NCBI RefSeq assembly: GCF_014467075.1
Contig: NZ_AP023027.1
Location: forward strand, 519,001-583,000
From: Anaerostipes caccae L1-92
GTDB lineage: Bacteria; Bacillota; Clostridia; Lachnospirales; Lachnospiraceae
Length of the DNA: 64,000 nt
Direction: 5' to 3'
The notes beneath the pieces are model-generated. The model was not told where the DNA came from, searched no databases, and worked only from the letters and a program-made list of their open reading frames with translations. This document shows positions 1-64,000 of this stretch, piece after piece. Within the stretch, counting starts at the first letter, position 1. Every line of letters begins with the position of its first letter. The position numbers and the translations under genes were made by a program.

Positions 1-42
1 TTATAACAGACAGTACAACTGGATAAAAGGAGAAGAGTTATA

Positions 43-3000
43 ATGAAGAAATTGGTAAAGCCAGCAGTCTGTGCGGCTCTGTCCTTTGTTTTGATGTTTA
101 CATCTGTTCAATGGAGCGGTATGATTGCCGGATCAGGAGATGTAAAAGCAGCAGAGCCAAAAGCAGCACAATCAAAAGAAGTTATTGATAGTGAGAGCAC
201 AAAAAATTCAACCACATTCCGCCTGTCCAACGGAAAAAAGGAATCTGTATTTTACGGACAGGATGTAAGGTATGAAGATGAAAATGGAAACTTGAAAGAT
301 TATGATCCGACCCTTGTGGAGATTCAAGACAAGACCAGCGAGCATGGACATAATCTGAAAGATTACCAATATGAAAACAAAGACGGAGATAAAAAGCAGT
401 ATCTGCCCAAGAAACTGACGGAATCCACGCCGGTTTTAATGGAGCATGATAAGTATGAAATCTCTTTTGCTCCAATCACAGGAGAAGAAGAAAGCGGCAT
501 TGAGACACAGGACCGGCAGAAAGAAAAAATAGAGGAGAATGCCTTCTCTTCTATTAACAAGCTGAAAAGGACAAAACTCCAGAGAGAGGAAGTCCTGACG
601 GCAGAAGACAAAAAAGAAGAATTGCCGGTCAGTGTGGCATACGAGTCAGAGGATAAAAACTGTACGTTTTTATACCAGTCACTGGACGCGGGAGTGAAAG
701 AAAGTGTCACATTAAAAGAGATCCCGGACAGCAATCAGCTGAAGTTCCGGTTTTATGCCAAAAATCTGACGGCAAAGAAAAACATCGGAGACGGAGGTAT
801 CACGTTCTATGACAAAGAAAGTGAAGACATCATTGCTTCACTGGAAGCACCGTCAATGAACGACGACACGAAAGAAGCATACAGTGAAAAATTATCCTAT
901 GATATTGAACCGATCAAGGACGAAAAAGATACCTATGAACTGACACTGACACTGGATGAGGAGTATCTGAAAGACAAAGACCGCAAATACCCGATTACGA
1001 TTGATCCCACGGTCACATGGAAAGGATCAACAGACTTCTGGGATGTGTACGTGATCAACGGAAGCTACAAAAACACCAACTTTTATGATTCCGGCGTAAC
1101 GGCAATGATGGCGGGAAAAGCCAGCAAAGGAACATATCGTACATATCTGAGGTTTAAGGATTTCACGGCAAAGATTAAGAATAAGTACGTGGATACTGCC
1201 ACTCTGACCATGTATGAAACCGGTGACAGTACAAGCGGCCAGACGATTGAGGCAAGGAGAGTCACTTCTAACTGGTCAAGACCCGGACTTACATGGAGTA
1301 ACCGTCCCGGATATTCCACAAACTATGGAAGTGTGAAGACAACGGGAACCACCCATAAAGCAAGGAGCATCAATCTGACCAAGTATGCCAGAGAATGTGC
1401 GAACGGCTCCATCACTTCCTACGGCGTTATGCTGAAAAATGCAGATGAGACAAAGAAGTATGGGCAGTTTTATAGTTCCAGATATTCTAACGCAAGTTAC
1501 CGGCCGAAGATGAGTGTGACTTACTATGATGGACCGACAACTCCTACTTCCGTTTCTGTGACTCCGCAGTACATGAAGAAAGGGCAGACACTGACCGCTA
1601 AGTGGGCAGGCATCAGTTCCAAGTCTTTAAACAGGGCGGAATACAGAGTTGCCACCTATGACCCGGCAAAAAATGCAGAGGTGAATGCCAACTACCGCGC
1701 TTATTCTGGAAGCACAAAGCTTGGGACCACAGGAAGCGGAAGCGCATCAGTAGCAGACAGTAAGAACTGGCCGGAGGGATGTTATAAGTTTGTTATCCGC
1801 GGTGTGGACAACGGAGGGATTAACGGTACCGGCAAAGGATATATTTTCTATGTGGACAGCACTGCCCCGAAGATCAACAGCATGACCATTGATGCCGGTG
1901 ATGGAAAAGGTGGTTCTGAAGAAAATCCGTCTTCCAATATGTCCCCAGCACTAAAATGGAATGTTACAGAAAAATATTTGTCCAAAGTAGAGTATAAGGT
2001 AGGAAACGGAAGCTATGTCAATGCGGGAAGTGCAGTGAGCGGTCAGGTTTCCATACCGGCGTCTAATTTTAAAGATGCAGGCACCTATCAGATTACCATG
2101 AAGGTCACAGACAAGGCAGGGTATACCGCCGAGACTTCAAGGAGTTATTATTATATTGACAACTCCCAGGCGGCTGATTATAAACCGGTCAATGCGAAAC
2201 TGAATAATCTTTATGGGAAAAACATGATCTCATGGGACAAAAAAGCAAGCCTTCCGGGAAGCATTTATTATGAGATATACCGCGGGGAGAGCGCTGATTT
2301 TACGCCGGATGCTTCCAATCTGGTGAGAGCGGCGGTAAAGGATTCTTATTGTGCCGATACCAGGGTTGGTGACGGAAAGGATTATTACTATAAAGTCCGG
2401 ACTGTTAAATTATCGAAAAAAGGAAACGTGATCGGATCAAGTGATTACGTGACAGCAGGCCATAAAAAGCAGTATGCCAAATCCGAATATGAACAGTGGC
2501 TGGGTTCCAAAGATTACAGGGAAACCATGGAATTCAGTACACCGAACGGAAATGGAACCGTAGATAAAGCCGGAGGAAACCTGAATTACCAGGCAGAAGA
2601 TTATGCGATTCCTGCGGGACAGCTCAGCATGGGACTTACGAGAACTTACAACAGTCAGTCTGACAAAGCGGGAATGCTCGGAAACGGCTGGTATGACAGT
2701 TATCATAAGGAGCTTTATCAGGTAGGGGCGAATCTTGTATTTCAGGACAGCGACGGTACTTATGTTACATTTGAAAAGCAGGGAGATTCCTATGTTTCCA
2801 AGGAGAGCAAAGATTATAAACTGAGCTTTGATAATGTGGCTGCAGCAAAAAGTGTTTCTCAGAGTCCAAACATGAAGGCAGCAAATCAGTATTTGAGCGA
2901 ATCATTTACTATAGAATCCGGAATTTTAAGTCATACAACATTAAAAGGATGCAGTTATGAAGCCAGCCACAATGTATCTTCCGGCTCATCCGAAGGACAG

Positions 3001-6000
3001 ACGGAACAAAAGACTGTAACAAAACTTATTTCTTATGCATGTACTATTACAGCTAAGGATAACACGATTTATCAATTTAACAACAATGGTCAGCTGACTG
3101 CAGTGAAAGAGCCAAATGATAATTTCATTCTCTACGAATATGACAGCAAAGGCCGGCTGAAAACTGTTACATCGAATAAAATCAAAACACTCACCATGAA
3201 ATATTTTGACGGTGAGGAAAATAATGCAGACCTGTTAAAGGAAATTGTCCTGCCGGATGGAACGAAGATGGAGTATACTTACTCCGGAAGCAATCTGGTA
3301 AAAGCTGTACACAGCAGTGCTGACGGAAGTAAATCGGTTGCATATGAATATGGTTACGATGCAAAGAGCTTCTTAAATGCAATAAAAGACGCCAAAGACG
3401 TAAAAGACGCCAAAGACAATTCATATGACATCACATATGAAAATAATCGGGCAGTGAACGTAAAGAAGCCTAATGGAGAATATCAGAAGCTTACCTATGG
3501 GGACGGCAAAACGACAGTTTCTCTCCATAAAGCAGAGGATGAAAAGATTTCAGAAGATTCCATTACCTATGATAAGTCCAATGGAAAAGTTCTGACATCT
3601 GTCAATGCAGCAGGAAACAAAACCTCTTACCAGTATGAAGACGCTTCTAATGACCTGCTTTGCACAGGAACAACAACCAAAGTATATCATCAGATGGTCA
3701 CAGACTCCGGCAAAGTGAATTTCACATCAGAAGAAGTGACCACAAAGACACAGTATGACTCCAATGAAAATGTCACGATGGAGAAGGACGAGACCGGGCA
3801 GGTGACGCAGACCACTTACGGAACAGGCGCGGAAGCCAATCTTCCCAAGACAGAAGTGACAAAGCAGGGTGATAAAACTGTTTCTGATGTGTCCTATTCC
3901 TATGATAAGAGTGGAAATACGATCAAAGAGACTGATTCCATCGCAGAGACAAAAACTGTATGCGACTATGATGAAGACGGCGACCTTATTTTAGAAGAGG
4001 ACTATGAAGAAGGGGAACTCACATCCAGAGAAGAGACGCACTATGATGAAAAAGACCATATCATCACAGAAGACAGCACCGTCACCCAGGGAAATGTAAA
4101 AGAGGAATCTACTACGGTCCTTGACCCGATGGGAAGAGAAACCAAAAGCCAGGATGTAAACACAACCGAGATAACGACCACTGAGTACGATTTCCTGGGA
4201 CGGCAGGTCAAGATCCAAAAAGAACTGAACGGAGTCGTAAAGACAGAGGAAAAGGAATACAATGCCAACGGTACATTGAAATTAGAGACTTCAGACACAG
4301 GAGTTACCACTTCTTACACCTACGACGAAAATAACCGGGTAGAAGAGGCTGTCGAAGTATCAAAGGACGGCATCACGAAAACTACAAAGACAGACTATGG
4401 ATATGCTGACAGGGAGATCCATACACTCTCCGGAATGAAAAGCTATCAGAATCTTTCTGTCGTCACAACAACCGTGAACGGAAAGGTCCAGGGAGAGACG
4501 TATACCGACGGTTCCGGAAATACCGTCCGGGAGAAAAGCAATGGCATTTATACGGACCATGTATTTACAGAAGACGGCAAGGAGACAGCATCCATTCTTC
4601 TCGGAACAAAAGACGGAGCAGATGTCAAAGGAAAGATTACGTTAAACCTGTATGACAAAAACGGGAAACAGACACATACCGTCCAGAATCCTGTGATTGC
4701 GGGTGAGGATGTTTCCATTGATCCGGAGAAGTCCATTGTCAATCAGACATCCTATGATGACAAGGGAAATGAGACAGCCAAGACAGACGGAAACGGAAAC
4801 ACGGTGGCGTACACTTACGATGACCAAAACCGGGTGACCAAAGTATCCCAGGGGGATAACAGCACTTCCATATCCTATACAATGGGAACAGACGGGGTGA
4901 ATACCACAAGCATCACGGATGCCATGGGTCATGAAAACATCGAAGTGACCAATGCAGCCGGGCTGACAGAAACCACGACGAGCAAAGGAAACCTGGGCGA
5001 GAGCATTTCCACTAAGTTTACTTATGATACAAATGGAAATAAGACGAAAGAAACTTATGAAAACGGGGCCTATAAGACGTATCATTATGACAAAAAGAAC
5101 CGTCTGACCGAAACCAACACCTATGAATCACCTGAGGCAGGAAGCGAATCAGGTACGAGGACTCTCAAGACTTCTTACAGCTATGACGGAAATGACCAGC
5201 TCATCGAAATGGTGGACTACCAGGTCAGCGGAAACACAGAAACAGCTTACCGTTATACAGAGTGTGAGTATGACGGGCTTCAAAGAAAGACAACTTATGC
5301 AGAACTGAGCCAGTCAGAAAAACCAACGGCGGATGAGATCAGGAGTCATGCGATCAAATATGCTTATGACGCAGAAGGCAAACTTACGAAAGTTATCTAT
5401 CCAACGAAAAAAGATGGGGTCAGAAGCCTTTCTTATCATTACACCAGTGACGGCTGGTTGTCTGTGATCAAAGCGGATGTATATAAAGGAAGTGATGCGA
5501 AAGAAGCAACGGTCCGGACCTATGCTTACGATGATTACGGAAAAGTAACAGAGATCAAAGATTACCGAAACCTCTTATCAGACGGTGATAAGGCAGTCAA
5601 AAAAGTATATACCTATGATACTTTTGACCGTGTGTCAAAGATGGTCTACACAGATCTGGAACATCCGGATACGGTGGTGGAGTCTTATGCCTACTCCTAT
5701 GATAAGAATTCCAACATCATCGAGAAGACACAGATAAACAACTATCCTCAAAAGGATGAAGAAAAGGTCAATGAGACGAAACACTATACCTATGATTCTC
5801 TGGGAAGACTTGAAAAGACAGTTACAACAGACCATAGGAAAGACGACAGCAAACAGACTGTGACCTATACCTACGATAAGGTTGGAAATCGACTGGCCGA
5901 GGAGAAAGGGGATACGAAGACGACCTATGACTATAATGGTCTGGATCAGGTGACAACTTCTACAACCTGGAAAGACGGCACAGCTCAGGAAAACAAGCAG

Positions 6001-7236
6001 TATGCCTATGACAAGAATGGAAATGAGATCGGACAGACCAATAGTAAAACCGGAGAGATCCTTTACCGTACTTATGATGCGGAGAACCGGCTGACCGAAG
6101 TTTCTGTCAACAAAGATGGCAAAAATGCCATTGTGCAGCAGAACCGCTATAATGGAGACGGGCAGAGAATCCAGAGAGTGGAAGGAGATCAGACGACCAA
6201 CTACTATTATCAGGATGGAGTGGTCTCTTATACGACCAATGGAAAAGGAGATCAGACGTCTCAGGATCTTTTGGGAACAGACGGAAATATTATAGGAACC
6301 CAGAGGTATACAGGCAATGATGCTGCATACTATGTGTATAACAAGGATGTTCAGGGCAGTACGACCAATCTTCTGAAAGACGATGGAAAAGCGGATGTTT
6401 CTTACCGCTATGAAGACTTTGGAGAAACAACCAGTGTTGGAGAAAACACATCCGGAAATGAGACTTGTTATACTGGCGGACGATATGATGAGACGACGGG
6501 GTTTTATTATCTGAATGCACGGTATTACAATCCGGAGGACGGAAGGTTTTTGTCTGAGGATACTTATCGTGGGGAGACAAACGAGCCGGATACACAGCAT
6601 TTGTATGCGTATTGTGCGGATAATCCTGTGAATTATGTGGATCCTAGCGGACATAAGTTTTTAGGATATTGGAGTTCAAAACAACATTACTATGCATTTA
6701 ATCAAAATGCGCCGCAAAAGTATGCAGGATATAATGATTTTTATGATATGAATTCTTGGGCTGTAGGTGACTTGACTACAAGGAAGATTGAGACTTCACA
6801 TTGGCGTTTACAGTTTTGGAAAGGTATATATGGGCCACCATATGTACCAGCGGTAGCAAATGGATGTGAGATTGGTTTATACTATAGAAAATCAACCTGG
6901 AGCAAACACTGGAATTGTGCATATGACTCGAACAAAAGGTTAAGAATGAGAATGTCTTTATATGCAAATGGGAAAAAATTATTTACACGTGATAGTAAAA
7001 CATCGACTGACCAAGGAAAAGCATGGTGGTTAACAGGATTTACTCCTAGACCATATTTACCAAAAAAGAAGACATGGGGAAAAACTACGTTAAAAATGAC
7101 AGGTACATTGTGGTTTCCTTCAAGTGGAAAATACAGGAGTCAAATGAGGGATTTATCTAAAAAATTGGCTAAGGTGAAAAGTCTGAATGTAAAAGGGTCA
7201 TTAACGAGGAGGACATTTTCATGGAAAGGACGGTAG
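43..7236 (+). CDS. Secreted RHS/YD-repeat polymorphic toxin protein (WapA-like)
   Basis: This is a 2397-residue secreted protein. It has an N-terminal signal peptide (about residues 1-36), then a DNRLRE-type domain (about 330-500), fibronectin/Ig-like segments (about 505-830) and an RHS N-terminal segment near 845-950. A long array of YD repeats (Y-x-Y-D, about 1030-2150) follows, then the RHS core signature ending in DPSGH at 2200-2204. RHS shells of this kind enclose and release a toxic C-terminal domain acting on competitor cells. The last 193 residues (2205-2397) differ completely in style and are AT-rich; motifs such as WRLQFWKG, CEIGLYY and WWLTGF resemble DUF4474, an RHS-associated domain of unknown activity. 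A good site, AAAGGAG, precedes the ATG. The next gene is probably its immunity protein. The RHS assignment is secure; the tip activity is unknown. Confidence 0.95.
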   Translation: MKKLVKPAVCAALSFVLMFTSVQWSGMIAGSGDVKAAEPKAAQSKEVIDSESTKNSTTFRLSNGKKESVFYGQDVRYEDENGNLKDYDPTLVEIQDKTSEHGHNLKDYQYENKDGDKKQYLPKKLTESTPVLMEHDKYEISFAPITGEEESGIETQDRQKEKIEENAFSSINKLKRTKLQREEVLTAEDKKEELPVSVAYESEDKNCTFLYQSLDAGVKESVTLKEIPDSNQLKFRFYAKNLTAKKNIGDGGITFYDKESEDIIASLEAPSMNDDTKEAYSEKLSYDIEPIKDEKDTYELTLTLDEEYLKDKDRKYPITIDPTVTWKGSTDFWDVYVINGSYKNTNFYDSGVTAMMAGKASKGTYRTYLRFKDFTAKIKNKYVDTATLTMYETGDSTSGQTIEARRVTSNWSRPGLTWSNRPGYSTNYGSVKTTGTTHKARSINLTKYARECANGSITSYGVMLKNADETKKYGQFYSSRYSNASYRPKMSVTYYDGPTTPTSVSVTPQYMKKGQTLTAKWAGISSKSLNRAEYRVATYDPAKNAEVNANYRAYSGSTKLGTTGSGSASVADSKNWPEGCYKFVIRGVDNGGINGTGKGYIFYVDSTAPKINSMTIDAGDGKGGSEENPSSNMSPALKWNVTEKYLSKVEYKVGNGSYVNAGSAVSGQVSIPASNFKDAGTYQITMKVTDKAGYTAETSRSYYYIDNSQAADYKPVNAKLNNLYGKNMISWDKKASLPGSIYYEIYRGESADFTPDASNLVRAAVKDSYCADTRVGDGKDYYYKVRTVKLSKKGNVIGSSDYVTAGHKKQYAKSEYEQWLGSKDYRETMEFSTPNGNGTVDKAGGNLNYQAEDYAIPAGQLSMGLTRTYNSQSDKAGMLGNGWYDSYHKELYQVGANLVFQDSDGTYVTFEKQGDSYVSKESKDYKLSFDNVAAAKSVSQSPNMKAANQYLSESFTIESGILSHTTLKGCSYEASHNVSSGSSEGQTEQKTVTKLISYACTITAKDNTIYQFNNNGQLTAVKEPNDNFILYEYDSKGRLKTVTSNKIKTLTMKYFDGEENNADLLKEIVLPDGTKMEYTYSGSNLVKAVHSSADGSKSVAYEYGYDAKSFLNAIKDAKDVKDAKDNSYDITYENNRAVNVKKPNGEYQKLTYGDGKTTVSLHKAEDEKISEDSITYDKSNGKVLTSVNAAGNKTSYQYEDASNDLLCTGTTTKVYHQMVTDSGKVNFTSEEVTTKTQYDSNENVTMEKDETGQVTQTTYGTGAEANLPKTEVTKQGDKTVSDVSYSYDKSGNTIKETDSIAETKTVCDYDEDGDLILEEDYEEGELTSREETHYDEKDHIITEDSTVTQGNVKEESTTVLDPMGRETKSQDVNTTEITTTEYDFLGRQVKIQKELNGVVKTEEKEYNANGTLKLETSDTGVTTSYTYDENNRVEEAVEVSKDGITKTTKTDYGYADREIHTLSGMKSYQNLSVVTTTVNGKVQGETYTDGSGNTVREKSNGIYTDHVFTEDGKETASILLGTKDGADVKGKITLNLYDKNGKQTHTVQNPVIAGEDVSIDPEKSIVNQTSYDDKGNETAKTDGNGNTVAYTYDDQNRVTKVSQGDNSTSISYTMGTDGVNTTSITDAMGHENIEVTNAAGLTETTTSKGNLGESISTKFTYDTNGNKTKETYENGAYKTYHYDKKNRLTETNTYESPEAGSESGTRTLKTSYSYDGNDQLIEMVDYQVSGNTETAYRYTECEYDGLQRKTTYAELSQSEKPTADEIRSHAIKYAYDAEGKLTKVIYPTKKDGVRSLSYHYTSDGWLSVIKADVYKGSDAKEATVRTYAYDDYGKVTEIKDYRNLLSDGDKAVKKVYTYDTFDRVSKMVYTDLEHPDTVVESYAYSYDKNSNIIEKTQINNYPQKDEEKVNETKHYTYDSLGRLEKTVTTDHRKDDSKQTVTYTYDKVGNRLAEEKGDTKTTYDYNGLDQVTTSTTWKDGTAQENKQYAYDKNGNEIGQTNSKTGEILYRTYDAENRLTEVSVNKDGKNAIVQQNRYNGDGQRIQRVEGDQTTNYYYQDGVVSYTTNGKGDQTSQDLLGTDGNIIGTQRYTGNDAAYYVYNKDVQGSTTNLLKDDGKADVSYRYEDFGETTSVGENTSGNETCYTGGRYDETTGFYYLNARYYNPEDGRFLSEDTYRGETNEPDTQHLYAYCADNPVNYVDPSGHKFLGYWSSKQHYYAFNQNAPQKYAGYNDFYDMNSWAVGDLTTRKIETSHWRLQFWKGIYGPPYVPAVANGCEIGLYYRKSTWSKHWNCAYDSNKRLRMRMSLYANGKKLFTRDSKTSTDQGKAWWLTGFTPRPYLPKKKTWGKTTLKMTGTLWFPSSGKYRSQMRDLSKKLAKVKSLNVKGSLTRRTFSWKGR
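3383..3418 (+). repeat. Two tandem 18-bp units inside the RHS gene
   Basis: Two adjacent 18-bp copies, identical except for the last base, encode a charged lysine/aspartate stretch (DAKDVKDAKD) between YD repeats. Because the unit is a multiple of three, gain or loss of a copy keeps the reading frame. It looks like a slippage duplication. Confidence 0.7.
6655..7236 (+). other. Exchangeable C-terminal toxin tip of the RHS protein (DUF4474-like)
   Basis: This part of the RHS gene encodes residues 2205-2397, directly after the DPSGH core motif. Base composition drops to AT-rich at this point, while the preceding repeats are balanced in GC. Tryptophan- and glycine-rich motifs (WRLQFWKG, CEIGLYY, WWLTGF) recall DUF4474. 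No nuclease or deaminase catalytic motif was recognised. A sharp composition break at the core/tip border is the known mark of tip exchange in RHS and CDI toxins. Confidence 0.7.
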
Positions 7237-7243
7237 GCTAATA

Positions 7244-8884
7244 TTGAAAAAGGGTTGGATGATATTTATTTTAAGTTTAATTATTAGTTGTATAACTGGA
7301 TGTAATAAGCAAACAGATACGGCAAAAGAACAGTTGTATGCATCTATTTGTAGACCAAATATCCAAGGTGTAAAGGAAGCTTTGACGAATGATAAGAAGA
7401 TTTCTAATAAGAATATTAAACGTCATCGCAAGTTGAAGCCGCTGGATCTGTCTTTGAGAGAAATAGAAAATGAGCGCATCCAATTACAAATCTGCTCCAT
7501 GCTAATCAAGGCAGGAGCAGATGTAAATGAGATTGGAGAAGATAAACTTTCTCATTTGTGTTGGGCTATTGAAAATGATAGATATAAGATAGCAGAGGAA
7601 CTGATAAAAGCAGAGGCTGATGTAAATCAAAAAAGTGATGAAGGGGATTCTCCTATAAGGGCCGCACTAAGTAAATTATCCCCTAATAACTACACAAAGA
7701 GAAAAAAAATAATTGCACAGCTTTCAAATCATGGTGTGAAAATGGATCGGGAGCTATTTACATATTTTTATCAACATAATGATTATGGAATGAATTATTA
7801 TTTCGCACCAGAGATCTTAAAATTAATGCAGAAGAACAAAGTGGATCCTAATATACCAAAAGAAGTTCTATATGCAGTAAAAGGAGATGACAAGAAGGTA
7901 CAAAAGTATTTAAAAGAAAACAAATCCAAAAAACATTTAAACAAAAATAGTTTTTTAGCATTTGCTGTGGCCTACTGTAATGTCGATACATTAAGTATTA
8001 TGAAAGAAGTTGGTTACGATTTTTCTTGGAAAGATAAAGATGGTGTGAATTGTTTACAAATAGCAGCTCTATGTAATGATTCAAATGTTGTGAAATATCT
8101 GTTGCAGGAAGGTTTAGATGGAAATGGCAGGACTGATTACTATAAAGCAGATGCTATCTCCTTTGCAGTTCTTGGAGGGCAATTAGAAAATGCCAGATTG
8201 TTAAAGGAGGATGGGAATGTGAATTATGAAAAAAATAAGGAGGATGGAGAGGTAGTTTCATGGCAGTTTATTACTGCATTTGGAAATCAAAAATCTTTTG
8301 CAACTATGAATGAATTGGGGTATGTACCAACTGATATTGAATTGTATCATGCCTATGAACAAGTGAATGATGAAACTTTCAGATATCTATTAGATCATCA
8401 CTATTCAATTAAAGTTAAGGAAGAAGGAGATAACTTATTGGACAGTGTATGCTTAAATTCAACTTATAAAGCTCAGGAATTATGTAAAAGAGGCTTAAAG
8501 GCCTCAGAGGAGAATTTAAAAACATTAATTTGGATTGGAGGCAGCGACTTAGCAAAGGAGATTATGGAAGATGGAATGACGCAAGGGAAAATCAGGAAAA
8601 ACGTATTGCTTCAGGAATCAATCAACATTGGTGATTTTTCTATGGTAAGATATCTCGTTAAGAACGGTGCAGAAATAAATAAGTATGTGAAAGATGAGAC
8701 AGAAAAATTTTCATGTACATCAATGAATATGGCATGTGGAAGAGAGAGCATTAAGATAATTGAGTATTTGAAAAAGAATGGAGGAGATATTAATAAAAAG
8801 GATTCCAATGGGAAAGATTGTAAGCAAATTGCGGAAGAGGCGGGATACACGTGGAATATCAATTATTTAAAAAGTGAAAACTGA
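7244..8884 (+). CDS. Ankyrin-repeat lipoprotein, probable immunity protein
   Basis: A 546-residue protein with a TTG start only 7 bases after the RHS stop, preceded by an AAAGGA-like site. The N-terminus is a lipoprotein signal: a hydrophobic stretch ending in the lipobox ITGC with Cys at residue 20. The rest contains many ankyrin-like units (for example the IKAGADVNE, IKAEADVNQ and LVKNGAEINK turns) to the C-terminus. Ankyrin proteins encoded directly behind RHS or other polymorphic toxins often act as immunity proteins. Tight linkage and surface anchoring suggest it protects the producer or siblings against the RHS tip. The role is inferred from position; it could also be a general surface scaffold. 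Confidence 0.85.
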   Translation: MKKGWMIFILSLIISCITGCNKQTDTAKEQLYASICRPNIQGVKEALTNDKKISNKNIKRHRKLKPLDLSLREIENERIQLQICSMLIKAGADVNEIGEDKLSHLCWAIENDRYKIAEELIKAEADVNQKSDEGDSPIRAALSKLSPNNYTKRKKIIAQLSNHGVKMDRELFTYFYQHNDYGMNYYFAPEILKLMQKNKVDPNIPKEVLYAVKGDDKKVQKYLKENKSKKHLNKNSFLAFAVAYCNVDTLSIMKEVGYDFSWKDKDGVNCLQIAALCNDSNVVKYLLQEGLDGNGRTDYYKADAISFAVLGGQLENARLLKEDGNVNYEKNKEDGEVVSWQFITAFGNQKSFATMNELGYVPTDIELYHAYEQVNDETFRYLLDHHYSIKVKEEGDNLLDSVCLNSTYKAQELCKRGLKASEENLKTLIWIGGSDLAKEIMEDGMTQGKIRKNVLLQESINIGDFSMVRYLVKNGAEINKYVKDETEKFSCTSMNMACGRESIKIIEYLKKNGGDINKKDSNGKDCKQIAEEAGYTWNINYLKSEN

Positions 8885-8927
8885 TTTTCATGAGATAATG
8901 TACTAAACTTTAAAGATATGTTTTTAT

Positions 8928-8964
8928 AAGCCATAACATAGCTAGTTTAGGTGTGTTATGGCTT
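8928..8964 (+). terminator. Hairpin after the RHS-ankyrin operon
   Basis: An 11-bp inverted repeat (AAGCCATAACA and its complement) encloses a 15-nt loop and is followed by a weak T-rich stretch. It lies 44 bases after the ankyrin lipoprotein gene and plausibly ends the two-gene RHS transcript. The following stretch to 9284 holds only a gene remnant. Confidence 0.6.
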
Positions 8965-9062
8965 CTATTATATTAAATGTCATACTTATGCTGTAGAGTA
9001 TATTGAATAATTATTATTATCCATTAGGTACTTGATATAATAGAACTATATTAAGATTTACA

Positions 9063-9152
9063 TATTTAAAAAGACATGGAGGAGATATCCATAAAGAAAA
9101 TTCTAAAGGAAGAGAACGCAAAGAAATAACGAAAAAAGCGGGATGTATTTGA
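9063..9152 (+). pseudogene. Remnant of the 3' end of an ankyrin immunity gene
   Basis: Read in frame, this stretch gives YLKRHGGDIHKENSKG followed by RERKEITKKAGCI and a stop. It aligns without gaps to the C-terminal ankyrin unit of the gene ending at 8884 (EYLKKNGGDINKKDSNG, then KDCKQIAEEAGYT). No start or upstream coding region remains. It is the leftover tail of a paralogous immunity gene, as expected where toxin-immunity cassettes are replaced stepwise. Confidence 0.75.
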
Positions 9153-9284
9153 AATTTAGAATTCTTATAAACATGATTTTAGAGGGTTTTATGAAGAATT
9201 GAAGATTATTTTACTATATACATAAAGGCAACTTTCAGTTTTTTTAGTGAGAATGAAATTATTAATAAGGCGGAGGTCATAATC

Positions 9285-9458
9285 TTGTATCAAGAAATTT
9301 GTAATACTCAAATAGTAAATTTTGATAGGGAGCTTATAGTTGATGTTTTTATTCAAGCCATGTCATTAATTGTTTGCCTAATTTTTATTAGTGCAATTTT
9401 ATTTGTTATATACTGTATAATTAAAAAAATGAGGAAGGCTTGTAAAAAAGAAAAATGA
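9285..9458 (+). CDS. Small single-pass membrane protein, unknown
   Basis: A 57-residue frame starts at TTG with a well placed GGAGG (9272-9276). The protein has a short polar N-terminus, one hydrophobic segment of about 22 residues (roughly 24-46, running from AMSLIV to IYCII) and a lysine-rich tail, so it is probably a single-pass protein with a cytoplasmic C-terminus. It lies between the ankyrin-gene remnant and the tandem small proteins. No family was recognised. The ribosome site, intact frame and typical membrane pattern support a real gene. Confidence 0.5.
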   Translation: MYQEICNTQIVNFDRELIVDVFIQAMSLIVCLIFISAILFVIYCIIKKMRKACKKEK

Positions 9459-9552
9459 AGTCATATTAAGTTTATCACTATCAGAAGAACAAAAACATTT
9501 CAGGTGAGGAGCAAACTGCATTTAGGTTAGTAAATACAAAAAGGTAAAGAAT

Positions 9553-9780
9553 ATGAATGTTTATGAACTAAGTTTTTGGTATCAGGATGAAGAAAATGAT
9601 GATGAGGATGAAATAACAATAGCAGTGTATTCTTCATTGAAACTGGCTGAAGAGGCGAGAGAAAAGTTTAAGAAGCATCTCAGATTTATTACACATGAAA
9701 ATGAGTTTTATATTGATGAGTACAAATTAAATGAACCAGAGTGGAAAGAAGGTTTTATCACTGATGAGGATTTATGTTAA
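9553..9780 (+). CDS. Small acidic immunity-like protein, copy 1 (DUF7336-like)
   Basis: A 75-residue acidic protein, with MNVYELSFWY at the start, a central VYSSLKLAEEA motif, and YIDEYKLNE with EGF near the end. The pattern of an N-terminal beta strand, a YSS..A..A helix and a C-terminal strand resembles DUF7336-type small proteins often found near toxin loci. It is homologous to the next two genes, which have the same motif order. The family name is tentative. The cluster context behind an RHS toxin suggests an immunity or antitoxin-like role, which is inference. Confidence 0.7.
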   Translation: MNVYELSFWYQDEENDDEDEITIAVYSSLKLAEEAREKFKKHLRFITHENEFYIDEYKLNEPEWKEGFITDEDLC

Positions 9781-9823
9781 GGGGGATGAAAACAAGAAGG
9801 AGAATAGAGTCAAATGAAGGTGG

Positions 9824-10057
9824 GTGATAGGAAGGACAATTTATGAATTGACATTTTACTATTGGGATGAAAATCCTGAAAATGATGATGAGACTTTTAT
9901 CGCAGTATATTCTGCATATGAACTTGCTCAGAAAGGATTAGAGAAATTTGCAGAACAGCCTAGATTTAAAGGTAAGAGAGAAGCATTGTTTATAAGTGAA
10001 CATGAGTTAAATGTTGAAAATAGTTTTTGGGCAGAGGGATTTTTTACAGATGAATAG
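9824..10057 (+). CDS. Small acidic immunity-like protein, copy 2 (DUF7336-like)
   Basis: A 77-residue acidic protein, clearly a paralogue of the gene at 9553: TIYELTFYYWDE matches NVYELSFWYQDE, AVYSAYELAQKG matches AVYSSLKLAEEA, and both end in EGF-hydrophobic-TDE. The start is GTG at 9824; the ATG at 9814 is in another frame and closes quickly. The ribosome site GAAGG is very close to the GTG, so the exact start is less certain than the frame. It is separated by 43 bases from copy 1. Confidence 0.65.
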   Translation: MIGRTIYELTFYYWDENPENDDETFIAVYSAYELAQKGLEKFAEQPRFKGKREALFISEHELNVENSFWAEGFFTDE

Positions 10058-10070
10058 GAGGGGTTTCAAT

Positions 10071-10259
10071 ATGTATATATATCAGTTAACACATAACCAC
10101 GACGGAGATATTAAATTGATAGGTTATTTTAGCAGTTGGAAAAAGGCAAGAATCATAATGAAAAAGTATCGGTCATCAGTCGAAGGGTTTAAAGATTATC
10201 CAACGGGCTTTAAAATAAGAAAAATTAAGGTGAATGAGGATCATTATATTTTTATATAG
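10071..10259 (+). CDS. Small basic immunity-like protein, copy 3 (DUF7336-like)
   Basis: A 62-residue protein. The ATG at 10071 is chosen because GGAGGGG lies 8 bases upstream; an earlier in-frame ATG at 10050 sits inside the preceding gene and has no site. MYIYQLTHNHDGD, then LIGYFSSWKKARIIM, repeats the architecture of the two preceding proteins (strand, [F/Y]SS..xA helix, closing strand), but the sequence is basic and more diverged. This makes three homologous small genes in a row, suggesting duplication and divergence of an immunity-type protein. Confidence 0.6.
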   Translation: MYIYQLTHNHDGDIKLIGYFSSWKKARIIMKKYRSSVEGFKDYPTGFKIRKIKVNEDHYIFI

Positions 10260-10286
10260 ACCTTGTATATAGAGGAAGAGTGTGCA

Positions 10287-11378
10287 ATGAAAAGTATATT
10301 AAAAATAGCAGCGATTATATGCACTATTTTCGGAATCTTTAATTTGTGTTTGTTTTTTATTCAGAAAGCTAGAATTAATTTTCATCATACAGCAGAATAC
10401 ACCAATATGTCTGAGTCGTATTCAAAAACAAATTACGTCTTGGTTCGCAAAAAGAATTCCATCAGAAATTTCCCATTTGTTTTTGGAGAACGACTGTACT
10501 TATATGATATTGGAAAAGACAGGGAATACTTGATTAGTAACTATGTTCGTCCATTTTATACTTATGGTGATATGCTTGCAGTCCATAACAATAAAGTGTT
10601 TTACAATGTTTCTGGTGAAGGCCCGGGTATTGAATTATACTCGAAAAAACTGCGGGATATTGGAATGGGTCAAAAAATATTAGATCAGGCAGGGCTATAT
10701 ACTGTTTCGTCAAACAATATTTATTATTTAAAGAATCAAGAGACAACCTATAAAGAAGAACAAAATTTTCTGTATAAAAAGAATTTAAAAAATGGGAAGA
10801 CAAAAACCATATTGAAAGAGAATTTGTCCAATGTATTACGTTTTGACAATGGTTTTATTTATAGTTGGAATAGATTTTCAAAAGAGCTGCTTGAAATAAA
10901 TGAAAAGAATAAAACAATTGTAAGATGTCCGGCAAAAGAGGAACCACTTTGGATTGGGTATGTAGATCCACAATATTTTTTGAGCATAGATGAAGCAAAT
11001 ATTGTTTTATACAATAAGAAAACGAAACATAAGAAATACTTAGTTAAAAATATAAAAAAAGAAAAAGAGCTATTAAATCGAAAAGCTAAAATTGAAAAAG
11101 ACTATTTGTATTATAATAATGAAAATTTAGATTTTTATTGTTTAAATGTTTATACAGGAGATAAACAAAAAATAATATCATTTTCAGAAAATGATGAGGT
11201 GAAAGATTCTATTAAATACAATGAGTATTATGCTGACGTTAATTATTGTAATGATTATGTAGTAATAGATTTAAATTATGTTTCGAATAAAAAATTAAAT
11301 CTTATGAAAAGAAGTTTACTGGTTTTTGATTATAATGGGAAGTTAGTAAAAAACAAAAAATTGAAAGCATTACTTTAA
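10287..11378 (+). CDS. Membrane-anchored beta-propeller-like protein, unknown
   Basis: A 363-residue protein. The ATG at 10287 has AGAGGAAG just upstream and is preferred to a TTG at 10263. One N-terminal membrane segment (about residues 5-24) is followed by an extracellular region with repeated short strand units such as ERLYLYDIGKDREYL, DYLYYNNENLDFYCLN and YFLSIDEANIVLYNKK, typical of propeller-like DUF5050-type proteins. No catalytic motif was seen. AT-rich codon use matches the neighbouring immunity-like genes. Function unknown. Confidence 0.65.
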   Translation: MKSILKIAAIICTIFGIFNLCLFFIQKARINFHHTAEYTNMSESYSKTNYVLVRKKNSIRNFPFVFGERLYLYDIGKDREYLISNYVRPFYTYGDMLAVHNNKVFYNVSGEGPGIELYSKKLRDIGMGQKILDQAGLYTVSSNNIYYLKNQETTYKEEQNFLYKKNLKNGKTKTILKENLSNVLRFDNGFIYSWNRFSKELLEINEKNKTIVRCPAKEEPLWIGYVDPQYFLSIDEANIVLYNKKTKHKKYLVKNIKKEKELLNRKAKIEKDYLYYNNENLDFYCLNVYTGDKQKIISFSENDEVKDSIKYNEYYADVNYCNDYVVIDLNYVSNKKLNLMKRSLLVFDYNGKLVKNKKLKALL

Positions 11379-11401
11379 ATTAAACTCAGTGGAGCAAATA
11401 T

Positions 11402-11884
11402 ATGATAAAAAAGCGATACATTGTTATCGGAATTATTCTATTTTGGGGATTATGTGGAGCAATACATATACAGGATTTAAGACAATACCCATATTGTTAT
11501 GCGGAAAGCAATGATGGGAAATGGAGATTGTATGGATACATTGTTTATGAAGGGGGAGATTGGACTGGAGATTTATATTATGAAGGAAATAATACTGGAG
11601 ATATCGGTGTCATAGATGTAAAAATAAATTACAACGGTGATACTCATAAATACGGAGGTAAAATAAAATCAAGAGTTAATGGAAAAGGCGATTCAATAAC
11701 AAAAGATCGATTTATTAATGAAAATAAGGAGAAATATTATCTAGTATGGGAATTTGGAGGTGTCGATATTCCTGAGGTTATTTTAAAAGTAAATTGGATG
11801 GAAGGAAAAATATCAAAAAGTGCTATTTTAAAACCAGAGCTTCGCTATGGCGGGCCCATAATAAGAAAGATTTGGGTTAGATAA
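11402..11884 (+). CDS. Secreted or membrane-anchored protein, unknown
   Basis: A 160-residue protein with an N-terminal hydrophobic segment (residues 5-22). The soluble region is rich in Gly, Tyr and Trp (WRLYGYIVYEGGDWTG, DLYYEGNNTGD), suggesting a small beta-rich fold. It follows the previous gene by 23 bases, with GTGGAG upstream, and probably shares its transcript. No family was recognised; the location in the cassette array behind an RHS toxin is the only functional hint. Confidence 0.6.
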   Translation: MIKKRYIVIGIILFWGLCGAIHIQDLRQYPYCYAESNDGKWRLYGYIVYEGGDWTGDLYYEGNNTGDIGVIDVKINYNGDTHKYGGKIKSRVNGKGDSITKDRFINENKEKYYLVWEFGGVDIPEVILKVNWMEGKISKSAILKPELRYGGPIIRKIWVR

Positions 11885-11914
11885 CTGATTAACTAAAAAA
11901 TTACGGGAGATAAA

Positions 11915-12283
11915 ATGAACATAAAAATATTACTGCTCTTAGCTGTTTATATTTTTGCACATATCATTCACGATGTTTTTATTTTGTGGATCAATGGAGA
12001 CTACAAATTGATAAAGCATCACTTTAAATGGTGTTTGTATTTGCTCTTAACTTGTGGTATTTACGCGGTCACAGACTTTATTGATGATCATTTTAAATTA
12101 TCAGTTTCTTTAAAACAGTTTGTTGGAATCATAGAATTTGTAATTTTAATTGGTATTGGTTTTTATGCAATAGTAAAAACAAAAGACAAAGAAGAGAAGA
12201 ATAGTGGAATAATTTTTCTTACTGTGATGATGTTAATTGTGATTGTCAGTGATGTGATTTTAAAATGGATTGAGCTTATTTAA
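11915..12283 (+). CDS. Four-helix integral membrane protein, unknown
   Basis: A 122-residue protein with about four hydrophobic helices (residues 4-24, 38-55, 65-87 and 98-118) and charged connectors. A GGGAG site precedes the ATG. A histidine-rich end of helix 1 (AHIIHDVF) recalls DUF3307-type membrane proteins, but the likeness is weak. Small polytopic proteins in toxin arrays can be immunity proteins against membrane-active tips; that is speculation here. Confidence 0.6.
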   Translation: MNIKILLLLAVYIFAHIIHDVFILWINGDYKLIKHHFKWCLYLLLTCGIYAVTDFIDDHFKLSVSLKQFVGIIEFVILIGIGFYAIVKTKDKEEKNSGIIFLTVMMLIVIVSDVILKWIELI

Positions 12284-12392
12284 GTTTATTCATACGTTCG
12301 CTAAATAATAAATTATGAAAAAAGCAAAAAAGTTACGGATAAATCACTAGGAATTATAGTAGTTGTAAAAATTATTTTGAATGGAGAATAAA

Positions 12393-12527
12393 ATGAAATA
12401 TGTATTGTTGACTTTAGGTGTTATGTTGTTTATACTCTCATTTTTTCCGAATTTAATGGGTGGAGTCTTAAATTATATTCTAGTAATAAGTCTTTTTATA
12501 ACAATATTTTTATATCTAAAGAAATAG
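12393..12527 (+). CDS. Very small two-helix membrane protein, copy 1
   Basis: A 44-residue frame starts at ATG with GGAGA six bases upstream. It is almost entirely hydrophobic and ends in LKK. It is homologous to the 58-residue protein at 12646: MKYVLLTLGVMLFILSFFP against MKYILFFLGMGLFIFNKFFP, then the same G-x-L spacing before a second helix. Pairwise conservation with its neighbour supports translation despite the small size. Confidence 0.55.
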   Translation: MKYVLLTLGVMLFILSFFPNLMGGVLNYILVISLFITIFLYLKK

Positions 12528-12645
12528 TATAATATTAGATTTTGAATTCGCAAGAAGAATATAAGAAAAAAATAATGTTTTATCAACAACAGCAGGGTGT
12601 ACAAAATTTATAATGATAAAAGAGAAGTTAAAATGGGAGGGAGAA

Positions 12646-12822
12646 ATGAAGTATATTTTGTTTTTCTTAGGAATGGGACTTTTTATATTCAACAAATTCT
12701 TTCCTGAGTTGAGGGAAGGAATTTTGGGTGACTTTCTAATTACAGCGATTATGGTATTTGCAATTATAAATCTTATGATACAGAGGAAGAAGAGTAAAAA
12801 AGATATTGACAATGAGGAATAA
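12646..12822 (+). CDS. Very small two-helix membrane protein, copy 2
   Basis: A 58-residue protein. The ATG at 12646 has GGGAGGGAG just upstream, so it is preferred to an earlier in-frame ATG at 12613. It has two hydrophobic helices and a charged tail rich in Lys and Asp. It is a paralogue of the 44-residue protein at 12393, with an added tail. Unknown function. Confidence 0.6.
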   Translation: MKYILFFLGMGLFIFNKFFPELREGILGDFLITAIMVFAIINLMIQRKKSKKDIDNEE

Positions 12823-12847
12823 ATGAAAAAAAATAATACTTGGTTCA

Positions 12848-13369
12848 ATGATACATAATCGTGTGAAGCACGCCAAGCCTAAAGGGCATAGAATGTGGTG
12901 CGTCTTACTGTGTATAGTTTTAGCGGTTATAGGAATCTATCAATGGAACCGTCCCTATGTAAAAGTGGCTGTCAATTATAGTGCGGAGGATATCACAGGG
13001 ACAAAAAATAAGACAAGCCGAATAAAGATCAGACAAACGGATAAGAATGCGCAGTGGTCTTACCATGATGGTTTTACATTAAAAGATGGAAATGCGGACT
13101 ATGGAGAATATGCGATTATGATTCCGCTGGATTCAAAAAGTTTAGAATTTCAGGGGACGTTAAAGATTTTATATCTTAAATTAAATAATTGGTATAAAAC
13201 CAAAATAGATGTGAACTTAGATATAAAACATCATGAGGGACAAGCCTATTTAACCGTGGATACAAAGTTGTCAGAGGGCAGCAGATTTCAAAGGAATCAG
13301 ACAGTGAATCACAAGAAATTTCTGCTGAAAAAAGATCCTCAGGAGTACAACATGAGTTTGGAGGAATAA
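12848..13369 (+). CDS. Membrane-anchored protein, unknown
   Basis: A 173-residue protein with a basic N-terminus (residues 1-15) and one membrane helix (about 16-32), followed by an extracytoplasmic domain of about 140 residues rich in Lys, Asp and Tyr with beta-type alternation. The ribosome site is poor, so the start may lie elsewhere. Base composition becomes more GC-rich here than in the genes before it, hinting at a junction between cassettes. No family was recognised. Confidence 0.6.
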   Translation: MIHNRVKHAKPKGHRMWCVLLCIVLAVIGIYQWNRPYVKVAVNYSAEDITGTKNKTSRIKIRQTDKNAQWSYHDGFTLKDGNADYGEYAIMIPLDSKSLEFQGTLKILYLKLNNWYKTKIDVNLDIKHHEGQAYLTVDTKLSEGSRFQRNQTVNHKKFLLKKDPQEYNMSLEE

Positions 13370-13379
13370 GAAACATATC

Positions 13380-13979
13380 ATGAGATATAAGAACCTCTGG
13401 AAAACATTAATAATCATTCTGCTTATCGTATTGGTTTGTATGGCGGGTATGTATATTTCTATTTATATAATGCTTCAGAGGGATTACGATGATTTTCTCG
13501 ACAACGATCAGGCAAGTAATGTGATGATCGGGTATGACGGCAAGGAGCACACACTGGTATACGATATCATGATCTGTGACTATGACAGGGTGGAAGAACA
13601 TTTGAAGAAGGGTGCAGAGTTGAATCAGTTTGTAGATTCAGTGGAACAGTCACCGTTAGAACTGACGGTAACACTCCCAAAATCAGAAGATGTTTATAAA
13701 ATGTCAGACCTACTTATTAAATATGGGGCAGATGTGAATTTTCGGGACAAGCATGGAGCCAATATATTGTTTTATATTCTGTATGACAGAAACAATTATA
13801 TAAATGTTTCAAAAGAAAAGCTTTTAAAATATTATCTGAAAAAAGGGGCTGACAAAAATATAACCATAAAAAATTTTGATAAAAATGAACCGGACCTGAA
13901 GGGGAGCATAACTTTGATGGAATATTGTAAGAGAAAAGGATACAGTCGTGAATTAGAGGTTTTAGAGGAGTATGAATGA
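13380..13979 (+). CDS. Membrane-anchored ankyrin-repeat protein
   Basis: A 199-residue protein with an N-terminal membrane helix (about residues 7-31). Ankyrin units follow: YDRVEEHLKKGAELNQF, then LLIKYGADVNFRDKHGAN, then LLKYYLKKGADKNI. A GGAGG lies about 15 bases upstream, inside the end of the previous gene. It is a second ankyrin protein of this locus, anchored by a helix rather than a lipid as at 7244. By analogy it may be an orphan immunity protein left from an earlier toxin tip. Confidence 0.7.
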   Translation: MRYKNLWKTLIIILLIVLVCMAGMYISIYIMLQRDYDDFLDNDQASNVMIGYDGKEHTLVYDIMICDYDRVEEHLKKGAELNQFVDSVEQSPLELTVTLPKSEDVYKMSDLLIKYGADVNFRDKHGANILFYILYDRNNYINVSKEKLLKYYLKKGADKNITIKNFDKNEPDLKGSITLMEYCKRKGYSRELEVLEEYE

Positions 13980-14341
13980 AAAAGAAATCGTTTTTCAGGG
14001 GCAGTATATTATTAGGCATACTGCCTCTTTTTCTTTTTGGATGGGCAGTCTATCACTTTACACTGGATACTCAGTCCGTCCCTAAAGGGGAATTGATAAA
14101 AAGTATAGAATCCCCAAGCGGCAGATACACCGCCAATGCCTACCACGGACAAGACAATACAACGGTCGATTTTTCAGTGATCGTTGAGATCGAGGATAAA
14201 CAGAACTCAAAAAAGAAAAATATTTATTTTGAATATCACTGTGAAGATGCCGACATGAAATGGCTGTCTGATTCCAAAATAAAAATTAATGGGAAAACAC
14301 TGGATATCCATAAAGATGTATACGACTTCAGATATGAATAA
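13976..14341 (+). CDS. DUF5412-like membrane-anchored protein
   Basis: A 121-residue protein whose ATG overlaps the stop of the previous gene (ATGA), so the two are translationally coupled. It has an N-terminal membrane helix (about 9-28), then a domain with SPSGRYTANAYHGQDNTT, KKKNIYFEYHCED, KWLSD and KINGKTLDIHKDVYDF. This order matches my memory of DUF5412, a small extracytoplasmic domain of unknown function in Firmicutes. It closes the cassette array. Confidence 0.75.
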   Translation: MKKKSFFRGSILLGILPLFLFGWAVYHFTLDTQSVPKGELIKSIESPSGRYTANAYHGQDNTTVDFSVIVEIEDKQNSKKKNIYFEYHCEDADMKWLSDSKIKINGKTLDIHKDVYDFRYE

Positions 14342-14351
14342 TATTTTCCTG

Positions 14352-14393
14352 TGTGACATGGTCACAGAGTAATCACTGCATTTCAGATATGAT
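14352..14393 (+). promoter_or_regulatory. Crp/Fnr-type operator and promoter of the sulfur-redox gene
   Basis: The palindrome TGTGAC-ATG-GTCACA (14352-14366) lies upstream of a -10 box TATGAT (14388-14393), with no good -35 box. With transcription starting near 14400, the palindrome centre falls at about -41, the class II activator position of Crp/Fnr proteins. The probable activator is the Crp-family regulator encoded at 16943-17623. The sites are seen in the sequence; the regulator assignment is inference. Confidence 0.65.
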
Positions 14394-14419
14394 ATTTAAA
14401 AAAATATGAGGTGGAAAAT

Positions 14420-16894
14420 ATGAGGAAAAAAACAGTGATCATCGGCGGTGTGGCAGGCGGCGCGACGACAGCGGCCCGTCTTCGGAGAAAAGATGAGAGT
14501 ATGGAAATTGTGCTTCTGGAACGGGGTGAATATATTTCCTATGCCAACTGCGGGCTTCCGTATCATGTGGGCGATGTGATCAAAAACAGGGAGTCTCTGC
14601 TTCTTCAGACTCCGGAGGCCATGAAAAAGAAATTTAACGTAGATGTCAGGGTGCAGAATGAAGCCGTGAAAATTAACCCGGAAGATCATATAGTGACCAT
14701 AAAAGATTTAAAGGCGGGCAGAGTGTATGAGGAGAACTACGATTATCTGGTGATCGCCACAGGATCTTCTCCGGTCGTGCCTCCGATCCCGGGTATTGAC
14801 GGACCGGATATTTATACTCTTTGGACGGTTCCGGACACAGACAGGATAAAGAAAGTCATAGAGACAAAAAAGCCGAAGACAGCAGCGGTAATCGGCGGCG
14901 GATTCATCGGCCTTGAGATGGCAGAAAATCTTCACAGGGCAGGCCTTGAGGTGAGTATCGTGGAGATGCAGGACCAGGTCATGGCTCCTCTGGATTTCGA
15001 GATGGCCCAGCTTCTTCATGAAAACATAGAAATGAACGGTGTCAGCCTGATACTGGGAGACGGCGTGGCATCTTTTGAACATAAAGACGGGAAAACGTTG
15101 ATCACACTGAACAGTGGGAAGGAATTACAGACAGATATGGTCCTGCTGTCCATCGGAGTGCGTCCAAACAGCGAACTTGCGGGGGAAGCAGGTCTAAAAC
15201 TTAACGGCAGAGGCGGTATTCTGGTTGATGAGATGCTCCGGACTTCCGAAGAGAATATATATGCAGTAGGCGATGTCATAGAGGTTGAAAACTATGTATT
15301 GAAAGAACCAGCAATGATTCCTTTAGCCGGACCGGCCAACAAGCAGGGAAGAATTTGTGCGGATAATATTGCAGGGGGACAGAAGAAATACAAAGGGACT
15401 CTTGGGACTTCAGTTGCTCAGGTATTTGACCTGACAGCTGGGGCAGCCGGGGTTAATGAAAAGACGCTGATCCGTAAGGGGAAGGTCCGGGGGAAGGACT
15501 ATGAAACTGTACTGATCAATCAGAAATCCCATGCGGGATATTACCCTGGTGCTGTTCCGGTTACGTTAAAGCTGTTGTTTGACCTGGATGGAAATATTCT
15601 TGGCGCACAGGCAGTAGGGCAGGAAGGTGTGGATAAACGAATCGACGTGCTTGCAGGCGCCATGCGTTCTGGAAATACGATCTATGATCTGGAAGAGCTG
15701 GAACTTGCCTATGCCCCTCCTTATTCTTCAGCGAAAGATCCGGTAAATATGCTTGGCTTTACGGCAGAGAATGTTTTGGAGAAGATGGTCTCTTTCATGA
15801 GCTGCCGGGAACTGGATGACAGGATTGAAACAGAAGGATGGGAGAAGGACTTAACCATTTTGGATGTAACCGAAGAGATGGAGCGGATGGTGTTCCATAT
15901 TCCGGGCTCCGTTCACATTCCGCTGGGGCAGCTGAGACAGAGAATGTCTGAGCTGCCGAAGGACCGGATGATCGTGACTTACTGTGCCATTGGAGTCCGT
16001 TCCTACAACGCAGCCAGAATTCTTATGCAGAATGGTTTTTCAGATGTAAAGGTGCTGGAAGGAGGAACGAGTTTTTATCAGTCTATGCATTACAAAGACA
16101 GCCGGCCATCTGCCTGCCGGGAAGAAGAGCAGCTGAAAGCAGCAGAGGCAGAGCCAAAAGAAGTAAGGCTTGTTGACTGCTGCGGCCTTCAGTGTCCGGG
16201 GCCGATCATGAAGGTTCACGAGACCTTAGAATCCATGGAGGATGGCGAGACAGTCAAAGTAGCAGCCACAGACATGGGATTTCCGAGGGATATTGAGTCC
16301 TGGTGCCAGAGGACAGGAAATACGTTAGTCAAGAAGGAGCGGGACGGAAAACAAAATGTAGTCTTTATAAAAAAAGGAAAAGAAGGGCAGCAACTGTGTG
16401 CGGCAGCCACTGACGTAATCAGCGGTCAGGGCAAGACGATGGTCGTGTTCAGCGGAGATATGGATAAGGCCCTCGCCTCCTTTATTATCGCCAACGGTGC
16501 CGCAGCTATGGGCAGGCCGGTCACCATGTTTTTTACCTTCTGGGGGCTGAATATTCTGAGGAAGCCGGAAAAACAGCATGTAAAAAAATCAGCTGTGGAG
16601 AAGATGTTCGGAGCTATGATGCCGAGAGGAAGCAGGAAGCTTAAACTGTCCAAAATGAATATGGGCGGCATGGGAACAAAGATGATGAAGCGGGTCATGA
16701 GAGAGAAAAATGTGGAAACTCTTGAAAACCTCATGAAGCAGGCCATGGAAAATGGTGTGAAGCTGGTGGCCTGTACCATGTCCATGGATGTGATGGGCAT
16801 CAGAAAAGAAGAGATCATTGACGGTGTGGAGTTCGCAGGAGTGGCCTCCTATTTGGGAGACGCGGAAAATTCCGATGTAAATCTTTTTATCTAA
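14420..16894 (+). CDS. FAD-dependent disulfide reductase fused to rhodanese, TusA and DsrE domains
   Basis: An 824-residue four-domain enzyme. Residues 1-450 form a CoA-disulfide/persulfide reductase-type flavoprotein, with an FAD motif GGVAGGATTAAR near the start, the redox Cys44 in YANCGLPYHVG, and a second dinucleotide motif (VIGGGFIGLEMAE). A rhodanese domain follows, with active-site Cys522 in CAIGVRS, then a TusA-like domain with Cys592 in GLQCPGP, then a DsrE-type C-terminal domain (about 645-824). Such fusions reduce or pass on sulfane sulfur, as CoA persulfide or polysulfide. The ATG at 14420 has GAGGTGG at the right distance and is preferred to the GTG at 14411. Four linked sulfur-handling modules suggest internal persulfide relay. 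The domains are confident; the substrate is inferred. Confidence 0.93.
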   Translation: MRKKTVIIGGVAGGATTAARLRRKDESMEIVLLERGEYISYANCGLPYHVGDVIKNRESLLLQTPEAMKKKFNVDVRVQNEAVKINPEDHIVTIKDLKAGRVYEENYDYLVIATGSSPVVPPIPGIDGPDIYTLWTVPDTDRIKKVIETKKPKTAAVIGGGFIGLEMAENLHRAGLEVSIVEMQDQVMAPLDFEMAQLLHENIEMNGVSLILGDGVASFEHKDGKTLITLNSGKELQTDMVLLSIGVRPNSELAGEAGLKLNGRGGILVDEMLRTSEENIYAVGDVIEVENYVLKEPAMIPLAGPANKQGRICADNIAGGQKKYKGTLGTSVAQVFDLTAGAAGVNEKTLIRKGKVRGKDYETVLINQKSHAGYYPGAVPVTLKLLFDLDGNILGAQAVGQEGVDKRIDVLAGAMRSGNTIYDLEELELAYAPPYSSAKDPVNMLGFTAENVLEKMVSFMSCRELDDRIETEGWEKDLTILDVTEEMERMVFHIPGSVHIPLGQLRQRMSELPKDRMIVTYCAIGVRSYNAARILMQNGFSDVKVLEGGTSFYQSMHYKDSRPSACREEEQLKAAEAEPKEVRLVDCCGLQCPGPIMKVHETLESMEDGETVKVAATDMGFPRDIESWCQRTGNTLVKKERDGKQNVVFIKKGKEGQQLCAAATDVISGQGKTMVVFSGDMDKALASFIIANGAAAMGRPVTMFFTFWGLNILRKPEKQHVKKSAVEKMFGAMMPRGSRKLKLSKMNMGGMGTKMMKRVMREKNVETLENLMKQAMENGVKLVACTMSMDVMGIRKEEIIDGVEFAGVASYLGDAENSDVNLFI

Positions 16895-16899
16895 GCAAT

Positions 16900-16940
16900 A
16901 AAATGCAGCAAAACGGCATCTGTCCGTTTGCTGCATTTTA
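16900..16940. terminator. Bidirectional terminator between the sulfur-redox gene and crp-family gene
   Basis: A long stem (AAATGCAGCAAA with CGG, paired to CCG with TTTGCTGCATTT) sits between two convergent genes, with A-rich sequence on one side and T-rich on the other. It can end transcription from both directions. Confidence 0.85.
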
Positions 16941-16942
16941 TT

Positions 16943-17623
16943 TCAGCTGATCAGCTGTTTTAATCCCTTTTTATCAAGGATCGTGACTCCGCCTCTGGAC
17001 AGTTTTACCAGCCCTTCCGATGAAAAGTATTTCAGCATACGGCTCACAACCTCTCTGGCGCTTCCGGTGTATTTGGCGAGCTGTTCATGGGTCATATGAA
17101 TGTCGTCAGAACCTGTTTTTCCGCTCTCATCCAGAAGAAAAATTGCAAGCCTCTGATCGAAACTCATGAACAAAATCTGCTGCATGGTCCACATCACATC
17201 AGAAAAACGCTCGGTAGCCTGTTTATAGGTAAAGGCTTCGGCATAAATATTCCGGTCAACAATTTCGGAATAAGCACCTGCGCTGATCTGTATGATCTCA
17301 CTTTCTGTTACCGCCTCCATCTGTACTTCAAAAGTAATGGCAGACAGTACGCAGGAAGCAGAAAGGACACAGACATCTCCCTGCTCCAGACGGTACAGAG
17401 TAATCTCCTTCCCTTCTTCTGAGAGCATGTAAGTCCGCACACTTCCGCTTTTGATGATCAGCACGCCGGTACATTCACAGTTCTGGCACCGGATAATCCC
17501 TCCTTTTTCGTAGCGTATAAGCTGAGACCACTGGGAGAGAGTCTTTTTTTCTGTTTCTTTCAGGTGCTCCCAAAAAGGAAGGGACGACTTTAAGATAGGG
17601 ATCATTTCGTCTGCATGCTCCAT
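16943..17623 (-). CDS. Crp/Fnr family transcriptional regulator with N-terminal cysteines
   Basis: A 226-residue regulator with a cyclic-nucleotide-type beta barrel (about residues 20-130) and a C-terminal winged helix (MTHEQLAKYTGSAREVVSRM). The barrel carries a Cys cluster, RCQNCECTG, near residue 41, which could bind a metal or Fe-S cluster or form reversible disulfides or persulfides. It lies tail-to-tail with the sulfur-redox enzyme, whose promoter has a perfect Crp-type palindrome, so it is the likely sensor and activator of that gene. The regulator class is confident; the signal is inferred. Confidence 0.9.
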   Translation of the reverse strand: MEHADEMIPILKSSLPFWEHLKETEKKTLSQWSQLIRYEKGGIIRCQNCECTGVLIIKSGSVRTYMLSEEGKEITLYRLEQGDVCVLSASCVLSAITFEVQMEAVTESEIIQISAGAYSEIVDRNIYAEAFTYKQATERFSDVMWTMQQILFMSFDQRLAIFLLDESGKTGSDDIHMTHEQLAKYTGSAREVVSRMLKYFSSEGLVKLSRGGVTILDKKGLKQLIS

Positions 17624-17774
17624 TCGTTACCTCCAATCAATACTTTAAATTTATTTTAGCTGTCCCAAAGAGAAATAACAAGAGCTGTTTGTATGGAAAT
17701 CGGTTCCTTAGATCCGTTTCAGCAAATTATGACACAAGACCCTTGTATAATTAGAAGCTGAAGGAGGGTCCAGG

Positions 17775-19172
17775 ATGCCGATTATAAAGAAAAAAGAACC
17801 AGTAGAAGAGATATTTTTCAATGAGCTGGAAGATATCATATCATATAATATGAAACAGATGGAGCACTGCCTCACTACGATCGGAAAGCGGATGTGTGCA
17901 AAGCAGGATGAAGACTTGGAAAAAAAGACCGGAAGAACGATCATAGAGAGCACGATTTTAAAAGAATGTATGCTGTGCCGGGAAAAAGATAAGTGCCGGC
18001 TGACTCTCGACGACAGGGACAAGCTGGGGGAACTTCTGGAGAAGCAGGGAGGCCTCAGCGTGCAGAATATCCGCTCTGTCTGCAAATGCCAGCGGGAGAA
18101 GGAGTGGGTGGAAGAGATCAATACGATCTATGAAAGAGAGCTTTTTTTGTATGCCTGTGAACAGCGTTTTATCGAAATGCGCAGGATGATCGGGGAACAG
18201 TACATAGAGGCGGGAAGGATGTTTAAAAGCTTCTCGGCCCAGAAATATCAGCTGTCCGGAGTCCGCCCCATGCAGGAAGTTATTGAGAAGGGGCTGAAAG
18301 CCCATCATCTGAAAGTGAAAAAGGTTTACATCTATGAAGATGACATGAGGGGAAAGCAGATATACCTGTTTTTAAAAGCCCAGAAGGGAAGGGAAGTAAC
18401 GACCAAAGAGGTAGCCCGCTGGCTGTCGGTCATTTTACAGGAAAAACTTCAGCCGCTGCCCAACGGTAAGCAGGCCATCGGGGAGAACTATGAGATGATG
18501 GGGGTGCAGGCGGCGACCAAATTTCATGTGCTGACAGGGGTGATCTCCAGGGCGGAGAAAGAAGATATGAAAAATGGGGATAATTTTTCTATGGGTACTG
18601 TGGGAAATCACAGGTTTGTCTCTATGATCTCCGACGGCATGGGCACAGGAACCGCTGCAAACAGAGACAGCAAAGCGGTGATCGAGACACTGGAGGAACT
18701 TTTGGAGGTGGGATTGGACGAGAAAAGAGCCGTCCAGCTTCTGCAGTCTATTTTTGTGTTCTGGCCGGAGAAGGAGCGCTATTCGACCCTTGATTATCTG
18801 CAGATCGATCTGCACGCCGGAATCGGTAGTTTTCTCAAATTGGGTGCCTGCCCGTGTTTCCTTAAGCGGAAGGGACAGGTGGAGATGGTGCAGCTTCCAA
18901 GCCTGCCGGTAGGTGTTTTAAAGGAAAAGACACTGCCGATACACCGGAAGAAGCTGGAGGCGGAAGATTTCATTTTACAGGTCAGCGACGGCATCATTGA
19001 CTCCATGGGCGAAAAAGGAGTGGAACTGCTGATGGAGTATATGAAGCAGATCCATACCACACGGCCCCAGGGGTTTGTGGATGAACTGATGGAGAAAATC
19101 GAAAAAACCGAGGGATACGAAAAAAAGGATGACATGACGATGATCGGTCTCGGAATTTGGGATAAGTATTGA
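17775..19172 (+). CDS. spoIIE: SpoIIE-family PP2C serine phosphatase lacking the membrane domain
   Basis: A 465-residue protein corresponding to the central and phosphatase regions of SpoIIE, which dephosphorylates SpoIIAA to activate sigma-F in the forespore. The central region keeps paired cysteines (CMLCREKDKC, then CKC). PP2C acidic motifs are present: DGMGTGTAA (Asp287), SDGIID (Asp405) and KDDMTM (Asp452/453). Usual SpoIIE is about 800 residues with roughly ten membrane helices at the front; here no membrane helix exists and only 151 bases separate the start from the divergent crp gene. The site GAAGGAGGG and the ATG are clear. The neighbours tilS, hpt and ftsH reproduce the Bacillus spoIIE region, which supports orthology. 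A related stand-alone phosphatase is the alternative. Confidence 0.85.
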   Translation: MPIIKKKEPVEEIFFNELEDIISYNMKQMEHCLTTIGKRMCAKQDEDLEKKTGRTIIESTILKECMLCREKDKCRLTLDDRDKLGELLEKQGGLSVQNIRSVCKCQREKEWVEEINTIYERELFLYACEQRFIEMRRMIGEQYIEAGRMFKSFSAQKYQLSGVRPMQEVIEKGLKAHHLKVKKVYIYEDDMRGKQIYLFLKAQKGREVTTKEVARWLSVILQEKLQPLPNGKQAIGENYEMMGVQAATKFHVLTGVISRAEKEDMKNGDNFSMGTVGNHRFVSMISDGMGTGTAANRDSKAVIETLEELLEVGLDEKRAVQLLQSIFVFWPEKERYSTLDYLQIDLHAGIGSFLKLGACPCFLKRKGQVEMVQLPSLPVGVLKEKTLPIHRKKLEAEDFILQVSDGIIDSMGEKGVELLMEYMKQIHTTRPQGFVDELMEKIEKTEGYEKKDDMTMIGLGIWDKY

Positions 19173-19203
19173 ATCCTTGGATTGGGAATGATAAAGTATT
19201 GAT

Positions 19204-20517
19204 ATGGATAAAGTACGAAAGTTTATGGAAAAACATCATATGATCGGTCAGGGAGACTTTATCGCTGTGGGAGTCTCCGGGGGAGCAGACTCTGTGTGCC
19301 TGCTCCTGCTTTTATGTGAGCTTAAGCAGGAGTATGATCTTGAGCTCTGCGCAGTCCATATCAATCACGGTATCCGCAGGGAAGCGTTCAAAGACCAGGA
19401 ATTTGTGGAAAACTTATGCCGGAGACGGAAGGTGCCGTGGATAACTTTTTCAGAAGATGTGAAAGGCACAGCTGAAAAACAATCTATGTCTCTGGAAGAG
19501 GCAGGGCGGATGATCCGCTACCGGTGTTTTAGGAAAGTTCTGGATATGCACGGAGGCGGAAAGATTGCAGTGGCTCATCACCAGAATGACCAGGCGGAGA
19601 CGATGCTTTACCGGATGTCCAGGGGGACCGGAATACAGGGACTGAAAGGGATGGAAGCCGTCCGGGCAGATGTGATCCGGCCGCTATTGTGCCTTAAGAA
19701 AGAGGAAATTCTTGCTTATTTAAAAGAAAAGGACCAAGACTGGATGGAGGACGCCAGTAATGAAGATAATACGTTTGCCAGGAATAAGATCCGTAATCAG
19801 GTTATTCCGGCGCTCACAAAAGTCAATGCAAGGGCGGTGGAACATATCGTTTCATTGTCTGAAGAAATCGAAGAGTGGAGCCGGTATTTAGAAGAGCAGC
19901 TGTCTGAGGCATGGAAAGCCTGTGTAAAGCAGGAAGGAAAGGGACGTCTCATCGATACTGGCCGGTTTCTGGAGGAACCGGAGCCGATCAGGAGGCTTTT
20001 GGCAAAACAGGCCATAGAACAGGCCGCAGGGAGAAAAAAGGATATTGAGAAGGTCCATATCCAGAGTTTCTGTGATCTGGCTTTCAGGGAAACCGGGAAA
20101 TCCATCGATCTTCCATATGGACTTATTGGGAGAAAAACATACGGGGGACTCTTGGTGGAGGAAAAGCAGACAAGAGCAGAAACAGGGACTGCGGGACAGC
20201 TGGTCCTGACCGAGACGGACCGGTATGAAAAAATGGAGGAAAAAGATTTTACCAAAATCATTGATTATGATAAAATAGACAAAGACATCCAACTGCGGTA
20301 CAGAAAGTCAGGAGATTTTTTTGTATTTTCAAAAGATGGAAAGAGTAAGTCTCTGAGCCGGTTTTTTATTGACCAGAAAATCCCGCGGGAAGAGCGGGAC
20401 CGGATACCGCTTGCGGCAGACGGAAGCCGGATCATATGGATCATCGGTCACCGCCTGAGCGAGTTTTATAAGGTTTCTGAAAAAACGAAAAGATATTTAA
20501 GATTGGAATACAATTAG
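19204..20517 (+). CDS. tilS: tRNA(Ile)-lysidine synthetase TilS
   Basis: A 437-residue enzyme that converts C34 of the CAU-anticodon tRNA-Ile to lysidine using ATP and lysine. The PP-loop SGGADS is at residues 25-30. Further family marks are CAVHINHGIR, AHHQNDQAETML and GIQGLKGM, followed by the C-terminal TilS substrate-binding regions (LSRFFIDQKIPREERDRIPL). It is essential in most bacteria. It lies between spoIIE and hpt as in Bacillus. No strong ribosome site is visible before the ATG, so it may be translated at a low rate. Confidence 0.95.
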   Translation: MDKVRKFMEKHHMIGQGDFIAVGVSGGADSVCLLLLLCELKQEYDLELCAVHINHGIRREAFKDQEFVENLCRRRKVPWITFSEDVKGTAEKQSMSLEEAGRMIRYRCFRKVLDMHGGGKIAVAHHQNDQAETMLYRMSRGTGIQGLKGMEAVRADVIRPLLCLKKEEILAYLKEKDQDWMEDASNEDNTFARNKIRNQVIPALTKVNARAVEHIVSLSEEIEEWSRYLEEQLSEAWKACVKQEGKGRLIDTGRFLEEPEPIRRLLAKQAIEQAAGRKKDIEKVHIQSFCDLAFRETGKSIDLPYGLIGRKTYGGLLVEEKQTRAETGTAGQLVLTETDRYEKMEEKDFTKIIDYDKIDKDIQLRYRKSGDFFVFSKDGKSKSLSRFFIDQKIPREERDRIPLAADGSRIIWIIGHRLSEFYKVSEKTKRYLRLEYN

Positions 20518-20532
20518 GAGGAAAACATTAAA

Positions 20533-21057
20533 ATGGAACAAGCAGAGATTAGAGAGTTGATCTCAGAGGAAGCTGTGGATAAGAGAATCAAGGAGATGGG
20601 AGCTCAGATCAGCAAAGATTATGCGGGGAAAGAAGTACATTTGATCGCGATCTTAAAAGGCGGCGTCTTTTTTGCATGTGAGCTCGCCAAGAGGATCACA
20701 GTCCCTGTTACGATTGATTTTATGTCCGTGTCCAGCTACGGAGATTCCAGAGAGTCTTCCGGTATCGTAAAGATTGCCAAGGATCTGGATGAACCGATCG
20801 AGGATAAGGAAGTTCTGATCGTGGAAGATATCATTGATTCCGGAAAAACACTGAACCACTTAAAGCCAATGCTTTTGAGCAGAAAACCTAAAAGCATAAA
20901 GATCTGCACCCTTTTAAATAAACCGGAGCGCCGGGAGGTGGATGTGGAAGTGGCATACACAGGATTTGACGTGCCGGATGAGTTTGTCGTGGGCTATGGC
21001 CTGGATTTTGCTCAGAATTACAGGAATCTTCCATATATCGGAGTCGCAGAAGAATAG
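20533..21057 (+). CDS. hpt: Hypoxanthine phosphoribosyltransferase
   Basis: A 174-residue purine salvage enzyme that makes IMP or GMP from hypoxanthine or guanine and PRPP. The PRPP-binding loop VEDIIDSGKT begins near residue 97. The flexible-loop region SSYGDS and the C-terminal DFAQNYRNLPYIG are also typical. Length matches the family. TAGGAGG precedes the ATG; it is 15 bases after tilS and 18 bases before ftsH, so the three are probably co-transcribed. Confidence 0.95.
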   Translation: MEQAEIRELISEEAVDKRIKEMGAQISKDYAGKEVHLIAILKGGVFFACELAKRITVPVTIDFMSVSSYGDSRESSGIVKIAKDLDEPIEDKEVLIVEDIIDSGKTLNHLKPMLLSRKPKSIKICTLLNKPERREVDVEVAYTGFDVPDEFVVGYGLDFAQNYRNLPYIGVAEE

Positions 21058-21075
21058 CAGAGAGGAGACAGTAAG

Positions 21076-22905
21076 TTGAACCCAAGAAGAGGAAACAGCA
21101 ATTTTTTGTTCCTTGCAGTCATCTTATGTCTGGGGATTATTTATTTTTCCAGAATGATGAACAGCAGCGAGGACAATTATAATTACGCACAGTTCCGTCA
21201 GGACGCAAAAGCGGGGCAGGTTGTGGGAATCACCATGAAGCAGAACAAAGAGGTCCCAACCGGCACTATGACGGTAGAGTTAAAAAATGAAGTGTATAAA
21301 AACTGTAATATTACCGACGTTGACGCGGCGGTAAAAGAGATCGAGAATAAATATCCGAATCTCTACAAAAAAATGGTAGTGAAGCCGATCGACCGGAGCG
21401 GGGACTGGATCACGACCCTGCTGCCGAACCTTTTGATGGTGGGAATCCTTGTATTTTTCCTGATCATGATGATGAAGCAGAATGGCGGCGGCGGAAAAAT
21501 GATGGATTTCGGAAAGAGCCGTGCCAAGATGGCAAATCCGGACGGCCCCAAAGTTACATTTGACGATGTGGCGGGTCTTACCGAGGAAAAAGAAGAACTG
21601 GAAGAAGTGGTGGATTTCTTAAAAGATCCCAAGAAGTTTATCGGCATCGGGGCAAGAATCCCGAAAGGTGTCCTCTTAGTAGGACCTCCGGGAACCGGTA
21701 AGACACTGATAGCAAAAGCCGTTGCCGGAGAGGCCAATGTTCCGTTTTTCAGCATTTCAGGTTCTGATTTCGTTGAGATGTTTGTCGGTGTCGGGGCTGC
21801 CAGGGTCAGAGACCTGTTTGGAGAGGCAAAGAAGAACGCGCCATGTATTATTTTTATTGACGAGATCGACGCGGTGGCAAGACGGAGAGGTTCCGGACTG
21901 GGCGGCGGCCATGACGAGAGGGAACAGACCTTAAACCAGATGCTTGTGGAAATGGACGGTTTCGGTGTCAATGAAGGCATTATTGTCATCGCAGCTACGA
22001 ACCGTGTGGATATCCTTGACCCGGCGATTCTCCGTCCGGGCAGATTTGACCGGAAAGTCGGCGTGGGACGTCCGGATGTCAAAGGAAGAGAAGATATCCT
22101 TAAGATCCATGCTAAGAAGAAGCCATTGGGCGATGATGTGGATCTCCACGAGATCGCCAGAACGACAGCGGGATTCGTGGGCGCAGATCTGGAAAACCTG
22201 ATGAACGAAGCGGCCATCCAGGCGGCTAAAAATAATCGGGGATACATTGTGAAAGAAGACATTGACAAATCCTTTATCAAGGTGGGCATCGGCACAGAGA
22301 AAAAGAGCCGTGTTGTCCCTGAGAGCGAGCGGAGGATTACGGCTTACCACGAGGCAGGCCATGCAATCCTGTTCCACGTGCTTCCGGATATGGGACCGGT
22401 CTATACGGTTTCCATCATACCGACCGGCGTTGGCGCGGCGGGATATACGATGCCGCTTCCTGAAAACGACAATATCTTTAACACGAAAAATAAAATGCTG
22501 CACAATATCATGGTAAGCCTCGGAGGAAGAATCGCAGAAGAGCTGATCTTTGAAGATATCACGACCGGTGCCTCCCAGGATATCAAGCAGGTTACCCAGC
22601 TTGCAAGGTCTATGGTCACAGAGTACGGCATGTCAGACCGTCTCGGCCTGATCAATTATGACAGCGGAGAAGGGGATGAAGTCTTCCTCGGAAAAGAAAT
22701 CGGCCAGCCCCGTCCGTACGGAGAGCGGGTGGCGACTATCATCGATGAGGAAGTAAAAGACATCGTGGATGACTGCTATAAGAAAGCCAGAGCGATCATC
22801 GAGGAGCATATGGAAGTGCTCCACAGCTGTGCAAAACTGCTGTTGGAAAAAGAACGAATCAATCAGAGTGAATTTGAAACCTTGTTTGAAGGTACAGAAG
22901 CGTGA
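21076..22905 (+). CDS. ftsH: ATP-dependent zinc metalloprotease FtsH
   Basis: A 609-residue membrane protease that extracts and degrades membrane and regulatory proteins. Two membrane segments (about 8-26 and 113-135) flank a short external domain. The AAA module has Walker A GPPGTGKT (203-210), Walker [10 protein letters not shown] and the SRH region, followed by the zinc site HEAGH (425-429). The start is TTG with AGAGGAG upstream. It closes the conserved tilS-hpt-ftsH block. All catalytic residues are intact. Confidence 0.96.
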
Positions 22906-23146
22906 CATTTTCCACATGATTTCCGTTCGGCTCTTAGAATGCCTCACTCCAATCATGTGAAAAATGGACATAATGTCTGCTGGAGAAGTATTATTCGATT
23001 AAATGGGCTATTCAATGTAAGATTTCTATATTCATTAGCCTTCTCCAGAAGATATTTCGTGGATTTCGTGCAAAAAACTGCCGCACCTTTTTAGTGCGAC
23101 AGTTTTTTTATGACATTTTCCACATGATGTCTGTTGGACAAGTATT
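22903..23146. repeat. Imperfect intergenic repeat after ftsH
   Basis: An exact 18-bp unit (TGACATTTTCCACATGAT) occurs at 22903-22920 and 23111-23128, with a near-perfect inverted copy at 22951-22970, so the first half can fold into a hairpin that includes the ftsH stop codon. A second unit of 20 bp recurs at 22973-22992 and 23127-23146 with two mismatches. The spacing is about 206 and 154 bases. No coding capacity was seen. It may be a REP-like element or the remains of a small mobile repeat. Confidence 0.65.
23072..23109 (+). terminator. Intrinsic terminator downstream of ftsH
   Basis: A stem of AACTG-CGCAC type arms with an 8-nt loop is flanked by A5 on the left and T7 on the right, so it can stop transcription coming from ftsH and from the opposite-strand side. 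Confidence 0.8.
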
Positions 23147-23233
23147 CCTAGAACAAAAGAAGCTATCCAATGATAGTTTTTAGCACTATTGGAGGAACGC
23201 ATTTCAAAGCGTGACGAAATAGTGGTAAATAAC

Positions 23234-24493
23234 TTACAGGTTATTGGATATGTTTAGTTTTCTCCGCGCTTCTTTCCGTTTTTCCATGGCATCTACGCAG
23301 ATCGTGCAGGCTGCATCCCCGGTGATGTTGACGGTGGTTCTCGCCATATCGAGGATACGGTCGACTCCGGCTACGAGGGCGATTCCCTCTAAAGGAAGCC
23401 CGACACTCTGAAGCACCATGGCAAGCATGATGACCCCGGACCCCGGAACTCCGGCGGTTCCTATGGAAGCCAGGGTCGTCGTCAGAATGACCATCAGCTG
23501 CTGGGTTAATGTCAGATGTACACCGAAGATCTGGGCAATGAAAATAGCGCTGACTCCCTGGTAGATTGCGGTACCGTCCATATTGATCGTAGCGCCAAGC
23601 GGCAGGACGAAGCTTGCGATCTCTTTTCTGGCACCAAGTTTTTCTGTACATTCATAGTTAAACGGCAGAGTGCCCACACTGCTGGCACTGGAAAACGCAA
23701 ATAGCATGGCCGGGCTCTGTTCCTTAAAGAATCTGAGCGGGCTGATGCCGCTGAATCCTTTGACCGCGCTGGAATAAACTACAACCATATGCACGATGCT
23801 GGCCAGATAGGCCACTCCGATCAATTTCAGAAGAGGAAGCAGTACGGACGGACCATTTGCGGCCACGACCGGAGTGATCAGTGCGAACACGCCAATCGGC
23901 GAAAGGTTGATGATGAGGCCCATAATGTTGATGCAGACTTCGGAAAGACTCTCCACAAGGTCTGCCGCGGGTTTTCCCTTGTCACCGGCAATGATGATGC
24001 CGAATCCGAAAAACAGTGCGATGACAATGACCTGGAGCATTGTGGCGCTGACTAAAGGCTCGACTGCGTTTGACGGAAAGATATTTACAAGGGTTTCGAT
24101 AAGAGAAGGAGCCTTGGTAGCGCCTTCATATGCCTCCAGAGAGGAGCTGTTCATTACATAGCCGCCGCCTACGTTCAGTACATTTGCGAACAGCAGGCCA
24201 AATGTAACCGCAAATGCGGTGGTAACGATGTAAAAGCAGATGGTTTTTCCTCCGATGGAACCTACCTTTTTGATGTCCTGGAGAGAGACGACCCCCTGGA
24301 TGATAGAGAACAGGACCACAGGGACGACGATCATTTTGATCAGATTCAGAAAAATAGTCCCGAACGGCTGAATGTAATTCTCAGCGATCTTCGGATGGCC
24401 CTGAAGCAGAAGACCGGACAGGATACCTAAGAATAGAGCTGTCAGGATCATCACGGTCAGGGATAATTTCTTTTTTTGTTTTTTTGTATTCAT
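23234..24493 (-). CDS. Dicarboxylate/amino acid:cation symporter (DAACS family)
   Basis: A 419-residue membrane transporter of the GltP/GltT/SstT family, importing glutamate, aspartate, serine or C4-dicarboxylates with sodium ions or protons. Family marks are the serine-rich hairpin SSASSVGTLPF, the NMDGTAIYQG motif in helix 7, and GVPGSG in hairpin 2. About eight helices are predicted. A basic N-terminus (TKKQKKKLS) fits a cytoplasmic start. It is monocistronic. The substrate cannot be fixed from motifs alone. Confidence 0.93.
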   Translation of the reverse strand: MNTKKQKKKLSLTVMILTALFLGILSGLLLQGHPKIAENYIQPFGTIFLNLIKMIVVPVVLFSIIQGVVSLQDIKKVGSIGGKTICFYIVTTAFAVTFGLLFANVLNVGGGYVMNSSSLEAYEGATKAPSLIETLVNIFPSNAVEPLVSATMLQVIVIALFFGFGIIIAGDKGKPAADLVESLSEVCINIMGLIINLSPIGVFALITPVVAANGPSVLLPLLKLIGVAYLASIVHMVVVYSSAVKGFSGISPLRFFKEQSPAMLFAFSSASSVGTLPFNYECTEKLGARKEIASFVLPLGATINMDGTAIYQGVSAIFIAQIFGVHLTLTQQLMVILTTTLASIGTAGVPGSGVIMLAMVLQSVGLPLEGIALVAGVDRILDMARTTVNITGDAACTICVDAMEKRKEARRKLNISNNL

Positions 24494-24590
24494 ACTTTCT
24501 TTTCTCCTAAATTTGTAGTATAGCCACGAAATATTTTAAAGGAAAAAGGCGGAAAAAACAATGGGATTCATCGGAATTCTCAAAAAATAC

Positions 24591-24619
24591 TTGCATTTTC
24601 ATATTTCATACAGTATAAT
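24591..24619 (+). promoter_or_regulatory. Promoter of the tRNA-Tyr/tRNA-Leu pair
   Basis: A -35 box TTGCAT (24591-24596) and a -10 box TATAAT (24614-24619) are separated by 17 bases, 19 bases before the mature tRNA-Tyr end. This is a clear sigma-A type promoter. Confidence 0.8.
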
Positions 24620-24638
24620 TTTAAATTGTCAGGAACGC

Positions 24639-24720
24639 GGTGGGATTCCCGAGTGGCCAAAGGGGGCAGACTGTAAATCTGTTGGCAACGCCTTCGAAGG
24701 TTCGAATCCTTCTCCCACCA
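24639..24720 (+). tRNA. tRNA-Tyr (anticodon GTA)
   Basis: An 82-nt gene with acceptor arms GGTGGGA and TCCCACC, discriminator A and no encoded CCA. The anticodon arm shows CTGTAAA as the loop, giving GTA. The long variable arm is as expected for bacterial tRNA-Tyr. The T-arm GGTTCGAATCC is intact. Confidence 0.95.
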
Positions 24721-24723
24721 TCA

Positions 24724-24810
24724 GCCGTTGTGGCGGAACTGGCAGACGCACAGGACTTAAAATCCTGCGGGACTTATACTCCCGTACCGGTTCGATTCCG
24801 GTCAACGGCA
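24724..24810 (+). tRNA. tRNA-Leu (anticodon TAA)
   Basis: An 87-nt gene just three bases after tRNA-Tyr. Acceptor arms are GCCGTTG and CAACGGC with discriminator A; the anticodon loop CTTAAAA gives TAA. It has a long class II variable arm, and CCA is not encoded. The same promoter surely serves both tRNAs. Confidence 0.95.
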
Positions 24811-24854
24811 TATTTCAGGATAAGACTTATATACAGTCAGGGGCAAAACTAAAA

Positions 24855-24898
24855 ACGGGTATACACACATTTTACAGTGCGTATACCCGTTCTTTTTG
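24855..24898. terminator. Terminator after the tRNA pair, shared with the MATE gene
   Basis: The inverted repeat ACGGGTATAC...GTATACCCGT has A5 on the left and TTCTTTTT on the right. It lies between the tRNA operon and the convergent MATE gene and can serve both. Confidence 0.85.
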
Positions 24899-24915
24899 TG
24901 AGTAAATCCTTGCTA

Positions 24916-26334
24916 TTATGCAGGACTGGTTTCCATTTCTTCGGTTTCCTCATCTTTTTCTTTTATATGCCGATTCAGTTTTTTTATCTCCGGAACGACA
25001 AAGAGGGCCACGATCACGGCCGATGACATATCTGCGATGGGTCCGGCAAAGAGGATTCCGTTAAGCCCCAAAAAGAGCGGCAGGATCAAAATCAGGGGAA
25101 CCAGAAGCAGAAGCTGGCGGAGCATAGAGAGGACAGACGCCTTGAGAGGCTGCCCCGTAGCCTGAAAATAGTTTGTGGCCACGATCTGAAATCCAGCGCA
25201 GAAAATACCGAACAGATAAATCCTCAGACATTTCTCAGCGAAATTCACAAATGCGGAATTTCCTCCCCCGAATAAATTTACGATCAATCCCGGAAACAGC
25301 TGGCATAACAGCCATCCGATCAGTACGGAAACAGTAGCCGCCGCCACCGCATTTTTAAACAGATGTTTGATGCGGCGATATTTTTCTGCCCCGAAATTAA
25401 ATCCGAAGATCGTCTGGGAGCCGATACCAATGCCGATACAAACAGATGCCAGGATCATGGCAAGCTTCATGACGATCCCCATGGCACTCAATGCAACATC
25501 CCCGCCCACGGCACTTTTGTTTCCGTAATATACGAGAGAGTTATTCATCGTAACCTGCATGATGCAGGCTACCAGCTGGGTGATGCCTGAGGAAGTGCCC
25601 AGTGCGATCACATTTTTGCAGACAGAGCCATCCAGCTTTAATTCTTTTAGATGCAGTCTCATCTGGCTCCGTTTGCAGAAGTAGAGAAACAGGATCAGTG
25701 CGGAGATGATCTGTGATGTAATTGTTGCTATGGCCGCGCCTTTGACACCCCAATGAAAGATAAAAATATAAATTGGATCAAGAATGGTATTCAATACCGC
25801 CCCGATCAGGATTCCATACATGGAAAGGCGGGGACTGCCGTCTGTCCTTGCCATATTAGAGAGACACGGTCCGATGACACTGAATGGAACACCGATCAGG
25901 ATGATAGACGCGTAATCCTTTGCGTAGGGCATGATACTCTCTGTTGCTCCGAATAAACGAAGGATCGGTTCCATAAAAATAAAGCCGATCACGGCCAGCA
26001 CGATTCCAGTGATAATGGAGAGCATAAAGTTATTGTTTAATGTTTTCTCGGCTTCCTCTTCTTTTTTCTGTCCCAGCTTGATTGCCGCATAAGCACTTCC
26101 GCCGGACCCGAGCAGAGTGGCGAATGCCATGATGATCGTAATGATAGGAAATGTAACCGTTGTGGCCGCATTTCCAAGGTAACCCACTCCCTGCCCGATG
26201 AAAATCTGGTCTACGATATTATAGACAGAGTTTACCAGGACAGAGATCGTGGAAGGTACTGCAAATTGGAGCAGCAGCTTTCCGACCGGTTCATATCCCA
26301 ATGGATTTTCTTTCTTATTTGTCTGTGTTTCCAA
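24916..26334 (-). CDS. MATE family multidrug efflux transporter (module 1)
   Basis: A 472-residue twelve-helix exporter with two MatE repeats (about 15-175 and 240-400). It carries the typical start PVGKLLLQFAVPSTISVLVN and the NIVDQIFIG segment, and the DPIYIF region in the first half. Such pumps export cationic drugs or metabolites using a sodium or proton gradient. The start is TTG with AGGAGG upstream, lying 20 bases inside the end of the marR gene, so translation is coupled. The charged tail is Glu-rich. Regulation is by the linked MarR protein and its two operator palindromes. Confidence 0.93.
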   Translation of the reverse strand: METQTNKKENPLGYEPVGKLLLQFAVPSTISVLVNSVYNIVDQIFIGQGVGYLGNAATTVTFPIITIIMAFATLLGSGGSAYAAIKLGQKKEEEAEKTLNNNFMLSIITGIVLAVIGFIFMEPILRLFGATESIMPYAKDYASIILIGVPFSVIGPCLSNMARTDGSPRLSMYGILIGAVLNTILDPIYIFIFHWGVKGAAIATITSQIISALILFLYFCKRSQMRLHLKELKLDGSVCKNVIALGTSSGITQLVACIMQVTMNNSLVYYGNKSAVGGDVALSAMGIVMKLAMILASVCIGIGIGSQTIFGFNFGAEKYRRIKHLFKNAVAAATVSVLIGWLLCQLFPGLIVNLFGGGNSAFVNFAEKCLRIYLFGIFCAGFQIVATNYFQATGQPLKASVLSMLRQLLLLVPLILILPLFLGLNGILFAGPIADMSSAVIVALFVVPEIKKLNRHIKEKDEETEEMETSPA

Positions 26335-26773
26335 ATGATTTCAACCTCCTGTTCTGTATATATGAATATGCATTGTCTGAAATTTTTGTAAGCAGGGTTT
26401 CTGCCTGTTGGACTTCTTCCTCGGTAAGATTCTCTAAGAGTACTTCGTTCCACTGTCCCCGCAGATCATAAATCATTTGGAGAGCAGGTCTTGCCTCACT
26501 GGTTGTGAACAAGTGCTGGATTCTCTTATCACAGGCGTCCGGCTCCCGTCTCAGATATCCCTGATCTTCCATTTTTTTTACGGCTTTTGTGACGGTACCC
26601 TTATCGAAATGACCGATGCTGGCCAGTTTCTGCATGCTGATTCCCGGATTTTCATAAATGCACACGAGAAAGAACTGCTGTCCCGGACCGATCTCTGTGT
26701 CAGCCAGGGACCAGTCAAAGAATCTCATTCCGTGACGGTGGATAACAGAGATCAGTCTGCTGATTTTTTTCAT
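26315..26773 (-). CDS. MarR family transcriptional regulator (module 1)
   Basis: A 152-residue winged-helix regulator. The ATG at 26773 has AGGAGAC just upstream and is preferred to a longer frame. Helix-turn-helix and wing: MQKLASIGHFDKGTVTKAVKKM, then DQGYLRREPDACDKR. It probably represses its own operon with the MATE pump and releases DNA on binding a ligand. Matching palindromes AGTTG-N6-CAACT occur at 26796-26811 and 26891-26908. The class is confident; the ligand is unknown. Confidence 0.92.
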   Translation of the reverse strand: MKKISRLISVIHRHGMRFFDWSLADTEIGPGQQFFLVCIYENPGISMQKLASIGHFDKGTVTKAVKKMEDQGYLRREPDACDKRIQHLFTTSEARPALQMIYDLRGQWNEVLLENLTEEEVQQAETLLTKISDNAYSYIQNRRLKSFGNTDK

Positions 26774-26795
26774 AAAAGTCTCCTTTTTCGAATAA

Positions 26796-26811
26796 AGTTG
26801 AATACACAACT
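26796..26811. promoter_or_regulatory. MarR operator, promoter-distal copy
   Basis: The palindrome AGTTG-AATACA-CAACT lies 22 bases before the marR ATG and shares both arms with the site at 26891. It would sit in the leader of the marR-MATE transcript and block elongation or aid looping. Confidence 0.7.
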
Positions 26812-26876
26812 ATTTTGGGCCAAAAAAATTAGTACTTTGAACATAGATGAATCAAAATACTATCTTAGATAAATAT

Positions 26877-26908
26877 AATATAGCATAAATTAGTTGCATA
26901 TTCAACTA
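26877..26908 (-). promoter_or_regulatory. marR-MATE promoter with overlapping operator
   Basis: On the minus strand a -35 TTGAAT (26905-26900) and a -10 TATATT (26882-26877) are separated by 17 bases. The palindrome TAGTTG-CATATT-CAACTA (26891-26908) covers the -35 box, so binding would exclude RNA polymerase. The arms are identical to those at 26796-26811. Confidence 0.75.
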
Positions 26909-27011
26909 TATGTAAGAATAAAATAGAATATCGGCATGCAATTACCATAAATTACCAGCAACTGATGCGCATCGCTGGTGATAAAATGAGAATATAAGAA
27001 GGAGGGAGAGC

Positions 27012-27188
27012 ATGGGATATGGGAAAACAGACAGTAAAAGTACAGACGAACATGATCGCCAAGGTGCATTGGACCCTTCATTGATACCGGAAGATAAGCC
27101 CACGGAGAGACTGAACAGACGAATGAAAAAAATATTTGATGAGGCCAGAAAAAAGGAAGCGGCAGAGGAGGATAACAAAGACTTTTGA
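27012..27188 (+). CDS. Small charged protein, unknown
   Basis: A 58-residue, highly charged, hydrophilic protein with AAGGAGGGA seven bases before the ATG. The C-terminal half (KPTERLNRRMKKIFDEARKK) is predicted to be a helix and ends in an acidic tail. It has no membrane segment. It stands between the marR promoter and the next small gene. No family was recognised; the strong ribosome site supports translation. Confidence 0.6.
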   Translation: MGYGKTDSKSTDEHDRQGALDPSLIPEDKPTERLNRRMKKIFDEARKKEAAEEDNKDF

Positions 27189-27223
27189 ATACCGGACACG
27201 TTGTATTTTATGCCCTTTGGACT

Positions 27224-27251
27224 TGGCGCGTCCGGCGCAGTAGGGTATAAT
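27224..27251 (+). promoter_or_regulatory. Promoter of the small protein at 27289
   Basis: A TATAAT box (27246-27251) is preceded by TTGGCG (27224-27229) at 16 bases. An inverted pair CCGGAC/GTCCGG (27192-27197 and 27230-27235) overlaps the promoter and may regulate it or fold in a read-through transcript. Confidence 0.6.
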
Positions 27252-27288
27252 ACTTACTAATATAATAATTTTTATGGAGGAATGTATT

Positions 27289-27537
27289 ATGGAAATTACA
27301 AGTCTGCTGCCGGGCGTGAAAATTGTAAAAGAGGACGGAGAAGTAAAAGAAGACGTTTTTATCTCCCAGGGGGACAAAGTTAAGGTGACAACTGTGGATG
27401 AAACGGTGACGGGGACTTTCATGCTTGTGGAGTTTGCACGTTACAGTGAAGAAGATGATATTCTCCATATGGTGAGAGATGAAGAAGGATTTGCTGTGCC
27501 CTTCGACCAGATCATTGATATTGTAAGAGCAGATTAA
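27289..27537 (+). CDS. Small beta-rich cytoplasmic protein, unknown
   Basis: An 82-residue protein. The ATG at 27289 has TGGAGG eight bases upstream; an in-frame ATG at 27274 overlaps that site and is less likely. The sequence alternates in a beta pattern (VKIVKEDGEVKEDVFISQGDK, VTGTFMLVEFARY), suggesting a small barrel. It has its own promoter and is followed by a terminator. I do not recognise a named family. Confidence 0.65.
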   Translation: MEITSLLPGVKIVKEDGEVKEDVFISQGDKVKVTTVDETVTGTFMLVEFARYSEEDDILHMVRDEEGFAVPFDQIIDIVRAD

Positions 27538-27629
27538 TCCTCTGCAGGGAAGACACCAGCAACTGTATGACGCGACCGCTGCAGAACAAAATGTCATAAC
27601 AAAAGAAATCAGTGTTTCCAAAATTAATA

Positions 27630-27668
27630 AAAAAAGATGCTCAGCGTTGTGCTGGGCATCTTTTCAGA
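27630..27668. terminator. Bidirectional terminator between the 82-residue gene and csp
   Basis: The stem AAAGATGCTCAGC/GCTGGGCATCTTT (one G-T pair) with a 5-nt loop is flanked by an A-run and a T-run. It ends both the plus-strand small gene and the minus-strand cold-shock gene. Confidence 0.85.
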
Positions 27669-27681
27669 ATGATCAAAGCTA

Positions 27682-27885
27682 TTATGCAAGACAAACGTTG
27701 ACAGCCTGTAATCCGCGGTTACCCTGAGTTGTCTCAAATGTAACTTTCTGTCCGTCTTCTAAAGATTTAAAACCTTCTGCAGCAATTCCTGAAAAATGTA
27801 CGAATACATCTTCTCCTGTGCTTTCGTTTGTGATAAATCCAAATCCTTTAGTGCTGTTAAACCATTTTACTGTACCGTTATTCAT
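27682..27885 (-). CDS. csp: Cold-shock domain protein
   Basis: A 67-residue single cold-shock domain. RNA-binding motifs KGFGFI (RNP1) and VFVHF (RNP2) are intact, and the protein starts [14 protein letters not shown]. It binds single-stranded nucleic acids and melts RNA structure, often under cold or growth-phase control. AGGAGG precedes the ATG. Its leader of about 127 nt contains a 22-bp hairpin followed by a T-run, 36 nt before the start codon, which suggests transcription attenuation. Identity is confident. Confidence 0.95.
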
Positions 27886-27920
27886 GTGGTACCTCCTAAT
27901 ATTTTTATTGTATTTGAAGC

Positions 27921-27989
27921 AAAAATAAAAAAATCACATATTTTTTGTAAATCATCAAGAAGTGGTAATGATTTACAAAAAATATGTGA
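27921..27989 (-). promoter_or_regulatory. Terminator-like attenuator hairpin in the csp leader
   Basis: A perfect 22-bp inverted repeat (arms 27934-27955 and 27968-27989, loop 12 nt) is followed on the minus strand by T7-A-T5. This is an ideal intrinsic terminator placed between the csp promoter (28019-28047) and the csp start codon. Full-length csp RNA would need read-through or an alternative fold. Cold-shock proteins are known RNA-melting antiterminators, so autoregulation is possible, but this is inference. Confidence 0.8.
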
Positions 27990-28018
27990 AAATCAAAATC
28001 TTATCAAAATACTTGTTT

Positions 28019-28047
28019 ATAATAACATGAGGGAATATAATTGTCAA
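28019..28047 (-). promoter_or_regulatory. csp promoter
   Basis: On the minus strand a consensus -35 TTGACA (28047-28042) and a -10 TATTAT (28024-28019) are separated by 17 bases. Transcription would start near 28012, about 23 bases before the attenuator hairpin. Confidence 0.8.
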
Positions 28048-28204
28048 GCAATTCTGAAAAATAATTCACTGTCTCAATATGGCATAAAAATAATGATCAA
28101 AGATAAGAAAATTTTTAGGCATGGCTGAAAAGTGTCCAACACTATGATAGAAGTGGAAATCAATAGCATACGCACAAGATACGTATAAATAAAAGGAGGA
28201 AATG

Positions 28205-28471
28205 ATGAAACAAAAAATGGCTTACCCAATTGTCTTAAAGAGGACAGATGATGGATACTATGTATCAATCCCTGATTTTGATACGGGTACTCAGGGAGAA
28301 ACCATTGCAGATGCAATGGAAATGGCGAGAGACGCTATTGGATTAATAGGAACTGATATGGAAGATGAAGGAAAAGAACTTCCGGAGCCCAATACGATCA
28401 GTCCTGAAATTGTACCAGGAGATATTGTAACATTAGTAGACGTTGATTTTTTAGAGTATAGAAAAAAGTAG
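28205..28471 (+). CDS. hicB: HicB-type antitoxin, frame-shifted short form
   Basis: An 88-residue protein with the HicB RNase H-like fold: YPIVLKRTDDGYYVSIPDF, then GETIADAMEMARDAI and LPEPN. GGAGG is well placed for the ATG at 28205. HicB neutralises the HicA mRNA interferase. The frame stops just after FLEYRKK, and the usual C-terminal DNA-binding helix continues in another frame (28468-28611), indicating a one-base loss in an A6 run. No hicA gene is visible on either side. It is either a decaying orphan antitoxin or one needing slippage to make the full form. Confidence 0.85.
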   Translation: MKQKMAYPIVLKRTDDGYYVSIPDFDTGTQGETIADAMEMARDAIGLIGTDMEDEGKELPEPNTISPEIVPGDIVTLVDVDFLEYRKK

Positions 28472-28611
28472 ATAATAAGGCAGTAAAGAAAAATTGTACT
28501 ATTCCATATTGGATGAGTGTAGAAGCAGATAAAGCTGGAATAAATTATTCCAGATTATTGCAGGAAGCGATTTCAAATGTACTCGGAATCGAAAGAATAA
28601 CAAAGCATTGA
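28468..28611 (+). pseudogene. Out-of-frame C-terminal DNA-binding part of hicB
   Basis: Read in the +1 frame this gives VDNKAVKKNCTIPYWMS, then EADKAGINYSRLLQEAI and a stop after ITKH. This is the ribbon-helix-helix-like tail found at the end of clostridial HicB proteins. Adding one A to the A6 run at 28462-28467 would join it to the preceding frame and give about 136 residues, the usual length. Confidence 0.75.
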
Positions 28612-28624
28612 CTAAATTTCAAAG

Positions 28625-28665
28625 ATATATGAAAAAAGGTACCTTCGGTTACCTTTTTCATATAT
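28625..28665 (+). terminator. Terminator after hicB
   Basis: A long stem (ATATATGAAAAA, GGTA and its complement) around a TTCGG-containing loop follows the hicB tail by about 14 bases. The right arm is T-rich, so it works as an intrinsic terminator. Confidence 0.75.
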
Positions 28666-28818
28666 AGAGGAGTCCATTATTGGGTGTATTGCAAAATAAA
28701 ATTATTCATAAAAATGAGTAACAGCTATGAGTGAGATAATAAAAGAACTGGAAAGAAGGCAGTATGCGCAATCATAGTCAGTGGGACAGAAAAGTGAGAA
28801 TCCTTTTATTAGGGAGTA

Positions 28819-28868
28819 CAAAATAGAGTGTGTAAGTTCTAAAGGAACTGCATACTCTATTTTTTGTT
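28819..28868 (+). terminator. Second hairpin with T-run, upstream of the transposase remnant
   Basis: The arms AAAATAGAGT and ACTCTATTTT, with interior pairs AGTTC/GAACT, are followed by TTTTG. It lies between hicB and the transposase remnant. It could be the terminator of a lost gene, as no open frame precedes it. Confidence 0.55.
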
Positions 28869-28875
28869 TGAAGCC

Positions 28876-29010
28876 ATGTTGAAAGAAGAAATGAAGGATT
28901 ATTTAGGTTACGAGAGCAATGAATGCAGAGGAAAATACGAATATGGGAGCGCGGTACGGAAGATCATGTGTACAACAAATGCGGTGGAAAGTATCCATTC
29001 AATCTTTTGA
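28876..29010 (+). pseudogene. IS256/mutator-type transposase remnant with internal deletion
   Basis: A 44-codon frame begins with MLKEEMKDYLGYE, matching the N-terminal part of IS256-type transposases, and passes within about 12 codons to RKIMCTTNAVESIHS, matching the C-terminal R-K-x-I-x-T-T-N-A-[IV]-E-S motif. Some 200 residues between are missing, so the element is inactive. A further 100 bases of degraded sequence follow to about 29111. No terminal inverted repeats were identified. Confidence 0.7.
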
Positions 29011-29267
29011 AAGATGACTATTTAAAGAAAAGGCTGAAAGATCAACATTTTAGGGCTTGTCATTATATGATGAGTCGGAGGATATTGGGTTTTTGGTGGC
29101 AGTCAAATTAACAAGTTTTGACCATTTGGCCAGAAATTAAAAAAAGGTATGCAAAAAACTTTAAAGCAATAAATAGATAATTAAAAAAATACATATAGAG
29201 CAGCCCTTCTTCAATATTTATAGTTTAATTTTTAACTATATAAATAATAATAACTATTATAATAATA

Positions 29268-29322
29268 TTGACTATTCTTGTAGTTTATGATAGAATATTT
29301 TTACCAAATGGTTAAAACCATT
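29268..29322 (+). promoter_or_regulatory. Promoter and perfect palindrome of the subtilisin operon
   Basis: The boxes TTGACT (29268-29273) and TAGAAT (29291-29296) are 17 bases apart. A perfect 16-bp palindrome AATGGTTAAAACCATT (29307-29322) starts just after the expected transcription start, a typical repressor position. No regulator gene is adjacent. The stretch before it (29111-29260) is AT-rich, with nothing recognisable. Confidence 0.7.
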
Positions 29323-29353
29323 CAAAAAATTGGAGATTAAAAAGGAGCTGTAA

Positions 29354-30424
29354 ATGAAAAAAGTTTTGATATATAAATTGATGAATATAAAGGCTATCCT
29401 TTTATTTACACTGTGTTTTTCTTTAATGGCTTGTAGTTCTCAAAAAAATGTAAGGAACAAAAATTATAATAAACAGTGGGCAATTTATAACTCTGGACAA
29501 ATTGTTAATGGAAAAAAGGGCAAACAGGGAATTGATATAAATATTCAAAAAACATGGAAAAAAACAAAAGGAGTTAAAAACATAATTGTTGCTGTTTTAG
29601 ATACAGGAATTGATAAAACAGATCCGAATATAAAAAAATCCATCTATAAAAATAAAAATGAAAAACTTGACGGGCGAGATAATGATCATAATGGATATAT
29701 TGACGATATATCAGGGTGGGATTTTTATCATAAAAATAATACAGTATATGATGATTATATTTCTGATGCACATGGAACATATATTGCAAATATTCTTGCT
29801 GGATCGCATCAGAAAGATTCATATTTTGGTGTGGCTCCAGGGATAACAATACTACCTGTTAAAATTTTGCATGGAGCAGATGGGAATCTTGAGGATATCC
29901 CGGAAGCTATAGACTATGCATACAATAGAGGAGCAAGAATTTTTAATTGTAGCTTTGATTTTGAAGCTAACAATAAGGCAATTTATAAAAAAATGAAAAA
30001 GTATTCAGATGCAGTTTTTGTTTGTGCAGGAGGAAAAGCAGGGGTCAATTTAGATAAATACCCAATATATCCGGCATGTTACCAGCTAAAAAATATTATA
30101 TCAGTTGGCGCAATAAATAGTAAAGGGGAATTATATAATGCTTCGGGATATGGGAAGATAATTGATATATATGCTCCTGGCGAAAATATTGAGGTGGAAA
30201 TTGGGAAGGGTGATCGTACTTTTGTCGACGGAACATCAGCTGCAACAGCTTATGTATCAGGAGCATTTGCGCTTTTAAAAAGTATTGATTCAAAAATAAG
30301 TAATGATGAAATAAAGGATATTATTATCAAGTATTCCTATAGTTTAGAAAATAAAAAAAAGGAGGGGATTGATATAAATATACTTAACGTTGATAAGGCA
30401 TCAGAAAAGATGAAAAGGAGGTGA
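29354..30424 (+). CDS. Subtilisin-family (S8) serine protease lipoprotein
   Basis: A 356-residue protease with a lipoprotein signal: a hydrophobic stretch ending LMACSS, Cys28 being the lipid site. The catalytic triad is complete: Asp83 in VLDTGID, His140 in DAHGTYI and Ser295 in DGTSAAT. The prodomain is very short, so it resembles fervidolysin- or lantibiotic-leader-type S8 proteases more than classical subtilisins. AAAGGAG precedes the ATG. The two following genes encode an anchored and a secreted protein and share the transcript; they may be substrates or partners. The family is confident, the role unknown. AT-rich codon use suggests acquisition. Confidence 0.93.
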   Translation: MKKVLIYKLMNIKAILLFTLCFSLMACSSQKNVRNKNYNKQWAIYNSGQIVNGKKGKQGIDINIQKTWKKTKGVKNIIVAVLDTGIDKTDPNIKKSIYKNKNEKLDGRDNDHNGYIDDISGWDFYHKNNTVYDDYISDAHGTYIANILAGSHQKDSYFGVAPGITILPVKILHGADGNLEDIPEAIDYAYNRGARIFNCSFDFEANNKAIYKKMKKYSDAVFVCAGGKAGVNLDKYPIYPACYQLKNIISVGAINSKGELYNASGYGKIIDIYAPGENIEVEIGKGDRTFVDGTSAATAYVSGAFALLKSIDSKISNDEIKDIIIKYSYSLENKKKEGIDINILNVDKASEKMKRR

Positions 30425-30427
30425 AAA

Positions 30428-30748
30428 ATGAAAAGAAGTAAATGGTTAATTTTAACATTGGTAATTTTAATGGGTATTCTATATTACAAAGTTAGTAACA
30501 GTGAAAGAACCATTTCTACAGCCTGTTTTACAAATGAGATTCAGAAAGTGAAACAAGAAGGAAAGTACTATTTGGAGATTAAGACAACAAAGGAGAAAGT
30601 TAGGTGTATGAAGGAAGAGTATGACAGAGTTAAAAATGGAGATGGGAAATTACTATACAGTCTTATGTACAAGAAAAATCCATTTCTGACAAAGTATTTC
30701 CGTTATGAACCTAGATTACTGTGGTTGGAAGTAAAGAAATTAGAATAA
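30428..30748 (+). CDS. Single-pass membrane protein, unknown
   Basis: A 106-residue protein starting 3 bases after the protease stop, with AGGAGGTG inside the end of that gene. It has one N-terminal membrane helix (residues 5-22) and a basic extracytoplasmic part with two cysteines (near 35 and 59). No family was recognised. Coupling to the subtilisin gene suggests a role as partner, inhibitor or substrate of the protease. Confidence 0.7.
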   Translation: MKRSKWLILTLVILMGILYYKVSNSERTISTACFTNEIQKVKQEGKYYLEIKTTKEKVRCMKEEYDRVKNGDGKLLYSLMYKKNPFLTKYFRYEPRLLWLEVKKLE

Positions 30749-30760
30749 GGAGAAACTGTT

Positions 30761-31807
30761 ATGATAAAGATTATAAAAAAAGAGTTATTTATTGCAGCAA
30801 TTTTATTAATCTATGTATTGAGTATGAATGATATAATATGGGCAAATACTGACGAGAAACAAACAGATAATCAGAATTTTACTCAAAGTATATCACACAA
30901 ATATAATTTAACAGAAGAAGAACAGAAAGGCTTAGAAACGTTTACTCAAGATCAGCAAGAAGAAGTGGAACAAATGTTGAGAACGAATCGACAGGCAGTG
31001 GAAATAACATATAATCTAAGTGAATTAGATGAAGTGGGTGAAATCAGAAAACTCTCTGAAGCAACAATAGAGGAACTTCAAAATAGTGGGATGTCTCTGG
31101 AAGAGGCTCAGAATGTCAAACAGGAAATTAAAGAAATAGAATCAAAGACTATAGAAGTGATTTCGGAGGAATATAAATGCTCTACAACAGATGCAAAAAT
31201 GTTGCAAAACGCAGTAAAAGTCAACAATAGTAAAAATATAGATGGTTTTAAAGATATAGATTATAAAAATAAATGTTCGGCTTCTGGAAGTATAAGTGCA
31301 AAAAAAATGGCTACCTCTATGGTCAAATATGATAACAGTAAAAAGGTAAAAGGAAAAAGAAAAAATGCTGATTATGAAATTTTAGTACATTATCAGTGGA
31401 AATCTGATCCTATGTTTGTTGCTTCCTCAGATCGAATAGCATGTGCCTGGGGAGGAGGATTAAATATAACTACGAAAAAGGTTGAATCAACATATAGATA
31501 TTATAATCCGTCTAAAAGCAGATATATATTTGTTAATAAGACACCATCCAAAGATGAAAAACCAAATAAAGGTATTATATATACATTTCCACAAAAGTAT
31601 TCAAAGGGAACAATATATTCAGCATATGCAAGATTTAGATTATATCAAGGAACATTTAAAAATTATTCCACAAAAGCTATCTCAAATTATGCTCATAGAA
31701 TTATAAAAGTTACCGGGGGTTCCATATCAATTACGGGTACACCGGGAATTTCTATTGGATCAGGTTTTGATAAATCTAAACAAGTATCACAAGGGTTGCT
31801 AAGGTAA
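30761..31807 (+). CDS. Secreted protein, unknown, possible protease substrate
   Basis: A 348-residue protein with a signal peptide (about residues 1-28, ending near IIWANT). An acidic, Gln/Glu-rich helical region (30-150) may be a prodomain, followed by a Tyr/Lys-rich beta region containing VHYQWKSDPMF, ACAWGGGLN and a C-terminal SISITGTPGISIGSG stretch. AAGGAGAAAC precedes the ATG. No domain was recognised. The two-part layout, helical pro-region and beta-rich mature part, next to a membrane subtilisin suggests processing by it; this is inference only. Confidence 0.7.
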   Translation: MIKIIKKELFIAAILLIYVLSMNDIIWANTDEKQTDNQNFTQSISHKYNLTEEEQKGLETFTQDQQEEVEQMLRTNRQAVEITYNLSELDEVGEIRKLSEATIEELQNSGMSLEEAQNVKQEIKEIESKTIEVISEEYKCSTTDAKMLQNAVKVNNSKNIDGFKDIDYKNKCSASGSISAKKMATSMVKYDNSKKVKGKRKNADYEILVHYQWKSDPMFVASSDRIACAWGGGLNITTKKVESTYRYYNPSKSRYIFVNKTPSKDEKPNKGIIYTFPQKYSKGTIYSAYARFRLYQGTFKNYSTKAISNYAHRIIKVTGGSISITGTPGISIGSGFDKSKQVSQGLLR

Positions 31808-31903
31808 AGTCAATGGAGCAGACATGTGTATACTGGATAAAGGAATTATAGACAGAAAAATAAAATTGTGAATAAATAATATTAAAAATTATCTTATAAA
31901 AAT

Positions 31904-31946
31904 AAAAATGGCGGTAGTTTTATAAAAAACTATCGTCATTTTTTAC
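31904..31946 (+). terminator. Terminator of the subtilisin operon
   Basis: The stem AAAATGGCGGTAGTTTT/AAACTATCGTCATTTT with a short loop is followed by TT. It is the only clear signal in the stretch 31808-32041; the rest appears empty. Confidence 0.8.
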
Positions 31947-32041
31947 CGAAAAGGCCACCCAACTTTTTGACAGCAGTTATCTTTGCTGTTTAAACTGCTA
32001 GTAACCTTTACAAACACTAGACTTTCTGAAATTAAAAAAAG

Positions 32042-32114
32042 AGCGATAGACGGGACTCGAACCCGCGACCTCAACCTTGGCAAGGTTGCGTACTACCAAC
32101 TGTACTACTATCGC
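32042..32114 (-). tRNA. tRNA-Gly (anticodon GCC)
   Basis: A 73-nt gene on the minus strand with acceptor arms GCGATAG and CTATCGC, discriminator T and no encoded CCA. The anticodon arm CAACC-TTGCCAA-GGTTG gives GCC. A T-rich run follows the 3' end. The gene forms the right border of the AT-rich region 28200-32040. Confidence 0.93.
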
Positions 32115-32233
32115 ATATTATCTGAAGTTCTTTGCTGAGAACAAAATTTATTCTACAATATCAGGGCAGAGATGTCAACTATATTTTTTACTTTTTACTA
32201 TTTTTTTGCTGTATGAAAAAAACAATTAACGGA

Positions 32234-32262
32234 TTGACAAAAAGATAAATATAAGTTAAAAT
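32234..32262 (+). promoter_or_regulatory. Promoter of the Tad-like pilus operon
   Basis: A consensus -35 TTGACA (32234-32239) and a -10 TAAAAT (32257-32262) are separated by 17 bases. Transcription would begin near 32269, leaving a leader of about 80 bases before the ATPase gene. Confidence 0.8.
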
Positions 32263-32351
32263 ATGGAAATAAGATATCTTATATCAAAATACAGCCAATC
32301 ACTTCTACATCTATTTCAAGACAACCCCATTTCCATTGATCAGGAGGAACT

Positions 32352-33389
32352 ATGCAGAAATTTGCAATCGAAGACAGGTATTTTGGGCCGCTGCTGCCTT
32401 TCATTCAGGACGATATGGTCACCGACGTTAACTGGAACGGAAAAGAGCTGATCGTTGACGACCTGGAGCGGGGCAGGCATACTGTTGCTGGAACAGAGAT
32501 TTCAGAAAGTTTTATCAGCCAGTTCAGCGCAAGAATAGCCAATGCAGTCTCTGCTCCGTTTAATAAATATGATCCTTTGGTGGAAGCAGAAGTAGATGGA
32601 CTGAGGATTTCCATTATACATGAAGATGTATGTGCCACCGGGCGGAGTATTTCTATCAGAAAGTCACCGGCACTTGTAAGGCTCAGCGAAGATAAAATTT
32701 TTAAAGAGAATTACTGCGGCAGAGAAATCCTGAATTTCCTGAAAAACTGCATTCTGGGACATATGAATATTGTGATTGCAGGTCAGGTAGGCAGCGGCAA
32801 AACAGAACTTTTGAAATATCTGACCAGGTTTATTCCGGACATGGAGAGAGTTATCACGATTGAGGACAGCTTAGAGATTCATTACCGGGAGATTAATCCG
32901 GGAAAAGACTGTGTGGCCATTGAGGTCAATGAAGATACTTTTGGCTATGTAGATGCCATTAAAGCATCTTTAAGACAGCTGCCTACGTGGATTCTTCTGT
33001 CGGAAGCCAGGGGCGAGGAAGTACAGCATTTAATACAGTCCCTTACCACGGGACACTATTCGCTGACAACCGTTCACACAGATGATGTGCGAAGGATACC
33101 GGAGAGGATGAAAAATATGGTGGATGATCCTATCGCATCGGAACGTATAGAGAGGGACGTCTATGGATTCGTTGACTTGGGGATCCTGATACGGAAGGAA
33201 CAGAGTCCGGATGGCAGAATTCGCCGTTACATTGATCAGATTGCCTGTTTCTATCTGGACAAGACCGGACAGAAAACAATACAGTTGATCTTAAAGGACC
33301 GGAGGATTATAAATAAAGAACTTCCGGAGAAATTAAAGAAGAAATTTTTGGTCAAAGATCCGTTCCGATGGGAGGGGAGTGAACCATGA
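32352..33389 (+). CDS. CpaF/TadA-type secretion and pilus ATPase
   Basis: A 345-residue hexameric ATPase of the type II/IV secretion class that powers pilus assembly. Walker A GQVGSGKT begins near residue 144, and ERVITIEDSLEIHY, the Asp/His boxes and TGHYSLTTVHTDD are typical. GAGGAAC precedes the ATG. It is shorter at the N-terminus than classical CpaF (over 400 residues). It is the first gene of the operon and overlaps the next by 4 bases. Confidence 0.92.
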   Translation: MQKFAIEDRYFGPLLPFIQDDMVTDVNWNGKELIVDDLERGRHTVAGTEISESFISQFSARIANAVSAPFNKYDPLVEAEVDGLRISIIHEDVCATGRSISIRKSPALVRLSEDKIFKENYCGREILNFLKNCILGHMNIVIAGQVGSGKTELLKYLTRFIPDMERVITIEDSLEIHYREINPGKDCVAIEVNEDTFGYVDAIKASLRQLPTWILLSEARGEEVQHLIQSLTTGHYSLTTVHTDDVRRIPERMKNMVDDPIASERIERDVYGFVDLGILIRKEQSPDGRIRRYIDQIACFYLDKTGQKTIQLILKDRRIINKELPEKLKKKFLVKDPFRWEGSEP

Positions 33390-34888
33390 GACAACATCAT
33401 AAACGAACAATTCTGACAACATTTCGGTACATCAAATATACAAATCTAAAAAAAGAGATTCGTGGCTATGGATACTCTTATTCATTTAAAAAATATCTCG
33501 CATCTTTACTTTTATCTTTCCTTGGAATTCTTTTAGCAGGAAAATTTTTTCATCTGCAAATACCTTATATCATAGGCCTGGGTCTGGCATATCTGTGTTT
33601 TTTTCCGATTATTATCATCCGGCAGTTTAAATATATGTATGAACAGCAGAGATTCAGGGATGTGGTGAATTATTTGGAGCAAATGATGTATTCTTTCAAA
33701 AAACAGCCTAAGATCATTGTGGCATTGGAGGAGACAAAACAGCTTTGTGAAGGCCGTATCCTGGAGCTTATCGATGAGGCAGAAAAAGCCATCAGCAGTC
33801 CGGGTGCAGTGGACGATTTATACCGGCACGCACTATCCTGTATCGAGCAGGAGTACCGCTGTGACCGGATGAAGATGCTGCATGACTATCTGGTCAAGGT
33901 GGAAAATCTGGGCGGTCAGTACCAAAGTACATTAAATATCATATTAGACGATGTGAAAGAATGGACAGAGCGGACATATCTCTTTCAGAAAGAGAGAAAA
34001 AGCATGAAATTTAAGATCGTACTATCTCTAACCGCATCTCTGGCAGTCGCGGGGACCACAGTTATGATGCTGGCCAGCGATGAGATGCTTGGAAAGGTGC
34101 TCAGGGGACCGCTCTATCAGAGAACGACGTTTTCTCTTTTGGTTTTATTTCTGATGTTATATCTGGGAGCACAAAAACTGCTCACAGGCTCGTGGCTGAA
34201 AGATACACTGGATGAAAATCCGGAACAAATCAAAAAAGATTTTAAGACAATGCGGGAGGAAAAGGACGGAAAACAGCCGTGGATCATTACTATACTGAGT
34301 TTTCCCGTTTTACTCCTGGGGTTTGACTGGCAGAATCTTTATATTATAGGGGCGGTAACAGCCCTGATAGCCGCAGCGTGGTTCACGCCGTCGTTAAAGA
34401 GAAAGAATGCCGGGGGAAGAATTCTAAAAGAGATCAATCAGAAGTTTCCATATTGGCTCAGGGGGATCGCACTGAGCCTTCAGACAGAAAATGTCTATGT
34501 TGCGATAAGGGATTCTCTTGATCAGGCACCTTATGTATTAAAGGAACAGATAGAGATACTTCTTCGTAACATTGATGAAGATCCCGAATCTATACTGCCG
34601 TATCAGAATTTTCTGTCGGAGTTTGATCTGCCGGAAATACAGTCTGCCTCCAGAATGCTGTATTCCCTTACCAACTGTGGGAAAGACGATTCCGAGGCAC
34701 AGATCAATACCTTGATTCACCGGAATAATGTATTGATGGACAAGGCAGAATGGCTTCAAAATGAGAATGATGTAGCAGGGATAGGAGCGTTGACGTTTGT
34801 GCCCATGATACTGGCAACTTTCAAGATGATCATGGACCTGGGATTGATTTTTGGAAGTTTCTTTACGCTTTGGACGAAGCTTCCGTAA
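33386..34888 (+). CDS. TadB/TadC-like type II secretion F-domain membrane protein
   Basis: A 500-residue inner-membrane platform protein. Two helices at about 37-80 precede a cytoplasmic helical domain (about 90-205), then two helices (about 210-270), a second cytoplasmic domain (about 345-465) with two further helices before it, and a final helix near 470-495. The layout resembles TadB and TadC joined in one chain, where other bacteria use two proteins of about 300 residues. It overlaps the ATPase gene by ATGA. Assignment rests on architecture and neighbourhood. Confidence 0.8.
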   Translation: MRQHHKRTILTTFRYIKYTNLKKEIRGYGYSYSFKKYLASLLLSFLGILLAGKFFHLQIPYIIGLGLAYLCFFPIIIIRQFKYMYEQQRFRDVVNYLEQMMYSFKKQPKIIVALEETKQLCEGRILELIDEAEKAISSPGAVDDLYRHALSCIEQEYRCDRMKMLHDYLVKVENLGGQYQSTLNIILDDVKEWTERTYLFQKERKSMKFKIVLSLTASLAVAGTTVMMLASDEMLGKVLRGPLYQRTTFSLLVLFLMLYLGAQKLLTGSWLKDTLDENPEQIKKDFKTMREEKDGKQPWIITILSFPVLLLGFDWQNLYIIGAVTALIAAAWFTPSLKRKNAGGRILKEINQKFPYWLRGIALSLQTENVYVAIRDSLDQAPYVLKEQIEILLRNIDEDPESILPYQNFLSEFDLPEIQSASRMLYSLTNCGKDDSEAQINTLIHRNNVLMDKAEWLQNENDVAGIGALTFVPMILATFKMIMDLGLIFGSFFTLWTKLP

Positions 34889-34903
34889 TAGACAGGAGGA
34901 TAT

Positions 34904-35005
34904 ATGCAGGATTTTTTTGAGGAACTGGGAGCGGTTTTATTTTTGCTGCTTACAGGCATTGGTATTTGTGCAGTCTACATTCATTTTGTTCAGCTGATCA
35001 GCTGA
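34904..35005 (+). CDS. Tiny membrane peptide of the pilus operon
   Basis: A 33-residue peptide: a short acidic N-terminus (MQDFFEELG) and one hydrophobic helix. CAGGAGGA lies just before the ATG, 15 bases after the preceding gene, and the next gene follows in 15 bases. The spacing and strong ribosome site indicate a real product of the operon. It resembles the neighbouring pilin-like peptides in size but lacks the YG motif. Confidence 0.6.
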   Translation: MQDFFEELGAVLFLLLTGIGICAVYIHFVQLIS

Positions 35006-35020
35006 AAGGAGGTGACACCT

Positions 35021-35167
35021 ATGAAGACAATCATTGACGAATACGGCAGCATCATCTTGTGTGTGATCGCGGGAACCGCGGTGCTTGCGTTTCTGGGAGT
35101 ACTATTATCTGCTGCTGCCCGGTTTGGAACGGCCTTTTTTGACTCTATCAGCTGCGCATTGTGTTAG
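35021..35167 (+). CDS. Flp-like minimal pilin, leaderless (48 residues)
   Basis: A 48-residue peptide with AAAGGAGGTG before the ATG. MKTIIDEYGSIILCVIAG contains the [DE]-[x]-Y-G-x-I-I motif that corresponds to the mature start of Flp pilins (A-T-A-I-E-Y-G-L-I-A). Only six residues precede the Glu-Tyr-Gly, so there is no leader to be cut by a prepilin peptidase. One hydrophobic helix and a short tail with two Cys follow. It is one of three such proteins in the operon (35177 and 37038 are the others). Confidence 0.7.
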   Translation: MKTIIDEYGSIILCVIAGTAVLAFLGVLLSAAARFGTAFFDSISCALC

Positions 35168-35176
35168 GAGGATGAG

Positions 35177-35662
35177 GTGAAGCAGACCATTGAGAATTAC
35201 GGAAGGATTATTGTGTTATTAGCAGCAGCTTTTGGAGCAGTTTTCCTCATACGAAATACAGTCTATTCACAGCTGAAAGCAAACGGCGTGATACAGGATA
35301 CCAATCATATCTCATCCAATGAATTTTTTCAAAAGCAGGGCAGACCAAAGTTGTCTGGAGTCCGTGGGGAAGACGGCACGGCAAAAAGACTTGTCATTAG
35401 AAAAGAAGAAAAGCTGAATCCGAGAGAGCTTGTAAAGGCAGAGGATAAAAAAGACGGTGACTTAACAGAAAAGATCAAGATTTTTGTTGTCACGAATGAG
35501 GGAGGGAAAGAAGTGAGATCTCTGTTTGAGTCAGAATATCTGGATACGAGTCATGATAAAGAATTCATTCTTTTATATACGGTTAAAAACTCCATAGGGT
35601 TAGTTTCGGAAGGAAGAATTAAGATACTGGTAAAGAATTATGGTGAAAATCACAGTGAATGA
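35177..35662 (+). CDS. Pilin-like protein with a C-terminal Ig-like domain
   Basis: A 161-residue protein starting at GTG with GGAGGA upstream. The N-terminus, KQTIENYGRIIVLLAAAFG, repeats the E-x-Y-G-x-I-I motif of the neighbouring mini-pilins. The exported part (about 60-161) contains KAEDKKDGDLTEKIKIFV and FILLYTVKNSIGLVSEGRI, a DUF5011/HYR-like beta-sandwich also present in the 1379-residue surface protein of the operon. It may be an adhesive or tip pilin. Its 3' end overlaps the CPBP gene by 23 bases. Confidence 0.7.
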   Translation: MKQTIENYGRIIVLLAAAFGAVFLIRNTVYSQLKANGVIQDTNHISSNEFFQKQGRPKLSGVRGEDGTAKRLVIRKEEKLNPRELVKAEDKKDGDLTEKIKIFVVTNEGGKEVRSLFESEYLDTSHDKEFILLYTVKNSIGLVSEGRIKILVKNYGENHSE

Positions 35663-36329
35663 AGATGTGAAGCGGTTCCTTATATATTATACAATTTACA
35701 GAATCTGCGGACAGCTGTGCAGCCTGATCGGAATTCCCGGTCTGTATCCAAATCTGATCAGCGGCCTGTGCCTGATCCTTCTTTGCAGCCCCTTTTTGGC
35801 AAAGGATCAAAAGAAAGGATTCATAGTCCGCAGAGAGCTGATCTTATTTACAATATCTTTCTTTTTCCTCACGCAGTACATCTCTGTTTATCTAACTGAT
35901 ATTTTTCATAACAGCAAATTTATAATGAATCAAGAGGCTGAGAAAAGCCCGATCTTAGTAAACGCAGCTGCGGCAGGGATTGTTGGACCGGCAGCCGAGG
36001 AACTTTTATTCCGCAGATTCTTGTATGAAGGACTAAAACCAATGGGAAAAGTAAAGTCGTCTCTGATTTCCAGCGTTATTTTTGGGCTGTGTCACAGACA
36101 GGTGATCCAGGGAATCTATGCATCACTGTGGGGGAATGTCTTTTGTTTTGTGTATGAAAAAAATCAAAGCTTAAAAGCACCTTTTTTAGTACATATGATC
36201 AGCAATATGCTGTCTTTTTCACCGATTCTTTGGATCAGTCTGAATCATGTTTGTTTTACCGTCTGTATTACTTTTATTTCCGCATGGATCGTCTGCCTGG
36301 CGATTAAGAAGAAAGGGGAATGTTTATGA
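35640..36329 (+). CDS. CPBP family intramembrane metalloprotease
   Basis: A 229-residue polytopic protein (about six helices). The CPBP (Rce1-like) motifs are intact: EELLFRR (Glu120, Glu121, Arg125), FGLCHRQ as motif 2 and HMISN as motif 3. Such proteases cleave substrates within the membrane and can mature or inactivate small peptides. It stands exactly where a prepilin peptidase (TadV) would be expected, and no TadV gene is visible in the operon. The family is confident; processing of the pilins is inference. Confidence 0.88.
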   Translation: MVKITVNEDVKRFLIYYTIYRICGQLCSLIGIPGLYPNLISGLCLILLCSPFLAKDQKKGFIVRRELILFTISFFFLTQYISVYLTDIFHNSKFIMNQEAEKSPILVNAAAAGIVGPAAEELLFRRFLYEGLKPMGKVKSSLISSVIFGLCHRQVIQGIYASLWGNVFCFVYEKNQSLKAPFLVHMISNMLSFSPILWISLNHVCFTVCITFISAWIVCLAIKKKGECL

Positions 36330-36655
36330 AGATGCCTGTCGAATTAGTCGTCAGTGTGATTCTGCTCTGCCTCGGTGCCTTTATAATGGCTTCATATAAC
36401 GGAGCGGCACTGGAGGAGGCCGGAGCGAGAGCTGTTCATGAGGATATGATAGGGAGAATTGAGGCCAGTGGTTTTGACCCTTTGACTATTAAAGAGTGTG
36501 AAAAAGAGGCGTCTGAAAAAGGATACAGTCTTTCCATAAAAAATGACGGCTTTTATGATGATAAGCCAAAGTATAAAGTAGTGCTGGCTTATCATCTGAG
36601 GATAAAACTGCTGGGAATTGCCAGCCGGCAGGAGATTGAAGGGTATGCATTATGA
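36326..36655 (+). CDS. Minor pilin-like (TadE-type) protein, copy 1
   Basis: A 109-residue protein; the ATG at 36326 overlaps the CPBP stop and has AAAGGGG eight bases upstream. One N-terminal helix (residues 4-24) is followed by an exported part with EASGFDPLTIKECEKEASEKG and a closing strand pattern. It is homologous to the next protein (VEQCRKEAKEDG in the same place). A hydrophobic start without a leader and a small globular part suggest a pseudopilin of the machine. Confidence 0.7.
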   Translation: MKMPVELVVSVILLCLGAFIMASYNGAALEEAGARAVHEDMIGRIEASGFDPLTIKECEKEASEKGYSLSIKNDGFYDDKPKYKVVLAYHLRIKLLGIASRQEIEGYAL

Positions 36656-36667
36656 GGAGGATAAAAA

Positions 36668-37021
36668 ATGAAGCTGGCTGTAGAGACATTTGTATGCTGT
36701 TTTATTATAGCCGCAGGAATGTTTTTAAATGTCGTTTATTGTGCCAATACGAAGGTGGTCTCCAACGCAAAGCAGTACCAGTCGGCCGCAGTCCATAAGA
36801 TGGATGCGGCAGGTTTTTCAAAAGCAGTGGTGGAGCAGTGCCGGAAGGAGGCAAAGGAGGACGGGTATGTTTCTTTGGATGTATTAAAGGAACAGGCTGA
36901 TGAGAACAGGGCCCGCTCTCTTGTAACATTGAAGTATAAATTATATGTACCTCTGCTGCGGATAGAAAAGGTTTGTCAGATCAGAAGCTATGCGAACAGT
37001 GTAACAGAGGATGAAGAATGA
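36668..37021 (+). CDS. Minor pilin-like (TadE-type) protein, copy 2
   Basis: A 117-residue paralogue of the preceding protein: an N-terminal helix (4-24), then AAVHKMDAAGFSKAVVEQCRKEA matching its IEASGFDPLTIKECEKEA. GAGGA precedes the ATG, which is 12 bases after the previous stop. It ends in an acidic tail. It is probably a second subunit of a small heteromeric pseudopilin complex. Confidence 0.7.
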   Translation: MKLAVETFVCCFIIAAGMFLNVVYCANTKVVSNAKQYQSAAVHKMDAAGFSKAVVEQCRKEAKEDGYVSLDVLKEQADENRARSLVTLKYKLYVPLLRIEKVCQIRSYANSVTEDEE

Positions 37022-37037
37022 CTGAAAGGAGTTATTT

Positions 37038-37214
37038 ATGAAAAGTTTTTTAGAAGATTACGGATTGATTATTGTAGCGGTGATCGTAGTGCTGGCTTTA
37101 TGTGTTTTTGCCAAAGGTACTTTTGTGACGCAGTTTCAAAAAGCGCTGACGGATACCATTTCAACATTTTTTGAGAAGTCAGGTGCAAACAGCTCGTTTA
37201 TTCTGCTGGGATGA
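37038..37214 (+). CDS. Flp-like minimal pilin, leaderless (58 residues)
   Basis: A 58-residue protein with AAAGGAG before the ATG. MKSFLEDYGLIIVAVIVV carries the E-x-Y-G-L-I motif of Flp pilins only five residues from the start. A hydrophobic helix of about 20 residues is followed by a helical tail (QFQKALTDTISTFFEKSG), like the Flp rod subunit. It is the closest candidate for the major pilin here. Confidence 0.75.
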   Translation: MKSFLEDYGLIIVAVIVVLALCVFAKGTFVTQFQKALTDTISTFFEKSGANSSFILLG

Positions 37215-37247
37215 CACGGCGGGGCATAAAGCAGAGGAGGAGCCATT

Positions 37248-37625
37248 ATGAAAGGGGCAGTCACAGGAATTATTTTACTTGTCATCTTAATCTACTCTGT
37301 GTTTATAACACAAAATATTGCAGGCCTCACAACCAGAAAAACAGAACTTACGATGGATGTCTCCAATGCGGTTGAACAGACTTTGGACAATATGAAGGAG
37401 GAACAGTATGAATCCAGAGAGCAGATGGCAGAGATATTTGTCCGGGATTTAAAGACACAGATTACATCAGATGCCGACATAGAAGTGGAGATTATCGGAG
37501 CCGACCATATCCACGGCCTGCTGGACGTCAATGTCCGTGAGACCTTCCTTACTTCAGACGGAAAGAAAAAAACGATCGAGGTCAGAAAAACAGCAGTGCT
37601 GGAACAGTTTCAGGAAGAAGCATAA
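37248..37625 (+). CDS. Pilus-operon membrane-anchored protein (TadE-like)
   Basis: A 125-residue protein with AGGAGG before the ATG. A hydrophobic N-terminal helix (residues 5-22) is followed by a helical, acidic region (MDVSNAVEQTLDNMKEEQY) and a beta part ending in a Gln/Glu-rich tail. The shape, N-terminal anchor and small exported domain, matches TadE-like minor pilins. It sits between the 58-residue pilin and the large surface protein. Confidence 0.7.
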   Translation: MKGAVTGIILLVILIYSVFITQNIAGLTTRKTELTMDVSNAVEQTLDNMKEEQYESREQMAEIFVRDLKTQITSDADIEVEIIGADHIHGLLDVNVRETFLTSDGKKKTIEVRKTAVLEQFQEEA

Positions 37626-37639
37626 GGGGGCATGTCAGA

Positions 37640-40600
37640 ATGAAAAAATGGGGAAAAAGAATCATTTCCGGTGTGATTGCAGCAAGCCTGCTGACGGCAG
37701 CTGCGATATCGGGATCAGAACAGGGCACAGGCACAGTGGCTTCGGTCGTTCAGGCCGGCACAGAGACGAGCTTTATGGGAAAACTGCTTGAGGGTGGATA
37801 CATCGATGTATTCACCTCCGGGACTCAAGAAGAACAGAATAAATTTTATGACGGGTTAAGTCCGCAGCAGCAGTCTGTGTTTTTGGAAGTGACAAACTGT
37901 CAGATTACAAGGGAACTTATAAAAAGCGAACGTTCAAAGGAGGAGCTGGAACAATTTTTTGACCGGCTGCAGCCTTATTTTTTGATACTGAAGAAGGGAA
38001 ATCAGGAGAAGCCGGATGATGAGATCGTCATAGAGTGTATAAATCAGATTGAGGGAACAGATTATCATTCTTCAGAGCAATATATAAAACAGCTGGTTTC
38101 AGGAAAAAAGGATCATTATTTGGAATTTTACAACGCCCTGAAACTGGTGAAGGACGGGAAACTGGAAATTGAGAGCGCAGTGGATGATTTCTATAAAGAA
38201 CTTGGCTTTCTCAAGAAAGATAGGGTTCCAGCAAACTCAGCAGAAGTATCCCGGCAGTCAGTCCAGGTACAGAAAAAAGCGGCGGCAAAAGCTGTTTCAG
38301 ACGGATATTCCAACTTTAAAGCCGTGAGTTCTTTGAAAGCTTTGAAAGATGCTGTGGCTTCCGTAAAGAAAGGTGAGAAAATAGCCGTCCGTGTGGACAA
38401 GGGTTTTAATGTGACATCAGTGATCAGGACGAACGGCCGGCATGTGAAGATTTACGCGGACGGTGAGAGCGGACATAATCTCAACAGGACTGCAGGATAT
38501 AAAGATGTCATGTTGGAAGTAAATGGAGGATCACTCACATTAGGGGCTTATGACGGAGATGGAAGAGCAAAAAATAATCTGTACATCAACGGAAAAAATA
38601 TCGCTGCGTCAGCTCCTTTGATAGAAGTTACATCAGGGCACCTGTATCTAAATAAATACAGCCGTATCATAGACGGATATTTTTTGGCGGACTTTGCGGG
38701 AGGGGCAGGAATTGCACTGAATTCCGGTACATCCTGTTATATGTTTGGCGGCAGGATCGACAACTGCCGGGCAAAGAGCAGCAAAGACGTATCTTCCGGT
38801 TCACCGAAATCTTCTCACGGAGGAGGTGTCCTGGTCGGCAATGGTTCTTCTTTTTACATGTTTGCGGGATCAATAGAACACTGTCAGGCGATTCATGGCG
38901 GAGGCATTATGAACTATGGAACCCTGAGACTGTACGGAGGTGCGATTTCAGACTGTGCAGCGTCCAACCAAAAGAAGGATGCTCTCGGAGGAGCGGTTAA
39001 AGTGCAGGGAGCGATCGAAACGGATGGAAAAGTAAGCTCTACAAAAGGTGACTTGGGCGTCTGGAAGTACAGGAGATCCGCTGCATGGATTGTGAATGGA
39101 AAAGATGGATATCAGCAGGTAACCACCACGGGTGTGGTATTAAAAAACAATCAGGCCGATGCAGGCGGAGCCATATGTTTGAACAACGGTTCAAACGGAG
39201 CCATCCAAGACTGCAGCATTAATGGAAATCACAGCACCGGAAACGGAGCAGGCATCTGTCTGTCAAACGGCAGTTATAAAAAGGGCGCCGCTTTGGAACT
39301 AAAGATGGGAGCCGTGATTCACGGAAATGAAAGCAAAGGTTATGGAGGAGGTTTTTACTGTGCGGATTCTGTGAAAGGCTCTTTAAGCGGAGGAACTATG
39401 TATGATAACTCGGCAAAATATGGCGCAGGCATCTATCACGAGGCAGAATTCCGCATGAGTGGAGGAACTGTAAGAAATAATCATTCCGGCAATTCCGGGG
39501 GCGGAATCTATGCAAAGGGAAAACTTTCTATGACCGGAGGAGAGATATCTGCCAATACAGCCGCCACATACGGGGGAGGAGCCATTTTAAAAACTGCCGG
39601 AGGTTCTGTAAGCGGAGGAAGTATCAAAGGCAATTCCGCCTCTGCCAATGGTGGGGGACTTCAGATAGACGGAACAGTCTCACTTTCAAACGCATCGGTA
39701 AGTTCTAACAGCGCTTCCGGGAAGGGCGGAGGTATCTCAGTAAGTTCATCCGGCACATGTAATTTAAGCAGCGGCAATGTCAGCGGAAACACCGCAAAGG
39801 CGGGAGGCGGGGGTATTTACATTGACGGCACCTGCAAGGCAAACGGGAGCAGCTTTACTGGAAATCAATCCTCCGGAGACGGAGGAGCTGTTTACATAGC
39901 CAGCGGTACTTTTACAACGTTTCAGGCGAATCAGGCAGTAAACATCCAGGGAAACAGTGCGTCCGGAAATGGCTCAGGTATTTATAACAGAAATATTACG
40001 GTTCTGAACAACAACGCCCATATCTTGAACAATCATTGCAAAAATGGTACACAACGGGGTATTTTTCATCAAGGAAGTCTGTTTTCAATAGAAGGAAATA
40101 CGGAGATACAACAGGAAATTTATCTTGCAAAGGACCGGTTTGTTACGGCTTCCAACCGATACTTTTCCAACAGCAATTCATTGAAGGCCAAAATTTCTCT
40201 GGATACTGCCAATATACGAAACGGCTATGCGGTAGTAAAAGGGAATGTATCAAATTCTGCGGACGGTAATTACAAGACAGGAGAGGCATTGCTGAATAAT
40301 CAGTCTGCGGGCGGAAGATTTGTGTATGCAGGCAGCGGATATGTCATGAGACCGGGAAATTTAAAGAAATCATCTTCTGGCTGTGCTCCATTCAGCATTG
40401 TTCTGAGTCAGGCATATCAGATTCGCTATGATAAAAATTCAAAAGAGGAGGTCATGAACATGCCGACGGCAGCAGTTAAGTATTGGGAGGAGGACATAAG
40501 GCTGTCGGCGCTGACACCTGCCAGTGGGTCGGGCGCGTTTGTGGCATGGAATACGAAAGCAGATGGGACAGGAGACGGGTATCAGCCGGGGAATGTTTAT

Positions 40601-41779
40601 ACGGCAAATGCGGATGCGACTCTTTTTGCTCTTTGGCCCCATTACAGAGTGGAGTATCTGCCTGGAATTCGGAGTGCCGCTGGCACGACGGACAGCCAGG
40701 AACAAAACAAATCTGAGGATATACTGCTGAGGAAAAACGGGTTCCGGTCATCAGAAGGGAAGTTTGTAGGCTGGAAACAGGATATCAGCAGTGCCCGCAA
40801 AAGAATGGAATTAGAACCGGTGGGATATAAAGAATTAAAAGAAGAGCGGGAAAAGGGTAAATTAAATCATATATTAGACTTTGCAGAAAGCAATAAAAAA
40901 GTCAATTCATCTGAAAATTTGGATAATATAAATAGCTTATTGGATGTTGAAGATATATTTTTTATGGAAGGCCAATGGGACAGTAAACCAGATATTATTT
41001 TGAACGATAAAAAGACTTTTTTAGAGAATGAAAAAATAAAGAAGAATGATTTATTAAAAGTTGTAAAGGGTTGTTATGATGAAGAAGATGGAGAATTGAC
41101 AAAAAAAGTACAGATTATAAAACTAGATTACGCAAAAAGTATGAAAGGATACCGGCCGGAAACCCAAAATTTTTCTGGAGGAATGAATGATACAGATGTA
41201 ATGGACACTTATTTTATGAAGCTTGAAAAAGATGAGACAGTAGAAGTCAAAGTTACTTTTCAAGCTGAAGACAGCGTTGGAAATGTTGCAGAAAAAGAAG
41301 GCACGGTATGTGTAACTTATAACAATCCTCCCAAATTACATTCACAGAATCTTGCATTTTATCAAAAAGATCTAGACAACAATCCACAGACCATTCTTAA
41401 AGAAATATTTGAAAACTATCAGGTAGAAGACATAGAAGATGACAAAAAAGGCCTGAAAGTACCAGTGTCTGTTATTGATCCAATACCGCTGCAAATTGAA
41501 AAGTTAAATTCGGTAGGTGAGCATAAAATTGTTTATCAGGCAATAGATTCTTTGGGGAAGAAAACAAAACTTGATTCGATAGTATATATCGCCGAGAACA
41601 ATCCTTTTAAAGACTCATATAAATATAATGTAAGATTTATAAATAAGAAATATTTGTATACCTTGAAAGAGTCGAGCAAATGGAAGAAAGACGAGGAATT
41701 AAATGCTCAGCTCACAAGTCAGCTGGAAAAAACAAAGGAAGATGCTGTGTTAAAATATGAATTTGAAATAAAGAAATAA
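37640..41779 (+). CDS. Large beta-helix surface protein of the pilus operon
   Basis: A 1379-residue exported protein. A signal peptide (about 1-35) and a helical N-terminal domain (about 40-215) are followed by a right-handed beta-helix region (about 230-900) with many NGGGIY/GGAI-type turns of the Pmp/pectate-lyase style. Next comes an InlB-B-like unit (about 935-1010, AFVAWNTKADGTGDGY) and two HYR/DUF5011-like domains (about 1120-1350). No LPxTG or other wall anchor is present at the C-terminus. AGGGGG precedes the ATG. Position at the end of the operon suggests an adhesin or tip protein carried by the pilus; alternatively it is simply secreted. From about 40800 the base composition becomes AT-rich. 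Confidence 0.85.
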   Translation: MKKWGKRIISGVIAASLLTAAAISGSEQGTGTVASVVQAGTETSFMGKLLEGGYIDVFTSGTQEEQNKFYDGLSPQQQSVFLEVTNCQITRELIKSERSKEELEQFFDRLQPYFLILKKGNQEKPDDEIVIECINQIEGTDYHSSEQYIKQLVSGKKDHYLEFYNALKLVKDGKLEIESAVDDFYKELGFLKKDRVPANSAEVSRQSVQVQKKAAAKAVSDGYSNFKAVSSLKALKDAVASVKKGEKIAVRVDKGFNVTSVIRTNGRHVKIYADGESGHNLNRTAGYKDVMLEVNGGSLTLGAYDGDGRAKNNLYINGKNIAASAPLIEVTSGHLYLNKYSRIIDGYFLADFAGGAGIALNSGTSCYMFGGRIDNCRAKSSKDVSSGSPKSSHGGGVLVGNGSSFYMFAGSIEHCQAIHGGGIMNYGTLRLYGGAISDCAASNQKKDALGGAVKVQGAIETDGKVSSTKGDLGVWKYRRSAAWIVNGKDGYQQVTTTGVVLKNNQADAGGAICLNNGSNGAIQDCSINGNHSTGNGAGICLSNGSYKKGAALELKMGAVIHGNESKGYGGGFYCADSVKGSLSGGTMYDNSAKYGAGIYHEAEFRMSGGTVRNNHSGNSGGGIYAKGKLSMTGGEISANTAATYGGGAILKTAGGSVSGGSIKGNSASANGGGLQIDGTVSLSNASVSSNSASGKGGGISVSSSGTCNLSSGNVSGNTAKAGGGGIYIDGTCKANGSSFTGNQSSGDGGAVYIASGTFTTFQANQAVNIQGNSASGNGSGIYNRNITVLNNNAHILNNHCKNGTQRGIFHQGSLFSIEGNTEIQQEIYLAKDRFVTASNRYFSNSNSLKAKISLDTANIRNGYAVVKGNVSNSADGNYKTGEALLNNQSAGGRFVYAGSGYVMRPGNLKKSSSGCAPFSIVLSQAYQIRYDKNSKEEVMNMPTAAVKYWEEDIRLSALTPASGSGAFVAWNTKADGTGDGYQPGNVYTANADATLFALWPHYRVEYLPGIRSAAGTTDSQEQNKSEDILLRKNGFRSSEGKFVGWKQDISSARKRMELEPVGYKELKEEREKGKLNHILDFAESNKKVNSSENLDNINSLLDVEDIFFMEGQWDSKPDIILNDKKTFLENEKIKKNDLLKVVKGCYDEEDGELTKKVQIIKLDYAKSMKGYRPETQNFSGGMNDTDVMDTYFMKLEKDETVEVKVTFQAEDSVGNVAEKEGTVCVTYNNPPKLHSQNLAFYQKDLDNNPQTILKEIFENYQVEDIEDDKKGLKVPVSVIDPIPLQIEKLNSVGEHKIVYQAIDSLGKKTKLDSIVYIAENNPFKDSYKYNVRFINKKYLYTLKESSKWKKDEELNAQLTSQLEKTKEDAVLKYEFEIKK

Positions 41780-41780
41780 A

Positions 41781-41813
41781 TATACAGGGAATGGCGAAAG
41801 TCGTTCCCTGTAT
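41781..41813 (+). terminator. Hairpin ending the pilus operon
   Basis: The inverted repeat TATACAGGGAA/TTCCCTGTATA with a loop of 11 nt follows the last pilus gene directly. The T-run after it is short, so termination may be partial. Confidence 0.6.
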
Positions 41814-41851
41814 ATTTCAAATTAATACATGGAATTTTTTACTTATTTTGC

Positions 41852-41857
41852 TATAAT
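41852..41857 (+). promoter_or_regulatory. -10 box of the LRR surface protein gene
   Basis: A consensus TATAAT lies 59 bases before the start codon, without a good -35 box. It suggests a separate transcript for the LRR surface gene. Confidence 0.45.
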
Positions 41858-41915
41858 ATATTTATGAGAGAAAAGATACTAAAAACCATCATTATATTAA
41901 TCATGTGGAGATGTT

Positions 41916-44402
41916 ATGAAAAAAGAGGTTAAAATTATATTAGTATCTTGTTTATTTGTAATCGTGAATTTTAGCATTAGAAGCGGAACGACAATTCATG
42001 GGGAAAGTTTTATTGGGCAGACTTTTAAAGCTGGCAGTTTTTCATATGAAGTTATTTCAAAAAATGAAGTTTTGGTCTATAAGTATGACCATCAGGAGCC
42101 GGATACAATGGAAGTGGTTTCGTCGGTGGAATACCAAGGGAAAAAGTACAATGTTACAAAGTTTCATTATGATCATTCGGATGCGATAACTAAGAAGATA
42201 GTAATTCTAAGTGGTGTAAAAGAAGTGATTATAAATCCTGACGGAGTACCCGGCTATGAATATCCAAATCTGGAGGAACTCATTCTCCCAGATACTTTGG
42301 AGTACATCAACCCCGGCTTTTCTTTTACTATGACCAATTTAAACTCCATCCAGCTGTCCGATAAAAACAAATATTATAAAGTGGAAGATAATGTTCTGTT
42401 CAGCAAGAATGGTACTGACCTGATTGCCTTTCCAAGCGGAGATGACAGGATATCTTACCGCATTCCGAATGGCGTCCGGACAATAAAGAAAGAAGCCTTT
42501 GCGTCCAATCAAAATTTACAGGATGTTTTAATTCCTGTTTCTTTAACAGAGTTAGAGCCGTGGACATTTGCCGGTTCCCACATTCAGCGATTAGATCTTT
42601 CCCATGTAAAAAAGGCTGGGAGAGGAACGTTTGAATTCTGCCATAACTTAAAAGAAATAAAACTTGGAAGAGAAACGGTTCTAAATGGAGGGCAGTTTTA
42701 TGAAAACCGTTCACTGAAAGATATTTCCGTGGAGGAAGGAAATCCGAAGCTATGGTCAGAAGACGGTGTGCTGTACGGCCGTTCCGGTGATGATAAGACA
42801 TTGGTCTGTTATCCATCGGCAAAAGAAGAATTAAGCTATGCTGTTTCTCCCGGTACTAACTGCATTGAAGACAGCGCATTTCATATGTGCCGTCTGGATC
42901 AGGTGTTCCTGCCGCCGAGTGTACAGAAGATCAGCAGTTCTGCATTTAATTATGGAAACGACGGGAAAGCTGAAAAGCCAATCCAAATTTATTTATGCGG
43001 GGACAGGCTGCCGGAGATAAAGAAGGCAGCTTTTACCGACTTAGCTTCCGGAAGTGTAATCTATTTAAAAAACCAGGAACTGAAAAATCAGTTTGACTTA
43101 GGAAATCAGAAAAACCGGTATATTGATCAGCAGGATAAGGAGTCAGTGATCCAAGTTTCAGGTATGGAGCAGCAGCCGGCTGAAGATATCATATTGGATA
43201 GTGAGTCGGTTTCTCTGGACATGGGGAAGGATGGAAGACAGGTAAGCCGTTTGCTGGAAATTTCGCTGTTTCCTCTTTCATCCACGGATAAGATCATAGT
43301 TTCGGGAAGTGACCATAGAATTTTAACGGTAAGCGATCTGGGGAGGATTACTGCAGTTTCACCGGGGACTGCTTTCGTTACAGTAAAGGCAGGGAACGTG
43401 AGGAAAGAGTGCCGCGTGACTGTGTATGGCCCTCTGGGGAATTCAGATGATATCCCAAAGCAGTTTTATACAGGGGCAGAAATACGTCCGGAACCGGTTG
43501 TGAGAAATCATAACGGCCAGGTGCTGAAGCGTGGAAATGATTATACAGTGGAGTATAAAAATAATAAAAATCCCGGCAGGGCAGAAGTGCTGATAGAAGG
43601 TATCGGCTGCTTTCAGGGAAGTATAAAGACATCTTTTGATATACGGATCAAGGGGAATGATGTTTCCGGAGCAAAAGTTGTCTATCCGCAAAGGTATTAC
43701 TATTATGAGGGAAAACCAGTCACGCCGAAACCATCGGTGAGCCTGAATGGAAGACATCTGGAAGAGGGAAGAGACTACTGTATAGAGTACATGGGGAACA
43801 ATGGCATCGGCTTTGGCTGTGTATGTCTGACCGGGATCAATGATTACTATGGTCAGAATTTTTCTTATTACCAGATTATACGGAGAAAAGACAACAATAA
43901 AAAATACGAAAAAATCAGCTTTGTCTCTCAGCCTAAAAACAGTGTATATACCGGGAAATCAATCTTCAGGACAGTCAGAGTAAAAAGCGGCAATCGGGTT
44001 TTAAAGTTAAACAAAGATTATACGGTGAAGTATACTGCAAATAAAAACTGCGGAAAAGCCAGGATGGAAGTCATAGGAAAAGGGGGTTATACAGGAAAGA
44101 TCAATAGGTATTTTGTAATTGTTCCAAAGAAAGCACGGATCAGGAAAATAAAAGCCGGGAAAAAGAAGGCAAAAGTTTATATCAGGAAAAGTCCCGGCAA
44201 GCCAAGCGGTTATCAAATCTGCTGGTCAGCAGGAAAAAACTTTTCTAAATCAAAGTCGGTATCTACCGCCGGAACAGTGCGTTGGATGAGAAGACTGAAA
44301 CGAAAAAAATATTACTGCATAAAGGTACGGGCATATAAGACGATAAATGGAAAGAAATATTTTGGAAGTTACAGCGGGATAAAAAGAGTGAAGATAAAAT
44401 AA
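41916..44402 (+). CDS. BspA-type leucine-rich repeat surface protein
   Basis: An 828-residue secreted protein with a signal peptide (about 1-29). LRR_5 (BspA/TpLRR) units fill about 60-390 (for example LEELILPDTLEYI, IPNGVRTIKKEAF, VFLPPSVQKISSSAF). A Big_2-like Ig domain spans about 425-505, and three repeats of the type PVVRNHNGQVLKRGNDYTV..Y.NN fill 510-740. The C-terminal part resembles an FN3 unit (GYQICWSAGKNF). Such proteins bind host or microbial surfaces. No LPxTG motif was seen. It lies directly after the pilus locus and may be co-used in adhesion. Confidence 0.88.
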   Translation: MKKEVKIILVSCLFVIVNFSIRSGTTIHGESFIGQTFKAGSFSYEVISKNEVLVYKYDHQEPDTMEVVSSVEYQGKKYNVTKFHYDHSDAITKKIVILSGVKEVIINPDGVPGYEYPNLEELILPDTLEYINPGFSFTMTNLNSIQLSDKNKYYKVEDNVLFSKNGTDLIAFPSGDDRISYRIPNGVRTIKKEAFASNQNLQDVLIPVSLTELEPWTFAGSHIQRLDLSHVKKAGRGTFEFCHNLKEIKLGRETVLNGGQFYENRSLKDISVEEGNPKLWSEDGVLYGRSGDDKTLVCYPSAKEELSYAVSPGTNCIEDSAFHMCRLDQVFLPPSVQKISSSAFNYGNDGKAEKPIQIYLCGDRLPEIKKAAFTDLASGSVIYLKNQELKNQFDLGNQKNRYIDQQDKESVIQVSGMEQQPAEDIILDSESVSLDMGKDGRQVSRLLEISLFPLSSTDKIIVSGSDHRILTVSDLGRITAVSPGTAFVTVKAGNVRKECRVTVYGPLGNSDDIPKQFYTGAEIRPEPVVRNHNGQVLKRGNDYTVEYKNNKNPGRAEVLIEGIGCFQGSIKTSFDIRIKGNDVSGAKVVYPQRYYYYEGKPVTPKPSVSLNGRHLEEGRDYCIEYMGNNGIGFGCVCLTGINDYYGQNFSYYQIIRRKDNNKKYEKISFVSQPKNSVYTGKSIFRTVRVKSGNRVLKLNKDYTVKYTANKNCGKARMEVIGKGGYTGKINRYFVIVPKKARIRKIKAGKKKAKVYIRKSPGKPSGYQICWSAGKNFSKSKSVSTAGTVRWMRRLKRKKYYCIKVRAYKTINGKKYFGSYSGIKRVKIK

Positions 44403-44459
44403 AACAGGACTTATCCCGGAATTTCCCGGAAAACGAATGAAAGTAATGCTGCGTCTTGA

Positions 44460-44465
44460 TATAAT
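44460..44465 (+). promoter_or_regulatory. -10 box before the HAD gene
   Basis: TATAAT lies 41 bases before the start codon, with only a weak -35 region. It marks a likely transcript start for the HAD-type gene. Confidence 0.4.
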
Positions 44466-44506
44466 AGAAAAGGTACCAGTTATATAAAGAGAAAGGGATG
44501 GAGCAT

Positions 44507-45028
44507 ATGAGAGCCTTTGATAAATGGCGGTTCCGGGTAAAGCCTCAAAAGATCATTTTTTTAGATATCGACGGTGTGCTGAACTCTATGGAACTGTTTG
44601 ATAAACTGGAAGAAAGAGACATGGAGCCGTTCATGGGCATTGATGTGGATGAAGATAATTTAGAACAGCTGAGATATATTGTGGAGAGAACGGGGGCACA
44701 GATTGTACTGTCGTCAAGCTGGCGCCATGCGTGGCATGAAAAAGGGCCGATGATCAGGGTAGGGAGAGCATTGGATCAGGCCATGGCTTCCTATGGCCTG
44801 AAGATTATATCAAAAACGAAACATCTCCATAAAGGAAACCGTTCGCTGGAAGTAAAAGACTGGATGCGCGGGAAACGCATCCGGTCTTTCGTGATTCTTG
44901 ATGATACGGATTATGATTGGGAAGAGTACAGCCTGGGAGAACACTGGGTCCGCACAAGCTTCATGGAAGGCGGGCTTACCAGAGAGCTGGCCGGAAAGGC
45001 AGTGGATATTTTAAATCAAAGTTCTTAA
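44507..45028 (+). CDS. HAD-superfamily protein (Swiss Army Knife RNA-repair HAD type)
   Basis: A 173-residue protein with the HAD motif FLDIDGVLNS near residue 19, the Ser motif VLSSSWR, and the acidic motif VILDDTDYDW. The short insert-free layout matches the HAD_SAK_1 group, predicted polynucleotide phosphatases tied to RNA repair. The ATG at 44507 has AAGGG nine bases upstream; the in-frame ATG at 44498 is also possible. No ligase or kinase partner is adjacent. Its stop overlaps that of the convergent ferredoxin gene. Confidence 0.85.
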   Translation: MRAFDKWRFRVKPQKIIFLDIDGVLNSMELFDKLEERDMEPFMGIDVDEDNLEQLRYIVERTGAQIVLSSSWRHAWHEKGPMIRVGRALDQAMASYGLKIISKTKHLHKGNRSLEVKDWMRGKRIRSFVILDDTDYDWEEYSLGEHWVRTSFMEGGLTRELAGKAVDILNQSS

Positions 45029-45633
45029 TCCAGGATGATCCCTTCGGTAGAAATGGTGATAACATTGAGCGGAATGGATTTTTTGCTCTGTTCAAGGGCA
45101 GTGCGCACCGCATTTTCCAGCCCTCCGCAGCAGGGGACTTCCATCCGGGTGACGGTGATGCTCTTTAAATTGTTTTGGCGGATGATCTCTGTCAGCTTTT
45201 CTGAGTAGTCCACGGGGTCCAGTTTTGGACAGCCGACTAAGGTGACTTTCTGTTTCATAAACTGTTCGTGAAAGTTTCCGTGTGCGAATGCGGTACAGTC
45301 GGCGGCAACCAAAAGGTGGGCGTTGTCAAAGTACGGGGCGTTCACAGGCACCAGCTGGATCTGTACCGGCCATTGGCGCAGCGCACTCATATTATTCTTT
45401 CTCTGGTTTTCAAGAACTGCCGCTTTGTTGTAGTCCGGGGCCTCCCTGTCTTCAAAGGAGATGGCGCCGGTCGGACACATTGGAAGGCAGTTTCCGAGTC
45501 CGTCGCAGTAATCATCCCGGATCAGTTTTGCTTTTCCGCCGATCATCTGAATGGCACCTTCGTGGCAGGCAGAAGCGCAGAGACCGCATCCATTACATTT
45601 TTCCTCATCTATTTTAATTATTTGTCGTATCAT
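45025..45633 (-). CDS. Ferredoxin-type 4Fe-4S protein
   Basis: A 202-residue protein with two cluster motifs near the N-terminus, CNGCGLCASACHEGAI and CDGLGNCLPMCPTGAI, followed by a domain with further conserved cysteines (near ADCTAFAHGN, GCPKLD and PCCGG). This family often accompanies hybrid-cluster (Hcp) or anaerobic Crp-regulated genes. GGAGGAAATT precedes the ATG. It is divergent from a Crp-family regulator and probably controlled by it through the palindrome at 45691. It likely acts as an electron carrier or sensor; the partner enzyme is not here. Confidence 0.9.
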   Translation of the reverse strand: MIRQIIKIDEEKCNGCGLCASACHEGAIQMIGGKAKLIRDDYCDGLGNCLPMCPTGAISFEDREAPDYNKAAVLENQRKNNMSALRQWPVQIQLVPVNAPYFDNAHLLVAADCTAFAHGNFHEQFMKQKVTLVGCPKLDPVDYSEKLTEIIRQNNLKSITVTRMEVPCCGGLENAVRTALEQSKKSIPLNVITISTEGIILD

Positions 45634-45647
45634 TTTTAATTTCCTCC

Positions 45648-45706
45648 TTGAGTTTGTAATCTCATCATACTATAATGAGCACGAGTTGTCTGTTGAAAAA
45701 TCAACA
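45648..45706. promoter_or_regulatory. Divergent promoter region with palindrome, ferredoxin/crp-family genes
   Basis: For the plus strand, TTGAGT (45648-45653) and TATAAT (45671-45676) are 17 bases apart. A palindrome TGTTGA-AAAA-TCAACA (45691-45706) lies just after the predicted start, suited to autorepression by the Crp-type protein. For the minus strand, a -10 TATAGT with a poor -35 TTCAAC 17 bases away overlaps one palindrome arm. The sites are visible; the regulator assignment is inference. Confidence 0.65.
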
Positions 45707-45727
45707 TATTTAGAGGAGAGTTGTAAA

Positions 45728-46402
45728 ATGGAGCAAATATTATCTCATTGTCCCCTGTTCCGAGGAATAAAAGAGGAGGACTTAGAGGGCATGCTGGGCT
45801 GTCTGTCAGCCAGAAAAGAAACGTATGCTTCCAGGGATACTATCTGTCTGAATGGAGACAGGATGGATGAAGTGGGGATCATCGTGGAAGGAGAAGTCCT
45901 GATCGTCAGAGATGATTTTGAGGGGAGGAGAGCGATTCTTGCCCATATTGGGCCGGGTGATGTGTTCGGAGAGACCTATGGCTGTCTTCCGGATGCGGAG
46001 CTGCCTGTATCGGTTGAATGTGCCAGAGATTGTACGGTGCTGTTCTTGAATTACCATAAGGTACTGACGACCTGCGACGCCAGCTGTGCGTTTCACCAGA
46101 GGCTGATTGAAAATATGGTTGTGCTTTTGGCTGAAAAGAATGTACGTTTAAATCAAAAGCTGGAGTGTCTTGAAAAAAGGACTACAAGGGAAAAGATTCT
46201 CGCATATATAAACCAGGAACAGGAGAAGCAGAAAACATCCCGGATTAAGCTTCCTTTTTCTAAAAAAGATCTGGCCGATTATCTGTGTGTGGACAGGAGC
46301 GGTATGATGGTGGAGCTGAGAAAACTCCAGACGGAAGGTGTTTTGTCTGTTGAGAAAAATATCATTGCGGTTGAAGAGAGACAGGATAATTCCGCAGGGT
46401 GA
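45728..46402 (+). CDS. Crp/Fnr family transcriptional regulator
   Basis: A 224-residue regulator. The ATG at 45728 has AGGAGA upstream, and a much longer open frame to the left is rejected because it crosses the divergent gene. The nucleotide-type sensor barrel (about 10-125) includes GPGDVFGETYGCL; the C-terminal winged helix has SKKDLADYLCVDRSGMMVEL. It pairs with the divergent ferredoxin gene as in Hcp/HcpR-type loci. The signal (nitrosative, redox) is not determined. Confidence 0.9.
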   Translation: MEQILSHCPLFRGIKEEDLEGMLGCLSARKETYASRDTICLNGDRMDEVGIIVEGEVLIVRDDFEGRRAILAHIGPGDVFGETYGCLPDAELPVSVECARDCTVLFLNYHKVLTTCDASCAFHQRLIENMVVLLAEKNVRLNQKLECLEKRTTREKILAYINQEQEKQKTSRIKLPFSKKDLADYLCVDRSGMMVELRKLQTEGVLSVEKNIIAVEERQDNSAG

Positions 46403-46422
46403 CAAAAAATCTAAAAAAGTTC

Positions 46423-46451
46423 TTGATTTGGGCTTTATGATATGGTAAAGT
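46423..46451 (+). promoter_or_regulatory. Promoter of the tRNA-Phe/tRNA-Gly pair
   Basis: The boxes TTGATT (46423-46428) and TAAAGT (46446-46451) are 17 bases apart, 24 bases before the tRNA-Phe gene. Confidence 0.7.
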
Positions 46452-46475
46452 ATAGAAGTCGCAGAAATGAGACAT

Positions 46476-46548
<73 letters not shown>

Positions 46549-46580
46549 TTACAGAGAATTGAAAAGACTCTGTCATATAT

Positions 46581-46651
46581 GCGGGTGTAGTTCAATGGTA
46601 GAACTCCAGCCTTCCAAGCTGATCACGTGGGTTCGATTCCCATCACCCGCT
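46581..46651 (+). tRNA. tRNA-Gly (anticodon TCC)
   Basis: A 71-nt gene with acceptor arms GCGGGTG and CACCCGC and discriminator T. The anticodon loop CTTCCAA gives TCC. It is co-transcribed with tRNA-Phe 32 bases upstream. CCA is not encoded. Confidence 0.95.
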
Positions 46652-46654
46652 TAG

Positions 46655-46695
46655 CAAGCCGTTTTAGAGATATCTCTAAGATGGCTTTTTTCTTT
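46655..46695 (+). terminator. Terminator after tRNA-Phe/tRNA-Gly
   Basis: The stem AAGCC...TTAGAGATATCTCTAA...GGCTT is followed by T6. It is a clear intrinsic terminator four bases after tRNA-Gly. Confidence 0.85.
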
Positions 46696-46767
46696 CTTCC
46701 GCGGCAGCTTTGACCGGTATGCAAAAGCTGCGGGATCAAAAGAGTGAGAAAAAGGAGTGGATTGTAC

Positions 46768-47253
46768 ATGGAACTTACGGTGAGACAGTTTAAAAAAGAA
46801 GATTTAGAAGAGATGACAGCGATATGGAATCAGGTAGTGGAGGAGGCCAATGCGTTTCCGCAGGAAGATACTTTTTCTTTAAAGGAAGCAGAAGAATTTT
46901 TTGCAGGCCAGTCTTATACTGGGGTGGCTGAATCGGATGGAAAGATTCTTGGACTTTATATACTGCATCCGAATAATGTGGGCAGGTGCGGACATTTATC
47001 CAATGCCTCCTATGCGGTCAGCAAAGATGCAAGAGGACGGCATATTGGAGAACAGCTGGTTTTGGACTGTATGGAAAGGGCGAGAGAGCTGGGATATAAA
47101 ATTCTGCAGTTTAATGCGGTGGTAGCGTCTAATCAGGGTGCGCTGAGACTTTATGACCGGCTTGGATTTCAGCGGCTCGGGACAGTGCCCGGGGGCTACC
47201 GCTTGGCAGACGGCAGATATGAAGACATTATTTTATTTTATATCACACTGTAA
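46768..47253 (+). CDS. GNAT family N-acetyltransferase
   Basis: A 161-residue acetyl-CoA-dependent acetyltransferase. The ATG at 46768 has AAGGAG at ten bases. The acetyl-CoA loop DARGRHIGEQLV (near 90) and the Q-F-N-A-V-V-A-S-N-Q-G-A-L-R-L-Y motif are typical. It ends with the usual strand (IILFYITL). The substrate is unknown. It stands alone between the tRNA terminator and malic enzyme. Confidence 0.9.
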   Translation: MELTVRQFKKEDLEEMTAIWNQVVEEANAFPQEDTFSLKEAEEFFAGQSYTGVAESDGKILGLYILHPNNVGRCGHLSNASYAVSKDARGRHIGEQLVLDCMERARELGYKILQFNAVVASNQGALRLYDRLGFQRLGTVPGGYRLADGRYEDIILFYITL

Positions 47254-47302
47254 TATAATAAAAGAAAACCGTAGATGAAAGAGATTCATAAAGGAGAAGG
47301 TC

Positions 47303-48457
47303 ATGGATTACAATGAATTGGCGCTGAAGATGCACGAAGAAAACAGAGGAAAAGTGGCGGTAAGGTCAAAGGTGACGGTTGAGACGAGAGAAGACCTGAG
47401 TACAGCTTATACACCCGGAGTGGCAGAACCGTGCCGAAAGATCAGGGACTGCAAAGAGGATGTGTACCGCTACACTGCAAAAGGAAATCTGGTAGCTGTG
47501 GTTTCCGACGGGACAGCAGTACTCGGCCTTGGTGATATCGGACCGGAGGCGGCCATGCCGGTCATGGAAGGAAAAGCGATTTTATTTAAAGAGTTTGCCG
47601 ATATCGATGCGTTTCCGATCTGTCTGGACACGAAAGATGCGGAAGAGATCATAAAGACAGTAAAAAATCTGGCGCCTACATTCGGAGGGATCAATCTGGA
47701 AGATATCTCTGCGCCGAGATGTTTTGAAATAGAACGCAGGCTGAAAGAAGAGCTGGATATACCGGTGTTTCATGACGATCAGCACGGGACAGCCATTGTC
47801 GTGGCAGCAGGGCTGATCAATGCGCTGAAATTTGCGGGAAAGAAGCTGGAAGATGCAAAGATAGTGATCAACGGAGCGGGTTCTGCCGGTATTTCTATCT
47901 GTAAGCTTCTGCTTCAGTTCGGGGTAAAAGACGCGGTGCTCGTTGACCAGAAAGGCGCCCTGTGTCCGGGGGAAGCATGGATGAATGATGCACAGAAAGA
48001 AATGGCGGAAAAAACAAATAAAGACAGACAGACAGGAGATCTCTCTGAGATTATGAAGGGAAAAGACGTGTTTATCGGCGTTTCTGCACCGAATATTGTC
48101 ACATCAGAGATGGTCGCGTCTATGGCAAAGGACCCGGTAGTATTTGCCATGGCAAATCCAGTGCCTGAGATTATGCCGGATGAGGCGAAAAAAGGCGGGG
48201 CGAAGGTGGTAGCTACCGGCCGTTCGGATTTTCCGAATCAGATCAATAACGTGCTGGTGTTCCCTGGAATTTTCCGCGGGGCTTTGGATGCCAGAGCTTC
48301 TCAGATTACAGAAGAGATGAAGATGGCGGCGGCCCGGGCAATCGCGGGAATCATAGCTGAGGAAGAATTAAACGAGGATTATATTATCCCCGGAGTGTTC
48401 GATAAGCGGGTTTGCAGTGCGGTTGCAGATGCGGTAAAGGCAGAGAGCCGGAAATAA
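47303..48457 (+). CDS. Malic enzyme (oxaloacetate-decarboxylating malate dehydrogenase)
   Basis: A 384-residue enzyme that converts malate to pyruvate, CO2 and reduced NAD(P). Motifs: AYTPGVAEPC at the start, GLGDIGPEAAMPVMEGKA, the metal site region HDDQHGTA, and the dinucleotide loop INGAGSAG. Length matches the short bacterial form without a phosphotransacetylase domain. AAGGAGAAGG precedes the ATG. It links C4 acid and pyruvate metabolism; the cofactor preference cannot be read from the sequence with confidence. Confidence 0.95.
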   Translation: MDYNELALKMHEENRGKVAVRSKVTVETREDLSTAYTPGVAEPCRKIRDCKEDVYRYTAKGNLVAVVSDGTAVLGLGDIGPEAAMPVMEGKAILFKEFADIDAFPICLDTKDAEEIIKTVKNLAPTFGGINLEDISAPRCFEIERRLKEELDIPVFHDDQHGTAIVVAAGLINALKFAGKKLEDAKIVINGAGSAGISICKLLLQFGVKDAVLVDQKGALCPGEAWMNDAQKEMAEKTNKDRQTGDLSEIMKGKDVFIGVSAPNIVTSEMVASMAKDPVVFAMANPVPEIMPDEAKKGGAKVVATGRSDFPNQINNVLVFPGIFRGALDARASQITEEMKMAAARAIAGIIAEEELNEDYIIPGVFDKRVCSAVADAVKAESRK

Positions 48458-48465
48458 ATTAATGG

Positions 48466-48510
48466 TTGAAATTTTTGGTCCAGTCTTGTAGAATATGTAG
48501 TGCACTACAT
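48466..48510 (+). promoter_or_regulatory. marR-MATE module 2 promoter with palindromic operator
   Basis: The boxes TTGAAA (48466-48471) and TAGAAT (48489-48494) are 17 bases apart. A perfect 16-bp palindrome ATGTAGTGCACTACAT (48495-48510) covers the predicted start, ideal for autorepression by the MarR protein encoded next. A second copy of the arms lies before the MATE gene at 49027. Confidence 0.8.
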
Positions 48511-48523
48511 ATGGAGGCGGATT

Positions 48524-48949
48524 ATGAACCAGGAACGGGAAATCGGAGCCAGATTTAAACATATCCACGATAAGTTTACTCAGCATATGAATCAGAAACT
48601 GCGCTGCCTGAATGTGACTTATTCCCAGATGGAACTGCTTTTATATCTGGCAGAACATCAGAACCGGAAGATAACCCAGAAAGATATCGGAGAATTCATG
48701 AGAGTGAAACATTCCACGGTCATCGGTATTTTAAGGCGTCTGGAGACGAAAGGATTTTTATACTGTGTTGTGGATGAAGAGAATAAGAGATGCCGCAATG
48801 TGATTCTCACACAGAAAGGGCTGGATTTAAAAAGTGAAATGGAAGTCCACCTGAGAGAAGAAGAAATGCGCATCAGAAAAGCATTGTCGGAAGAAGAGTC
48901 ACAAAGACTCTGTGAATTGCTCGGAAAAGTACTCGAAAGCCTGGAATAA
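48524..48949 (+). CDS. MarR family transcriptional regulator (module 2)
   Basis: A 141-residue winged-helix regulator. The ATG at 48524 has GGAGG at seven bases and is preferred to a GTG at 48500, which would lie in the operator. HTH: ITQKDIGEFMRVKHSTVIGIL; wing: LYCVVDEENKRCRNV. It most likely represses itself and the MATE pump gene downstream. A hairpin between the two genes may reduce read-through. Confidence 0.93.
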   Translation: MNQEREIGARFKHIHDKFTQHMNQKLRCLNVTYSQMELLLYLAEHQNRKITQKDIGEFMRVKHSTVIGILRRLETKGFLYCVVDEENKRCRNVILTQKGLDLKSEMEVHLREEEMRIRKALSEEESQRLCELLGKVLESLE

Positions 48950-48964
48950 GATAGAAAACAGCAG

Positions 48965-48996
48965 ATGAAAGTGCCCTGCGGCGCTTTCATTTTTAT
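48965..48996 (+). terminator. Hairpin between marR and MATE (module 2)
   Basis: The stem ATGAAAGTGCC/GGCGCTTTCAT with a 4-nt loop is followed by TTTTTATT. It is a good intrinsic terminator, so the pump gene probably needs its own promoter or read-through. Confidence 0.75.
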
Positions 48997-49026
48997 TACA
49001 GACGTGAAATTTTATTAGAGTCCATT

Positions 49027-49042
49027 ATGTAGCTGGCTGCAT
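49027..49042 (+). promoter_or_regulatory. Second MarR operator, before the MATE gene (module 2)
   Basis: ATGTAG-CTGG-CTGCAT matches the arms of the marR operator (ATGTAG-TGCA-CTACAT) at 11 of 12 positions with the same spacer length. It lies 26 bases before the MATE start. Promoter boxes upstream are weak. Confidence 0.65.
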
Positions 49043-49067
49043 TTACGATAAAAGGAGGAAGAAACGA

Positions 49068-50432
49068 ATGGATAATAAGGTATTTGAATCATATCCGGTG
49101 CCTAAAGCGGTGGCCACGCTGGCCCTGCCCACAGTGCTGAGTATGCTTGTAACTATTTTTTATAATATGGCCGACACTTTTTTTGTCGGACAGACCGGAG
49201 ACCCAAACCAGGTTGCGGCAGTGTCTCTGACGACGCCGGTATTTATGCTGCTCATGGCGGTAGGAAATATTTTTGGCATCGGCGGATGTTCCTATATCTC
49301 CAGGATGCTTGGAGAGGGAGAGACAGAAAAGGTAAAGAAGATCAGCAGTTTTTGCTTTTATGGCAGTATCATAGCAGGCGTCATCATGATGATCGTCTTT
49401 CTGGGAGGAATGCCGGTTATTCTGAAACTGATCGGATGCAGTCCCAACACAGAAGAATACGCGCGGAGCTATCTGACCTATATCGGTCTGGGATCTGTCT
49501 TTGTCGTAATCTCCATGGCCTTTAACAATGTAGTCAGAGGAGAGGGAGCCGCCAAGATTTCCATGATCGGAATGATGATCGGGACCATCGTCAATATCGT
49601 GCTGGACCCGGTGATGATTCTGGGCATGAACATGGGAGTCGCGGGTGCGGCCATCGCAACTATCATCGGAAATATTTGTACGGTTGTGTTTTATCTGTTT
49701 TTCTTTGCAAAGATGAAGACAGGACTTTCAATTTCGCCGAAGCACTTTACGGCAAAAGAAAGAATCCTTTCGGGGGTATTTGCCATTGGGATACCCGCGT
49801 CGATCAATAATATTCTGATGAGCACAGCAAATATTATTCTGAATAATTTTCTCGCATCTTACGGTGACATTCCGGTGGCGGCCATGGGTGTAGCTATGAA
49901 GGCAAATATGCTTGTCATTCTCGTGCAGATCGGACTGGGCTCAGGTGTCGCTCCTCTGATCGGATACTGTTACGGGTCAGGAAATCTGGAGAAGATGAAG
50001 AAGACGATGAAGTTTTCCATGGCATGCAATGTGATCATGGGAACAGTGCTGTCACTGCTTTATCTGCTGTTTACAGAGCCGATCATCCAGGCATTTATCA
50101 ACGACGGATCGGTGGTAGCCCACGGTGTGAGAATGCTGAGAGTCTTAATGATCTCCGGCCCGGTTATCGGCATCATGTTCGTCTTTATGTTTGGGTTCCA
50201 GGCGATGGGAAAAGCAATTCCGTCCCTTATCCTGTCACTGAGCCGGCAGGGGCTTGTATTCTTCCCGGTTCTGCTGATCACAAATTATTTATTTGGACTT
50301 GAGGGAATCGTATTTGCCCAGCCTGTGGCGGATTTGGCGTCGCTGGGTGTTTCCTTCCTGCTGTTTATAAAGATAGCAAAGGAATTGAAGGAAAGAGAGA
50401 AAGAACTGGAATTACAAAAGGCGGAAGCATAA
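49068..50432 (+). CDS. MATE family multidrug efflux transporter (module 2)
   Basis: A 454-residue twelve-helix exporter with two MatE repeats. Typical segments are VATLALPTVLSMLVTIFYNM, ADTFFVGQTGDPNQVAAV, EGAAKISMIGMMIG and DPVMILGMNMGVAGAA. AAAGGAGG precedes the ATG. It belongs to a different MATE subgroup from the pump at 24916 and is under its own MarR regulator. The exported compound is unknown. Confidence 0.93.
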   Translation: MDNKVFESYPVPKAVATLALPTVLSMLVTIFYNMADTFFVGQTGDPNQVAAVSLTTPVFMLLMAVGNIFGIGGCSYISRMLGEGETEKVKKISSFCFYGSIIAGVIMMIVFLGGMPVILKLIGCSPNTEEYARSYLTYIGLGSVFVVISMAFNNVVRGEGAAKISMIGMMIGTIVNIVLDPVMILGMNMGVAGAAIATIIGNICTVVFYLFFFAKMKTGLSISPKHFTAKERILSGVFAIGIPASINNILMSTANIILNNFLASYGDIPVAAMGVAMKANMLVILVQIGLGSGVAPLIGYCYGSGNLEKMKKTMKFSMACNVIMGTVLSLLYLLFTEPIIQAFINDGSVVAHGVRMLRVLMISGPVIGIMFVFMFGFQAMGKAIPSLILSLSRQGLVFFPVLLITNYLFGLEGIVFAQPVADLASLGVSFLLFIKIAKELKEREKELELQKAEA

Positions 50433-50478
50433 AAAGAGCCATGGAATCGGTATTTAAAACCATTCCATGGCTCTTTTT
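50431..50478. terminator. Bidirectional terminator between the MATE and coiled-coil genes
   Basis: A perfect 17-bp stem (AAAAAGAGCCATGGAAT and its complement) with a 14-nt loop separates two convergent genes and carries the A/T-run on both sides. Confidence 0.9.
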
Positions 50479-50488
50479 GAGGCAATTA

Positions 50489-52381
50489 TTACTCGATTTC
50501 TTCTGTCTCGATCATGAATTTGACACTGCCTTTTGTTCCTTTTGCTTTTTTTGTAAAGGTCTGATACTTATCGCCCTGTTTTACCGTGTCATTGATCCGA
50601 TCCAGAGTGTTTTGGACATCATGGTCCATGATGTTTACCAGACGTTTTATGCCGTCCTGGTTAAACTGAATCAGGCCCGTATTGAGGGTGTCAGCCCCTG
50701 TGTACAGTGCATCTGTACCGGAGGAAAGTTTGCTGCCGCCGGATGCCAGCGTGCCGGTCGCGGAACTCAATTTTTTGCCCCCGGATGCTGCGGTGTGGAT
50801 TCCCTGTCCCAGCTGGTTGGTTCCGGATACCAGACTGCTCTGCCCGGATGACAGATCTCCGGCGCCTTTATTCAGTTTCACTGCCGCCGAACGGAGACTG
50901 GATGCAGCAGTGGTCAGTTCTCTGGTGTCCAGGCTGTTTAATTTTTTAAAGGATGCTTGAGTGGACGGATCGCTCAGTTTCTGGATCAATGCCTTTGCGG
51001 GAGCTAAGGAAGAGGATAAAGCCTTGCTCTGCTGGTCGATAGTGTCATTTTCGTCTTTCATCTTGCCCTGAATGGCCTGCATGGTTCCGATTGCAGTTTT
51101 AATATCACCAATGTCAGAGGCATCCGTAACCGTTCCTCTGCCGAGCATAGCGGTAAGGCTGTCGATCTGTCCCTGAAGTGCCTGGCTGTACTGAGTGTTG
51201 GCGCTTTTGATGGTCTCAAAAGAGGAAGTAATGGAGTTCAGGCCGGAAGCAAGCTCCTGAAGTTTTTGCTGGCTCGGAAGGCTGCCGGTCAGAGACTTCA
51301 TACTTTCCAGACCGGAGGCAAGCTCCTTCATCATAGATGGAAGAGACTTTGTTTTCTTCTCCAGTTCGCTGGTCCCTGCCTTTAGATCCTTGGTGCCTTT
51401 GCTGAGTTTTTTGGCTCCGGAAATAAGATCATCCTTTTTATCGTCCAGAGTATTTAAGCCTTTGGACAGTTCTTTGGTCTTTTTGTTGAGGACTGCGGTG
51501 CCGTTTTTCAGAGTTTTGGAAGCATCTCTTAACTCCTTGACTCCTGAGAGCAGTTCCCCGGAACCATTTACCAGTTTCTCTGATGCATTGGAGAGAGTAG
51601 TCAGAGAATCATTCAGTTCATCGATCGAATCCGCTTTATCCAGGCCGAACTCTGAGAGAGTGTCGGCAGATGCCACAGTTGCGGTTACTGTCATCTGGAA
51701 ATTCTTCACATCCGCAGTAAATTCAAAGGAATCCGGAATATCAAATTTTTGGCCGATGGCACTGTCTTTCAGCTTCAGGCTGTCTGACAGTCCGGGGAAG
51801 GCCACACCCATGAGAATGTGTTTGCTGCCGTCGGAAATATCCTTGGCGTTTTCCATTTTCACGTTTGAGAAATGTTCTGTGGGCAGTACCACAGCGGTGA
51901 TCATGGTAAACGGCGTATAGATCCCGTTGTGTACATCATGGTTTGTAAACTCATAGCGTACCCGGACTTTTCCGCTCTTTCCCACCAAATCCTTCGGGCT
52001 GATTTCTTTGCCGTCCAGATAATAAGTTACCTGCATGGAGACCGGAAGTTCTTTGTCGGTTTTTCCCTGATAATAGATGTCATTGCCGTTGGCATCCCAG
52101 GTGATGCTGTGTTTGCCGCCTTTCTGAAAAGTCTCGTCACCTTTCACATTTTCGATGTCATTTAAATCAGTAGCATCTTTGATTTCAGCCGATTTCTTTT
52201 TGTTTTTCAGCCAGTCGCTGACAATGACTGTCTGTGTATTGCCTTCAGCGTCTGCTTTTACATAGACAGTTTCCTCTTTTTCCTGGGAATCGGCTGCATA
52301 TACCGGAGCTGCGGCCATTGAAGCGCACAGAACCAGTGAAGCTGCCATGGCCAAAGCCCTGCTCAATGTCTTTTTCCTCAT
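50489..52381 (-). CDS. Secreted coiled-coil partner of the MMPL exporter (YhgE-like repeats)
   Basis: A 630-residue exported protein; the ATG at 52381 has AGGAGG upstream and starts a signal peptide (about 1-30, ending VYAAD). A beta-type N-terminal domain (about 50-255) is followed by a long helical region with L-x-x-G-x-x-x-L repeats (SGVKELRDASKTLKNG, LSSGTDALYTGADTLNTG), the pattern of YhgE/Pip-type coiled coils. A single hydrophobic anchor at the C-terminus is absent. It starts 2 bases after the MMPL gene, so both form one operon; such pairs link an exporter to an extracellular helical tube. The function in export is inferred. Confidence 0.8.
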   Translation of the reverse strand: MRKKTLSRALAMAASLVLCASMAAAPVYAADSQEKEETVYVKADAEGNTQTVIVSDWLKNKKKSAEIKDATDLNDIENVKGDETFQKGGKHSITWDANGNDIYYQGKTDKELPVSMQVTYYLDGKEISPKDLVGKSGKVRVRYEFTNHDVHNGIYTPFTMITAVVLPTEHFSNVKMENAKDISDGSKHILMGVAFPGLSDSLKLKDSAIGQKFDIPDSFEFTADVKNFQMTVTATVASADTLSEFGLDKADSIDELNDSLTTLSNASEKLVNGSGELLSGVKELRDASKTLKNGTAVLNKKTKELSKGLNTLDDKKDDLISGAKKLSKGTKDLKAGTSELEKKTKSLPSMMKELASGLESMKSLTGSLPSQQKLQELASGLNSITSSFETIKSANTQYSQALQGQIDSLTAMLGRGTVTDASDIGDIKTAIGTMQAIQGKMKDENDTIDQQSKALSSSLAPAKALIQKLSDPSTQASFKKLNSLDTRELTTAASSLRSAAVKLNKGAGDLSSGQSSLVSGTNQLGQGIHTAASGGKKLSSATGTLASGGSKLSSGTDALYTGADTLNTGLIQFNQDGIKRLVNIMDHDVQNTLDRINDTVKQGDKYQTFTKKAKGTKGSVKFMIETEEIE

Positions 52382-52383
52382 GT

Positions 52384-54468
52384 TTAGTCCTCCTTTATTT
52401 CCTGAATATGGCCCATGCCAAAGGTTGTTTTGCAAATTAATTTATCAAATATCATAAACATCGCCGGAAGGATGCACACAACGCTGACCGTACTGATGAC
52501 GGCTCCTCTGGCGAGCAGAGTACAGATCGAACTGATCATATCGATCTTGGAGTAAAGCGCTACTCCGAACGTTGCGGCAAAAAAGCTGAGTCCGCTTGTA
52601 ATAATAGAAAGCATGGATGTCTCGTGGGCGATGCGGATGGATTTCCGTTTTGTATTTCCGCGGATACGTTCTTTCTGATAGCGGCTGGTCATCAGGATCG
52701 CATAATCTACGGTTGCGCCCAGCTGAATGGTGCCTATGACAATGCTTGCCACGAAAGGCAGTTCCTCCCCGGTATAATATGGGATAGCCATATTGACGCA
52801 GATGGCAAATTCAATGACGGCTACCAAAATAACCGGAAGGGATGCCGATTTAAATACGATCATAATAATGATAAAAATGGCTGCGATCGAAGCGATGTTG
52901 ACATTGCGGAGATCCACATTGGTTACGTCTGCAAGATCCTTTGTAAGGGGGGCTTCCCCGATTACCATGGATTCTTTGCTGTAACTTTTTACGATGGTAT
53001 TGATCTTCGCGATCTGCCGGTTGACCTGATCGGTTGCGGTTTTGTAGTCGGAACAGATAAACTCCATCTCATAATGGGGACTGATGAGGTTTTCGCTGAT
53101 CGTGCCCGGAATCATATCGGTCGGAACGGCGGAACCTACTACAGAATCCATGCCGAGAACCCATTTGACACCGTCTACCTGTTCGATCTTTTTCTGCATC
53201 TGAGACTTTTCCTTTGCGGACATGCCGGATTTCAGCATGACCATATGGATATTGCTCATATGAAAATCGTCGCTCAGCTTCTTATTTGCAACATTGCTCG
53301 GAAGAGACTGGGGCAGTGATTTATCAATGTTATAGTAGATCTGTGTGTTGTTGTTTCCGTAAACGGCAGGAAACAAAAGGATCAGAAAGATCAAAATCGC
53401 TGCCTTGTAATGCTTCGTGATAAAGTGGGAAGCGTTGGACAGATCCGGGATGATGGATTTGTGTGTCGTCTTGTCGATCCATTTGTCAAAGATCAGGATC
53501 AGGGACGGCAGAAGCGTTACGCAGCAGATCACACCGATGACCACGCCTTTGGCCATGACCACACCGATGTTCATGCCGAGGGCAAAGGTCATAAAACAAA
53601 GGGCTGCGAAACCTGCAATCGTCGTAACGGAACTTCCGGCAACAGACTTAAAGGTGTTGGAAATTGCATGAGCCATGGCTCTTTGTTTGTCGTTGTCAAA
53701 CCGTACCTTGTTATCTTCATAGCTGTGGAGCAGGAAGATGGAATAATCCATCGTCACACCCAGCTGAAGAATCGCCGTCAGTGCCTTCGTTATGTAAGAG
53801 ATTTCTCCGAGAAAAATATTGCTTCCAAGGTTATACAGGATCGCGATGCCGATGCTTGCCAGAAACAGGACCGGCGTCAGCAGGGATTCCATTGTGAGGC
53901 ACAATACGAGCAGAGACATCACCGCAGCGATGACCACATAGATTGGCATTTCTTCCAGTGCCAGGTTTTTAATATCCGTAACGATGCCGGACATGCCGCT
54001 GATAAAACACTGTTTGCCGACGACGTGGCGCATCTGACTGACTGCCTCCATCGTTTCGTCGGATGATGTGGTGTTGTCAAACAGGGCAATCATCATTGTC
54101 GCATTCTTGTTAAAGAAAACATTCCGGATCTTTTTCGGCAGCATTTCCTTTGGAAACGTGGTATCTGCCAGGTCGTCGTACCAGAGAACCTTTTTTACAT
54201 GGTCTACTTTTTCAATTTTGTGTTTGATCTTCTGGACGTCTTTTACCTTGGCGTCTTCTACGACGACCATGGAGAAAGCCCCGGTTCCAAATTCATCTAC
54301 CATAATGTCCTGACCCTTGACTGTCTCCAGTGAATTGGGGAGATAGCTCAGGATGTCATAGTTGATCCTGGTTTTGGAAATGCCGATCAGTGATGGGATC
54401 AACAGCAGAACGGAAAGCAGAACGATCAATTTCCGATGCTTTGCAATCCATTTTCCAAATTTAATCAT
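52384..54468 (-). CDS. MMPL/RND family transporter
   Basis: A 694-residue twelve-helix exporter with two external domains. The ATG at 54468 has AGGAGG upstream. RND signatures occur in helix 4 (GVTMDYSIFLLHSYED) and helix 10 (GATVDYAILMTSRYQ), with the D-Y pair of the proton relay present in both halves. It uses the proton gradient to export lipids, peptides or drugs. It is transcribed with the coiled-coil partner and divergent from a TetR regulator, whose three operators lie between. Confidence 0.93.
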   Translation of the reverse strand: MIKFGKWIAKHRKLIVLLSVLLLIPSLIGISKTRINYDILSYLPNSLETVKGQDIMVDEFGTGAFSMVVVEDAKVKDVQKIKHKIEKVDHVKKVLWYDDLADTTFPKEMLPKKIRNVFFNKNATMMIALFDNTTSSDETMEAVSQMRHVVGKQCFISGMSGIVTDIKNLALEEMPIYVVIAAVMSLLVLCLTMESLLTPVLFLASIGIAILYNLGSNIFLGEISYITKALTAILQLGVTMDYSIFLLHSYEDNKVRFDNDKQRAMAHAISNTFKSVAGSSVTTIAGFAALCFMTFALGMNIGVVMAKGVVIGVICCVTLLPSLILIFDKWIDKTTHKSIIPDLSNASHFITKHYKAAILIFLILLFPAVYGNNNTQIYYNIDKSLPQSLPSNVANKKLSDDFHMSNIHMVMLKSGMSAKEKSQMQKKIEQVDGVKWVLGMDSVVGSAVPTDMIPGTISENLISPHYEMEFICSDYKTATDQVNRQIAKINTIVKSYSKESMVIGEAPLTKDLADVTNVDLRNVNIASIAAIFIIIMIVFKSASLPVILVAVIEFAICVNMAIPYYTGEELPFVASIVIGTIQLGATVDYAILMTSRYQKERIRGNTKRKSIRIAHETSMLSIITSGLSFFAATFGVALYSKIDMISSICTLLARGAVISTVSVVCILPAMFMIFDKLICKTTFGMGHIQEIKED

Positions 54469-54486
54469 AATCAGTCCTCCTAAATG

Positions 54487-54503
54487 AATGACCAAAAGTC
54501 ATT
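54487..54503. promoter_or_regulatory. TetR operator O1 (leader of the MMPL operon)
   Basis: AATGAC-CAAAA-GTCATT, perfect arms of 6 bp with a 5-nt spacer. It lies between the MMPL promoter and start codon. Confidence 0.75.
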
Positions 54504-54515
54504 TTTCTTATTAAT

Positions 54516-54545
54516 GGTATACTATAGAAATGACTAAAAGTCAAT
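54516..54545 (-). promoter_or_regulatory. MMPL operon promoter with TetR operator O2
   Basis: On the minus strand a -35 TTGACT (54544-54539) and a -10 TATACC (54521-54516) are 17 bases apart. The operator AATGAC-TAAAA-GTCAAT (54529-54545) covers the -35 box. Confidence 0.75.
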
Positions 54546-54580
54546 AATTATCCGAAAGATTCTTTGGTTTTTTGAAAAAT

Positions 54581-54609
54581 ATTGACTTATGGTCATTTTT
54601 AAGTATAAT
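54581..54609 (+). promoter_or_regulatory. tetR promoter with operator O3
   Basis: A -35 TTGACT (54582-54587) and a -10 TATAAT (54604-54609) are 16 bases apart. The operator ATTGAC-TTATG-GTCATT (54581-54597) covers the -35 box, so the regulator should repress its own gene. Confidence 0.8.
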
Positions 54610-54651
54610 GATGTTATAACATAGGCAAAAGCAAAAGGGGGATACAGGCCA

Positions 54652-55251
54652 ATGAGTAAAGTAGAAGAAAATAAAAAGAGAAAGAAAACAGCGCTGCTTG
54701 ACACGGCATATCACCTCTTTACACAAAATGGCTATCAGAAGACATCAATCTCGGATATTGTAAGCCAGGCAGGGGTTGCCAAGGGGACATTTTATCTTTA
54801 TTTTAAGGATAAGACAGATATCCGTTATAAGCTGATCGCACACCGGGCCGGACTGATTTTTAAAAAGGCTTACAGGGATCTGGAACGAGCTGATATCCGG
54901 CTGTTTGAAGACAAAATCGTGTTTTTGGCAGACAATATTATTGATCAGCTGTACCGGAATCCCACACTCCTGAAACTGATCTCCAAACATCTGGGATGGG
55001 GCATCTTTAAAAATGCGATCAATGAACCGATGGACGGAGACTATGAAAATATATATGAAGCTTATATGAATCTGATGAAGGAATCCGGAAGGGAATTTGA
55101 GGAGCCGGAGACAATGATCTACCTGATCGTGGAATTGATTTCCGGAAGCTGTTACAATGCAATTCTGTTCGGACAGCCCGTCACACTGGAGCAGTTAAAG
55201 CCGTTTTTGTATAAAACGATCCGCAGTATTATAAAAAATCATCAAAAATAG
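54652..55251 (+). CDS. TetR family transcriptional regulator
   Basis: A 199-residue regulator with a basic N-terminus, the HTH signature TSISDIVSQAGVAKGTFYLYFKDK, and a ligand-binding helical domain. It is divergent from the MMPL operon, and three matching operators occupy the intergenic region, so it most likely represses both transcripts until the exported compound or an inducer binds. AAGGGGG precedes the ATG. Confidence 0.94.
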   Translation: MSKVEENKKRKKTALLDTAYHLFTQNGYQKTSISDIVSQAGVAKGTFYLYFKDKTDIRYKLIAHRAGLIFKKAYRDLERADIRLFEDKIVFLADNIIDQLYRNPTLLKLISKHLGWGIFKNAINEPMDGDYENIYEAYMNLMKESGREFEEPETMIYLIVELISGSCYNAILFGQPVTLEQLKPFLYKTIRSIIKNHQK

Positions 55252-55295
55252 TACGATGTACGTTATTTTAAGCAAACAACCACAGGAAATCATGT

Positions 55296-55301
55296 TATAA
55301 T
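55296..55301 (+). promoter_or_regulatory. -10 box of malQ
   Basis: TATAAT lies 64 bases before the malQ start without a good -35. A small hairpin (GATGAG/CTCATC) sits in the leader. Confidence 0.4.
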
Positions 55302-55364
55302 GAGGGATACGAAAACTGTTAATCAGATGATGAGACCCTCATCAGTAGTTATAAGGAGTATTGA

Positions 55365-56780
55365 ATGAAATCTTGTGGTATTTTGCTGCCTATCTTCAGC
55401 CTGCCGTCTTCATACGGCATCGGGTGCTTTTCTAAAGAAGCCTACCAGTTTGTAGACTTTCTGAAATCAACAGGCCAGTCTTACTGGCAGATCCTGCCTT
55501 TGGGTACGATCGGGGAGGGGAACTCTCCATATTTATCCTATTCAAGCTTTGCGGGAAGCGTCTTATATATTGACTTAGAGCAGCTCCAGGCAGAAGGCCT
55601 TCTGACTCCTGAGGAATGTGACGGCTGGGAGTTTGCGGACGGCGAGGACAAAGTAGACTATGACAGAGTCTTTATGTCCAGGGAGATCCTGCTCTGGATC
55701 GCATACAGCCGCTTCCGCGGAGGAAAAGACTACGAAGATTTCAAACATGTCCACAAAGAGTGGCTGGATGACTTCTGCAGATATATGGATTTAAAACAGC
55801 CGGGAAAAGGGAGAGAGTATTTTTGCTTTGTTCAGTACAAGTTTTTGAGCCAGTGGCTGAAGCTGAAACAGTATGCCAATGCAAACGGCATCAGTATCAT
55901 TGGAGACCTGCCATTCTATGTGGCAAAGGAAGGCGCCGATTTTCTGGCACATCCGGAAATGTTTCAGCTTGACGAACAGGGAGAGCCGAGAGTTCAGGGA
56001 GGATGCCCTCCGGATGCTTTTGCGGAGAACGGCCAGCTCTGGTCAAATCCTGTCTATGACTGGGAGTATCACAGGAGTACAGGATATGACTGGTGGATGA
56101 AGCGGTTAAGCCACAACTTCCTCTTATATGACGTGCTGAGGCTGGATCACTTCCGGGGCTTTGATGAATACTTTGTCATTCCGGCAGATGCCGAGACAGC
56201 AGCAGGAGGCAGATGGGAAAAAGGGCCGGGGCTGGAATTTTTCACGGCATTAAAAGAGAGAGTCGGGGATGTGAAGATCATCGCGGAGGATCTCGGTTTT
56301 CTCACAGATTCTGTGAGAGAGCTGCAAAAGGAGATCGGTTATCCGGGAATGAAAATACTGGAATTTGCCTTTGGGGCATGGGATGACAGTGCGTATCTGC
56401 CGCACAAATATGAAGAAAATTGTGTGGTTTACACGGGAACCCATGATAATGATACGGTCCTCGGATGGTATGGTGACATGCCGGAGGCAGATAAAAATTT
56501 CCTGCATCACTATTTAGACCACAGCACGATTGTGCGCACCGGAGAGGTGAACCTGGATCTGATTTCTCTGGCCCTTGAGAGCAGAGGAAATACAGTGATC
56601 ATTCCGCTTCAGGATTATCTGGGGCTCGGAAGCCGGGCCAGGATCAATACGCCTTCCACGGTGGGGGACAACTGGGAGTGGAGAGTCACAAAAGAGCAGC
56701 TGAACAGTGAACTGAGGAAAACGATCCTCACACTGCATGACCGCTACCGGTCAGAAGAAACTATCGGAGGAAACTCATAA
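55365..56780 (+). CDS. malQ: 4-alpha-glucanotransferase (amylomaltase)
   Basis: A 471-residue GH77 enzyme that transfers maltodextrin segments between alpha-1,4-glucans. Motifs: LPSSYGIGCF, GDLPFYVA, the nucleophile region LRLDHFRGF, acid/base IAEDLG, and THDNDT. Length is close to the usual 490-510. It probably serves glycogen or maltodextrin turnover. ATAAGGAG precedes the ATG. It is 13 bases upstream of nth. Confidence 0.95.
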   Translation: MKSCGILLPIFSLPSSYGIGCFSKEAYQFVDFLKSTGQSYWQILPLGTIGEGNSPYLSYSSFAGSVLYIDLEQLQAEGLLTPEECDGWEFADGEDKVDYDRVFMSREILLWIAYSRFRGGKDYEDFKHVHKEWLDDFCRYMDLKQPGKGREYFCFVQYKFLSQWLKLKQYANANGISIIGDLPFYVAKEGADFLAHPEMFQLDEQGEPRVQGGCPPDAFAENGQLWSNPVYDWEYHRSTGYDWWMKRLSHNFLLYDVLRLDHFRGFDEYFVIPADAETAAGGRWEKGPGLEFFTALKERVGDVKIIAEDLGFLTDSVRELQKEIGYPGMKILEFAFGAWDDSAYLPHKYEENCVVYTGTHDNDTVLGWYGDMPEADKNFLHHYLDHSTIVRTGEVNLDLISLALESRGNTVIIPLQDYLGLGSRARINTPSTVGDNWEWRVTKEQLNSELRKTILTLHDRYRSEETIGGNS

Positions 56781-56793
56781 GGAGCAGAAACCT

Positions 56794-57444
56794 ATGGCGA
56801 AAGTATCCAAAAGAGTAACAAAGGAACGAGTGAGAAAGATCTGTGATATTCTGAACGAGACTTATACGACAGAATACAAATGTTATTTAAACCATGAAAA
56901 TGCATGGCAGCTGCTGATTGCGACGATGCTAAGCGCACAGTGTACGGATGCCAGAGTCAATATTGTGACAGAAAAGCTGTTTAAAAAATATACGAGTTTA
57001 GAGGCATTTGCCCGGGCAGATATCAGGGAACTTGAGAGAGATATTTATTCCACAGGATTTTATAAGAATAAAGCGAAAAACATCATCGGAGCCGCGGGCC
57101 AGATCATTGAGCGGCACGGAGGGGAAGTGCCGGAGAGCATTGAGGAGCTGACCGCTCTGGACGGAGTGGGAAGAAAGACTGCCAATGTAATTCGGGGAAA
57201 TATCTTCCATGAGCCGAGCATCGTGGTGGATACCCATGTAAAAAGGATCTCCAAAAAATTATATTTGACAAAGAACGACGATCCGGTGAAAATAGAGCAC
57301 GATTTGATGAAGGTGCTGCCGAAAGAGCAGTGGATTCTCTACAATATTCAGATCATTACCCACGGAAGGAACGTCTGTATCGCCAGACGGCCGAAATGCG
57401 GGGAATGTACCCTTCAGAGCGTCTGCCCTTCATGTGAGGTATAG
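56794..57444 (+). CDS. nth: Endonuclease III
   Basis: A 216-residue DNA glycosylase/AP lyase that removes oxidised pyrimidines. The helix-hairpin-helix LDGVGRKTANVI holds the catalytic Lys, and VVDTHVKRIS holds the Asp. The 4Fe-4S motif is C-x6-C-x2-C-x5-C at the end (CIARRPKCGECTLQSVC). The ATG at 56794 has AAGGAG at nine bases; a longer frame into malQ is rejected. It is followed 3 bases later by the exonuclease gene. Confidence 0.95.
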   Translation: MAKVSKRVTKERVRKICDILNETYTTEYKCYLNHENAWQLLIATMLSAQCTDARVNIVTEKLFKKYTSLEAFARADIRELERDIYSTGFYKNKAKNIIGAAGQIIERHGGEVPESIEELTALDGVGRKTANVIRGNIFHEPSIVVDTHVKRISKKLYLTKNDDPVKIEHDLMKVLPKEQWILYNIQIITHGRNVCIARRPKCGECTLQSVCPSCEV

Positions 57445-57447
57445 CCT

Positions 57448-58152
57448 ATGAGAGAGTACGTTGCCTTTGACCTGGAAACCACAGGACTTTCCGTGGAGGA
57501 AGACCAGGTGATCGAGATCGGGGCGGTGAAGGTCAAAAACGGCAAGATTGCCGGAAAATACAACTGTATTATCTATCCGGAGCGGGAAGTGTCAGATTTT
57601 ATCATCCGGCTGACAGGGATCACGAGGAAGATGCTGGACGGCGGAATCCCCATGCGCGAAGGCGTGGAGGGTTTCCTCGCATTCAGCGAGGGTTATCCGG
57701 TGCTGGGACATAATCTGATGTTTGACTACCGGTTCATGAAAACTGCGGCAAAGAGATTTCGTTATGCTTTTGAAAAAGAAGGTGTTGATACCCTCAGGGC
57801 CGCCCGGCTGCTGCTTCGCGGGCTGGAGAGCAAAAAGCTTTCGAGTCTCTGTGAGCATTATCACTATGTCAATCAGGCGGCTCACAGGGCCTATGACGAT
57901 GCACTGGCAACCGCGGTTGTATTTGAGTCCATGAAGAGAGAATTCGGAGAGGACCAGAAGGTCTTTGTTCCGGAACCGCTTCAGTACCGTCCCAAAAAAC
58001 TCCAGATGATCACGGCAAAGCAAAAACGGTACTTGAACGAACTGAGGAAATATCATAAAATAGAGGATAACGACAGCATAGACGGACTGACAATGAGTGA
58101 AGCTTCCAGGACAATAGACGAGATTATTTCAAAATATGGGGTGATGCGATGA
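57448..58152 (+). CDS. DnaQ-like 3'-5' exonuclease
   Basis: A 234-residue DEDDh exonuclease: FDLETTG (Asp8, Glu10), GHNLMFDYRF, and HRAYDDALAT carrying the His and last Asp. A short C-terminal extension (KRYLNELRKYHKIED) is probably helical. It resembles the epsilon subunit of DNA polymerase III and related repair nucleases. It is part of the nth operon, with the next small gene overlapping by ATGA. Confidence 0.92.
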   Translation: MREYVAFDLETTGLSVEEDQVIEIGAVKVKNGKIAGKYNCIIYPEREVSDFIIRLTGITRKMLDGGIPMREGVEGFLAFSEGYPVLGHNLMFDYRFMKTAAKRFRYAFEKEGVDTLRAARLLLRGLESKKLSSLCEHYHYVNQAAHRAYDDALATAVVFESMKREFGEDQKVFVPEPLQYRPKKLQMITAKQKRYLNELRKYHKIEDNDSIDGLTMSEASRTIDEIISKYGVMR

Positions 58153-58241
58153 AAAAGAAAAGAATGATCGCCGGGATCATAGCGATCCTTTTGGTGATCG
58201 TAATGGTCGGCACGACAGTCGCCGGTTATTTAATGGTGTAA
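58149..58241 (+). CDS. Tiny membrane peptide overlapping the exonuclease gene
   Basis: A 30-residue peptide, KKKR at the start and one hydrophobic helix to the end, begins in the exonuclease stop codon (ATGA). The coupling and the clean basic-then-hydrophobic layout suggest it is translated. No family was recognised. Confidence 0.5.
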   Translation: MKKKRMIAGIIAILLVIVMVGTTVAGYLMV

Positions 58242-58288
58242 TTAAGGACAACAATTTTGCAGACGTGAACATTTTAGGAAGGATAGGT

Positions 58289-59791
58289 ATGTCAAAAAGA
58301 ATGAAAGCCGGCATTGCTGCCGGGATTTTAGCCGTCATCTGCATTGGTATATTTGTATATATCAGTCAGACGGTAAAAGGGGCTACCAAAGATCATAAAA
58401 TAGTCCAAGGGGTTATATTTGAAGGGAAATCCCTTGGAGGAATGACGAAAGAAGAAGCGAAAAAAGAAATTGAAGATTATATAGAGAAAGAACAGGCAAA
58501 GGATATTACATTCTATGTGGACGGCAAGAAAGCGGTGACGAAACTTTCAAAGACAGGTGTTGCGTGGGATGTGGAGAAAACAGTAAAGGATGCCTATGAC
58601 GTGGGACGTTCGGGAAGCATTATAAACCGCTATTCCCAGGTCAAGAAAGACAAGATAATCGTAAAGATTGAGCGCAGCTATGACCAGAAGATATTTGACA
58701 GGGAACTGGACTCTGCGGCGAAAAAGATTGTCTCAGAGCCCAAAAATGCATCTTTAAAGAGAAAGAACGGAAAGTTTATCATCATAAAAGAAAAGACAGG
58801 GTATGCGCTGGACAAAAAGAGTACGTTTAAGGCGTACAAAAAGCAGGTTGAGGCGGAAAGTTTCAAAGTACCTCTGAAAGTTACAAGGAAAAAGGCGGAG
58901 TATACCAGCGAAGACATGGCAAAAGTCAAAGATAAGCTGGGGACAAAGACAACCTATTACGGATCTTCCGCACCGGGGAGAAAAGGAAATGTTGCCAACG
59001 GCGCAAAGATGATCAACGGAACAGTTGTATATCCGGGAGAAACTTTTTCCGTGTACAAAGCGGTTTCTCCGTTTACGAGCGAGAATGGCTATTACCTGGC
59101 AGGCTCTTATGAGAACGGCCAGACAGTGCAGACTTACGGAGGAGGAATCTGCCAGGTCTCTACGACACTTTACAATGCGGTGATCCGGGCGGAGTTAAAG
59201 ATCAAAGAACGCCACCCTCATTCTATGACCGTATCCTATGTGCCAAGATCTGCCGATGCAGCCATCGCCGGAACTTATAAGGATCTGAAGTTTGAGAACC
59301 AGTATGACTTCCCTATATATATAGAAGGAATTGCCGACGGTTCTAATATCACGTTCAGCGTCTACGGACAGAAAACCAATCCGAACCGGCACGTGGAGTT
59401 TGTCTCTGAGACGACTTCAGTGAGAAACAGTTCCGGAGAGAAAGCGATCAAGGACCCGACACTGGAAGAAGGGAAACGGGTTGTAGAACAGGTCGGGCAT
59501 ACCGGCTACACTGCGAAGCTTTGGAAGATCGTTAAGGAAAAGGGTAAGAAGACACAGAAGATTCTGTTCAATACGTCCAGCTATATGGCGACTCCGAACA
59601 CGGTGCGAGTAGGAACCAAGAAGAAAGATAAGGACAAAGACAAGAAGAAAAAAGACACAGATAAGAAAAAGAAAGACAGCAAGCCGACTGAAAAATCAAC
59701 GGAGAAATCCACAGAGAAGAAAAAGACTCCTGCGAAGAAATCCACAGAGAAGAAGAGTACTCAGGCAGCTCAAACATCCAAAGAGAATTGA
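58289..59791 (+). CDS. VanW family cell-wall-associated protein
   Basis: A 500-residue protein; the ATG at 58289 has AGGAAGG at seven bases and is preferred to a GTG at 58265. One N-terminal membrane helix (8-28) is followed by two PG_binding_4-like units (about 50-225) and a VanW domain (about 235-375) with the hallmark GGGICQVSTTLYNA. A G5-like region follows, then a tail of about 55 residues rich in Lys, Asp, Ser and Thr (KKKDTDKKKKD, STEKKS). The protein is probably a membrane-anchored peptidoglycan-associated factor. The tail may bind anionic wall polymers. Confidence 0.9.
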   Translation: MSKRMKAGIAAGILAVICIGIFVYISQTVKGATKDHKIVQGVIFEGKSLGGMTKEEAKKEIEDYIEKEQAKDITFYVDGKKAVTKLSKTGVAWDVEKTVKDAYDVGRSGSIINRYSQVKKDKIIVKIERSYDQKIFDRELDSAAKKIVSEPKNASLKRKNGKFIIIKEKTGYALDKKSTFKAYKKQVEAESFKVPLKVTRKKAEYTSEDMAKVKDKLGTKTTYYGSSAPGRKGNVANGAKMINGTVVYPGETFSVYKAVSPFTSENGYYLAGSYENGQTVQTYGGGICQVSTTLYNAVIRAELKIKERHPHSMTVSYVPRSADAAIAGTYKDLKFENQYDFPIYIEGIADGSNITFSVYGQKTNPNRHVEFVSETTSVRNSSGEKAIKDPTLEEGKRVVEQVGHTGYTAKLWKIVKEKGKKTQKILFNTSSYMATPNTVRVGTKKKDKDKDKKKKDTDKKKKDSKPTEKSTEKSTEKKKTPAKKSTEKKSTQAAQTSKEN

Positions 59792-59804
59792 TCAGGGGAA
59801 TATC

Positions 59805-60794
59805 ATGAAGATAGGAAAAATTCCGGAAGCCACTTTAAAAAAAGTTATATTAGAACAGCTGGGCACCAGGCGGGACGAAGTCCTGATCGGTCCCGGTATC
59901 GGAGAAGACTGTGCGGCTCTGAAGCTTGATGAGGGGGAAGTATTTGTGCTTTCCACTGATCCGATCACCGGGGCGGCCAAAGAAGCTGGCAGGCTGGCAG
60001 TGCATATCACCGCCAATGACCTGATCTCCTCGGGAGCCGAACCGTTGGGTCTTATGCTCACAGTCCTGCTTCCTCCGGAGACGAAGGAAAAAGAACTCAG
60101 GCAGCTGTCGGCAGAGGTGCAGGAAGAGTGCGTAAAGCTTGGCATTGCGGTGATCGGTGGTCACACAGAGGTGACTGATGTGGTCAGAAAGCCCCTTATT
60201 TCTGTTACCGGGATCGGTAAAGTCAAAGAGGAAGAACTTGTTTCTACCAGAGGCGCCAAGCCGGGACAGGATATCGTGGTGACCAAATACATCGGCCTGG
60301 AAGGAACCGGTATTATCGCCAGGGAACAGGAACAACTGTTAAAAGAACGTTTTCCGGAAGAGTTTCTTGACGAGGCGAAGGCCTGTCTTGAACAGGTTTC
60401 GGTTGTCCCTGAGGGGAAGATTGCGCGAAAGTATGCATCCTCCATGCACGATATTACAGAGGGCGGGATCTACGGTGCTCTCTGGGAAGTGGCTCAGGCC
60501 TCAGGTGTGGGACTGGAAGTTGCTGTCGAGGATATTCCGGTGAAGCAGCATACGATTGAGCTGTGTGAGTTTTTTGATCTGAATCCGTACCAGCTGATCT
60601 CCAGCGGCTCCATGCTGATCGTTACGGATCACGGGAATGCCCTTGTGAGGGAACTGGAACAGGAAGGGATCAAGGCCTCGGTGATCGGCCGTACCACAGG
60701 TTCCAACGATAAGATCATTTACAGACAGGGAAAGGCGGCAAGCCTGGAAGCTCCGAAACAAGACGAATTGTATAAGATTGGAGAGAGATCATGA
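59805..60794 (+). CDS. AIR synthase-like (HypE/ThiL-type) protein
   Basis: A 329-residue ATP-binding protein of the PurM/HypE/ThiL superfamily: GPGIGEDCAAL near residue 25, ITANDLISSGAEPLG, GGHTEVTD, and the C-terminal DITEGGIYGAL. A true HypE would end in a cysteine motif (PRIC); none is present here, so it is not a hydrogenase maturation enzyme. The role of this stand-alone group is unclear. AGGGGA precedes the ATG; it overlaps the following regulator by 4 bases. Confidence 0.88.
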   Translation: MKIGKIPEATLKKVILEQLGTRRDEVLIGPGIGEDCAALKLDEGEVFVLSTDPITGAAKEAGRLAVHITANDLISSGAEPLGLMLTVLLPPETKEKELRQLSAEVQEECVKLGIAVIGGHTEVTDVVRKPLISVTGIGKVKEEELVSTRGAKPGQDIVVTKYIGLEGTGIIAREQEQLLKERFPEEFLDEAKACLEQVSVVPEGKIARKYASSMHDITEGGIYGALWEVAQASGVGLEVAVEDIPVKQHTIELCEFFDLNPYQLISSGSMLIVTDHGNALVRELEQEGIKASVIGRTTGSNDKIIYRQGKAASLEAPKQDELYKIGERS

Positions 60795-61285
60795 ACCAAG
60801 AGCTGAGAGAATCAATATTAAAATTATTAGAAAAGAACAGCCGTCTGGACTTAAAAGAGCTGGCGGTTCTTCTTGATTCTACGGAAGTAGACATCGCCAA
60901 TGAAATTGCCGAGATGGAGAAAGAACACATTATCTGCGGGTACCATACACTGATCAACTGGGACCACACAAGCAGGGAACAGCTGACTGCCATGATCGAG
61001 GTGAAAGTGACACCCCAGAGGGGAGAAGGCTTTGATAAGATCGCAGAACGCATCTACAATTTCCCGGAAGTAAAAGCATTGTACCTCATGTCCGGGGCTT
61101 ATGATTTCATGGTCATGCTGGAAGGAAAGACAATGAAGGAGATTTCCATGTTTACTTCATCAAAGCTCGCTCCTCTGGAAGCAGTGCTGAGTACAGCAAC
61201 TCACTTTGTGCTTAAGAAATACAAAGATCACGGAACAGTGCTGGAGGCAAAAAAAACAGATAAAAGACAGGCGGTGACTCCATAA
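60791..61285 (+). CDS. Lrp/AsnC family transcriptional regulator
   Basis: A 164-residue regulator. The HTH (LDLKELAVLLDSTEVDIANEI) precedes a RAM ligand-binding domain (MIEVKVTPQRGEG, KALYLMSGAYDFMVML). Such proteins sense amino acids and control their metabolism. It overlaps both neighbours (ATGA with the AIR synthase-like gene, and TAATG with the aminotransferase), so it likely regulates or reports on that aminotransferase. Confidence 0.93.
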   Translation: MNQELRESILKLLEKNSRLDLKELAVLLDSTEVDIANEIAEMEKEHIICGYHTLINWDHTSREQLTAMIEVKVTPQRGEGFDKIAERIYNFPEVKALYLMSGAYDFMVMLEGKTMKEISMFTSSKLAPLEAVLSTATHFVLKKYKDHGTVLEAKKTDKRQAVTP

Positions 61286-62445
61286 TGAAAGATATGCTGT
61301 CTAAAAAAGCCGTGATGCTGGAACCGTCCGGTATACGGAAGTTTTTCGATATTGTGAGTGAAATGCCGGAAGCAATTTCCCTCGGCGTGGGGGAACCGGA
61401 TTTCGACACACCGTGGAGAATCAGAGAGGAAGGTATCTACTCTCTTGAGCAGGGAAAAACGTTTTATACATCCAATGCCGGACTCGTTGAGCTCAGGGAT
61501 GAGATTTGCAGATATTTAAAAAGAAAATACCACATGCGCTACCACAATGACGAAGTGCTTGTTTCAGTGGGCGGCAGTGAGGGGATCGATGTGGCTCTCA
61601 GGGCTATTATAAATCCGGGAGATGAGGTCATTGTGCCTCAGCCGTCATTTGTCTGCTATGTGCCGTGTGTTATTATGGCCGACGGAGTCCCGGTCACTGT
61701 GGAGCTGAAAGAGGAAGACAAGTTCAAGCTGACGAGAAAACAGCTTGAGGAGGCGGTGACAGATAAGACGAAAGCCATTATCATGTCGTTTCCGAACAAT
61801 CCGACAGGCGCTATTATGACGAAAAAAGATTTGGAGCCTATCGCTGATTTTGCGAAAGAGCATGATCTGCTTGTAATCTCTGATGAGATCTATTCCGAGC
61901 TTACATACGGACACAAACATGTCAGCATCGGTGCGCTTCCGGACATGAAGGAAAGGACTATCGTTATCAACGGTTTTTCCAAGGCATTTGCCATGACAGG
62001 CTGGAGGCTTGGCTATGCCGCTGCTCCGAAAATTATTATGGAGCAGATGGTGAAGATTCACCAGTACGGCATCATGGCTGCGCCGACCACGAGCCAGTAC
62101 GCGGCGGTGGAGGCACTCCGCGCCTGCGATGACGAAGTGGAGGAGATGAAAAATTCCTATAACCAGAGGAGGCGGTATCTGCTTCACCGGTTCCGGGAAT
62201 TGGGGCTTGAGTGTTTTGAGCCGGAGGGAGCTTTTTATGCATTTCCGTGTATTAAGGAATTTGGCATGAGCTCAGAGAAGTTTGCGGAAGAACTTTTGAA
62301 AGAACAGAAGGTTGCGATCGTCCCGGGAACAGCTTTCGGCGCCTGCGGAGAGGGATATTTGAGAGTGTCCTATGCGTATTCCATCGACGAACTGAAAGAA
62401 GCCCTCAGCAGGCTTGGCACATTTATTGAGAAACTAAGGAGATAA
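61285..62445 (+). CDS. PLP-dependent class I/II aminotransferase
   Basis: A 386-residue aminotransferase of the AspC/PatA/AraT group. The PLP Lys lies in FSKAFAMTGWRLGY; the residues SFPNNPTGA, SDEIYSEL and the C-terminal LRVSYA Arg are present. It probably uses aromatic, aspartate or related amino acids with 2-oxoglutarate. It shares a base with the lrp stop codon, and trmL follows by 2 bases. Confidence 0.95.
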   Translation: MKDMLSKKAVMLEPSGIRKFFDIVSEMPEAISLGVGEPDFDTPWRIREEGIYSLEQGKTFYTSNAGLVELRDEICRYLKRKYHMRYHNDEVLVSVGGSEGIDVALRAIINPGDEVIVPQPSFVCYVPCVIMADGVPVTVELKEEDKFKLTRKQLEEAVTDKTKAIIMSFPNNPTGAIMTKKDLEPIADFAKEHDLLVISDEIYSELTYGHKHVSIGALPDMKERTIVINGFSKAFAMTGWRLGYAAAPKIIMEQMVKIHQYGIMAAPTTSQYAAVEALRACDDEVEEMKNSYNQRRRYLLHRFRELGLECFEPEGAFYAFPCIKEFGMSSEKFAEELLKEQKVAIVPGTAFGACGEGYLRVSYAYSIDELKEALSRLGTFIEKLRR

Positions 62446-62447
62446 TC

Positions 62448-62948
62448 ATGCTGCATATTGTTCTGCATGAGCCGGAGATGCCGGCCAATACCGGAAATAT
62501 CGGAAGGACATGCGTTGCCTGCGGTGCGGTCCTGCATCTGATCGAACCGCTGGGATTTAAACTGAATGAGAAGATGATCAAAAGAGCAGGACTGGACTAC
62601 TGGGAACACCTGGATGTGAGGACTTATGTGAATTTTGAGGATTTTCTTGAGAAAAATCATCATCCTAAGATTTACATGGCAACTACGAAATCCAGGCAGA
62701 CCTATGCAGATGTCACTTATGGGGGCGCGGATGAAGACGTCTATCTGATGTTTGGCAAGGAGAGTGCCGGGATTCCGGAGGAAATTCTGCTTGACTACAA
62801 GGAAACGGCAGTCAGGATTCCGATGCTTCCTGAGATCCGTTCCCTGAACTTGTCCAACTCTGTGGCGATTGTGGCCTATGAGGTGCTGAGACAGCAGGGA
62901 TTTGACCATTTCCAGAGAGAAGGGCAGCTGCACCGCTACGAGTGGTAG
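62448..62948 (+). CDS. trmL: tRNA (cytidine/uridine-34 2'-O)-methyltransferase TrmL
   Basis: A 166-residue SPOUT (trefoil-knot) enzyme that methylates the ribose of nucleotide 34 in tRNA-Leu isoacceptors. Motifs: EPEMPANTGNIGRTC, MFGKESAGIPEE and LNLSNSVAIVAYE. Length fits the family. It uses S-adenosylmethionine. Confidence 0.95.
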   Translation: MLHIVLHEPEMPANTGNIGRTCVACGAVLHLIEPLGFKLNEKMIKRAGLDYWEHLDVRTYVNFEDFLEKNHHPKIYMATTKSRQTYADVTYGGADEDVYLMFGKESAGIPEEILLDYKETAVRIPMLPEIRSLNLSNSVAIVAYEVLRQQGFDHFQREGQLHRYEW

Positions 62949-62966
62949 CAAATAAGGAGAGAGAAT

Positions 62967-63689
62967 ATGAGAGAGAGAATGAGGGCAAAGGATATAAGAG
63001 AATTTGCTAAAGAAAAACTAAAAGAAAATTTAAAGGTGCTAGTGCTGATTCAGATCATTATTGTACTTATCACCATTGGGATCACAGTATGGGGAAACAT
63101 GTTCCAGAGACTGATTGGTTCTATGATATTGAACTTTGTGATACAGATTGCAGAGATGTTTTTAGTCTATGCATTTTTTGCAGGAATTACTTTTGCATAT
63201 TTCATGTGTTCTGTTGGCCTGAAACCAAGAGTAGAAGATGTATTTTATGTGTTTTTAAAAAAGAAGAAATCGATTTTATGGGTGATTTTAAGAAAATGTA
63301 TTATGATTCAGGTGTACGCGGCAATATTTAGTTTCTTTGGTGGATTATTAGGCGCAATACTTTACGTTGACAGCAGTCCTTTCATTCTTACCTCCAGCGT
63401 ATTAGCTGTGGTCATAGTGGAACTTCGTTATTTTCCTGCAATATATTTGCTGATAGATGGGGAAGAAAAAGAAGCAAAGAAAGCAGTATGGCGGGGCACT
63501 GATTTGATGAAAGGGAATTATAAGAGGCTGATTTTCTTATATCTTTCTTTTATTCCGTGGATGCTGCTCGGTGTCCTGACCCTTGGAATTGGCTTGTTTG
63601 TGGTCGCTGCATGGCTGCAGATTTCTATGGCTGTATTTTATAAAGACTTGAAGGAACAAGAAAAGGCAAAGACAGGGACGGCGGCATAA
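62967..63689 (+). CDS. DUF975 family integral membrane protein, copy 1
   Basis: A 240-residue protein with about five membrane helices. The start (AKDIREFAKEKLKENLKVLV) and the segment EAKKAVWRGTDLMKGNYKRL are typical of DUF975, a Firmicute family of unknown function. AAGGAGAG precedes the ATG. The next gene is a paralogue. Confidence 0.85.
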   Translation: MRERMRAKDIREFAKEKLKENLKVLVLIQIIIVLITIGITVWGNMFQRLIGSMILNFVIQIAEMFLVYAFFAGITFAYFMCSVGLKPRVEDVFYVFLKKKKSILWVILRKCIMIQVYAAIFSFFGGLLGAILYVDSSPFILTSSVLAVVIVELRYFPAIYLLIDGEEKEAKKAVWRGTDLMKGNYKRLIFLYLSFIPWMLLGVLTLGIGLFVVAAWLQISMAVFYKDLKEQEKAKTGTAA

Positions 63690-63695
63690 AAGAGA

Positions 63696-64000
63696 ATGAA
63701 ATTCAGGGATATTTGGGAATTAGCGAAGACAAGGGCCAAAGACAGCCTCTGCACTTTGGTTATAATTGAAGTCATTATTATAATGATCGTCATGGGTCTT
63801 CAAACATGGAAAATAGGCTTAGTGATGTTGTTCCCTTTTCTGGCGCCTGCATTGCTGATACAAATTTCAAAACAGCTGCTGATGTTTATTTTTTGGACAG
63901 GAAATATTTTTGCTTGTATGATGACAGCTATGGGTGTGGAAGCGAACGTAGAATATATCTTTTATGTATTTCAGAGTAAGTCAAAAGGAATTTTATGGCT
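63696..64000 (+). CDS. DUF975 family membrane protein, copy 2 (cut by window end)
   Basis: A frame starting at ATG 63696, six bases after the previous stop, runs open to the window end (101 codons). FRDIWELAKTRAKDSL parallels AKDIREFAKEKLKENL of the preceding protein, followed by similar membrane helices and VEYIFYVFQSKSKGILW against VEDVFYVFLKKKKSILW. It is a tandem paralogue. Its 3' end is outside the window. Confidence 0.75.
   Translation, partial: MKFRDIWELAKTRAKDSLCTLVIIEVIIIMIVMGLQTWKIGLVMLFPFLAPALLIQISKQLLMFIFWTGNIFACMMTAMGVEANVEYIFYVFQSKSKGILW

Follow-up and report, generated by a model that had tools for sequence, protein, structure and literature searches.

The Anaerostipes caccae L1-92 operon analyzed here raises the question of whether a Tad-like pilus can be assembled from subunits that carry no leader, without the help of a prepilin peptidase. 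It lies in a stretch of 64,000 nucleotides (the window, whose coordinates are used throughout), and all of its genes are on the plus strand. The analysis confirmed the operon as genuine, intact and conserved. A promoter-like site precedes it (32234-32262, plus strand), matching 11 of 12 consensus positions; this is a consensus match alone, in a region where the scan found 28 such sites against 21.6 expected. A tRNA-Gly (GCC) gene is located just upstream on the minus strand (32041-32114), and a few genes further up there is a subtilase-family (S8) protein with a lipoprotein-like start by eye (29354-30424). A BspA-type leucine-rich-repeat protein is encoded directly downstream (41916-44402). 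The window also harbors a 2397-aa RHS-repeat protein with DUF6531, CBM96 and DUF4474 (43-7236).

The first two genes encode a TadA/VirB11-like assembly ATPase of 345 aa (32352-33389) and a fused platform of 500 aa with T2SF-type domains between membrane helices (33386-34888), and the initial annotation had placed both correctly. The ATPase matches PF00437 at 6.1e-26, and its best solved relatives by profile are GspE-type, VirB11 and CpaF proteins, with CpaF at 3.7e-29; these matches bear out the TadA-like character assigned to it earlier. Against NCBIfam, TadA gave 104 bits (cut-off 373) and the best match was VirB11, at 120 bits (cut-off 250). The Walker A residues are invariant in the family. 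In a midpoint-rooted tree that contains one long row, built with other T2SSE ATPases from the same or related genomes (8 genomes), the ATPases of 20 operon loci formed one group with 100/100 support, apart from the 22 other T2SSE ATPases. The ATPase of the canonical Flp1-like Tad locus of this genome falls in another group of the tree. The platform had likewise been called a TadB/TadC-like fusion, and this stands. A T2SF fold covers its first domain (residues ~88-210), the model predicts a second, similar helical half, and each half has weak matches to single frames (about 250-330 aa) elsewhere in the Clostridia. PF00482 was detected in 3 of 23 members of the platform family, and the hhalign match to one local TadB/TadC-type pair was weak. 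Judging by the modelled fold, the TadB and TadC roles would be filled by one chain.

Four mini-proteins are encoded in the operon, ranging from 33 to 161 aa with the Ig-headed one included. Three had been described before, and the one overlooked is a mini-pilin candidate of 33 aa (MQDFFEELGAVLF; 34904-35005), with a ribosome site and an in-frame stop 4 codons upstream. The others are a mini-pilin candidate of 48 aa (MKTIIDEYGSIIL; 35021-35167) with an 8-base Shine-Dalgarno match, an Ig-headed pilin candidate of 161 aa (MKQTIENYGRIIV plus an Ig-like domain; 35177-35662) and a probable major mini-pilin of 58 aa (MKSFLEDYGLIIV; 37038-37214), which aligns with the 49-65 aa pilin whose gene precedes the ATPase gene at other loci. 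With its strong Shine-Dalgarno match, 35021 is most likely the start of the 48-aa protein, rather than the GTG at 35012. As first noted, three proteins have the motif [DE]-x-Y-G-x-I-I near the start, preceded by exactly five residues (MKTII-DEYGSII, MKQTI-ENYGRII and MKSFL-EDYGLII). In two other loci (L047 and L128), a 56-aa major mini-pilin is present in two identical tandem copies upstream of the ATPase gene; L047, like L136, is a locus of Lachnoclostridium phytofermentans.

The remaining genes may encode minor subunits and an adhesin. A CPBP/Rce1-like intramembrane protease (35640-36329; PF02517, 2e-18) was found by tblastn in the window alone among 103 operon loci; the closest loci among those listed (L070-L072) have the small genes in identical order, with the CPBP gene missing. 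Two proteins of 109 aa (MKMPVELVV; 36326-36655) and 117 aa (MKLAVETFV; 36668-37021, in-frame stop 1 codon upstream) are candidate TadE-like minor pilins by shape and position. Both belong to family alignment A4, which holds 41 of 72 TadE-like proteins, while A5 has 34 rows from a larger set. TadE/TadF Pfam families are absent from the 25 listed of 35 weak families for the 41 members, and a TadE-like candidate gave no hhalign match to a local 131-aa protein. C58, present in the protein at 36326-36655, is invariant in 41/41 aligned members, and a G-Y is nearly invariant. The further small membrane protein of 125 aa (MKGAVTGII; 37248-37625; D family) has no Glu near the N-terminus and is a possible tip adaptor. 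Finally, the large secreted protein of 1379 aa (37640-41779) has an ordinary Sec-type start by eye and TIGR01376 repeats (20.7 bits, cut-off 15), and is a candidate displayed adhesin. Many of the loci listed have a large ORF after the small genes, and six of nine such proteins picked from them and scanned have ChW, beta-helix, InlB/Listeria-Bacteroides or thioester domains; L070 and L071 have no large same-strand gene directly downstream. In L059 (4751-7513) the last small gene encodes a fusion of 921 aa whose large ectodomain contains a Listeria-Bacteroides repeat, a hint that the small protein and the adhesin may cooperate. Adhesin display or co-secretion is the likeliest purpose of the operon.

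The same operon was found in other Lachnospiraceae, where the initial annotation had proposed to look for it. Its platform is present in 22 of 150 genomes of the family, own genome counted. Beyond the own genome, 398 genomes of the phylum gave partial platform matches in 2, and 291 genomes of the class gave 1 full-length and 12 partial matches, with few candidates scored per genome in both searches. Of the 80 best named ATPase loci, 78 have the platform gene next to the ATPase gene; their titles name, among others, Anaerostipes, Lactonifactor, Robinsoniella, Faecalicatena, Roseburia, Acetitomaculum, Lachnoclostridium and Clostridium tyrobutyricum. Seven of the named loci are duplicates of unnamed ones, and L132 and L147 end before the platform. 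In all 94 non-duplicate loci, mostly from Lachnospiraceae, ATPase and platform genes are adjacent on one strand, and a motif-free count gave at least one short hydrophobic gene in 87/94, at least two in 59/94 and at least three in 32/94. The 120 listed of 816 database relatives of the mini-pilin profile have no Pfam label. No report of the operon, or of a peptidase-free filament, was present among the literature matches listed (open-licence, preprints excluded).

The start of these proteins follows a strict pattern. The mini-pilin classes begin, as does the Ig-pilin, with a sequence close to M-K-x-[IF]-x-[EQ]-[EQ]-Y-G. Gly is residue 9 in 168 of 171 mini-pilins, picked by a loose motif that permitted Gly at residues 7-10, and an acid is found at residue 6 or 7 in 160/171. 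When short hydrophobic ORFs were collected motif-free, 164/183 had Gly9 (a few have Ala or Ser instead) and 132/183 had Tyr8. With Gly fixed at residue 9 in both sets, the pattern is not due to chance. Among the best 120 of the 816 database relatives, 105 have Gly9 and the other 15 have a Met exactly 8 residues before the Gly, so that we read these as probable over-long start calls. In the window, each of the seven pilin-like genes has a ribosome site and an in-frame stop 1-6 codons upstream of its start, and therefore no leader is hidden upstream. Residues 2-9 of the mini-pilins are more conserved than residues 10-24 (2.32 vs 1.14 bits in the set chosen for the Y-G motif; 2.11 vs 1.14 when repeated motif-free). 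In canonical pilins the order is reversed, with 1.76 bits in the leader and 2.32 in the mature part.

These canonical Flp1-like pilins, 18 from the same genomes, have leaders of 10 to 23 residues, their starts being chosen by ribosome site. They came from 29 loci, of which 19 were parsed and 18 kept after removal of one spurious case (a 3-residue 'leader' from TTG); in L170 the leader was counted as 10, not from an internal ATG. Ig-pilins numbered 66; ten other proteins and two near copies were removed for alignment A3, and 54 fitting a pattern were used for composition and conservation counts. The mini-pilins match neither Flp pilin model (PF04964, PF16982) and have no curated match, and one touches a conjugal pilin model of NCBIfam at E 0.036. 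PF04964 has no match in the genome, and the sole PF16982 match is the canonical locus at 3.32 Mb.

A search with tblastn (three queries, E up to 0.01) found no A24 prepilin peptidase at any of 103 operon stretches, made up of the window plus 102 loci of 3.6-17 kb. The claim that no such gene is visible thus holds for the operon. The proposed genome search for a TadV had a divided outcome, with none in the operon and three A24 genes outside it, one each in a type IVa-like, the canonical Tad and a third Tad-like locus. The third (G000:C1:207000-224000), possibly and by our guess on a mobile element, encodes a 135-aa A24 peptidase adjoining a DUF6133 protein that resembles a prepilin with a long leader (KAEG/FVDTA). 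A24 genes were present in 21/21 and 50/50 operon-bearing genomes in two checks, the latter covering 50 of 70 genomes initially selected by their named loci (one of them L132, in which the platform is not seen), and in 149/150 genomes of the family; among 72 genome entries checked, no operon genome without A24 was found. With three A24 genes in this genome and A24 in 149/150 family genomes, cleavage in trans is possible. In Synechocystis, mutations in a pilin reportedly suppress the loss of the peptidase.

The best reading, to which we assign a probability of about 0.57, is that the mini-pilins are born mature, without leader cleavage. The fibre is predicted from its genes, and the model that we infer builds on what was observed, namely the order and starts of the genes, the families and modelled folds of the proteins, and their conservation. 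The TadA-like ATPase would power the fused TadB/TadC-like platform, which would pull single-helix mini-pilins out of the membrane and stack them into a thin filament. Subunits would be translated with a functional N-terminus, Met1-Lys2 and the E/D-Y-G cap forming the mature start, and would be oriented with the N-terminus inside and the C-terminus outside; no prepilin peptidase step would be required. As minor subunits the filament would contain the Ig-headed pilin, both TadE-like proteins and the further small protein, and the large secreted protein would be a displayed or co-secreted adhesin. That the whole filament is free of prepilin processing, with major and minor subunits born mature and the initiator-Met region as assembly cap, has in our view slightly better than even odds. 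The initial annotation had proposed assembly without leader cleavage; there is indeed no room for an upstream leader, and absence of all cleavage is favoured with moderate confidence. It had overlooked that the conserved stretch at the N-terminus closes with Gly at position nine and may in its entirety be a 9-residue leader. By definition a prepilin has an N-terminal class III signal and loses its leader by cleavage (PMC10191384), and published class III leaders have 6-26 aa and end in Gly (PMC4471445).

The start M-K-x-[IF]-x-E-E-Y-G, at nine residues with a nearly invariant final Gly (exceptions Ala or Ser), fits that range, and a TadV/PilD of another system might cut after Gly9 in trans. 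The three A24 genes of the genome agree with this, as does the suggestion that MSH loci lacking a peptidase gene may borrow one (PMC6668835). In these genomes several canonical leaders have KEFLxEEDG as their last residues, resembling the mini-pilin start, and hhalign against a local Flp1-like pilin puts G9 at the -1 site, as does a second hhalign comparison. With the all-mini profile, HMM alignments brought G9 to the cut site for 16 of the 18 canonical pilins, 9 of them directly and 7 by offset; with the major-pilin profile they did so for 2 of 18, and the remaining registers were mixed. The mature product of such a cut would be a bare helix of ~24-50 residues without Glu5. On the other hand, the best solved relatives of the mini-pilin profile are mature Caulobacter PilA (E 0.065) and a Flp pilin (E 0.45, tied with the conjugation pilin TraM), weak matches above usual significance that align E7-Y8-G9 onto E5-Y6-G7 of the mature Tad pilins, so that the mini-pilin residues are shifted by two positions away from the start. 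For the Tad pilus of Caulobacter, the Glu-Tyr pair forms the hydrogen-bond core and is needed for assembly, not for processing (PMC11067988), and a cut after G9 would remove this pair. It would also leave an acid at +5 in 13/171 mini-pilins vs 18/18 canonical pilins, and a charged +1 in 41/171 mini-pilins and 33/54 Ig-pilins vs 0/18. Moreover, the length of nine is fixed, and cleavage would discard the most conserved segment. Proteins of the TadE-like (72) and last-gene (48) sets are hydrophobic from about residue 3 and therefore lack a hydrophilic leader. Their residues leave some room for short leaders, with a small residue at position 10 in 40/72 TadE-like proteins (bulky hydrophobic in 26/72) and Gly or Ser at position 7 in about three quarters of the last-gene set. 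On balance we regard a short leader cut in trans as possible but less likely than a native start.

Two further explanations concern the kind of machine. A short membrane-anchored pseudopilus or piston might export or display the large secreted protein, with no long pilus; mini-pilins as short as 33 aa, the large ORFs following in many of the loci listed and the L059 fusion are consistent with this. We consider it unlikely, given that the Sec-type start of the large protein would make a pseudopilus unnecessary for exit from a one-membrane cell and that L070 and L071 have no large gene at that place. That the mini-pilins are conjugation-type (VirB2/TrbC-like) and belong to a degenerate type IV secretion system would be in line with VirB11 as best NCBIfam match of the ATPase, and with the conjugal pilin and TraM matches mentioned above. 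These NCBIfam matches nevertheless fall short of the cut-off, the platform that partners the ATPase has a T2SF-type fold, and Pfam detected no VirB4, VirD4 or relaxase among the ten operon proteins scanned. We know of no VirB-like type IV secretion system with a T2SF-type platform, and this reading is disfavoured as very improbable.

If mini-pilins born mature do form the filament, leader cleavage would be dispensable for pilin extraction and assembly, and the purpose of the leader would become testable. It would be the first peptidase-independent type IV filament shown, in gut Lachnospiraceae and alongside leader-bearing Tad systems, and several bacteria of gut and rumen would gain a surface fibre so far unrecognised. 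An ordinary Flp1-like pilin is also encoded in each of the 22 operon genomes checked, this one among them, and provides a built-in control.

Among known systems, type IV filaments are presumed to have had the prepilin peptidase as one of their ancestral parts, and in published models TadV may lie apart from its locus (PMC6668835). The MSH pilus resembles the operon in having a locus without its own prepilin peptidase, but its authors suggest use of the peptidase of a co-occurring system (PMC6668835). In the Myxococcus Kil system KilP, the major pilin, still polymerises when the local peptidase KilA is absent; there, however, the authors deduce that KilP is processed by a different peptidase, and the Tip pilins have predicted cleavage sites (PMC12075869). 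Nanoarchaeota were found in a 2014 survey to have type IV prepilins with no prepilin peptidase detected, although this is a survey remark alone and leaderless pilins are not mentioned in it (PMC4471445). This genome's canonical Flp1-like Tad locus (L063, G000:C1 ~3.32 Mb) shares the superfamily and a small one-helix pilin (MKEFMKDESG/MGVVEV), and differs in the leader of that pilin, which is followed by Glu5, in its own A24 peptidase and in its separate platform genes. Compared with Tad/Flp (T4c) systems such as Caulobacter CpaF-PilA, the operon has its platform fused in a single chain, no TadV, TadZ or secretin among its proteins by Pfam, several different mini-pilins outside the Flp_Fap and Flp1_like models, and no leader upstream of the motif. 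Both have a TadA/CpaF-like ATPase and TadB/TadC-type domains in one locus, and single-helix pilins with a Glu-Tyr-Gly start. The operon is a conserved, unlabelled Tad-like clade, a variant and not a new kind of machine.
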